Under the pieces are notes generated by a model that was given only the letters and a program-made list of their open reading frames with translations, did no database searches and had not been told where the DNA came from. Below are positions 1-30,515 of a DNA stretch of 30,515 nt, piece after piece; position 1 is the first letter of the stretch, and each line of letters opens with the position of its first letter. The DNA is taken from positions 1 through 30,515 of IMG/VR virus record IMGVR_UViG_3300031227_002632; one strand, written 5' to 3'. The translations under genes were made by a program, and so were the position numbers. This stretch comes from a virus.

Positions 1-42
1 AGATGGGAAAAGTTTACCGGTAAGACAGCCGAAAAGGCTTGA
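1..42 (+). CDS. 3' end of an upstream gene (partial)
   Basis: Frame 1 is open from the window edge to a TGA at 40-42 and would encode the last 13 residues of a protein (RWEKFTGKTAEKA). It is too short to identify. The stop codon overlaps the -35 box of the promoter at 39-67, which suits the end of one transcription unit and the start of the next. It could equally be chance. Confidence 0.3.
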   Translation, partial: RWEKFTGKTAEKA

Positions 43-67
43 CAACTATTATGCAATAGTATATAAT
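39..67 (+). promoter_or_regulatory. Consensus sigma70/sigmaA promoter
   Basis: TTGACA at 39-44 and TATAAT at 62-67 are separated by 17 bases, a perfect match to the bacterial housekeeping promoter consensus. Transcription would start near 74, giving a leader of about 55 bases before the GTG start at 130. It should drive the small-gene run from 130 to 2256. Confidence 0.85.
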
Positions 68-129
68 TAAGATTGTAAATGAGAAATGAAAAGAATATAA
101 TTAATGAAAAGTTGAGGAGGTGATGAAAA

Positions 130-435
130 GTGAATGAGATTTTATCTAGTTACTCCACGGATCAAGCGGTTGATGATGGTTTTTTAACGAAGGTTTTTGA
201 AAATCGTTGGAGTCAATTATCTGGCGGCAAACCAATCATGGCAACCTCGGCTATCGTTAAAGATATTTCAATGGCTGGAATTATGGAAATTTGGAATGAA
301 TTTGTTAGGGTTAAAAATACCGATCTTCGCCGGGGTGCTTATGATGGCCTTTATAAAACCAAAATGAATATGAAGGAAGTTTGGGTTATGGAAGATCAAC
401 AAGTTTATACAATCATGTATCCATCTGATTATTAA
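130..435 (+). CDS. Conserved phage-type protein of unknown function (DUF6573-like)
   Basis: This 101-residue protein starts at GTG, chosen because a GAGGAGG ribosome binding site at 114-120 lies at the right distance. The N-terminal part (SYSTDQAVDDGFLTKV, then GGKPIMATSAIVKD and a helical IWNEF stretch) resembles small accessory proteins of the DUF6573 type seen on phages and plasmids. That is a recollection of pattern, not a search result. No catalytic motif, signal peptide or membrane segment is visible. It is the first complete gene after the strong promoter at 39-67, so it is probably expressed early. Confidence 0.7.
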   Translation: MNEILSSYSTDQAVDDGFLTKVFENRWSQLSGGKPIMATSAIVKDISMAGIMEIWNEFVRVKNTDLRRGAYDGLYKTKMNMKEVWVMEDQQVYTIMYPSDY

Positions 436-452
436 AAAGGAGAATTTGAAGA

Positions 453-581
453 ATGTTAAAATTAAAATTGAGGAATAAGTATCGTAATCAAATGAATCAT
501 TTAGCCGGTAGGTTTGGTTGGAGATGTAAAGGATTCTATATCGCCCTTAGATTGAGAAGGGAAAGGCAGGGCATGAAATGA
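453..581 (+). CDS. Small basic hypothetical protein
   Basis: A 42-residue ORF beginning MLKLKLRNKYRNQ, preceded by AAGGAG at 436-441. It is rich in Arg and Lys with a C-terminal run LRLRRERQ, which suggests nucleic-acid or membrane-surface binding, but no family is recognised. Its TGA overlaps the ATG of the next gene (ATGA), typical of translational coupling and the main reason to accept so short a gene. Confidence 0.5.
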   Translation: MLKLKLRNKYRNQMNHLAGRFGWRCKGFYIALRLRRERQGMK

Positions 582-757
582 ATTTTGGATTTTGTAAAGA
601 TTGCGAAAATTTAACATGGGTAAGTGGAGAAGCGATTTGTTGGGCAAGAGGGATCCCGAATTTTGTTAATGGCAGAGTTGAATTACCGTTTAAATGCTCT
701 TGTAGAATTAGTTATATATGTGAAAGATTTAAAAAAGAGGAGGATTTGAAGAAATGA
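578..757 (+). CDS. Small cysteine-rich protein, possible zinc ribbon
   Basis: A 59-residue ORF joined by ATGA overlaps to the genes on both sides. It has six cysteines, at residues 6, 9, 21, 40, 42 and 48. The first pair forms CxxC and the later ones CxC and CxxxxxC, so one or two zinc sites are plausible. The C-terminal tail is Lys/Glu-rich, partly because that DNA also holds the AGGAGG ribosome binding site of the next gene. I do not recognise the family. Small zinc-binding proteins of this kind are common in phage early regions. Confidence 0.55.
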   Translation: MNFGFCKDCENLTWVSGEAICWARGIPNFVNGRVELPFKCSCRISYICERFKKEEDLKK

Positions 758-1935
758 AATTTAAACCGATTGACCCGGACTGTGATAAAGACGGAGTTGA
801 TGACGGATGTATAGAATGCCAGAGTGCGGTTGAATGTTATGAGGCACAAAAAATAAATAAGGAGGATATTAAATTGGTAAATAAAAAAGATGCGTTAGTT
901 GTGGTTTTAGAAAAAAGCGGTTTAGATGTTGAAAGAATACAAGCTTTAACGAATGGTTTTGGGGGATATTTTAGACAAGCGAATGAGGTTGCAATTTTAG
1001 CTAAAGAAATTGTTGTAACAGATGAGGGCCAAGTTGAAGCTATGCAATTAGCTAGAAAACTTAGATTTCAAATTAGAGATATTAGATTGGATACAGACAT
1101 AGAGCGTAAAGAGATGAAGGAAAAATCTTTGAGAGAAGGAAGGGCGATTGATGGAGCCGCGAATATTATTAAAGCCTTAATATTTCCTGTTGAGAAATAT
1201 CTTGAAAAACAGGAGAAGTTTGCTGAAAACAAAAAAGCAGAAAGAGATGAAGAAATATTTGCTGATAGAATAACTCAATTACAAGGCTATGTTGAAGACA
1301 CTGGTTTATATTATGTAAAGAAAGTGTCTGATGGAATGTCTGATAAAATGTTTGAAGAATTATTAAAAACTTGTCGAATAGCTTATGAGGCTAAAAAGGA
1401 AGCAGAGCGTAAGGTTGAAGCCAATAGGCTTGATGAGGAAAGAAAGAGGGCAGAGGAACAGGAGAAAATCAGAAAAGAAAATGAAGTTTTAAAAGAGGAA
1501 CGTAAAGTTGCTTTAGCAGAAAAAGATAAGCAAGAGTTAGTTTTAAAAAAAGAACGGGAAAGTCGGGAGAAAATTTTGTCTGCTGAAAAGAAAAGGGCGG
1601 CGGAAGAAAAGGCCAAGCAAGACGAAGTTATTAAAAAAGAAAAAGAAGAAAGAGAAAAGGTTGAAACGAAATTGAGAATGGAAAAAGAAGCCATTGAAAC
1701 AAAATTGAGAATGGAAAAAGAAGCTAGGGAACAGGAAATATATAAAAAGGAAGAGGAGAAAAGAAAAGAATTGTTAGCTCCTGATAAACAAAAGCTAATA
1801 AATTTTGCTAACCTCTTAGATAAAATTGAAGTCCCTAATTTATCAAGTAGAGAGGCCGGGAAGATTGTTGATAAATCTCAAGAGATGATAAATCAAGTCA
1901 GTTTATTTTTAAGGGAAAATGCTAAAAAACTTTAG
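754..1935 (+). CDS. Long coiled-coil phage protein of the recombination region
   Basis: This 393-residue protein has a strong AGGAGG site before its ATG. The N-terminus holds a CxxC-type cluster (C10, C19, C22, C28). A globular segment follows at about residues 60-170, including GFGGYFRQANEVA, the acidic/basic helix around RDIRLDTDIERKEMKEK and RAIDGAANIIKALI. Residues of about 205-345 are an almost uninterrupted Glu/Lys coiled coil. The C-terminal 50 residues are a separate helical domain. The globular segment matches a protein type I recall from many siphophages, usually beside Erf/RecT, exonuclease or ssDNA-binding genes. Its exact role is unknown. It lacks an ATPase motif, so it is not an SMC protein. 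The neighbouring nuclease at 2282 supports a recombination-linked role. Confidence 0.75.
   Translation: MKFKPIDPDCDKDGVDDGCIECQSAVECYEAQKINKEDIKLVNKKDALVVVLEKSGLDVERIQALTNGFGGYFRQANEVAILAKEIVVTDEGQVEAMQLARKLRFQIRDIRLDTDIERKEMKEKSLREGRAIDGAANIIKALIFPVEKYLEKQEKFAENKKAERDEEIFADRITQLQGYVEDTGLYYVKKVSDGMSDKMFEELLKTCRIAYEAKKEAERKVEANRLDEERKRAEEQEKIRKENEVLKEERKVALAEKDKQELVLKKERESREKILSAEKKRAAEEKAKQDEVIKKEKEEREKVETKLRMEKEAIETKLRMEKEAREQEIYKKEEEKRKELLAPDKQKLINFANLLDKIEVPNLSSREAGKIVDKSQEMINQVSLFLRENAKKL
1661..1726 (+). repeat. 33-base tandem repeat, two copies, inside the coiled-coil gene
   Basis: Two adjacent near-identical 33-base units (1661-1693 and 1694-1726) encode an 11-residue unit reading ETKLRMEKEA plus one linker residue. 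Eleven residues is a hendecad, a natural coiled-coil period. This looks like recent in-frame lengthening of the coil by tandem duplication. Confidence 0.85.
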
Positions 1936-1964
1936 AGAATATATAAAGAAAGGATGGTGAATAA

Positions 1965-2087
1965 ATGAAGCGTTACACAAAAGATTTTTGGAGAGGTTAC
2001 TTGTTTGCTTTGATTCAAGAACATGGTTTTAAAGCTAAAGTTAAAAAAGTCATTGAAAAATTGCGGAGAAATAAAAATGGAAGATAG
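1965..2087 (+). CDS. Small basic hypothetical protein
   Basis: A 40-residue ORF (MKRYTKDFWRGYLFALIQEH...) with AAGGATGG upstream. An amphipathic helix with aromatic residues is followed by a strongly basic tail (KAKVKKVIEKLRRNKNGR). It overlaps the start of the next small gene by 11 bases. No family is recognised. Nucleic-acid binding is possible from charge alone. Confidence 0.5.
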   Translation: MKRYTKDFWRGYLFALIQEHGFKAKVKKVIEKLRRNKNGR

Positions 2088-2256
2088 GCAAGACAACCAT
2101 GTGCGTGATTGGTATAAGAAGCGGCAATCTCTTATGGAGCATTTAGACGATAACGATCATCGGGGAAAAGAAATTGTCGGAAGGCTTCTTTTGAGAAGTT
2201 GGTTATTAAAAAGAAAGGATAGATTAAGTATAAATAGGGTTGACACGAATAATTGA
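2077..2256 (+). CDS. Small hypothetical protein
   Basis: A 59-residue, highly charged protein beginning MEDRQDNHVRDWYKK. The frame is open further upstream to 2023, but the upstream portion only mirrors the preceding small gene in another frame, so I chose the ATG at 2077. The protein is mostly helical with a basic C-terminal half and no recognisable motif. Its final codons contain the -35 and part of the spacer of the promoter at 2240-2267, so this gene closes the first operon. Confidence 0.5.
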   Translation: MEDRQDNHVRDWYKKRQSLMEHLDDNDHRGKEIVGRLLLRSWLLKRKDRLSINRVDTNN

Positions 2257-2267
2257 AATGATATAAT
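2240..2267 (+). promoter_or_regulatory. Near-consensus sigma70/sigmaA promoter with extended -10
   Basis: TTGACA at 2240-2245 and TATAAT at 2262-2267 are 16 bases apart, and a TG one base before the -10 makes it an extended -10 as well. The predicted start site, near 2274, falls on the GGAG ribosome binding site (2271-2274) of the nuclease gene at 2282. The message may therefore be almost leaderless for the first gene. It should drive the replication/recombination operon. Confidence 0.75.
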
Positions 2268-2281
2268 AAAGGAGTAATAAA

Positions 2282-3304
2282 ATGAAATATAGTTTTTATG
2301 AAATATGGAATAAGGCACTAGAAGGCAGAGAAGAAAGAGTTTTAAAACAGAGAGATCATATTTGGGCTTCTGAAATCGGCGGATCGTTTGTAGACCGATA
2401 CTTAAAAATGAATGCAGTTATCCCGAGCAATCCACCTAATCCCCGATCGTTAAGAAAATTTGAAGCCGGAAATTTAATGGAATGGATTGTCGGTATTGTT
2501 TTAAAGAGGGCCGGGATCGCATTAGACAATCAGAAATGGTTAGCTTTTCAATACCCGGGGCTTTTGAAGGTTACCGGGAAATATGATTATTTGATGGGCG
2601 GCAAACCAGATTTTGAAAAAGTTAAACAAGTTATTGGGGATTTGCAATTACCAGATTTTTTCTCAAGAGGTGCGGAAGCAATGATTAAATACTTTTTAGA
2701 AAAATTCCCTGATGGGCTTGATGAAATAATTCTCGAAGTTAAAAGTTGCTCTAGTTTTATGTATGAACGCTATGCGAAGGTTGGAGCAAGCAAACAGCAT
2801 ATATTGCAATTATTCCATTATCTAAAAGCTGATGATAGAGAGGAAGGCCAACTAGCATATATATCAAAAGATGATTTGCGAATGTTAGGTTTTGGGTTGA
2901 CAAAAAATTCTTTAGATGTTGAATCAAAATATCGGGCAGATATTGAAAAAATGACTCAATATATTAATGCCAAAGAACAGCCGCCACTTGAGAAACCGAT
3001 TGTTTTTAATGATGATACGTTTAGGTTTTCTACTAATTTTAAGGTAGCATATTCAAATTATTTGACAATGCTTTATGGGATAGAATCACAATTTGAATTT
3101 GATAATATGTATAAGAAAAAGGTCGGCTCTTGGAATAGGGTTTTAACAAGGTGTGTTAAAGATTCCAAGATGACAAAATTAAACGTGGAGGTAATTGATG
3201 AAATAAAAGGATCATTTCCTGACTTTGATGATTATGTATCGAAGGCGAAAGAAGCGAAAGTTGAAACAGACGAAAATATTGAAGACGAAAAGGAGGAAAA
3301 TTAA
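2282..3304 (+). CDS. RecB-like PD-(D/E)XK nuclease
   Basis: A 340-residue protein with the motif series of RecB/Cas4-type nucleases. E61 lies in a helix (FEAGNLMEW). D102 follows a GK turn (VTGKYDYL), E152 and K154 form the EVKS motif, and Q176/Y180 form the QxxxY motif (ILQLFHY). These residues normally bind the two metal ions and cut DNA. The N-terminal ASEIGG stretch is placed like the first iron-sulfur cysteine region of Cas4 but has no cysteine, so a cluster is unlikely. In phages such nucleases act as 5'-3' exonucleases in recombination or as end-processing enzymes. The small protein directly downstream could be its ssDNA-binding partner. It is separated from that gene by one base, suggesting coupling. 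Confidence 0.8.
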   Translation: MKYSFYEIWNKALEGREERVLKQRDHIWASEIGGSFVDRYLKMNAVIPSNPPNPRSLRKFEAGNLMEWIVGIVLKRAGIALDNQKWLAFQYPGLLKVTGKYDYLMGGKPDFEKVKQVIGDLQLPDFFSRGAEAMIKYFLEKFPDGLDEIILEVKSCSSFMYERYAKVGASKQHILQLFHYLKADDREEGQLAYISKDDLRMLGFGLTKNSLDVESKYRADIEKMTQYINAKEQPPLEKPIVFNDDTFRFSTNFKVAYSNYLTMLYGIESQFEFDNMYKKKVGSWNRVLTRCVKDSKMTKLNVEVIDEIKGSFPDFDDYVSKAKEAKVETDENIEDEKEEN

Positions 3305-3305
3305 A

Positions 3306-3614
3306 ATGGGACAATATGGAGATTGGGCAAAAAAGCAGAGTAAGTTTTTAAGTGTGGACCCGGGCGGAAGCGTAACGGCTGAATGGACTGGTAAGGGCGT
3401 AGAAACAGATGATCCGAAATATGGGATGGGTTGGAATTTTAAGTTTTTAACAGATGATGGCGAGAAAAGTTTAACTGTTAGGAATAGTTCGTTAGTTGCA
3501 CAGTTTGATAATTACAAGGCTGGCGATATGTTGACTGTTAGTAGAACAGAAAAAGATAGTGCCGGTAAAACAAAGTGGTCAATAAGAAAGGAAGGGGCAG
3601 AGGCTCCCTTCTAG
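3306..3614 (+). CDS. Small beta-rich protein, possible ssDNA-binding protein
   Basis: A 102-residue protein. The open frame begins earlier, at 3225, but that part overlaps the nuclease in another frame. The ATG at 3306 has AAGGAGG directly upstream, so I start there. The pattern of short strands with aromatic residues (WTGKG, GMGWNFKFLTDDGEKSL, DMLTVSRTEKD, TKWSIRKEG) suggests an OB-fold-like barrel. Together with its position after a RecB-like nuclease, this fits an ssDNA-binding protein. I see no family signature, and the acidic tail usual in SSB is absent, so this is an inference from shape and context. Confidence 0.6.
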   Translation: MGQYGDWAKKQSKFLSVDPGGSVTAEWTGKGVETDDPKYGMGWNFKFLTDDGEKSLTVRNSSLVAQFDNYKAGDMLTVSRTEKDSAGKTKWSIRKEGAEAPF

Positions 3615-3622
3615 GGAAATTG

Positions 3623-3650
3623 GTGGGGGTGGATATACATTCGCCCCTAC
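3623..3650 (+). other. Stem-loop after the putative ssDNA-binding gene
   Basis: GTGGGGG (3623-3629) can pair with CCCCTAC (3644-3650), seven pairs with one G-U, around a 14-base loop. No T-run follows, so it is not a standard intrinsic terminator. It may stabilise the upstream message or act as a protein site. Confidence 0.35.
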
Positions 3651-3667
3651 AGTAAAGCGTGCTTAAC

Positions 3668-3886
3668 ATGAAAATATTTAAAAGAAAAGGCAAACAGTTT
3701 AAAAGGATAATTAAAGAAATCGGCAATAACTTTGGCGATATTGATGATGAAGGGAAACTATTTGCCCTGTTAAGTTATTACGAGCATTTAAGAGTGCCGG
3801 TTAGTAGGATCGCTGAATTGCAGGGTTGCCATTGGCAACTAATAAATTATTATAGAAAGAAATTTGGATTTAAAAAGAGAAAGTGA
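3668..3886 (+). CDS. Small helix-turn-helix-like protein
   Basis: A 72-residue basic protein. The start is uncertain: ATG at 3668 or GTG at 3659, and neither has a clear ribosome binding site. The C-terminal half (VPVSRIAELQGCHWQLINYYRKKFG) has the spacing of a helix-turn-helix with a second helix suited to DNA contact, followed by a KKRK tail. The N-terminus is also basic (FKRKGKQFKRIIK). It is probably a DNA-binding regulator or replication accessory, but the family is not recognised. Confidence 0.55.
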   Translation: MKIFKRKGKQFKRIIKEIGNNFGDIDDEGKLFALLSYYEHLRVPVSRIAELQGCHWQLINYYRKKFGFKKRK

Positions 3887-3893
3887 GGAAAAT

Positions 3894-4163
3894 ATGATGA
3901 CTGCAAGATTAAATATAAGAGAGCCAATTTGGAACGGTGGAAAAAAATGTGTTGGGATTGCTAATTTTAGAATCAAAGGAAAAGAAGGAATTGAAGTAAC
4001 GGTGGACTATACAGATAAGTATGGCAATAAAAGTTGCCCGGCCACTTATTATGTGAACTCGATTAAGCTTAGACAATACCCCACACAAAAGGTTAGGGGC
4101 ATTACTCTTTACATAATCCCGATTGAAGATATGGAGGTGAAAAGTGAATATCTCAGAAATTAA
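3894..4163 (+). CDS. Hypothetical beta-rich protein
   Basis: An 89-residue protein whose ATG at 3894 follows GTGAGGA at 3883-3889. The open frame extends upstream to 3864, but that part overlaps the previous gene and has no site of its own. The sequence is mainly predicted strand (NFRIKGKEGIEVTVDYTD, ATYYVNSIKLRQYP, GITLYIIPI). I recognise no family. It overlaps the following SpoVG-like gene by 20 bases. Confidence 0.55.
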   Translation: MMTARLNIREPIWNGGKKCVGIANFRIKGKEGIEVTVDYTDKYGNKSCPATYYVNSIKLRQYPTQKVRGITLYIIPIEDMEVKSEYLRN

Positions 4164-4425
4164 CATTGTGCCGATAAAGCCTAATAACGGATTGATAGCA
4201 TTCGCTTCTTTTGTTTTAGATAATAGTTTTTATTTTGGAAATATAGGAATCTACACAAGATTGGATGGCTCTTTTAAATTGGTTTATCCAAACAAGATTT
4301 TATCTAATGGTAAAAAGATAAGTAATTTTTATCCTATAAATAGAGAAACCGCTAAAGAGTTAACAATCGCGATATCTGAAAAATACAATGAGATTCTAAA
4401 AAAGATGAGAAACGAATATGAATAA
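4144..4425 (+). CDS. SpoVG-like protein
   Basis: This 93-residue protein starts at GTG with GGAGGTG upstream. It follows the SpoVG pattern closely: an N-terminal strand ISEINIVPIK, a central FVLDNSFYFGNIGIY, then a FKLVYPNK segment, and FYPINRETAKEL matching the family's HPIN-S/R-ET-E signature. A final helix has the usual AxxEKY form. SpoVG of Firmicutes and Borrelia binds DNA and RNA and acts as a regulator. Family-related small proteins also occur in phages. The length matches the family. Its place among recombination genes suggests an early regulator or nucleic-acid-binding accessory. Confidence 0.75.
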   Translation: MNISEINIVPIKPNNGLIAFASFVLDNSFYFGNIGIYTRLDGSFKLVYPNKILSNGKKISNFYPINRETAKELTIAISEKYNEILKKMRNEYE

Positions 4426-4945
4426 AATAACTTTGTTTGATGTTAAGCAAAGATTGATTGCATTAAAAAAAGAAGTATCAGTAAAGGCTTTTGAAATCGG
4501 CGGCGTGCTTTATGAGGTAAGAGATAAGAAATTGTTTGAGCCGGAATATGAAACCTTCAATGAGTTTTTAGCAGACCCCGAATTATCATTCTCAAGAATA
4601 ACCGCATATAAGTTAATTAAAGTTTTTGATGTTTTTGTTAACAAATTTAAAATGCTTAAAGACGTTCAATATATTGATCAGGATAAACTTTACATAATAA
4701 GCAATAGCGTAACCAGTGAAAACTGCGGAGAATTGATTGAGAATGCCAGACTGTTAAGCCGATCAGATTTGAGAAATATTATAAGAAAGTTAAAGGGGAT
4801 CCCGGAGTTGGATTATTCGATTAGTGTCCCGGAGTTAGTTAAGAAATTCTTATATGAAGTTTGCCCTAAACAAAAAATAGATTTAGACAGTATTGAGTTT
4901 GAAGAACTTTTAACAATATATGAAAAGTGGAGAAGTAAAAGATGA
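4418..4945 (+). CDS. Helical protein with possible DNA-binding segment
   Basis: A 175-residue, mostly helical protein overlapping the SpoVG-like gene by 8 bases. Residues of about 20-70 (FEIGGVLYEVRDKKL, then ETFNEFLADPELSFSRITAYKLIKVFDVF) resemble DUF3102/ParB-accessory-type helical domains, where a growth-phase or plasmid/phage protein reads DNA with a helix-turn-helix (FSRITAYKLIKVF). The C-terminal half has no clear motif. It is probably a DNA-binding phage protein, perhaps linked to replication. The family is not certain. Confidence 0.6.
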   Translation: MNKITLFDVKQRLIALKKEVSVKAFEIGGVLYEVRDKKLFEPEYETFNEFLADPELSFSRITAYKLIKVFDVFVNKFKMLKDVQYIDQDKLYIISNSVTSENCGELIENARLLSRSDLRNIIRKLKGIPELDYSISVPELVKKFLYEVCPKQKIDLDSIEFEELLTIYEKWRSKR

Positions 4946-5325
4946 GGCCGCTAAAAGATAGATTGAAGGATAGGGCTTGGACGTTGATGTCAATTTATAT
5001 TAGGCGTAGAGATCGCGGACGTTGTTTTACTTGCGGAGATATTAGGCCTTGGGAAGAACAAAACGCCGGGCATTTTATCCATAAGGACAGCCTTGATTAT
5101 AATGTTCAAAATATTAATTGTCAGTGCATACATTGTAATAATTATTTAAGCGGAAATTTGGGGCTTTATGCAAATAACCTAATAAAAAAACACGGAGAAA
5201 AGATTGTTGATGAATTGATTTTTTTGGGGAATAAAGTAAAAATATTTACTATAGAAGAATTAAAAACTATTATAATGATTTTAAAAGACAAGATAAAAAC
5301 GCTTGATGATAGTGGTGAGAAATGA
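4942..5325 (+). CDS. ninG: NinG/Rap-like HNH recombination protein
   Basis: A 127-residue protein matching the core of lambda NinG (Rap), which cuts branched DNA such as D-loops and Holliday junctions. Visible features are the helix WTLMSIYIRRRD, a CxxC zinc pair at C28/C31, the AGHF motif (42-45) typical of the NinG/HNH core, and a second Cys group C60, C62, C65. The LSGNLGLYANNLIKKHG stretch that follows is highly characteristic. It is shorter than lambda NinG (204 residues) because the long N-terminal part is missing, as in many phage homologues. The ATG overlaps the previous stop (ATGA). A second resolvase, RusA-like, lies at 6929. Confidence 0.85.
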   Translation: MRPLKDRLKDRAWTLMSIYIRRRDRGRCFTCGDIRPWEEQNAGHFIHKDSLDYNVQNINCQCIHCNNYLSGNLGLYANNLIKKHGEKIVDELIFLGNKVKIFTIEELKTIIMILKDKIKTLDDSGEK

Positions 5326-5555
5326 CAAAACTAATAAACGCAAAAGATGTTGAGGGGTTAGTAAAACCTACCGGTGAAACAAGACCCCTATCTTGGACTT
5401 TTAATACTGGGTATAACGAAGCACTAGACAAAGTCCTCTCCCTAGCGAAAGAGGTTTCCGATGATTTGCTTTTTGCTTATAGTCAAGGAAAAGTTGATGG
5501 GCTTATTGAAGGTCGCCAAGCAATCCTAAAAGCACTGGAGGGGGAGGAGGGATGA
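5322..5555 (+). CDS. Small duplicated hypothetical protein, copy A
   Basis: A 77-residue protein starting inside the stop of the NinG-like gene. It has the pattern LINAKDVEGL at the start, ALDKVLSLAKEV in the middle and AILKALEGEEG at the end. The same blocks appear in the protein at 5929-6225, so the two are paralogues. A 33-base identical stretch (5424-5456 and 6067-6099) shows that the duplication or exchange is recent. The function is unknown. The end of the gene supplies the GGAG ribosome binding site of the next one. Confidence 0.6.
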   Translation: MTKLINAKDVEGLVKPTGETRPLSWTFNTGYNEALDKVLSLAKEVSDDLLFAYSQGKVDGLIEGRQAILKALEGEEG

Positions 5556-5920
5556 TGGATAATAAAGAAAAGATAGAAAAGTTATTCCCAATAATAACAC
5601 CATATATTGATATGGGGGAATTGGGTCGTGAGGCAACAACGCAAGAAATATTGAGCGAGATTGTTGGTTGGTGTCGCCTAAATGAAAATCGCCTTAATGC
5701 TTTTGTTGAGGATTATATTGGATTAAAACCTAGACCCAAGCTACCAAGGAAGTTAGGGCGAATAAATTTTTGCGTTACTTGTCCAGAGGCAAAGAAGGAC
5801 ATGGAAGTAATTGCAGAAACCATTGACGCACTAATAGACCGACTAAAAGCACTGGAGAAGTAAACCATGAATGTTGGCATGGCATCGGGGATAAATAGGA
5901 CAGCATTAAAAGCACTGGAG
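5527..5920 (+). repeat. Gene-end repeat TAAAAGCACTGGAG, three copies
   Basis: The 14-base sequence TAAAAGCACTGGAG occurs at 5527-5540, 5844-5857 and 5907-5920, with a shorter copy TAAAAGCACT at 6197-6206. Each encodes (L/I)KAL(E/S) at the C-terminus of a small ORF, and the GGAG often serves as the ribosome binding site of the next gene. Confidence 0.85.
5552..5863 (+). CDS. Hypothetical protein
   Basis: A 103-residue protein with a GGAGG site and a start overlapping the previous stop. The N-terminal two thirds form helices (TTQEILSEIVGWCRLNENRLNAFVEDYI). A CVTCPEAKKDME segment follows, then a helix ending DRLKALEK. The last residues come from the TAAAAGCACTGGAG repeat shared with its neighbours, although the rest of the protein is unrelated to them. 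No family is recognised. Confidence 0.55.
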   Translation: MMDNKEKIEKLFPIITPYIDMGELGREATTQEILSEIVGWCRLNENRLNAFVEDYIGLKPRPKLPRKLGRINFCVTCPEAKKDMEVIAETIDALIDRLKALEK

Positions 5921-5929
5921 GAGAAATAA
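5867..5929 (+). pseudogene. Remnant of a duplicated small gene (20 codons)
   Basis: The ORF MNVGMASGINRTALKALEEK ends with the same ALKALEEK block as its neighbours and carries the third TAAAAGCACTGGAG copy. It looks like the 3' stump left by deletion of a paralogue of the 5322/5929 genes. It might still be translated to position ribosomes on the next gene, whose ATG overlaps its TAA. Confidence 0.4.
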
Positions 5930-6225
5930 TGGGAAAGTTCATAAACGCAAAAGCTGTTGAGGGGTTGAAGGTAGACCTAATATCGCCAGAAACAATAGCT
6001 GATGATTCTGAAAGAAGTCAATCATTTGAAAGAACAAATTTTAGGTCAATAGTTTTTAATTCAGCCCTAGACAAAGTCCTCTCCCTAGCGAAAGAGGTTG
6101 ATGAGGAGAAGCTAGTTGAAATTCTATTAAAAACAATGTTTGTTTCACCATCTGAATATAGAAGGGCAGACGCAGAAGCTGGCGTTAAAGCAATCCTAAA
6201 AGCACTTTCCGAGGAGGGTAAATAA
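5929..6225 (+). CDS. Small duplicated hypothetical protein, copy B
   Basis: A 98-residue paralogue of the 5322 gene: FINAKAVEGL, FNSALDKVLSLAKEV and AILKALSEEGK correspond block by block, with a different central segment. A GGAG site from the upstream repeat precedes it and its start overlaps the previous stop. The function is unknown. The conserved helix LDKVLSLAKEV suggests a small helical protein. Confidence 0.6.
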   Translation: MGKFINAKAVEGLKVDLISPETIADDSERSQSFERTNFRSIVFNSALDKVLSLAKEVDEEKLVEILLKTMFVSPSEYRRADAEAGVKAILKALSEEGK

Positions 6226-6392
6226 TGAAGAAGAAATATCTATGTCAGAAACCTAATAGTAATTGGACAACTTGTAAATATGGTGGCAATAAATATTATA
6301 ATAATAGTTTTTTGCAAGGAACGGCAGGATATTGTAGATTTGAAAAGAAATGGGTTTGCGATTTAAAAAAATGTCCACTGGAGGGGGAGTAA
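6225..6392 (+). CDS. Small cysteine-rich hypothetical protein
   Basis: A 55-residue ORF joined by TAATG to the gene before and after, with GAGGAGGG upstream. Five cysteines (residues 7, 17, 37, 45, 50) and many aromatic and basic residues suggest a small zinc-binding or disulfide-stabilised fold. Its end (CPLEGE) again encodes an ACTGGAGGGGGAG ribosome binding site for the next gene. No family is recognised. Confidence 0.5.
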   Translation: MKKKYLCQKPNSNWTTCKYGGNKYYNNSFLQGTAGYCRFEKKWVCDLKKCPLEGE

Positions 6393-6496
6393 TGAATAGG
6401 TCAGGGCGTTGGAAGCAGAGCCAAGCACAGCGGAGAAGATGGCGAAGGTGGAAGATAAGAAGGTTTTTCAATAGGTTGTTTAGGAGGGAAAAATAA
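6392..6496 (+). CDS. Arg/Trp-rich 34-residue peptide
   Basis: A very basic ORF, MNRSGRWKQSQAQRRRWRRW then KIRRFFNRLFRREK, with an excellent GGAGGGGGAG ribosome binding site and TAATG coupling to the preceding gene. Thirteen of 34 residues are arginine, interspersed with Trp and Phe. The second half could form an amphipathic helix. This composition fits RNA or DNA binding (N-peptide-like antiterminators are also short and Arg-rich) or membrane activity. No homologue is recognised, and its expression is inferred only from the start signals. Confidence 0.5.
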   Translation: MNRSGRWKQSQAQRRRWRRWKIRRFFNRLFRREK

Positions 6497-6497
6497 A

Positions 6498-6884
6498 ATG
6501 GAGTTAGAAGAACAAGTTTGTAGTTTAGAGTTAAGTAAGAAGCTGAAGGAGCTAGGTTGCACGCAAAAATCATTGTGGTATTGGGTTGATGAGGCAAAGC
6601 TAGATGGAGAGCCGAGCCAAGATTTTCATTTAACGATGAGAGAGGATTTCCCTCCTAATAGTGTCCTTAGTTACGCCGCCTACACCGTTGCAGAGTTGGG
6701 TAAATTGCTACCACAATGCACACTACAAACACTGAAAGGATCAAATGACGCATGGGGGATTATGATAGGAGAAAGAAAAGAATCATGGGCCGATGAAACC
6801 GAAGCCAACGCTAGAGCCAAGTGCTTGATTTATTTGTTTTTGTTAGAGAATAAACTAATGGAGCTACCCAATGACAAAGCGTAA
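6498..6884 (+). CDS. Conserved phage hypothetical protein
   Basis: A 128-residue protein with TAGGAGGG before the ATG. The opening EEQVCSLELSKKLKELGCTQKSLWYWV, the central AAYTVAELGKLLP and the closing EANARAKCLIYLFLLENKL form a pattern I recall from many phage genomes, where it is annotated only as hypothetical. It appears to be a compact alpha/beta protein. No catalytic site is evident. Confidence 0.65.
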   Translation: MELEEQVCSLELSKKLKELGCTQKSLWYWVDEAKLDGEPSQDFHLTMREDFPPNSVLSYAAYTVAELGKLLPQCTLQTLKGSNDAWGIMIGERKESWADETEANARAKCLIYLFLLENKLMELPNDKA

Positions 6885-6928
6885 GAAGATGAACAAATGA
6901 AGTTTAGAAATTGGTTGGAGGATAAAGA

Positions 6929-7291
6929 ATGATAGACTTTGTAATAGAAGGTGATATTCCATGTTTAAAGAACAGTATCAGGGTCGGTAAAGGTGGTAGA
7001 TTTTATCATCAAGATAATGCAGTTAAGCATTACAAAGAAGCATTTGCCCTACTTTGCCCTAGAAGTGCCAAGAAATGCCTCACAGACCCCGTAGAAGTGA
7101 TTCTACACATCTACAAGAAGGATAATAGAAAAGATGCGGTGAACTTACAAGGAATCATCTATGATTGTTTGCAGTCTGCTGGGGTTATCAAGAATGATAG
7201 GCAGATAGTGGATTGGCACTGTTATTCTAGTATTGATAAAAAGAACCCAAGAGTTCGTTGTGAGGTAACCAAAATAAATGAAGCTGATTAA
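6929..7291 (+). CDS. rusA: RusA-like Holliday-junction resolvase
   Basis: A 120-residue protein of the usual RusA length, with a GGAGGA site upstream. The N-terminal strand and PCLKNSIRVG loop, the central RKDAVNLQGIIYDCLQSAGVIKNDRQI and the final strands match the RusA family, which resolves four-way junctions as a dimer. In E. coli RusA the catalytic aspartates are D70, D72 and D91. Here D69 and D90 are present but the position of the second is V71 (DAVN instead of DxDN), so activity may be altered. D79 is also present and could compensate. The last codons form one copy of the direct repeat at 7273-7290. Confidence 0.8.
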   Translation: MIDFVIEGDIPCLKNSIRVGKGGRFYHQDNAVKHYKEAFALLCPRSAKKCLTDPVEVILHIYKKDNRKDAVNLQGIIYDCLQSAGVIKNDRQIVDWHCYSSIDKKNPRVRCEVTKINEAD

Positions 7292-7552
7292 GGAGGAGAG
7301 ATGAAAAAGAAAAAATCAATTATTCCGCTTAAATATTGCCACGATACAATTTATGCGATTTTAGGTGGAGTTTTTGTAAACGCATATTTACAAGGACAGC
7401 TTCATCAAAATATGGATACTGGCGTGATAGAAGAGGCAGAAAAAATGATAATTAAACTACTGGCTAAAAAAGAAAAGAAAAAAGATGTAATTCCATATAC
7501 CCATGTAGTGAATAAAGACAAGATTTATGGAAAGAATAAATGAAGCTGATTA
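7273..7552 (+). repeat. 18-bp direct repeat flanking one small gene
   Basis: AATAAATGAAGCTGATTA occurs at 7273-7290, at the end of the RusA-like gene, and at 7535-7552, at the end of the 7301 gene and start of the 7540 gene. The repeats bracket the gene at 7301-7543, as if that gene had been inserted between two that once overlapped. Confidence 0.85.
7301..7543 (+). CDS. Hypothetical protein in a direct-repeat-flanked unit
   Basis: An 80-residue protein with AAGGAGGAG upstream. The N-terminus is basic. A moderately hydrophobic helix, TIYAILGGVFVNAYL, then a charged helix GVIEEAEKMIIKLLAKKEKKK follow. It is not clearly a membrane protein. No family is recognised. It lies between two copies of an 18-bp repeat, suggesting that it is a recent arrival. 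Confidence 0.55.
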   Translation: MKKKKSIIPLKYCHDTIYAILGGVFVNAYLQGQLHQNMDTGVIEEAEKMIIKLLAKKEKKKDVIPYTHVVNKDKIYGKNK

Positions 7553-7773
7553 GCGTATACCAAGATATTAGTAGTTATAGTGGTGGGTGCAGTGTGTGGT
7601 ATGAGGAGCTAAACGATAGAGAGTTCACAAAGGAAAAGTTATTGAAACGGTTCAAGAAGGCTAGAGTAGCCAACGAATACGCCAGGAAGAAGGCGAAGAA
7701 GTTAGGGATTAAGTGTTATCCTTGGCCAGAGAAGGAAGCCTACAGAATAACACCGAGTAATAATTATTATTAA
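7540..7773 (+). CDS. Hypothetical protein
   Basis: A 77-residue protein whose ATG overlaps the preceding stop (ATGA). It begins MKLISVYQDISSYSGGCSVWYEELNDREF. A basic helix (RFKKARVANEYARKKAKKLG) and a short ending with aromatic residues follow. The family is not recognised. It is the last gene of the early module, followed by an operator-like palindrome. Confidence 0.55.
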   Translation: MKLISVYQDISSYSGGCSVWYEELNDREFTKEKLLKRFKKARVANEYARKKAKKLGIKCYPWPEKEAYRITPSNNYY

Positions 7774-7814
7774 TATGTATAAAATATGTATAGTTATACA
7801 TGTTCTATACATAT
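7772..7814 (+). promoter_or_regulatory. Palindromic operator-like region before the glycan cassette
   Basis: ATATGTATAG at 7784-7793 is the exact reverse complement of CTATACATAT at 7805-7814, with an 11-base centre (7794-7804). A further ATATGTATA lies just upstream near 7774 and a TATACAT lies within the centre, so the same half-site appears four times in 41 bases. This suits binding of a dimeric or multimeric repressor, or a hairpin in the message. The GGGAGG ribosome binding site of the next gene starts right after it. No clear -35/-10 pair is visible. Confidence 0.55.
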
Positions 7815-7827
7815 GGGAGGATAAAGA

Positions 7828-8529
7828 ATGAAAGGCATAATTTTGGCCGGCGGTTCAGGATCAAGGCTTCGCCCGTTGACGAAGGTAACGAATAAACATT
7901 TGCTTCCGGTTGGTGCATTCCCAATGATTTATTATCCAATCAATCAGTTGATCGAGGCTGGAATTGAGGATGTTTTAATTATAACTGGCGTGGAACATAT
8001 GGGAAAGATGTTTAGCTTGCTTGGAAGCGGCCGCGGCTTTGGTTGTAGGTTTACCTATAAAGTGCAAGACGAAGCCGGTGGAATTGCTCAAGCATTACAA
8101 CTGGCCGAGGATTTCGCAAGTGGTGAGCCGGTGGTTGTCTTACTTGGCGATAATATCTTTGAGGATTCACTAACTCCTTTCATTAACAATTATAAAAACG
8201 GTGCTTATATTTTCTTAAAGGAAGTGCCGGACCCGGAACGATTTGGGATTGCAGAAGTAAAAGAAGGCAGAATAATTTCAATCGAAGAAAAGCCTAAAAT
8301 CCCTAAAGGTAGCCTAGCAATAACCGGGGCTTATATTTATGATTCAAGGGTGTTTGGTTTTACTAAAGAACTTGAGCCAAGTGATAGAGGTGAGTTGGAA
8401 ATCACTGATGTTAATTTAAAATATTTAAAAGAATGTGCTTTAAGTCATTTTGTTTTAAATGGATATTGGACAGACGCCGGCACTTTTGATTCTTATAAGA
8501 TGGCCAATAGATTGGTGAATGGAAAATGA
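7828..8529 (+). CDS. rfbA: Sugar-1-phosphate nucleotidyltransferase (RmlA-type)
   Basis: A 233-residue enzyme that should join a hexose-1-phosphate, probably glucose-1-phosphate, to a nucleotide such as dTTP. The sequence shows the family signature LAGGSGSRLRPLT (6-18) with K23, GDN (107-109) for metal binding, EEKP (153-156), EITDVN (191-196) and WTDAGT (214-219). It is shorter than E. coli RmlA (about 290 residues), lacking the C-terminal region that takes part in tetramer and allosteric contacts, as in the shorter class of homologues. It opens the glycan cassette, directly after the palindrome at 7784-7814, and has GGGAGG upstream. The nucleotide preference cannot be read from sequence with certainty. 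Confidence 0.9.
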   Translation: MKGIILAGGSGSRLRPLTKVTNKHLLPVGAFPMIYYPINQLIEAGIEDVLIITGVEHMGKMFSLLGSGRGFGCRFTYKVQDEAGGIAQALQLAEDFASGEPVVVLLGDNIFEDSLTPFINNYKNGAYIFLKEVPDPERFGIAEVKEGRIISIEEKPKIPKGSLAITGAYIYDSRVFGFTKELEPSDRGELEITDVNLKYLKECALSHFVLNGYWTDAGTFDSYKMANRLVNGK

Positions 8530-8540
8530 TGGCGACGGCA

Positions 8541-8549
8541 TGATATAAT
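8541..8549 (+). promoter_or_regulatory. Possible extended -10 promoter before the kinase/methyltransferase gene
   Basis: TGATATAAT matches an extended -10 element, but no -35 is visible at the usual distance. The inferred start site would fall at or beyond the GGAGG at 8550-8554. It may be a weak internal promoter or chance. Confidence 0.3.
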
Positions 8550-8563
8550 GGAGGAAGAAAACA

Positions 8564-9763
8564 ATGGATAAATTAGTTGTATTCGTAAACGGATTATGTT
8601 ACTCGGGAAAGACTTCGCTAATAAGGAAACTAGAAAAAGAATTGCCCTCGGATTATACGGTTGATAGTTTGGATATTGTTTGTGATAGGGTTTACGTTAC
8701 CTATAAAGCATTAAAGAAAAAACTTGATACTATCTTTGAAACAACTGCTACCAATATTTTTATTGTAGAAACTCACGCCGGTTATGTTTTTGATTTTATG
8801 ACAGAGCAACAAAACTTTGCCGTCTTATATATCAATTTAAAATTGGATTGGAAAGATTGGTCAAGGAACGCTAAGCCGATCAACGTGCCGGACATGAGGG
8901 TTGATAAACTTTCATCGCTTAAAGTATTTATTGATAGGTGCTTGGCAGATAAGAATTATTATGAGGGTGTTGTGGACACCTATGAACTTGTCGCCTCAAG
9001 GGGTAGATATAAATTACACTCCCCTAAAAACATTGATGATTGCTCTGAAATGATCGTTGAGTTTATCAATGAGAATATAGAAAAGACAATGACACAACGG
9101 ATCGCCAAGCTATCAGCATTTGAGCAAAAATACCTAGACCAAAATATAAGAGTATTTCAATACCAAAGCTTTGACTATGGCAACGGAGTTGTAAACACTG
9201 GGATGTCCGATTCAAAGTTTAAGTGGGATAAAGTTTTAAATATGAGCCGGGAGCAAATGGCTTATAGAAGCGTGTTAGATATTGGTTGTAACATTGGCGA
9301 GATAGCAAACTTGGCGGCCTTGAAATGGGCTAATGTTTGCGGGATAGAGCCGCCCGGCCCATACATAGAAGGTGCAAAGTTTTTGCAGAAGAATTTCAGG
9401 AAGCGAGAAATAAGCTTTATTGAAGATGATTTTATGAGGCATGACTTTGGCGACAAGAAGTTTGATTATGTTTTTGCTTTAGCGGTTTTATATTTATTTC
9501 ATCAGGTTGGGAAGTATTCGGTTGATGAGGTTACTGCTAAGGTCAGAAGCGTAACTAAGAAGGTTTTTATTGGTGAACTTACCAACTATGAAGCCAAGGC
9601 GACTAAAGAAGTTGTCCTCAACTCATTAAAGAAACATTTCGATAGGGTTGAGTTTATCGGGGATTCAATGAGAACAAGCACAGCGATAAGGAAGCCTTGG
9701 GCTGATAGGAGTAAAGACTATTCAGATTCACGACAAGTTTGGAAATGTTATGTTGAGGAGTAA
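8564..9763 (+). CDS. P-loop kinase / SAM methyltransferase fusion
   Basis: This 399-residue protein has two domains. Residues 1 to about 175 begin VFVNGLCYSGKTSLI with a Walker A motif (G10 to T17), as in small-molecule kinases of the adenylylsulfate/gluconate kinase type. Residues of about 190-399 hold a class I methyltransferase: VLDIGCNIGE (237-246) is the SAM-binding loop, with acidic E262 after the second strand and FDYVFALAVLYL (300-311) as motif IV. GGAGG precedes the ATG. The kinase could phosphorylate a sugar or small alcohol and the methyltransferase cap a glycan end, by analogy with bifunctional kinase-methyltransferases that terminate O-antigen chains. That analogy is an inference from domain content, because the order and families differ. 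Substrates are unknown. Confidence 0.75.
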   Translation: MDKLVVFVNGLCYSGKTSLIRKLEKELPSDYTVDSLDIVCDRVYVTYKALKKKLDTIFETTATNIFIVETHAGYVFDFMTEQQNFAVLYINLKLDWKDWSRNAKPINVPDMRVDKLSSLKVFIDRCLADKNYYEGVVDTYELVASRGRYKLHSPKNIDDCSEMIVEFINENIEKTMTQRIAKLSAFEQKYLDQNIRVFQYQSFDYGNGVVNTGMSDSKFKWDKVLNMSREQMAYRSVLDIGCNIGEIANLAALKWANVCGIEPPGPYIEGAKFLQKNFRKREISFIEDDFMRHDFGDKKFDYVFALAVLYLFHQVGKYSVDEVTAKVRSVTKKVFIGELTNYEAKATKEVVLNSLKKHFDRVEFIGDSMRTSTAIRKPWADRSKDYSDSRQVWKCYVEE

Positions 9764-9766
9764 ATA

Positions 9767-9868
9767 ATGAAAATAGCAATTTATTATCCCCATCTGCTTT
9801 TGAGCCCTTTCATTCCAGCTTTGCGTAAAGCAATTTTTTGTTTTTTTGAAAGGATTTTACCTTTATGA
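9767..9868 (+). pseudogene. Possible 5' stub of a disrupted gene
   Basis: Four bases after the kinase/methyltransferase stop, an ATG opens MKIAIYYPH, which looks like the first strand of a GT-B or related sugar enzyme. The frame then runs into the antisense HNH gene and ends at 9868 with unrelated sequence. It may be the start of a gene cut by HNH insertion, or a short chance ORF. Confidence 0.3.
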
Positions 9869-10224
9869 TGAAGGGAAGCATGTTGATAATTTCTCATAAT
9901 AATAAGATTTTCAATTCTATTATCGCCATGTATTCCATTTATATGATGAACTACCTCTCCTTTTTCCAGTGGACGATTAAGATGTTTTTCCATTATCATG
10001 CGATGTTCAGATATTTTTTTACCTTTAATGTTAAAAACCCTATATCCACGCTTATTGATATGGCCTGTTCCGTTTTCTGCAAACATTTTCCAAAGTCGTC
10101 CAGTAGTTTTTTTTCTATAATAATGCTTAGAACAATAACCTTTACACAGGACTATGCGATTACAGTTATCAACGGAACAAATTTTATTCTTCCAAAAGTT
10201 TTTAGGATATTTTTTGTTTTTCAT
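9784..10224 (-). CDS. HNH homing-type endonuclease
   Basis: The only clear minus-strand gene, 146 residues from the ATG at 10224. An upstream in-frame ATG at 10239 lies before the promoter's -10 box and is less likely. Residues 16-34 carry C16, C21, C27, C31 and H34, a probable zinc site. The HNH core follows, with EHR at 73-75 and VVHHINGIHGDNRIENL at 92 onward (H93, H94, N96, D101, N102, N106), then H116. The C-terminal SKKQKIALRKAG resembles a NUMOD3-type DNA-binding helix. Free-standing HNH endonucleases of this type spread between phage genomes by cutting alleles that lack them. It lies antisense inside the glycan cassette, consistent with a selfish insertion. Confidence 0.88.
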   Translation of the reverse strand: MKNKKYPKNFWKNKICSVDNCNRIVLCKGYCSKHYYRKKTTGRLWKMFAENGTGHINKRGYRVFNIKGKKISEHRMIMEKHLNRPLEKGEVVHHINGIHGDNRIENLIIMRNYQHASLHHKGKILSKKQKIALRKAGMKGLKSRWG

Positions 10225-10230
10225 GATATA

Positions 10231-10259
10231 ATTATACAACAGAACACAAGGAAGGTCAA
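10231..10259 (-). promoter_or_regulatory. Promoter for the antisense HNH gene
   Basis: On the minus strand TTGACC (10259-10254) and TATAAT (10236-10231) are separated by 17 bases. Only six bases lie between the -10 box and the ATG at 10224, so the transcript would start at or next to the start codon and be leaderless. Confidence 0.65.
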
Positions 10260-10264
10260 CTTAT

Positions 10265-11119
10265 ATGCAAGATAAAAAGATTTGTATCTGCTCACCGATT
10301 TATAATTGCTTAGGATTCACTAAAGAATTTATAGCAAGCATTGAAACAAAGCACCAGTATAGAATTATTATTTTAAATAATGGTTCGCAAGACGGGAGCC
10401 GAGAATGGTTTGGGTTAAGTAAAGAAGCAAAGAAGCACCCGATAACGCTAATAAACTTTGATAAGAATGAAGGGATTAGCAAGGGGGCCAACCGGGCCAT
10501 GCAAGAAGCAATGAATGACCCGGAGATTACGCATATTATTTATGCTAATAACGATATTGTATTTCGCCCGGACACAATAGACACCTTGGTTTGGGCTTGG
10601 GATAACCGGCGAGATGACCGCATGGTTCGTGTGTCCGCCGTAGATATTAGAGAAAGCCATTTCAAGACTTACGAAGAAGGTTTAGAAAACGTAATGAATC
10701 GGGATATAGGTAAGACAAAGAAATTTATTTATGGCGGAAGTTATACCTGTTTTATTTGGGATAAAGAAGCTATTGAAAAAGTCGGGTTGCTTGATGAGAA
10801 TATAGACTATTATGATGATAACATTCACGCAGAAGAAACCCTAAGACGTGGTTGTTTTTCAACGACCTTTGTGCCGGCTTTGGTTTATCATAGGGGAAGC
10901 GGAACGCTACGAGAAAACCCCAAAGAAAAACAAGCATTTCATGCTAAGAGTGATAGGGATAGGAAATATGCTTTAAAGTATTTTGGAGTTGAAGATCAAG
11001 ATGGGATAAGAGAAAAGACCGAACGCGGCCGCCCAATATGGACACCTCGGATTGAAGCAATAAATACTGAAATAGGGGGATTTGTGCATGACTATTTCGA
11101 TAGAACTATTCCGGCCTAG
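10265..11119 (+). CDS. GT2-family glycosyltransferase
   Basis: A 284-residue GT-A-fold enzyme with a GGAAGG site upstream. It starts KICICSPIYNC, then IILNNGSQDGS (35-45), NFDKNEGISKGANRA and ANNDIVF (94-100), where NND takes the place of the usual DxD metal motif. YGGSYTCFIWDKEAIEKVGLLDE is the acceptor-side segment typical of rhamnosyl- and related GT2 enzymes, and YHRGSGT lies near the end. No membrane segment is present, so it acts in the cytoplasm. It overlaps the aminotransferase gene by 32 bases. Donor and acceptor are unknown. It probably transfers the sugar made by the cassette. Confidence 0.85.
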   Translation: MQDKKICICSPIYNCLGFTKEFIASIETKHQYRIIILNNGSQDGSREWFGLSKEAKKHPITLINFDKNEGISKGANRAMQEAMNDPEITHIIYANNDIVFRPDTIDTLVWAWDNRRDDRMVRVSAVDIRESHFKTYEEGLENVMNRDIGKTKKFIYGGSYTCFIWDKEAIEKVGLLDENIDYYDDNIHAEETLRRGCFSTTFVPALVYHRGSGTLRENPKEKQAFHAKSDRDRKYALKYFGVEDQDGIREKTERGRPIWTPRIEAINTEIGGFVHDYFDRTIPA

Positions 11120-12251
11120 TTTTGGCGAAGAAGAATCAGAAGCGGTAAAAGAAACCATTGAAAGTAAGTGGTGGGGATTAGGGCCAAAGACAAGAAGGTT
11201 TGAGGAAAGATTTGCCGATTATATTGGGGTTGATTATGCTTTAGGGGTTAATTCGGGAACGTCGGCTTTAATCCTTGCTTGTCAGGCTTTAAGCGGTTCG
11301 CATATTCGTAGCTTTATTGTGCCGTCAATTACTTTTATTGCTTCTTACTTCGCACCGATTTATCAAACGCTTGGTGATATTTACTTGGCAGACGTTGACC
11401 CTGAAACCATGTTAATGACAGATGAAACTATTCAAAAGACTATTGATAAGTTTAAAATAAATCGACCAATTGTAATACCCGTTCATTTATATGGGAATAT
11501 GTTTAAATTTGAAACAGACAATGTTGAATTAGCTAGTAAAGTAAAAGTTATCGAGGATTGTGCTCACGCTTGCGGCTCAAGTGTTGATGGCAAGAAAGCC
11601 GGATCATTGGGAACTATTGGTTGCTTTAGTTTTCATGCGGTTAAGAATTTGGCTTGTGGTGATGGCGGCATGGTAACGACAAATGATAAAGACTTATACG
11701 AACGAATGAAATCCCTTCGCTGGTTTGGTATTACTAAATCAACTTTTGAAAGGTCAGGCGAGGATAATCTAAAAACAAATTATGGTTGGGAATATGATGT
11801 AATTGAACGCGGCCACAAAATGCACATGAACGATTTAACTGCCGCCATTGGTTTGGTTCAGCTTAAAAAATTAGATGGACATAACCAATCACGAAGGATG
11901 ATTGCAAGAAGATATTTAGAAGCATTGGGTGGACTAGGATGGATAGACTTTATTGGAACTAATCCCGGCGTAAATACTTCACAGCATATTTTTGCAATTA
12001 AAACTAGGAATAGAAACGAGTTGAATGTTTATCTAAAAGAACAGGGCATAGCAACGGGAGTGCATTATAAGCCTATTTATGAATATAGTTTTATCCCGGA
12101 AACAATGAGGAAAACTTTTAAAGAGCATTGCCCCAACACTGAAAGCGAATGGCCGAAGTTACTATCCCTGCCTTGCTACCCGTCGCTTACTGAACTTGAA
12201 CAGGAATATGTTATCAGTCGAATTAAAGAATTTGGGAGGGTTAAGATATGA
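11088..12251 (+). CDS. DegT/DnrJ/EryC1/StrS-family sugar aminotransferase
   Basis: A 387-residue PLP enzyme. The ATG at 11088 is chosen because AGGGGGA lies at the right distance, although the frame is open a little further upstream. Visible signatures are GVNSGTSAL (53-61) for phosphate binding, PVHLYG (131-136), EDCAHACGS (156-164) with the pyridine-binding Asp, and SFHAVKNLACGDGG (181-194) with the Schiff-base lysine K186. A C-terminal HYKPIYEY follows. Such enzymes aminate a keto group on a nucleotide-bound sugar, using glutamate or glutamine. The length matches the family. Its substrate would be a keto-sugar, but no dehydratase that makes one is encoded nearby. Confidence 0.93.
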   Translation: MTISIELFRPSFGEEESEAVKETIESKWWGLGPKTRRFEERFADYIGVDYALGVNSGTSALILACQALSGSHIRSFIVPSITFIASYFAPIYQTLGDIYLADVDPETMLMTDETIQKTIDKFKINRPIVIPVHLYGNMFKFETDNVELASKVKVIEDCAHACGSSVDGKKAGSLGTIGCFSFHAVKNLACGDGGMVTTNDKDLYERMKSLRWFGITKSTFERSGEDNLKTNYGWEYDVIERGHKMHMNDLTAAIGLVQLKKLDGHNQSRRMIARRYLEALGGLGWIDFIGTNPGVNTSQHIFAIKTRNRNELNVYLKEQGIATGVHYKPIYEYSFIPETMRKTFKEHCPNTESEWPKLLSLPCYPSLTELEQEYVISRIKEFGRVKI

Positions 12252-12703
12252 GCATTGAATTAGTTGAGATGGACAAAATGTATGCTAATTATATACCAGA
12301 GATTAAAGAGATCAGGAACGAGTGTGCTAAGAGTTTAAAGGATAGCCGGGAAATATCGGAAGCAGATGTTTATTCTTTTTTCCTTGATAAGGTTTTTTCT
12401 GGGGAACAAAAGATATTTATTATTAAACATACCGAAGGCGTGATCGGCTATATGAATATTAAATACTTTGATAATAATAAATGCGAGGTTGGCATAAAGA
12501 TAAAAGAAAAGCACCGCAACAAAAAGCTAGGTAAGAAATCGCTGGAAATGCTAATAAACAAACTGCTTGATGAATCGATGGATGAAATATCTGCCGAGAT
12601 AAAATCTGATAATGAGCCAAGCCAGAAACTATTTGCTTCTTTAGGGTTTAAAAAGATAAGCGATAAGGAAGGTGTAGAAGTATGGCAACTAAAAAGAGAA
12701 TAA
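12248..12703 (+). CDS. GNAT-family acetyltransferase
   Basis: A 151-residue protein, GGGAGGG upstream, start overlapping the aminotransferase stop by 4 bases. The GNAT fold is shown by VIGYMNIKYFDNNKCEVGIKI, the acetyl-CoA pyrophosphate loop in KEKHRNKKLGKKSLEML, and the terminal SDNEPSQKLFASLGFKK. Placement directly after a sugar aminotransferase strongly suggests N-acetylation of the new amino group, as PseH- or WecD-like enzymes do. The sequence alone does not prove the substrate. Confidence 0.85.
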   Translation: MSIELVEMDKMYANYIPEIKEIRNECAKSLKDSREISEADVYSFFLDKVFSGEQKIFIIKHTEGVIGYMNIKYFDNNKCEVGIKIKEKHRNKKLGKKSLEMLINKLLDESMDEISAEIKSDNEPSQKLFASLGFKKISDKEGVEVWQLKRE

Positions 12704-13608
12704 TGTTTGCCGGGGCAACCGGCTACGGAAACCTTGGTGATGATTGTTATAAGGATATTTTTGCAAAGTATTTGTGCAAAGACTATGACTTAATATTTGA
12801 TAGTCCTTATCCTGATATTAGATATATGGATAAGGTGGATTATCTTGTTATAGGTGGCGGTGGTTTAATTTACGATAACGAAAGCGATCACTTCAACTAT
12901 ATGAAGAAATACATGGACGCGGCGATAGAAAGAAATATACCATTATTTTTTATTTCATGCGGTGTTCAGATATTCCGAAATAGTTTTAAGGCAGACCTAG
13001 AGAATAAAAACATTAAAGGGTTAGCCGATACGATAAATAACTGGAAACCTTATTTGGAAAAAGCGGTTTTAATTACTGTTCGATCGGAGATGGACGCACA
13101 GGTTATAAAAGAATTATCAGATAAGGTTTGTCCTATTATATTGCCGGATATGTGTTATATGGTTGAGCCAAGTAAACATCAAATAGTAGATAATATTAAA
13201 ACTGTAATTATTCCTAACAAACAACTATTCGGGTTTGAGGATTATATAGAAAGGGTTAAGGAACACTTAAACGAAAACACTTTTATGTTGGCAATGTCTA
13301 GCGAGGACAATTATATTATTGAGCAGATTGGTCTACGACTTGGAATGAAAAGCATGTTAAACGATAGGCGAATGGTAACAGTAGGCGAAGCCGCCCGGAT
13401 GATTAAAGACGCGGATAAGGTTATCACAAGCCGATATCATGGCATTGTATTTGCCCGGGCCATGGGAAAGAAGGAAGAAGATATTGAGATTTGGATGGAT
13501 AATTTCAAGGGTTTAACGGAAATGAAACCTTACTGCATGCTGGCTTCGGAAGGTCATATCGAATACCTAAAAGACAGGATGAGTGAATTGGAGGAAAAAT
13601 ATGACTAG
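12682..13608 (+). CDS. Polysaccharide pyruvyltransferase-like protein
   Basis: A 308-residue protein with GYGNLGDDCY (15-24) near the start, DYLVIGGGGLIY (53-64) in the first domain and ITSRYHGIVFA (248-258) in the second. These are the hallmark motifs of the CsaB/WcaK/AmsJ pyruvyltransferase family, which puts a pyruvate ketal on sugars from phosphoenolpyruvate. In bacteria this anchors S-layers or decorates exopolysaccharide and teichoic acid-like polymers. Its length is near the family norm. It overlaps the acetyltransferase by 22 bases. Some family members have other activities, so ketal formation is likely but not certain. Confidence 0.88.
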   Translation: MATKKRIMFAGATGYGNLGDDCYKDIFAKYLCKDYDLIFDSPYPDIRYMDKVDYLVIGGGGLIYDNESDHFNYMKKYMDAAIERNIPLFFISCGVQIFRNSFKADLENKNIKGLADTINNWKPYLEKAVLITVRSEMDAQVIKELSDKVCPIILPDMCYMVEPSKHQIVDNIKTVIIPNKQLFGFEDYIERVKEHLNENTFMLAMSSEDNYIIEQIGLRLGMKSMLNDRRMVTVGEAARMIKDADKVITSRYHGIVFARAMGKKEEDIEIWMDNFKGLTEMKPYCMLASEGHIEYLKDRMSELEEKYD

Positions 13609-14077
13609 AAATCTTGATGAGATAATGGCCTTGAATATCGGTAGCGGTAACAATGTAACGATGGAATATATAAACTTGGATATCCGGCCGGAAACTAAAG
13701 CTGATGTTATAGCAGACGCACGCGAGCTTCCCTTCCCTGATGAAAGGTTTGATAAAGTATTTTCTACTGATTGCCTAGAGCATTTCTCACACCGGGAAAC
13801 CTATGCCGTGCTTGCGGAGTGGATCCGGGTATTAAAGAAGGGCGGGCTTTTAGAACTGCATGTGCCTAACCTGTTAGCCGCCTGTTTAGCATTAGAAAAA
13901 GATGATTTCCCTACTGCTATCAATGTATTATATGGGGCTCAAGATTACAAAGAAAACTTTCACTACATGGGATTTACTCCTAAAGCCATAACAAGAATAT
14001 TGACCGGGTTGCATATTACCATCGCAAGCATTGAAACCTCTGGTTTGCATTTAAAAGTGAGGGGGATAAAACAATGA
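13601..14077 (+). CDS. Small SAM-dependent methyltransferase (type 11)
   Basis: A 158-residue protein, started at ATG 13601 because GGAGG sits at 13590-13594. The open frame reaches 13583 without a site. ALNIGSGN (10-17) is the SAM loop, NLDIRP follows the second strand, DVIADARELPFPDERFDKVFSTDCLEHF (35-62) is the type 11 core, and VLKKGGLLELHVPN (77-90) follows. This fold is common in glycan clusters, where it methylates sugars or acts as a fused helper. The target is unknown. It overlaps its neighbours by 8 and 4 bases. Confidence 0.85.
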   Translation: MTRNLDEIMALNIGSGNNVTMEYINLDIRPETKADVIADARELPFPDERFDKVFSTDCLEHFSHRETYAVLAEWIRVLKKGGLLELHVPNLLAACLALEKDDFPTAINVLYGAQDYKENFHYMGFTPKAITRILTGLHITIASIETSGLHLKVRGIKQ

Positions 14078-14946
14078 TGGATATTGTAACATGCGTAATA
14101 AATCGGATTGGGTTTATTGAGAAGCTTGTTAAAAGCCTTGATGAAACTTTATCCAAGCCACGTAAATTGACGATCTTAGATAATGGGTCAGATAAGGATG
14201 TGAAGGGTTACGCTGAAAAGATTGGAGCCGGTTATATAAGAAACGAAACTAACAAGGGAATCTATAAGGCTTATGATCAGGCTTACCGGGCTACCAAAGA
14301 GAAATATTTAGCAATGGTGCATAACGATATTTATATATTTGAAAAGAACTGGGATAAACGCGTCTTGGATATCATAGAAGAAGTAGAAAAGAAATATGGC
14401 AAGAAGGTTGGCATTGTTGGATTCGCTGGCAGTAGTGGTGGCAATAAAGACGCTTCACGAGCCGGGTTTATGAGTAACCTAATATCGTTTGAAGGCTCTC
14501 AAGAAGCCGAGGTGCATGGATTAAGAATTACAGACCATCACCCGGCAGTCTTTCTTGATGGCTCGGTGATGATTTGTAGTCGTGAAATGCTAGATAAAAT
14601 AGGTGGAATAGATACTGGATATAAGTGCCATCATATTTATGATTATGAAATGTCGCTTGCTTCCATTAACGCCGGGTTTGTTAATGTGGTGGTTGGTGTT
14701 AAATTCGCACACCGGGGCGGGATAACTGCTATAAGCTATGAGGCCCAAGAATCTTTTAATGAGTGGTGCAAAGATGATAAGGAATTAAGTGATTATTTCC
14801 AGCAAGGGCAGACGTTTAATCCTCGTTTAATGCCAGAGCAAGCCATAATGGATTTCAATATAAATAGATTCTTTAGGAAGTGGCAGAACTTCTTACCATG
14901 TTATATGGATGAGCAATTTAATTTAATTAAAGGGAGGTCGTATTAA
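14074..14946 (+). CDS. GT2-like glycosyltransferase
   Basis: A 290-residue GT-A-type protein. Motifs are LTILDNGSD (32-40), NETNKGIYKAYDQAY (57-71) and MVHNDIYIFE (81-90), where HND replaces the usual DxD. HHPAVFLDGSVMICSREMLDKIGGID matches the acceptor-domain segment of GT2 enzymes. It is only distantly similar to the GT2 at 10265, so it probably transfers a different sugar or uses a different acceptor. There is no membrane segment. Its ATG overlaps the methyltransferase stop and its stop overlaps the next gene's start (TAATG). Confidence 0.8.
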   Translation: MMDIVTCVINRIGFIEKLVKSLDETLSKPRKLTILDNGSDKDVKGYAEKIGAGYIRNETNKGIYKAYDQAYRATKEKYLAMVHNDIYIFEKNWDKRVLDIIEEVEKKYGKKVGIVGFAGSSGGNKDASRAGFMSNLISFEGSQEAEVHGLRITDHHPAVFLDGSVMICSREMLDKIGGIDTGYKCHHIYDYEMSLASINAGFVNVVVGVKFAHRGGITAISYEAQESFNEWCKDDKELSDYFQQGQTFNPRLMPEQAIMDFNINRFFRKWQNFLPCYMDEQFNLIKGRSY

Positions 14947-16466
14947 TGCAAGACGCACAAACAATTAATGGTGATATATTAAAAAAAGAGGAAAAAAAGG
15001 AAAAAGATAAAAAGAAAAGAGGGCGGCCTAAGAAAATTAAAAATAAGGGTGGATTAGTAGTTTTTCCAGAACAACTTGAAGAAGCTAAGAAAATATTAAA
15101 AGAAACTGGAACATTATACGCACAAGCTATAAATGATAATAAAGCGAGTAAGAAAACCAAGAAATATAAACTCCTTTGGTATGGTGATTCCCCAACCGCT
15201 AACACCGGCTTTGGTAACGTATCAGAAAACGTGCTTGAGCAACTACAAAACACTGGGCTATTTGATATTACCGTATTAGCGATTCAATATTATGATGATC
15301 CTATGGTTGATCTACACAAGAAAGACTTATTACCCTACCGCATAATCGCCGCCGGGAATAATCACGAACGCGATATGTTTGGCCGCAAGAAATTATTAAA
15401 CCTCATTATGAATGAGCACTTTGATATTATTATTACTTTCCAAGATCTACCTAACCTCATAACAAAGAATCATGGTTGTAAAAATTCAATCAGATCAGCT
15501 ATTGACTGGGCCAAGGGGTATTTCCAAAAAGAAATTAAGTGGATGGTATACACCCCGGTTGATGGACAAATGAAAAACTTTGAGCTAGAGCCAGTAGAGG
15601 ACGCAGACTTAACAGCCTTTTATACTAGGTATGGTTATTTTCAAGCATTTAATTTATTAGGCAAAGAGATAATAAAACAATGCTCTAATAAAAAGATACA
15701 GAAACTACTCATTGATGAAATGACTAAAAAGATGTGCTTTATTTATCATGGCACTAATACAGATGATTTCTACCCTATACCAAGAGAGGAATTATTGGAG
15801 TTTAGAAAAGAATACTTTGGCATTGACCCGGACACCTTTTTAATTATCAATGTTAACCGCAACCAACCAAGGAAGGATATGCACAAGACAATAGAGGCAT
15901 ATGCAAAGTTTAAGCAAAAGAATCCTGATTGTAAAGCAATGCTTTACTTGCACTGCCGGGATATCGATGTTGGTGGCAACCTAAACGAGATAGTGGAAGC
16001 CTATGGTAAACCACTCGGAATAAAACTAACTCAAAACCTTGATGTTATTAAAGGGTGCTCGATAGAAACCCTAAACAAGATTTATAATTGTGCTGATCTG
16101 TATATTACTACTACAATGGGCGAAGGGTGGGGCTTAACAGTAACCGAGGCAATGGCTACTAAATTATTAACCATAATCCCGCCACACAGTAGTTTGATTG
16201 AAATAGGCGATGATAGCCGGACATTATTTGTGAACTGTAATAATACTGTTTGCACTCATGAGGACTTTTACAGGGTGCGGCCGGTTGTTAATACTGATGA
16301 CCTAGCCATGAAAATTGAGATGGTTTATAAATCAAGGGAGAAGTTTAAGTCTGTTATCAATAACGCTTATAATTGGGTTACAGAAATAACTTGGGAAGCA
16401 GTTGGCCGAGAATGGATAGCAAGGATAAAAGAGCTGTTAAATGAAAATACAAAACGCCCGTTATGA
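14946..16466 (+). CDS. GT4-family glycosyltransferase with basic N-terminal tail
   Basis: A 506-residue protein. Residues 1-75 form a low-complexity Lys/Glu segment with KKRGRPKK (23-30), an AT-hook-like sequence that binds DNA minor groove in other proteins. A GT-B domain then starts at YKLLWYGDSPTANTGFG (74-90). INVNRNQPRKD (301-311) opens the donor-binding half. EGWGLTVTEAMA (393-404) is the nucleotide-sugar signature of GT4. GGAGGT precedes the ATG. It is the last gene of the cassette and overlaps the sigma-like gene. The tail could bind nucleic acid, a membrane surface or a capsid protein. Which one cannot be decided from sequence. Confidence 0.85.
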   Translation: MQDAQTINGDILKKEEKKEKDKKKRGRPKKIKNKGGLVVFPEQLEEAKKILKETGTLYAQAINDNKASKKTKKYKLLWYGDSPTANTGFGNVSENVLEQLQNTGLFDITVLAIQYYDDPMVDLHKKDLLPYRIIAAGNNHERDMFGRKKLLNLIMNEHFDIIITFQDLPNLITKNHGCKNSIRSAIDWAKGYFQKEIKWMVYTPVDGQMKNFELEPVEDADLTAFYTRYGYFQAFNLLGKEIIKQCSNKKIQKLLIDEMTKKMCFIYHGTNTDDFYPIPREELLEFRKEYFGIDPDTFLIINVNRNQPRKDMHKTIEAYAKFKQKNPDCKAMLYLHCRDIDVGGNLNEIVEAYGKPLGIKLTQNLDVIKGCSIETLNKIYNCADLYITTTMGEGWGLTVTEAMATKLLTIIPPHSSLIEIGDDSRTLFVNCNNTVCTHEDFYRVRPVVNTDDLAMKIEMVYKSREKFKSVINNAYNWVTEITWEAVGREWIARIKELLNENTKRPL

Positions 16467-16713
16467 TGAATGTTGGCGGTTTTTAAATAATGATCGTTTA
16501 GTATTAATAGAAGAATTGTTGGATATATTAAATAGGGAAGAACGAAGGATAGTTTGTTGCTCTTTTGGGTTAAAAAGTTATAGGACAATTAAACGCCCAT
16601 CCTTACGCAATGCCTCAAGGATTCTTGGGATACCTAGAACAACGATACGCAGAAGATTTATCAATATAAAAAGAAAGATAAAAGCTGAATTGTTTAAGCA
16701 ATATTTAAGTTAA
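16441..16713 (+). CDS. Sigma region 4-like HTH protein, possible late regulator
   Basis: A 90-residue basic protein. Residues of about 20-85 resemble sigma70-family region 4: a first helix LLDILNREERRIVCCSFGL, then SLRNASRILGIPRTTIRRRFINIKRKIKAE, which has the helix-turn-helix spacing used to read a -35 box. No region 2 is present, so it is not a full sigma factor. Small phage proteins of this shape (for example the ArpU type) activate late genes. It sits just before a hairpin and -10-like box leading into the terminase genes, which supports that role. The start has only a weak ribosome binding site, so translation may be coupled to the glycosyltransferase it overlaps. Confidence 0.65.
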   Translation: MKIQNARYDECWRFLNNDRLVLIEELLDILNREERRIVCCSFGLKSYRTIKRPSLRNASRILGIPRTTIRRRFINIKRKIKAELFKQYLS

Positions 16714-16720
16714 GTGGGCC

Positions 16721-16755
16721 AAACACCCTTCAATAGCCGTATATTGAGAGTGTTT
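16721..16755 (+). terminator. Imperfect inverted repeat, terminator or operator
   Basis: AAACAC (16721-16726) pairs with GTGTTT (16750-16755) and CAATA (16731-16735) with TATTG (16742-16746), with a few mismatched bases between and a six-base loop. There is no good T-run after it, so it may be a weak or factor-assisted terminator, or a protein binding site. It separates the glycan/sigma-like operon from the late genes. Confidence 0.45.
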
Positions 16756-16758
16756 CAG

Positions 16759-16764
16759 TATAAT
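16759..16764 (+). promoter_or_regulatory. Possible late-promoter -10 box
   Basis: TATAAT lies 29 bases before the small terminase gene, but no TTGACA-like -35 is at the right distance. The inverted repeat occupies that place instead. This arrangement suits a promoter needing an activator, perhaps the sigma-like product encoded just upstream. Confidence 0.4.
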
Positions 16765-16792
16765 AATTCTATGTATAAAAGGGGCAAACCTA

Positions 16793-17260
16793 ATGTCCGA
16801 AAATGCGGCGATCATTTTAAAGAACTTAAAAAGCAAGGTTATTACCACTAATGACCTATCCCAAGATGATAAGAAGGTTTTAGTTTTCCATCTTTTAGAG
16901 ATGGGTAATTTATTTAGTTATGAAATTGCTCACATTGTTGGTTATTCACAATCACGAATTAAACAATTAAAAAAAGACTTTAAGAATGAACAGGCTTGTT
17001 TAATTGATGATGTAGATATTAAAAGTGTAGCGGTTGAAACCATGAGGGTGGCCGATATTGCCAAGGTTAGGTTAGCAAAGAATGGACAATGGGCTCAAGT
17101 GTGGCGGGTGCAAAAAGAACTGGTTGAGAAGCTACAGGAATTAGGCTTTATTCATAAAGAGCCGATTAGTTTTAAAGTATCATATGATGATCTTGTATTA
17201 AAATGGGGAGAATTTTTTGGAATTACTTTGCCAAAACAAAACGCAAACGCAGACAATTAA
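16793..17260 (+). CDS. Putative terminase small subunit
   Basis: A 155-residue protein with AAGGGG before the ATG. The N-terminal part holds a helix-turn-helix (YEIAHIVGYSQSRIKQLKKDF), as DNA-recognition domains of small terminases do. The centre is a helix likely to be for oligomerisation (VRLAKNGQWAQVWRVQKELVEKLQEL), and the C-terminus is short. The call rests mainly on its place directly before, and overlapping, the large terminase. Small subunits vary too much for sequence alone to decide. Confidence 0.65.
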   Translation: MSENAAIILKNLKSKVITTNDLSQDDKKVLVFHLLEMGNLFSYEIAHIVGYSQSRIKQLKKDFKNEQACLIDDVDIKSVAVETMRVADIAKVRLAKNGQWAQVWRVQKELVEKLQELGFIHKEPISFKVSYDDLVLKWGEFFGITLPKQNANADN

Positions 17261-18497
17261 GGATATAGATAATCCAGTATCATTATATAACTATCAGAAG
17301 CAGATAGTTTTAAATGATTCGCCTAAACAGATATATAATAAATCAAGACAGATTGGCTTTTCTTTTTCATTAGCTTTAAGGGCTTACTTAAGGGGGCTTA
17401 ACGGCCCCGGGTTTACCGCCTTATATATTTCAGTAGCACAACGGCTGGCCGGGGAATGGCTGGACAAGATAAGAATATTTTTATTGATAAACAATATAAC
17501 CCCGGTGGTTGATAAGTTTTCTGAAATTAAATTACCTAACGGCTCACGCTTCTTGGCCTTACCACAAAACCCTGATTCTGCTAGAAGTTATTCACCAGAT
17601 GAGATTTATCTTGATGAGTTTAGCCATTATAAAAAAGATAAGAAGATGTTAACTGCATTAGTCCCGGCACTCTCAAGAAGGGATAAGCAAAGGAAACTAC
17701 TTATTGGATCTACTCCGTTTGGTAAGGCTGGCGAATTTTTTAAACTATGGGATGGCAATAATGATTATGACAAAATCAAAGTTGATATTTATGACGCAAT
17801 AGCACAAGGTTGTCCGCTTGATTTAGACTTCTGCCGCAACTCAATTGATGAGGATTCTTTTCAGCAAGAGCATTGTTGCCAATTCGTTGATGATATTTCA
17901 GCCTTCTTTCCTTATGAACTTATTAAGGCTTGCTGGAATGAAGAATTAACAAACCTAAGTCTTGAGCAGTTATCGGCCATTAAAAACCCTCTGTATGCTG
18001 GATATGACCCGGGTAAACTGGTTGATAGCGGTGTGTTTTATGTTGTGGAAAAGGATGGGGATAAGTGGATAACTCGGCATATCAAGGAATGGAAGAAGAT
18101 TAATTATCAAGTTCAACTACAGCATATTGAGAAGGCTTTTAAGATTGCTAGAATAACCAAACTAAGAATGGACAGAACGGGCGTGGGCGAAAAACTCTAT
18201 GAGGATTTACATAACGCCCATCACAGCCGGGTTGAGGGAGTATCATTCACCAACGCAATTAAAGAGAAGATGGCCATTGATTTAAAGGTTGTATTTGAGG
18301 ATAAACAGATTGAGATTCCTTATAACATGATCTTAACGAATCAATTACACGGTTTGCAAAGATTGATAACAAAGAGCAATAATGCTCGATACACTCATCA
18401 GACAGGACAACATGACGATTATGTATGGGCTTTAGCACTGGCGATAACCAATAACAGCAATGTTAAAACAATTCAAGCCAGATATTTAGGAGATTAA
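17217..18497 (+). CDS. terL: Terminase large subunit
   Basis: A 426-residue DNA-packaging motor. It uses a TTG start with GGGGAG at 17205-17210; no ATG occurs before the ATPase domain. SRQIGFS (43-49) is the terminase-style Walker A, EIYLDEF (129-135) the Walker B with D133/E134, and IGSTPFG (163-169) motif III. The nuclease half shows AGYDPG with D264, RMDRTG with D319, and HDDYVWALAL with D400/D401, the expected metal-binding acids. It translocates DNA into proheads with ATP and cuts concatemers. It overlaps the small subunit by 44 bases. Confidence 0.93.
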   Translation: MELLCQNKTQTQTIKDIDNPVSLYNYQKQIVLNDSPKQIYNKSRQIGFSFSLALRAYLRGLNGPGFTALYISVAQRLAGEWLDKIRIFLLINNITPVVDKFSEIKLPNGSRFLALPQNPDSARSYSPDEIYLDEFSHYKKDKKMLTALVPALSRRDKQRKLLIGSTPFGKAGEFFKLWDGNNDYDKIKVDIYDAIAQGCPLDLDFCRNSIDEDSFQQEHCCQFVDDISAFFPYELIKACWNEELTNLSLEQLSAIKNPLYAGYDPGKLVDSGVFYVVEKDGDKWITRHIKEWKKINYQVQLQHIEKAFKIARITKLRMDRTGVGEKLYEDLHNAHHSRVEGVSFTNAIKEKMAIDLKVVFEDKQIEIPYNMILTNQLHGLQRLITKSNNARYTHQTGQHDDYVWALALAITNNSNVKTIQARYLGD

Positions 18498-18500
18498 AAT

Positions 18501-20498
18501 ATGGGAATGGTAGACACTTTTAAAAAGATGTTTTCAAAGGCGAAAAGTTTTATGATCCCGCTTTCTATGGCTGATGTATATCCTAAAAGCAATTTCAATG
18601 ATTACAACAGTTATCTATCCGCGGCCCAAACAATATCATGGGTTTATAAATGTGTATCAATCCGGGGTGAAAGCATTGCTACTGTTAAAGGATTTGTCTA
18701 TGACCAGAAGGGTGAAGAAGTAAAGAGTGAAGGGCTTAACAAACTTTTCACAAAGCCTAATAAATTGATGAACTGGTTCGAGTTTAAAGAGTCCTTGAAT
18801 TGGTTTTTAGATTTAACTGGTAACGCTTATATTTTAAAAGATTCAATTAACATGAAAAATCTACCAACTGAATTGTATCTTTTAAGACCAGACAGAATGG
18901 AAGTCGTGCCGTCAAGGACTGATTTTATTGCTGGTTATCAATACAATTTAGATGGTAGGAAAATATCTTTTAAGAAAGAGGATATTATCCATATTAAATT
19001 ACCTAACCCTAGAAATCCTTTTTATGGTATGGGTAAGATTGAAGCGTGCAAGATTGTTTATGATACCGAGATCGCCGCTTCTGGTTATAATTGGAATTTC
19101 TTTAAACAAGGAGCAAGTCCGGCCGCTATATTAAGCAATGAGGGTGTTTTAGATAATGATACCTATAAACGATTGGTAAAACAATTTCAATCCCGGCATA
19201 CAGGTTATAAGAAAATGCAAAAGCCTTTATTGCTTGAGCAAGGCACTCAATATAAACAAATGGGTTTAAGTCAGCAAGACATGGCCTTTATGGAGCAACG
19301 AAAGTTTACGAGAGAAGAAATCCTATCAATGTTTGGTGTGCCGCCGGCAAAGGCTGGAATCCTTGAATATGCTAGTTATGCTAACACAAAAGAGCAAGAG
19401 AACTCTTACCGTAAGGACACCCTAAAACCTCTTTTAACACGGCTAGAGCTCATTATAACGGCTGAAATCGTTAGTTTGTTTAACCCTAGCTGGACTTATG
19501 AATTTGAGGAAGTAGTTAACCGAGATGAAAAAGAATTTATGGAATTAGCGACAACAGGGCTGGACAAGGGATTATTGACGCCTAATGAAGCACGCGAGCT
19601 TTATTTAGATCTGCCAGAGGTAACGAATGAGCCGGCCATGAACACTTATTATCTGCCGATGTCCTTAATTCCAATTACAGGAGAAGTGGCAGAAGCCTTT
19701 AATGAGGAACTTGAAACCACACCTGAAAAACAAATATGCGGACATAATCATAAATTAACAGATGTTAATCAATCCAAAGCAGTTAACATACAGCAATTAT
19801 TATTAAGGTTGGCTAATTTAACTAAGCGTAAAATAGGGGTTAAATATAAAAAGGCCACCAAGAAATACATGAAAGAACTTACTAATGAAGTTATGGATAT
19901 GATTGATGAGTTAGATACCGAAAAAGGATTGATCATAACCGATGGCAAGGCAACTGATTTTGTTGGTAGGTTTGAGAACTCTGGTTCATATAATCGATAT
20001 AAGGAATCAATGGAGCAAATATCTGTTAACCTATCATTGGGTGCAGTTGATAATGTGTCCGGGGCCATGAACTCCGAGCCGCCAACTGATCCATTAAAGA
20101 ATCCTAAATTTAAAAAGAGGATAGGCAAATTAGGTAAGAGAATCAAAGGAATTGAAAACACTACCTTACAGCAATTAGATAGCACTTTAAATGCTGGATT
20201 ATTAGAAGGTGAATCAATCCCTCAATTAAAAGCTAGAGTATCAACGGTTATGACTAGGAAGCAAGGCTGGGAAGCGGTAAGAATTGCCCGGACTGAAAGT
20301 GCTTACTCTTATGACAGTGGTGCTATATATGGATATGATGAAGCCGGGGTTAAGTTTTTAGATGTAATAGGTTGCACAATGATTGAGCCTGATTATGATT
20401 GTGGGAAAGTGCATGTGCCTGTTGAAGCCTCGTATGATTTAGATTTTCACCCTAACCACACCGGGACATTCGTGCCGTCGTTTGGGGTGGGGGAATAG
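18501..20498 (+). CDS. Portal protein fused to a MuF-like domain
   Basis: A 665-residue protein, GGAG upstream. Residues 1 to about 400 are an HK97-type portal: AAQTISWVYKCVSIRGESIA, WFLDLTGNAYILKD, RPDRMEVVPS, IIHIKLPNPRNPFYGMGKIEA and FGVPPAKAGILEYASYANTKEQE. Residues of about 420-665 are a head morphogenesis domain of the SPP1 gp7/Mu gpF type, ending RIARTESAYSYDSGAIYGYD (594-613) and HPNHTGTFVPSF. The portal forms the dodecameric DNA gate. MuF-type proteins enter the capsid and may be injected. The two are usually separate adjacent genes, so this is a fusion. The frame is continuous with no sign of a sequencing join. Confidence 0.88.
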   Translation: MGMVDTFKKMFSKAKSFMIPLSMADVYPKSNFNDYNSYLSAAQTISWVYKCVSIRGESIATVKGFVYDQKGEEVKSEGLNKLFTKPNKLMNWFEFKESLNWFLDLTGNAYILKDSINMKNLPTELYLLRPDRMEVVPSRTDFIAGYQYNLDGRKISFKKEDIIHIKLPNPRNPFYGMGKIEACKIVYDTEIAASGYNWNFFKQGASPAAILSNEGVLDNDTYKRLVKQFQSRHTGYKKMQKPLLLEQGTQYKQMGLSQQDMAFMEQRKFTREEILSMFGVPPAKAGILEYASYANTKEQENSYRKDTLKPLLTRLELIITAEIVSLFNPSWTYEFEEVVNRDEKEFMELATTGLDKGLLTPNEARELYLDLPEVTNEPAMNTYYLPMSLIPITGEVAEAFNEELETTPEKQICGHNHKLTDVNQSKAVNIQQLLLRLANLTKRKIGVKYKKATKKYMKELTNEVMDMIDELDTEKGLIITDGKATDFVGRFENSGSYNRYKESMEQISVNLSLGAVDNVSGAMNSEPPTDPLKNPKFKKRIGKLGKRIKGIENTTLQQLDSTLNAGLLEGESIPQLKARVSTVMTRKQGWEAVRIARTESAYSYDSGAIYGYDEAGVKFLDVIGCTMIEPDYDCGKVHVPVEASYDLDFHPNHTGTFVPSFGVGE

Positions 20499-20507
20499 GA
20501 GAGTAGA

Positions 20508-21698
20508 ATGTCATTACCTAATGAACATATTGCAAGAGTTCGTGATCCAAAAGATTTTAGTCAAACGTCGTTTAGAAGCAAGGACGTTGAAAAAGGCATA
20601 CGAGTAATTATAGGCAAATTGAAGGGTGAAACCGGTGAGGATGATCCTATGATTATCGAGAGTTATCATTTTAGCATTGATAAGTTCACCGAGGCGGAGG
20701 CTAATGCATGGCTTAAAGATAATGACATAACTTATATTAAGTTTGAGCCGGCTACTGGTGATGATGAGGAAGAACAAATAGAAGAAGCAATAGAAGGAGA
20801 AGATAACATGGAAACAGAGAATATTAAAAAGTTTAGTTGTGAGTGTATCAAGTGCGGCCATAAAATGGAGAGTGATAAACATTGTAAGGATATATTATGC
20901 TCTGAATGTGGCGGTGAGATGAGAAGGGCGGAAAGGCCCGGGCCCGGCAGAGGTGCTCCGGAGAAGCAAAATAAACAGTTTGCCATATCCAGTTTTAAAT
21001 CAGGAAAGATGGATGACGGCCGCATATTTATTGAGGGTTATGCCAATACGAAAAACAAAGAAGATCGTTATGGTGATATCCCTACTGTATATCCGGCAAA
21101 GAGGGGTTATGTTTATGAGTTAAAAAGTTTTCTTAAACATCCAGTCTTATTATTAGACCATGATAATAGCACTGGAAGCATAGCCGGGTCGTTTAACCCT
21201 AAGTATGGCGGCCATATTTTTGAGGATAATATAGGATTAAAATTTAAAGCAATATTTAGTGAGAGTGATCAAGAAAAAGTAAGGCATGCTAGGACTGTTT
21301 ATAATGAAGGCCACGGCCGGGCTTTAAGCATAGGTGGAAAGTGGTTACATGAAAACCCTGATAACCCTAAACAATTAACATTAGCTGATATTGTCGAGAT
21401 TTCATTAGTTGGAATTGGTGCGGATGAGGACGCTTTAACCACAAAGAATGGGCCAAAGGGTATTCAATCGCCGTATAATGAGGACGTATTAATGAGCAAG
21501 AACAACGAATCTGGCGATCATCAAACGGGTTTAGCCGAAGGTGAGAAAGCCGGGCGTGTCCTCTCAAAATCAAATGAGGGGAAAATAAGAAATGCTCAAG
21601 AAATGCTAACTCAAGTTTTAAGTGCATTATCTAAAGAAAAAGAGGAGGACAAACAATGTCGAAAAATATTGAAGTTGAAGTTGACGAAAAAGAATTAA
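20508..21698 (+). CDS. HK97-family prohead protease with N-terminal domain and zinc ribbon
   Basis: A 396-residue protein. Residues 1-90 form the accessory domain often found before phage prohead proteases (EHIARVRDPKDF, FTEAEANAWLKDN). Residues 108-150 are a zinc ribbon (C111, C113, C116, C126, C131, C134) followed by ERPGPGR. The protease occupies about 155-315, with H218 in LLLDHD and S274 in GRALSIGGKW as the likely catalytic pair and DIVEISLVGIG closing the core. It trims capsid subunits before maturation. An internal in-frame ATG at 20808 has its own GGAG site, so a shorter product may also be made. Its end overlaps the capsid gene by 43 bases. Confidence 0.88.
   Translation: MSLPNEHIARVRDPKDFSQTSFRSKDVEKGIRVIIGKLKGETGEDDPMIIESYHFSIDKFTEAEANAWLKDNDITYIKFEPATGDDEEEQIEEAIEGEDNMETENIKKFSCECIKCGHKMESDKHCKDILCSECGGEMRRAERPGPGRGAPEKQNKQFAISSFKSGKMDDGRIFIEGYANTKNKEDRYGDIPTVYPAKRGYVYELKSFLKHPVLLLDHDNSTGSIAGSFNPKYGGHIFEDNIGLKFKAIFSESDQEKVRHARTVYNEGHGRALSIGGKWLHENPDNPKQLTLADIVEISLVGIGADEDALTTKNGPKGIQSPYNEDVLMSKNNESGDHQTGLAEGEKAGRVLSKSNEGKIRNAQEMLTQVLSALSKEKEEDKQCRKILKLKLTKKN
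20808..20810 (+). promoter_or_regulatory. Possible internal start codon of the prohead protease
   Basis: This ATG (codon 101 of the protease) is preceded by GAAGGAGAAG, a good ribosome binding site. Translation here would yield a 296-residue product with the zinc ribbon and protease but no N-terminal domain. Confidence 0.45.
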
Positions 21699-22882
21699 AG
21701 GATATGATCGCAGGACAAGTTAAGGAAGTAATGGATGAGTCGAAAACTGCTGAACAAAAAGAATTGGAGAAGAAAGAACTTGAGAAAAAGGAATTAGAGA
21801 ATAAGGGTAAAACCTTTTCCGAAGATCAAGTTAAGAAAATGATTGATACAGTGCTTGAGAAAACGATTAAAGAAAAAAAGATGCAATTTCCCGGAATAAT
21901 TAAAGAAAAGGGTGAAGGCGATCGTAATTTTGCAGAAGTATTGAAAGCTATTAGATATAGAGATCAATACCTTTTGAAGAAATACGATATGTCATTTGTT
22001 AAAGATGAAAAGATTATGGTAGAGGGTGTAAATGCCGGTGGTGGATTTCTTGTGCCGCCAGAGTTTGCACAACAGATAATTGATGAATCTTTGACTTATG
22101 AAGTTATCCGAGGACTTTGCACAGCAGTCCCGATGACTGGATTTGTTAAGAATTGGCCAGTATTATTGTCAGGTTCGTCTGCATATTGGATCGATGAAAA
22201 TGGTAAGAAAACTGAAAGCACACCAGTGTGGGGTCAGTTAACGCTTACTGCATATAAATTATGCTCATTGGTTAAAGTTACAGATGAAGAACTTGAAGAT
22301 AGTAATCCGTCAGCAAGCCAATTTCTTATCAAGAATTTTGCAGAGGTAATTGGTAACGAAGAAGATAGGGCAATGTTAGTTGGAACTGGTGGTGCTGGTG
22401 ATCCTATTACTGGATTGCTTAACCAAGCCGGTGTTAATATCGTCCCGTCTGGCGTGCTTCTAACCTTCGATGATATTATTGACGCAATGACACTTGCATT
22501 ACAAAATGGTGCAAAAGATTTAGCGTTTTTAATTAATCCTAGAGATATTGGCACTTTGATGACTCTTAAAGACGCGAACGGCCAGTATTTGTGGGGGAAT
22601 CCTACCACAAGCACACCGGCAACCATTTATGGTCGCCCGGTTTATTTAGATGGTAATATTCCAACGAATCTTGGTGCTGGACTAAATCAATCTGTAATGT
22701 TTGTTGGGGAGTTTAAGAAAACCTTTGTTGCTAATAAAGGTGGAATTATTATATCTAACGGATTAGACGGAGAAGATTTTAGTTACGATAGATCAAGTTT
22801 TAGGGCGGTAAAGAGAACGGGATTGGCTATTGCGGCTCCCGCAAGACCAAAGATTTCCGTTATAACAGGAATTAATCCCTAG
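21656..22882 (+). CDS. HK97-fold major capsid protein
   Basis: A 408-residue protein with GAGGAGG upstream. Residues 1 to about 115 are a charged helical delta domain that should act as built-in scaffold and be removed by the protease. It contains three tandem KELEK units (residues 35-49). The mature part opens with GVNAGGGFLVPPEFAQQII (124-142), a hallmark of HK97-type capsid proteins, and continues with TDEELEDSNP, GNEEDRAMLVGTGGAGDPITGLL and FLINPRDIGTLM, all typical of this family. No separate scaffold gene is needed. A decoration protein may follow at 23016. Confidence 0.92.
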   Translation: MSKNIEVEVDEKELKDMIAGQVKEVMDESKTAEQKELEKKELEKKELENKGKTFSEDQVKKMIDTVLEKTIKEKKMQFPGIIKEKGEGDRNFAEVLKAIRYRDQYLLKKYDMSFVKDEKIMVEGVNAGGGFLVPPEFAQQIIDESLTYEVIRGLCTAVPMTGFVKNWPVLLSGSSAYWIDENGKKTESTPVWGQLTLTAYKLCSLVKVTDEELEDSNPSASQFLIKNFAEVIGNEEDRAMLVGTGGAGDPITGLLNQAGVNIVPSGVLLTFDDIIDAMTLALQNGAKDLAFLINPRDIGTLMTLKDANGQYLWGNPTTSTPATIYGRPVYLDGNIPTNLGAGLNQSVMFVGEFKKTFVANKGGIIISNGLDGEDFSYDRSSFRAVKRTGLAIAAPARPKISVITGINP

Positions 22883-23015
22883 TTAATTAGTTAGTCTGAT
22901 CAACTAACAATTTCTAGGAAAGTCTTTTGATAGAAATATCATAGGTAGTCAATACCTAGAGGGTTTGGACTTAAACTAAACCTTCAATAAAAAAAGGTTA
23001 AGGAGGATTTATAAA
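22883..23015 (+). promoter_or_regulatory. Structured spacer with several hairpins, including two competing ones
   Basis: This 133-base gap, unusually long for the window, holds four inverted repeats. GTTAGT/ACTAAC is at 22890-22895 and 22903-22908. TAGGTA/TACCTA is at 22942-22947 and 22953-22958. GGTTT/AAACC is at 22962-22966 and 22978-22982. AACCTT/AAGGTT is at 22979-22984 and 22994-22999. The last two share bases, so only one can form. The final hairpin abuts the AAGGAGG ribosome binding site at 23000-23006. It may control how much of the genes after the capsid protein is made. Confidence 0.5.
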
Positions 23016-23618
23016 ATGTCTTACATGCACAATCTCAGGGCTTTTTCCGAATGTGATGTATCAGGATCAACCGCACCAACTTCTGCTAATGTTTTTATTC
23101 CAGCAGAAAAGGATTCTGAAATTATTGTTACGAATCTTATGATGATTAGTGGAGCTAGTGGCGGTGGTGCTCCCGGCGGTGTTGATGTTTATAGGGTTAG
23201 CAAGGAAGAGCAATATAGTGCCGCTTGGATTAAAAGGCTTGCTAATCCAGCTAATGCCGGGACGAATCAAATTGTTGTAGATTCTTTGTGGGGAATTGGC
23301 GTAGGTTCAAAGCTACATATCGCTTCTAATAGAAATGTTATAGCTCAAGAAGCAAACGATATTGCGGCGATTGTTGGACATACGATAACTTTAACTCAGA
23401 ATTTGAGTTTTAGTTACCCTGCTGGAACTAGAGTTAGGCGAATGTTAAATGATTTAGCTATTCCGCTTGATGATACTCATCCAACATTGGCAACCCCTAT
23501 GGTATCGATCAGGGGTGAAAATCTTTTTAATTCTGCAATAGATTGTCCAATTGAATTAGTTGTTTATGGAATTAGTAATAAACTTACAGTATCAGGATAT
23601 TGGAAAGATTCCGTCTAA
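23016..23618 (+). CDS. Putative virion protein after the major capsid gene
   Basis: A 200-residue protein with AAGGAGG upstream. It is rich in predicted strands, Gly and small residues (MMISGASGGGAPGGVDVY), with no signal or membrane segment. Its place right after the capsid gene, behind a structured leader, suggests a head decoration or capsid-stabilising protein. I do not recognise the family, so the role is inferred from position. Confidence 0.6.
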   Translation: MSYMHNLRAFSECDVSGSTAPTSANVFIPAEKDSEIIVTNLMMISGASGGGAPGGVDVYRVSKEEQYSAAWIKRLANPANAGTNQIVVDSLWGIGVGSKLHIASNRNVIAQEANDIAAIVGHTITLTQNLSFSYPAGTRVRRMLNDLAIPLDDTHPTLATPMVSIRGENLFNSAIDCPIELVVYGISNKLTVSGYWKDSV

Positions 23619-23626
23619 GAATAAGG

Positions 23627-23770
23627 ATGGTTACTAAGAAGAAGGATAGTTATATTGAGGGAGAGGAGAGGCGACACGCTTTTCCTTTCCCAGATATTTC
23701 AGACTATATAAAAAAAGATGGTAAGGGTAACAAGCGGTTGAAAACTAAGAACAAAAAGAGGTGTAAATAA
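23627..23770 (+). CDS. Small basic hypothetical protein
   Basis: A 47-residue ORF beginning MVTKKKDSYIEGEERRHAFP and ending in a Lys/Arg-rich tail (KRLKTKNKKRCK). Its TAA overlaps the next ATG (TAATG) and it fills an otherwise empty gap, which supports it. The site before its start is weak (AAGG, close to the ATG). No family is recognised. Confidence 0.45.
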   Translation: MVTKKKDSYIEGEERRHAFPFPDISDYIKKDGKGNKRLKTKNKKRCK

Positions 23771-24210
23771 TGGCAGAACCAGAACAAAGATACATGCACC
23801 CTGCTACCGATAAATTCATAATGGTTGGTGATGATTTTTTTCATCTCGAGGATTTAATTGATTGGACTAACCCGGCTGATATAAGATGGAAAGTAACAGT
23901 CGCTGGCCTTGGCCCGATAATTATTCCCGGGCTTACAGTAGTAGCACCGGTTCAAGTTAATATTGATATGCCGGTAATAGGAACTATTTATAATTTCTCA
24001 ATACCAACGGCCGCCAAACGATTTAGAATAAAGGCCAGAGCAATAAATTCCACAACTAATATTAGTTATGACGCCGCAATGGTTGCATATGAAACATTGT
24101 TTATGGGATCATCTTTAGAAGAAGCGGCCTTGGCTTTACCGGCTCCTTTAACAATTTATTTTAGGTCAACGACGGTTGTAACAGTAGCAGAAATTACATA
24201 CTGGATTTAA
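23770..24210 (+). CDS. Putative virion protein, beta-rich
   Basis: A 146-residue protein with AGAGGTG before the ATG. After a short N-terminus (EQRYMHPATDKFIMVGDDFF) it is mostly strands with Pro and Gly turns (VAGLGPIIIPGLTVVAPVQVNIDMPVIG), a fold that could be a beta-sandwich. It lies among head genes and before a lectin-like gene, so a structural or decoration role is likely. The family is not recognised. Confidence 0.55.
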   Translation: MAEPEQRYMHPATDKFIMVGDDFFHLEDLIDWTNPADIRWKVTVAGLGPIIIPGLTVVAPVQVNIDMPVIGTIYNFSIPTAAKRFRIKARAINSTTNISYDAAMVAYETLFMGSSLEEAALALPAPLTIYFRSTTVVTVAEITYWI

Positions 24211-24220
24211 GGAGAAAACA

Positions 24221-25087
24221 ATGGGCGTAGTAAATAGTGATAATTTAGATACAGTTACGCAAAAATACCCCTATTATCAGGGGTTAACTTATAGTTACAC
24301 GGCCAGCAATATAATCGGTTCGCGTATCGAGGACACAACTAATCCATTAGATTGGATGGGGCCAAGATATCGGTTTACAGAATATAAAACCACTGGCTGG
24401 ACGCATGCTTTCCTTGATTGGATGAACAACAGACACACCAGAAGTTTATTTTTACATGATGATTTTATCGGTGAAACTTTAAGACCTGAATGGGACACGG
24501 CCATAGTTGGAGCAAGCACGGCAACACTGATACCCGGTGTTGGTGGTATTCTTGACTTATCAACTAGCGGATTTCAAAATGATGAGATCCAATTATTTAC
24601 TGGTGGAAATCCATTCTTAATTCGTGATCATAACTTTTGGCTTGAAGCTCAATTCGCTTATATTGGAAATACGCATGCTGATTCAGCACTTCAATTTGGT
24701 TGTTGGTTTGACGCAAACAACTATTTATTTATTAGAAGGTTTGGTAACGCCGCCGGGCTTGGATCTTTCAGAGTTGATAGCATGAACGGTGGAGTATTTA
24801 CTACTTGGGATTTAGGCTTTGAGCCAATGCCAATTACTGAATATCAAAGGTTTGCTATTGCTTCAAACAGAACTAATTTTGGAGCACCGGGAACGGCAAC
24901 AATAGAAATCTTTTATAATGATCAGCATGTTTTACAAGTGCCGGCCGCCAATGTGCCGGGAACATTGTTTGAGCCAATGTTTAGATTAGTAACTACAGCA
25001 GATATGAGAAAAACAATTTATCTTGATTATGTAAAATGTTGGCAAGTTCACCCGAGCCAATTAAGACCGGTCCAAATACAAGGATAA
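24221..25087 (+). CDS. Lectin-like (concanavalin/LamG-type) virion protein
   Basis: A 288-residue protein with AAGGAG upstream. Residues of about 75-285 have the pattern of a jelly-roll lectin/glucanase fold. DDFIGETLRPEWDTAIVG is the entry strand, then comes GGILDLSTSG. WLEAQFAYIG and ALQFGCWFDANNYLFIRRF are central strands with the aromatic residues common in sugar sites. FRLVTTADMRKTIYLDYVKCWQ is the closing strand pair. The N-terminal 75 residues could attach it to the capsid. Such domains on phage heads bind host or environmental glycans. No catalytic acid pair stands out, so binding is more likely than hydrolysis. The call is from pattern, without a structure search. Confidence 0.6.
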   Translation: MGVVNSDNLDTVTQKYPYYQGLTYSYTASNIIGSRIEDTTNPLDWMGPRYRFTEYKTTGWTHAFLDWMNNRHTRSLFLHDDFIGETLRPEWDTAIVGASTATLIPGVGGILDLSTSGFQNDEIQLFTGGNPFLIRDHNFWLEAQFAYIGNTHADSALQFGCWFDANNYLFIRRFGNAAGLGSFRVDSMNGGVFTTWDLGFEPMPITEYQRFAIASNRTNFGAPGTATIEIFYNDQHVLQVPAANVPGTLFEPMFRLVTTADMRKTIYLDYVKCWQVHPSQLRPVQIQG

Positions 25088-25098
25088 AGGAGATATGA

Positions 25099-25368
25099 AT
25101 GGATAAGAAGGACATATTGAAGAAGAAGGAAATCAAACTTGACTCGAAAGAACACCAAGTGCTTATAAGTATAACGAAACGGCTTGGTGATTTAAGAATG
25201 GAAATGGATGTCTTTAATTTTTATATGACCAACTTTGTTAGCAATATTTTAAGAGTTAACAAAGAAATTCCTAGCGAAAAATGGGAAATAGATATGCCAC
25301 GCGGAATGATTGTTGAAAAAGGAGTGCCTATAATTGGCGATAACAATAACGGGAATAACCCCAAATAG
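25099..25368 (+). CDS. Hypothetical protein
   Basis: An 89-residue protein with AAGGAG before the start. The first two thirds are helical and charged (KKDILKKKEIKLDSKEHQVLISITKRLGDL), then a Pro/Gly/Asn-rich end (IIGDNNNGNNPK). Its 3' end overlaps the next gene by 35 bases and encodes that gene's ribosome binding site. No family is recognised. Position suggests a small head or connector accessory. Confidence 0.55.
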   Translation: MDKKDILKKKEIKLDSKEHQVLISITKRLGDLRMEMDVFNFYMTNFVSNILRVNKEIPSEKWEIDMPRGMIVEKGVPIIGDNNNGNNPK

Positions 25369-26182
25369 TGAAGCCGATGTTGGATTGGTTGAGGTAGAAA
25401 TATCCGGTATAGATTTTACAACCATATTGGTGAGTGCTTATTTAGAATATAGTGGAGCACCGCCGCCGGCTCCGGCTCCGCCCACACCTGATATTCAAGC
25501 CACTAATTTTAAATTAGAATCAACAATTCAAATCACTTGTGATTTTGATGTGTATGGTGCGATGAGGGGAACGTATAATTTAGTTGTTGTAGATTCTGCC
25601 GGGGGGACTTATTCTTTGGCTAACGCTTTTGAGATAATTGCAAATGATAATTATTGCACTTTTACCGATATTAAAAGGTTTTGTCTACTTGATAGATACA
25701 ACGCCAACTATAACCAAAAGATAATTCAGATAATCCCAAAGGCTTCAATGCTAATTGATGTTGAAACTAAACGGGTTTGGAATATGAGGGGATTCCTTGA
25801 AACGCATGATAATGAAACCAATACTATTGAGGACACTTTAATTTTCCCTAAGTATTATCCAATAGATCAGGTATTTTCTTTGATTTATAACGGCACAACA
25901 CAAGTTAAAGACACAAATTTTTATGTTTATAAGACTTATATTAAGGGTGCGATGGATTGGCTTTGTGAGCCGCATGGTTTAGTGTTAAGTTACTCGGCCG
26001 GGAATCCGGTTGTGCCTAACTTCATTAGACAACTTGCCATTGAGATAGCGTCTATTATGGCTAATTTGAAAACGGTTACTTACACAACAGCCGAGGGGAT
26101 CGATCAGTCAGTTATCGTAACAAGTTTTCCTGATTATATACAAAGTGTTTATAAAAAATATAAGAAGGTTGAAATATGGTAG
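25334..26182 (+). CDS. Head-tail connector with N-terminal Ig-like (IPT/TIG) domain
   Basis: A 282-residue protein from a TTG start with GGAG at 25321-25324; no ATG precedes the first strand. Residues 1 to about 105 have the IPT/TIG opening (ITITGITPNSEADVG), a Pro-rich loop (APPPAPAPPTPD) and the closing GTYNLVVVDSAGGTYSLANAFEI. Residues of about 108-282 resemble HK97 gp6/SPP1 gp15-type adaptors: CTFTDIKRFCLLD, a helix of about 20 residues, strands and SFPDYIQSVYKKYKKVEIW. The adaptor should bind the portal ring. The Ig domain would face out and may stick to surfaces. The fusion is unusual for adaptors. Confidence 0.7.
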   Translation: MAITITGITPNSEADVGLVEVEISGIDFTTILVSAYLEYSGAPPPAPAPPTPDIQATNFKLESTIQITCDFDVYGAMRGTYNLVVVDSAGGTYSLANAFEIIANDNYCTFTDIKRFCLLDRYNANYNQKIIQIIPKASMLIDVETKRVWNMRGFLETHDNETNTIEDTLIFPKYYPIDQVFSLIYNGTTQVKDTNFYVYKTYIKGAMDWLCEPHGLVLSYSAGNPVVPNFIRQLAIEIASIMANLKTVTYTTAEGIDQSVIVTSFPDYIQSVYKKYKKVEIW

Positions 26183-26586
26183 AAGTAAAAACACAATGGA
26201 AACCTAATTTGGCTAAGCATATTAAATGGCTAATTGAAACACAAGATAAAATTGTTGATGGGCTTGGAGATACGATTAGAAACGCCGCACTTGAGTTAAA
26301 CAAAGAGGTCAAGAGGGCCAATCCTCAAGACACTGGGCTATCAAGGCGTGCTTGGGGTGCTCCTAGAAGGCTTAATCAATTATCATGGCAAGTTATTAAC
26401 CGAGTTGGTTATACGCCTAAAATAAGATATGGTAAAAAGAAAAAAAGTAAGTTTGCAGGAGCTCCTAAAGGAATTAGGATATCACCCGGCAAAAAATTCC
26501 TTGATGTTGTTAATGAAACCTTTGACGCTATTGATAGACGATTGGAACGAAAAATATTACAAATGATTGATGGAGTTTTTAAATAA
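26176..26586 (+). CDS. Head-tail joining protein, HK97 gp10-like
   Basis: A 136-residue protein overlapping the connector by 7 bases. Signatures are a long N-terminal helix (IVDGLGDTIRNAALELNKEVKRA), PQDTGLSRRAWGA (matching the typical P-xDTG-xL pattern of the gp10 family), a strand and VGYTPKIRYGKKK, then the C-terminal helix DVVNETFDAIDRRLERKI. Such proteins close the head-tail junction or act as minor tail components. The call fits the expected gene order. Confidence 0.75.
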   Translation: MVEVKTQWKPNLAKHIKWLIETQDKIVDGLGDTIRNAALELNKEVKRANPQDTGLSRRAWGAPRRLNQLSWQVINRVGYTPKIRYGKKKKSKFAGAPKGIRISPGKKFLDVVNETFDAIDRRLERKILQMIDGVFK

Positions 26587-27080
26587 TGGCAACCAATAAA
26601 GGCAATGTTCATATTGAGGTTATGAAAAGGTTAAGGGGAAACCCTACGCTTGCGGCCTATATTAAAAACATTCACGATTTTAACCGCGATGTTGTTTTAT
26701 CGGCTGATATGCCTTGTATTGTGGTTAGTGCTATGGGTGCTGATGAAGAATATGCCGACTTTCCAAAACGAAAACAAGATTTTTTGGTTTTAGAAATCCG
26801 GGGTATTCTTTATGTTAAAGATCGGATTGAGTATAAAAAAGATGTTATGTTTGAGGATCCAACCTCAAATTTTATTGGGCTTTATAAATTAGAAGCAGAC
26901 ATAAAAAATGCTCTTGAAATGAAACCAGATGGAACGACAGATGATTTAAGTTATGATAACACGGCTCATTTTCCAAAAATTAGGACAGCCGGTTATGACA
27001 ATATTGGGCAGAATGTTTCTGCTCATGTGGTTATTGAAATAGTTTGTGATTGTCGATATTTCTTTGTAGGACAAAGATAA
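26586..27080 (+). CDS. Putative tail terminator/completion protein
   Basis: A 164-residue protein joined by TAATG to the previous gene. It has a helical start (HIEVMKRLRGNPTLAAYI), then strands with MPCIVVSAMGADEE and LEIRGILYVKD, and ends in a strand-rich segment. This layout and the position between the gp10-like gene and the tail tube match tail terminators, which cap the tail tube and join it to the head. Sequence similarity alone would not prove it. Confidence 0.6.
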   Translation: MATNKGNVHIEVMKRLRGNPTLAAYIKNIHDFNRDVVLSADMPCIVVSAMGADEEYADFPKRKQDFLVLEIRGILYVKDRIEYKKDVMFEDPTSNFIGLYKLEADIKNALEMKPDGTTDDLSYDNTAHFPKIRTAGYDNIGQNVSAHVVIEIVCDCRYFFVGQR

Positions 27081-27091
27081 AGGAGTGAAAA

Positions 27092-27382
27092 ATGAAAAAG
27101 ATTAAATATATCGGAGATAGGCCATGCTCGGTTCAAGGTATTGATGGAGGATATATCGGGAATATAAAACCCGGACAAGTAATAAGAATATCTGAAAAGG
27201 ATTATAAAAGTTTAATGGATTTATCGACGAGAACTTCAACGCCGGAATGGGAATCAAACGAAAAACCAAAAGAACAAAAGGTTGAAAAGCCAATAGAGCA
27301 AGTAGTCGAGGATGAAATTGGTCAACCTGTTGAAGAAGTAAAAGAAGATAAAAAAATAGAGGAGGACACACTAAATGCCTAA
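27092..27382 (+). CDS. Hypothetical protein with acidic C-terminal tail
   Basis: A 96-residue protein with AAGGAG upstream. Residues 1-50 form a small beta domain (IKYIGDRPCSVQGIDGGYIG, IKPGQVIRISEKDY), similar in flavour to short phage head or tail accessory proteins. Residues 55-96 are Glu/Lys/Val-rich and probably unfolded (EQKVEKPIEQVVEDE). It overlaps the tail-tube gene by 8 bases. No family is recognised. Confidence 0.6.
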   Translation: MKKIKYIGDRPCSVQGIDGGYIGNIKPGQVIRISEKDYKSLMDLSTRTSTPEWESNEKPKEQKVEKPIEQVVEDEIGQPVEEVKEDKKIEEDTLNA

Positions 27383-28340
27383 TTATGGATATGATAGTTA
27401 TCTCGGATTAACAAAAGAAAATATTTGGGGTGTATATCAAGCACCGACGCTATTCGTGCCTTTGAAAAAAGAAAATATAAAAGGGGATATGGCGTGGTTA
27501 GAGAGAGGCTCGGAGATGAGGGCGAGCCGGTTTGCTCATGTGCCTGTTCAAGGCAGACGAGCATTAAACGGTGGGTTTACTTTTAATGGTTATCCGCACG
27601 TTATGGGATTAACTTGGGCTTCATTCTTGGGCGACGCAATATCTGATGTTGTAATTGCCCCGGGTGTTGTAAGACATGAATATATTGAAGGAACTGCCGC
27701 CGCAAGACAGCTTTCAGTTACAATGCGAAAAGGATTAACTTTACCAAGAGATTGTAGTGGTTTTAAGATTGGTGAATTAAACTTAACGCAAGATAACGAA
27801 AATCTGCTTGAGGTTGAAGCAATCGGAGCCGGTAGTCGAGAGGACGCCGGTGTTGCCGAGGCCGCAGTTTATACCGAAACATTTCCTTTTGTATTTTGGC
27901 AAGCGGCACTCACCGCTAACGCCGGGGCAGTAACTTATTATTGTGATGATGTAAATCTAAAATATAATCGTTCAATAAAGCAAGAGAATTGGAAGGTCGG
28001 CGGAGGCCAAACCATAATGAATCAGCCATTACTTGATAGGCCCATCTTTGGTGGTTCATTTACAATCGACTTTGAAAACTGGGATGAATATGAAAGATTT
28101 TTCCAATTCACAGATATGGCACTCCGGGTTATTTATACTTCAAGCGAAGAAATTGCCCCGGGCCAACCTTACCAAATGATTATCGATATGCCGTTGGTAA
28201 GATACAAAAATAATATGCCAGAGGTTGGTGCTTCTGAACTATTGACACAGCCTATTGAGTTCGAGTGTTTTGCGGATAACATTTATGGGGTAAATACTCC
28301 ATTGCATGTTTATTTATATGATGGCGTAGCAGTTCACTAG
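27375..28340 (+). CDS. Major tail tube protein
   Basis: A 321-residue protein with GAGGAGG upstream. It opens YDSYLGLTKENIWGVYQAP, a typical start for siphophage tail tube proteins. It continues with alternating strands (FTFNGYPHVMGL, SVTMRKGLTLPRDCSGFKIGEL) and has the FGGSFTIDFENWDEYERFFQFT strand-helix unit. Size and position before the tape measure gene fit. It stacks as hexamer rings to make the tail tube. A call of minor tail protein would be the main alternative. Confidence 0.8.
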   Translation: MPNYGYDSYLGLTKENIWGVYQAPTLFVPLKKENIKGDMAWLERGSEMRASRFAHVPVQGRRALNGGFTFNGYPHVMGLTWASFLGDAISDVVIAPGVVRHEYIEGTAAARQLSVTMRKGLTLPRDCSGFKIGELNLTQDNENLLEVEAIGAGSREDAGVAEAAVYTETFPFVFWQAALTANAGAVTYYCDDVNLKYNRSIKQENWKVGGGQTIMNQPLLDRPIFGGSFTIDFENWDEYERFFQFTDMALRVIYTSSEEIAPGQPYQMIIDMPLVRYKNNMPEVGASELLTQPIEFECFADNIYGVNTPLHVYLYDGVAVH

Positions 28341-28350
28341 AGGTAATAAT

Positions 28351-28572
28351 ATGTTACCTAAATGGGCTAAAGCAATTCAAATAGTTTTAAATATTCTATT
28401 CGTAGTAGGGGCGTTATATCTTATCATTAGATTTGATTTAGCACCCCTATTTATTTTTATTGGCTTAATCATTACTCTTATAAACTTATATAATCTTCAT
28501 GCAAAGATGGCTCTATTGCAGGCAAAGATTGCAGATATGGAGATAAAGGCAATGCAAAGACATGGCGACTGA
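28351..28572 (+). CDS. Small two-helix membrane protein
   Basis: A 73-residue protein with AGAGGTAA upstream. Two hydrophobic segments (about 9-26, IQIVLNILFVVGALYLII, and 31-48, APLFIFIGLIITLINLYN) would cross the membrane as a hairpin, with a charged helix at the C-terminus. It lies between tail tube and tape measure, where most siphophages have the tail assembly chaperones. It could be a holin-like or virion-linked membrane protein. The function is unknown. It overlaps the tape measure gene by 11 bases. Confidence 0.65.
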   Translation: MLPKWAKAIQIVLNILFVVGALYLIIRFDLAPLFIFIGLIITLINLYNLHAKMALLQAKIADMEIKAMQRHGD

Positions 28573-30253
28573 AAAAGAAATTAAATTAATATATCGTGCG
28601 GTTAAATCTGGCCGGGGGCTTGAGGATATCCAAAAGGGTTTAGGCAAGGTCGAGAAAAAGGCAAAAAAAACTTTTAGCGGAATGAAATCGCAATGGATGA
28701 GTTTTGCTAAAGGTATTTTAGCGGTAAATCTTTTCCAAACTTTAACCAGAGGTGTTGTTGATTTTGTTACCAGTTCAACAAAAGCATTTCAAAAACAAGA
28801 ATTAGCAGAAGCCAAGCTTGCGGCTGGTATTCAAAACGTGGCCGACTTAACCGGGAAAAGAACTGATCTAGTTAAAGAGGACACCGCGGCCTTAATGGAA
28901 GAAGCTAAGGCATTACAAAAAGTTACTACTTTCGGCGATGAACAAATTGCAAATGCTATGGCAATGCTTTCAACTTTTGCATTACAAAAAGATTCATTGA
29001 AAAAATTAACCCCTCGTCTTTTAGATATGGCGGCTTCTGTTCAAAAACTATCCGGCACAGAGGTTGAATTACAAGATATCGCCGTCGCCGTAGGTAAGTC
29101 AATGACGATGGGAGCCGGTGCATTAGGTAGATATGGAATTGTAATGTCCGACGTTCAACGCGAAGCATTTAATCTTGCCGAGGGCGAAGAAAAAATAAAT
29201 GTATTAACCGAGATAATGGATCAGAACTTTAAAGGCTTTGCAGAGGGAAGTGCTTTAACCAGTGTCGGCCGGATGAAACAATTATCAAATCAATTTGGAG
29301 ATTTTAAAGAAAAAATAGGAAGTATAATTGCAGATTTATTTGATAAATTGATTCCTGCTTTGACACTTTCAATAAAGGCACTTGGTAGATTTACAGATTT
29401 TATTATTGAAGGCTATAACTGGTTAGGTGAATTAAGTAACGCCATTGCTTATACCGTTAAACAAAATCAAGGGCTTATGAATGTAGTTAAATTAGTTGGC
29501 CAAGCAATTTATAATTTTATAATCGAGCCAATTAAAAAAGTTATTGGATTGGTTACCAAGGTAATGAGTTTTGTTGGCAAAAAGATGGACACTTGGGTTA
29601 AAGATACAAACGCGGCTCAAGCAAAAGTAACCGAGTTCGCTAAAGGTGAGGCTGAAAAAAGAGCAAAAACATTTGCTGAACAAATGGCGGCAGACCGGGA
29701 AGCACAGAAAAAAGCAGAAGAATCAAAGCAAAAATCAACAAAACAAACAACAGCAAAAACAAAAGAAGAATCAGACGCCCAATTAAAAGTAAATGCAGAC
29801 ACTTATTCCGGGCTACAAACTGAACAGCGTGAAGCCGGTGATGTCTATAAAGACACTATGAATATGGCATTTGAAGAAGGTGTAAAGAAACGATTGAGGG
29901 GTGAGATTCAAGCGTGGGGTGCGGCAGAAACCGCTAAAGCATTTGCTTCTGCTCCAATGACTATGGGCGGTAGCCTTGCTAGTTTGCCTATTATTGCGGC
30001 CGCAGTAGCCACAGGCCTTGCGGCAATCAACGCAGTTAAGCTTGCTAAGGGTGGAATTGTAACAAGACCTACCAATGCAATTATCGGCGAAGCCGGGCCA
30101 GAAGCGGTTATCCCATTAAACAAGGGCGGTATCGGTGCTAATATAACTATTCAGACCGGGGCTTTTATGGGTAAGCCGGCCGACGCCCGGGCTTTTGCTA
30201 AGATGGTTAAAGATAATATCAATAAACTAGACAGAAGGAATATAACAGTATGA
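28562..30253 (+). CDS. Tape measure protein
   Basis: A 563-residue protein. It has an N-terminal helical part (RGLEDIQKGLGKVEKKAKKTF), a hydrophobic stretch at about 48-70, and a conserved tape-measure segment, AEAKLAAGIQNVA through TLAMLSTFAL-like repeats and GRYGIVMSDVQREAFNLAEGEEK. Coiled coils, a Lys/Gln/Ala-rich segment (about 370-420) and a second hydrophobic stretch (SLPIIAAAVATGLAAINAV) follow. It ends with the common C-terminal motif GGIVTRPTNAIIGEAGPEAVIPL. It sets tail length. At about 0.15 nm per residue this predicts a short tail of roughly 85 nm. The start overlaps the membrane-protein gene, and the stop overlaps the next ATG. Confidence 0.9.
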   Translation: MATEKEIKLIYRAVKSGRGLEDIQKGLGKVEKKAKKTFSGMKSQWMSFAKGILAVNLFQTLTRGVVDFVTSSTKAFQKQELAEAKLAAGIQNVADLTGKRTDLVKEDTAALMEEAKALQKVTTFGDEQIANAMAMLSTFALQKDSLKKLTPRLLDMAASVQKLSGTEVELQDIAVAVGKSMTMGAGALGRYGIVMSDVQREAFNLAEGEEKINVLTEIMDQNFKGFAEGSALTSVGRMKQLSNQFGDFKEKIGSIIADLFDKLIPALTLSIKALGRFTDFIIEGYNWLGELSNAIAYTVKQNQGLMNVVKLVGQAIYNFIIEPIKKVIGLVTKVMSFVGKKMDTWVKDTNAAQAKVTEFAKGEAEKRAKTFAEQMAADREAQKKAEESKQKSTKQTTAKTKEESDAQLKVNADTYSGLQTEQREAGDVYKDTMNMAFEEGVKKRLRGEIQAWGAAETAKAFASAPMTMGGSLASLPIIAAAVATGLAAINAVKLAKGGIVTRPTNAIIGEAGPEAVIPLNKGGIGANITIQTGAFMGKPADARAFAKMVKDNINKLDRRNITV

Positions 30254-30515
30254 AATTTTTTGGAAAGAATTGGACAGAAGATACTTCGGGCATAGTCGTG
30301 TCAAGCGGTGCTGGAACTTCTGATAATATTTGGGATAGGAATGTTAATTCTCAATGGGCTTCTGTTGGAAGTAATGATGGTATTGCCGAAGCATTATCTA
30401 TTTGGTGGCCCGGATTTAAAACATTCGACCATATTTGTTTAAGGAATTTTAATTTAAAAAGTTATCATATTTATTATAGAAACCCGGCTTGGCCTTTTCT
30501 TTGGACTGATTTTGC
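30250..30515 (+). CDS. Discoidin-like tail protein (partial, cut by window end)
   Basis: The first 88 residues of a gene that continues past the window. It starts MKFFGKNWTEDTSG and then has NIWDRNVNSQWASVGSNDG, with HICLRNFNLKSYHIYYRNP further on. This is the strand pattern of galactose-binding (F5/8 type C, discoidin) domains in phage distal tail proteins: a buried WDRN/QW segment, then LRNFNLKSYHIYY. Position directly after the tape measure gene fits a distal tail or baseplate protein. The ATGA overlap with the tape measure stop supports the start. Confidence 0.7.
   Translation, partial: MKFFGKNWTEDTSGIVVSSGAGTSDNIWDRNVNSQWASVGSNDGIAEALSIWWPGFKTFDHICLRNFNLKSYHIYYRNPAWPFLWTDF

Follow-up and report, generated by a model that had tools for sequence, protein, structure and literature searches.

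The window, the whole 30,515-nucleotide stretch of IMG/VR record IMGVR_UViG_3300031227_002632 analysed here, carries nine intact plus-strand ORFs for glycan synthesis and transfer at positions 7828-16466, with RusA/NinG-type recombination genes upstream and the terminase, portal, protease and major head protein genes downstream. At a probability of roughly 0.55, we favour the reading that these genes form one late-expressed phage operon, which would glycosylate virion proteins of this same phage within the infected cell; the acceptor, the sugar and the co-expression with the head genes are what we infer from the sequence. The first-pass annotation had described a nine-gene cassette of named families between recombination genes and terminase, and the ORFs, all recovered at the same positions, their Pfam matches and the flanking genes agree with it. 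The genes of the region are as follows.

7828..8529, plus strand: RmlA-like glucose-1-phosphate thymidylyltransferase, short form, 233 aa (Pfam NTP_transferase, 1.6e-55)
8564..9763, plus strand: P-loop (kinase-like) and class-I methyltransferase fusion, 399 aa (Methyltransf_25, 3.1e-8)
9784..10239, minus strand: HNH endonuclease (Pfam HNH_3, 2.3e-8; likely start ATG 10224)
10265..11119, plus strand: GT2 glycosyltransferase 1 (Glycos_transf_2, 8.7e-13)
11088..12251, plus strand: DegT/PseC-like sugar aminotransferase (DegT, 5.9e-92; start reset)
12248..12703, plus strand: GNAT N-acetyltransferase (Acetyltransf_1, 1.5e-11)
12682..13608, plus strand: polysaccharide pyruvyltransferase family protein (PS_pyruv_trans, 3e-16)
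13601..14077, plus strand: small class-I SAM methyltransferase (Methyltransf_11, 7.9e-12)
14074..14946, plus strand: GT2 glycosyltransferase 2 (Glycos_transf_2, 4.2e-10; Glyco_tranf_2_5, 4.5e-9)
14946..16466, plus strand: GT4 glycosyltransferase of phage family phrog_2170 (Glycos_transf_1, 2.9e-12; phrog_2170, 1.2e-36)
16441..16713, plus strand: sigma-70 region-4-like small protein, overlapping the GT4 end (Sigma70_r4, 1.3e-4, below cut-off; phrog_351, 2.7e-5)
16793..17260, plus strand: probable small terminase, directly 5' of TerL (DNA-binding profile, 1.3e-4)
17217..18497, plus strand: large terminase (phrog_5909, 2e-51)
18501..20498, plus strand: portal (phrog_2662, 7.2e-86)
21656..22882, plus strand: major head protein, candidate acceptor (phrog_10, 5.1e-58)

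From GT2 1 (10265) to the end of GT4 (16466), neighbouring genes overlap by 1-32 bp throughout, and a purine-rich stretch resembling a ribosome-binding site precedes each start. As had been proposed from these overlaps, the nine genes are probably made together, as one operon within the phage, 5' of the virion genes. All nine genes are on the plus strand, but the minus-strand HNH endonuclease (10239-9784) breaks the run in a 501-bp gap (9764-10264) between the fusion gene and GT2 1. The HNH protein has relatives in 111 phage records, and a related cassette in another phage contig, G005, is without it, the fusion and GT2 genes there overlapping. An 11/12 promoter match lies at 10259-10231, the overall promoter count being at chance level. 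No family match was found for the plus-strand ORF 9865-10275, which runs antisense to the HNH gene, and we rejected it as a gene. At the other end of the cassette, the sigma-70 region-4-like protein shares 46% identity with its counterpart in G003, an uncultured sister phage, and is a possible regulator of the transition from cassette to head genes. The small terminase is 42% identical in G003.

The cassette enzymes belong to families of bacterial type, in keeping with host DNA that was misassembled or carried by chance. Against this, two further IMG/VR contigs, from independent assemblies, contain the block with both phage junctions at no less than 99.9% DNA identity (three differences across 17.0 kb in the first, and an identical cassette in the second), and the same gene order occurs 5' of the terminase in sister and unrelated phages. 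Contamination, which the first-pass annotation had named as one of the findings that would overturn its proposal, was thereby ruled out, and we assign it a negligible probability. Pattern scans of a bacterial and archaeal genome collection with the kinase-methyltransferase and the portal found no prophage relatives and no host.

The predicted sugar pathway begins with RmlA. Its best solved relative is 3hl3, a glucose-1-phosphate thymidylyltransferase (3e-88), and it contains the motifs GGSGSRLRPLT, LGDN, EEKP and WTDAGT and is 60% identical to the RmlA of G003. Against TIGR01207 it scored 229.9 bits (curated cut-off 360.65), the C-terminal part of the model being unmatched. Family, motifs and nearest solved relatives all point to a glucose-1-phosphate thymidylyltransferase. 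The 30.5-kb window record, a fragment, has no Epimerase-family match for a 4,6-dehydratase, whose gene may lie outside it. In G003, RmlB lies directly 3' of RmlA (384.4 bits; curated cut-off 365.1), and because this phage has a genuine RmlB in that position, the product of the cassette is probably an N-acetylated dTDP-amino-dideoxyhexose. The full activation-to-transfer set that had been claimed is thus not encoded in the window: its genes can contribute to building and attaching an amino sugar, but the 4,6-dehydratase is missing from among them. Since RmlB is absent here, and neither RmlA nor RmlB was found in G005, the pathway depends on host enzymes or on parts of the genomes absent from the records.

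The DegT protein, whose start was moved to the probable ATG at 11088, has PseC as its best NCBIfam model (6.7e-79, under the cut-off) and carries its PLP lysine in SFHAVKN, which is the same in three lineages. The GNAT protein, 48% identical in G003, matched the PseH model weakly (1.5e-6, under the cut-off). This pairing resembles that of PseC/ArnB-type aminotransferases with a GNAT partner (PseC-PseH, WecE), PseC being the best curated model for DegT and PseH among the matches of GNAT. It differs in that both proteins fall under the equivalog cut-offs, and in having RmlA/RmlB as partners instead of a UDP-GlcNAc dehydratase.

In the mechanism that we propose, RmlA would form dTDP-glucose, which a 4,6-dehydratase (the phage's own RmlB in G003; in the present phage, that of the host or one encoded in unsequenced phage DNA) would convert into dTDP-4-keto-6-deoxyglucose. 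DegT would then aminate this sugar, probably at C4, both the sugar and the position being predicted, and GNAT would acetylate the amine. Attachment of the glycan to a head or tail protein, and its extension, would fall to the two GT2s and the phage-type GT4, while the methyltransferases and the pyruvyltransferase-family protein would cap or vary it.

The fusion protein has an N-terminal Walker A motif (GLCYSGKT), in a half that matched a thymidylate-kinase profile only weakly, and a class-I methyltransferase in its C-terminal half (Methyltransf_25 at residues 237-332; motif DIGCNIGE). A 42% identical homologue is encoded in G005; no relatives were found in the phage records searched, nor in bacterial genomes by pattern scan. 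GT2 1 contains the motifs NND and HRGSG, is 47% identical in G005 and gave a weak GtrB-like profile match (6.2e-7); the cassette has neither the membrane flippase GtrA nor the membrane glycosyltransferase of Gtr-type serotype conversion (GtrA/GtrB/Gtr). GT2 2 is 61% identical in G003 and 37% in G005. The pyruvyltransferase-family protein (CsaB 3.1e-9, under the cut-off; 63% identity in G003) combines a PS_pyruv_trans domain with a conserved Arg/His motif, SRYHG, and is a putative polysaccharide pyruvyltransferase. The small methyltransferase, with its probable start at ATG 13601, is 54% identical in G003 and 32% identical over 63 residues to a protein encoded beside the GT4 of Synechococcus phage S-CBS4.

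GT4 matches phrog_2170 over nearly its full length (profile positions 5-373 of 374), with identities of 66% in G003, 50% in G005 and 33% over 453 columns in Tetrasphaera phage TJE1; the motif GEGWGL.(V/I)TEAMA is conserved in three lineages. AlphaFold models of the fusion protein and GT4, from alignments of 2-3 sequences, had mean pLDDT values of 39.9 and 51.0, too poor for a fold search. The Lys-rich N-terminal tail of GT4 contains an AT-hook-like KRGRPKK, which is kept in G003. Together with the P-loop kinase-like domain, which might prime a base, this would fit glycosyltransferases whose targets are modified bases in the phage genome. We regard such hypermodification as improbable: the AT-hook is missing from the G005 GT4, the five incomplete records hold no hydroxymethylase of the thymidylate-synthase family, and a dTDP-sugar is the product suggested by RmlA, DegT and GNAT. 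A Tet/JBP profile search of these incomplete records gave no match, and its control was silent everywhere as well. To our knowledge, the GT families of the cassette are not among the known DNA glucosyltransferase families.

Comparison across phages, called for in the first-pass annotation, bore out the neighbourhood. G003 has the same cassette 5' of the terminase, although its contig lacks the sequence that would connect RmlB to the GT2 tail. Joining the contig's end to its start gave a chimeric nuclease-GT2 frame and was rejected, as the ends do not overlap. G005 keeps the kinase-methyltransferase, GT2, DegT, GNAT, GT2 and GT4 genes in the same order 5' of the terminase, and BLAST found no match there to the head genes of the window. 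With these six genes recurring in order ahead of the terminase of a phage whose head genes are unrelated, the cassette is modular. What the sequences establish is the enzyme families, their catalytic motifs, the gene order and its conservation, the presence in independent assemblies and the location beside head genes. The phrog_2170 GT4 lies within or beside virion genes in six of the eight phage lineages examined: 5' of the terminase in TJE1, between portal and capsid in S-CBS4, 3' of the capsid gene in Microcystis phage Mae-JY09 and, as judged by eye, among head-tail genes in G006. The exceptions are S-EIVl, whose GT4 adjoins the primase, and L033, whose GT4 follows tail genes and RecA. RmlA-RmlB-DegT sets recur in other viral contigs.

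Of the two roles that had been offered, virion glycosylation and host-surface remodelling, the former is better supported because unrelated phages also carry such genes beside their head genes and because the cassette has no membrane proteins. None of the cassette proteins has a membrane segment (all are below the hydropathy threshold), which leaves every step possible in the cytosol. Virion glycosylation systems of phages are characterised by glycosyltransferases that the phage encodes together with its virion genes, as found here. Counted against the virion role are the lack of RmlB here, the positions of the S-EIVl and L033 GT4s away from head genes, the scores of DegT and GNAT under the curated cut-offs for the named functions, and the fact that the phage is known here from its genes alone.

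Alternatively, an infecting or lysogenic phage could transfer an unusual sugar to surface protein or polysaccharide of its host and so block adsorption of competing phages; we consider this distinctly less probable. Polysaccharide loci typically contain genes of the DegT, GNAT, pyruvyltransferase and GT2 families, and soluble enzymes could feed host surface polysaccharides. Nucleotide-sugar genes of groundwater phages have been interpreted in this way (PMC12911398, PMC10980836). An apparent CI/LexA-type repressor, read from the sequence of G003 (L017:9781-9107), means that this phage may be temperate. Yet no tyrosine integrase was found in the five records, all possibly fragments, and the cassette contains no membrane protein, flippase, polymerase or lipid-carrier transferase; it adjoins head genes, also across unrelated phages, rather than occupying a separate moron position. 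A product unrelated to virion or surface, such as a soluble glycoconjugate or one modified host component, seems about as improbable as DNA modification, in view of the conserved linkage to head genes and the lack of an export function in the cassette.

More tentatively, virion glycosylation could here take the form of a mobile module with its own amino-sugar synthesis, exchanged among tailed phages with unrelated heads and covering the particles in an N-acetyl amino sugar, methylated or pyruvylated, that is perhaps not produced by the host. Virion glycosylation has been reported in few phages, with phage glycosyltransferases. If the reading is correct, some phages bring a custom glycan coat and do not depend on host sugars alone, which could affect stability, adsorption and recognition. 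The phrog_2170 GT4 beside head genes provides a checkable family marker, and TJE1 a cultured relative.

The cassette amounts to an elaborate form of what a few phages are already known to have, and its description as rare needs qualifying, given the other viral contigs with RmlA-RmlB-DegT and the systems below. In TJE1 (HQ225832, isolated), orf9-orf14 form a similar row in the same place, shortly 5' of TerL, portal and capsid, with a nucleotidyltransferase, a P-loop kinase, an SDR epimerase/dehydratase-like protein, a methyltransferase and a GT4. Only the GT4 is detectably homologous to the window by BLAST; no DegT, GNAT, pyruvyltransferase or GT2 is annotated in that row, and the methyltransferase is of FkbM type. 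Justusliebigvirus (phAPEC8-type) coliphages such as Escherichia phage outra also encode dTDP-sugar activation (RmlA 47% identical). Theirs is a complete dTDP-rhamnose set, rmlBACD, located close to ribonucleotide reductase genes; neither an aminotransferase nor a glycosyltransferase is annotated alongside, and no terminase lies nearby. S-CBS4 and Mae-JY09 have a phrog_2170-type GT4 inside the head block, and S-CBS4 also a GT2-like protein, an opposite-strand HNH gene and a methyltransferase homologous to the small one of the window (2.6e-8), but no sugar-activation genes are annotated in either module. Mycobacteriophages Che8, Corndog and Myrna are reported to use glycosyltransferases of their own to glycosylate capsid and tail tube (PMC12363180, PMC11256854). 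The likeness is one of description: virion glycosylation is experimentally shown there and predicted here, and these papers describe glycosyltransferases, in contrast to the amino-sugar cassette of the window.

The window, a complete IMG/VR virus record, is a 30,515-base tailed-phage fragment in which ORF calls and profile searches placed nine genes at 7828-16466, all on the plus strand. The families recovered are the nine named in the first-pass annotation, and a motif scan found the expected motifs in seven of the proteins.

Cassette genes (7828-16466, plus strand) and results of the motif scan
RmlA-like nucleotidyltransferase: nucleotide and metal motifs
P-loop plus methyltransferase fusion (kinase-methyltransferase, 8564-9763): Walker A and the SAM motif DIGCNIGE
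First GT2: NND
DegT aminotransferase: its lysine
GNAT: loop departs from the consensus pattern
Pyruvyltransferase-family protein: SRYHG
Small methyltransferase: GSG
Second GT2: HND at the position equivalent to NND
GT4 (14946-16466): EGWGLTVTE

From the first GT2 to the cassette end, each gene runs 1 to 32 bases into the next, and co-expression is therefore likely. Misassembly, an objection raised in the first-pass annotation, is ruled out, since two further IMG/VR contigs carry the same block with both its recombination-side and terminase-side junctions. The first differs from the window by 3 mismatches across 17.0 aligned kb, and the second (IMGVR 3300023246_000243) by 26 across 23.6 kb, all outside the cassette. 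Most of the latter (23 of 26) are packed into an 82-base patch (26074-26155) at the end of ORF 25334-26182, where they alter just one amino acid. The simplest reading is that recombination or conversion brought in a short tract of a diverged relative's sequence. In the same contig, 125 bases replace the window's 808 in the repeat region at 5322-6225, where the small ORFs 5322-5555 and 5929-6225 have a common 37-base repeat at 97%, which suggests recombination in this region.

Searches with GT4 and DegT as queries identified two further lineages. The first is a sister phage (G003/G004), with terminase and portal 61% and 64% identical to those of the window. Ahead of its terminase lie, in the window's order, a GT2 tail, DegT (52%), GNAT (48%), pyruvyltransferase (63%), methyltransferase (54%), GT2 (61%) and GT4 (66%), and its RmlA is 60% identical. 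The second, the uncultured phage G005, has the kinase-methyltransferase (42%), GT2 (47%), DegT (56%), GNAT, second GT2 (37%) and GT4 (50%), again in the window's order ahead of the terminase, whereas its portal, terminase and capsid gave no BLAST match to their window counterparts. In a fourth lineage (locus L033), a pyruvyltransferase relative (38%), an FkbM methyltransferase and GT4 lie downstream of the tail genes. By this comparison the block behaves as a module, either passed from phage to phage or persisting when the head genes are replaced.

The N-terminal tail of GT4 (14946-15060) is Lys-rich with an AT-hook-like KRGRPKK, shared with the sister phage and absent in G005. A 90-aa Sigma-70 region-4-like protein (16441-16713) is encoded by a gene sharing 26 bases with the end of GT4; it has a conserved counterpart in the sister phage and may turn on the head genes. 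Between GT4 and terminase of G005, inspection by eye of the fetched stretch (L021:12943-13480, minus strand) found a small GroES-type co-chaperonin candidate (13202-13480) and a sigma-like ORF (L021:12943-13212, minus strand).

The 501-base gap at 9764-10264, overlooked in the first-pass annotation, codes for a minus-strand HNH endonuclease. Because the flanking kinase-methyltransferase and GT2 genes overlap in G005 with no HNH insert between them, the gene would most simply be a later insertion. Right after the kinase-methyltransferase stop, an ATG preceded by a ribosome site (9766-9783; MKIAIYY...) reads into the 3' end of the HNH gene, and may be what is left of the start of a gene split by the insertion. 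In Synechococcus phage S-CBS4, an opposite-strand HNH gene (L026:11447-11962) adjoins a GT4-methyltransferase module, in parallel with the window.

By established dTDP-sugar biochemistry a 4,6-dehydratase is needed between the RmlA and DegT steps, and none was found anywhere in the window record. The chain is thus incomplete, and the "full activation-to-transfer set" of the first-pass annotation does not hold. In the sister phage, an RmlB above its curated cut-off immediately follows RmlA; it supplies the missing step, and argues for a cassette product derived from dTDP-4-keto-6-deoxyglucose.

The pathway most likely ends with sugar transfer to a virion protein. In the proposed scheme, dTDP-glucose would be formed and converted to a 4-keto-6-deoxy sugar by a sister-type or host RmlB, DegT would aminate this sugar and GNAT acetylate it, and the two GT2 enzymes and GT4 would transfer and extend the glycan, which would be decorated with methyl and possibly pyruvyl groups. 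The closest curated model for DegT is PseC, and the GNAT matches include PseH; because both fall below cut-off, amination at C4 is suggested, not established.

The argument for a virion-protein acceptor is based on gene location. The GT4 family (phrog_2170) precedes the terminase in the lineage formed by the window phage and its sister, in G005 and in the cultured Tetrasphaera phage TJE1, lies between portal and capsid in S-CBS4, follows the capsid in Microcystis phage Mae-JY09, and is found among head-tail genes in the uncultured phage G006. S-EIVl is an exception to this placement, and in L033 RecA intervenes between the tail genes and GT4. A scan of the cassette sequence revealed no apparent membrane-bound protein, which would fit cytosolic protein modification prior to assembly. 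Capsid and tail tube of mycobacteriophages are glycosylated by the phage's own enzymes, according to two published reports (PMC11256854; PMC12363180).

Remodelling of the host surface is a less probable outcome, kept in consideration because the products of soluble enzymes can also enter host polymers, and because a repressor appears to be encoded by the sister phage; nucleotide-sugar genes in groundwater phages have been interpreted in this way (PMC12911398; PMC10980836). DNA modification is unlikely, because a search for a base-hydroxymethylating synthase found none in five incomplete records and the AT-hook-like GT4 tail is not conserved in G005.

RmlA relatives occur in 173 named-phage records and DegT relatives in 85. 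Escherichia phages make up about half of the RmlA records, and complete rmlBACD was found among them. At the same search sensitivity, the kinase-methyltransferase, pyruvyltransferase and second GT2 had relatives in no named-phage record. Viral contigs contained 283 DegT relatives, from which 80 loci were kept (five from already known contigs, and some near-duplicates). In eight of the 80, none belonging to the known lineages, the fetched stretch contains RmlA and RmlB as well as DegT, but the order GT2-DegT-GNAT-GT2-GT4 is seen in none of these eight. As a phage glycan cassette the block is real, conserved and modular; it is richer than its precedents but of a kind already known.
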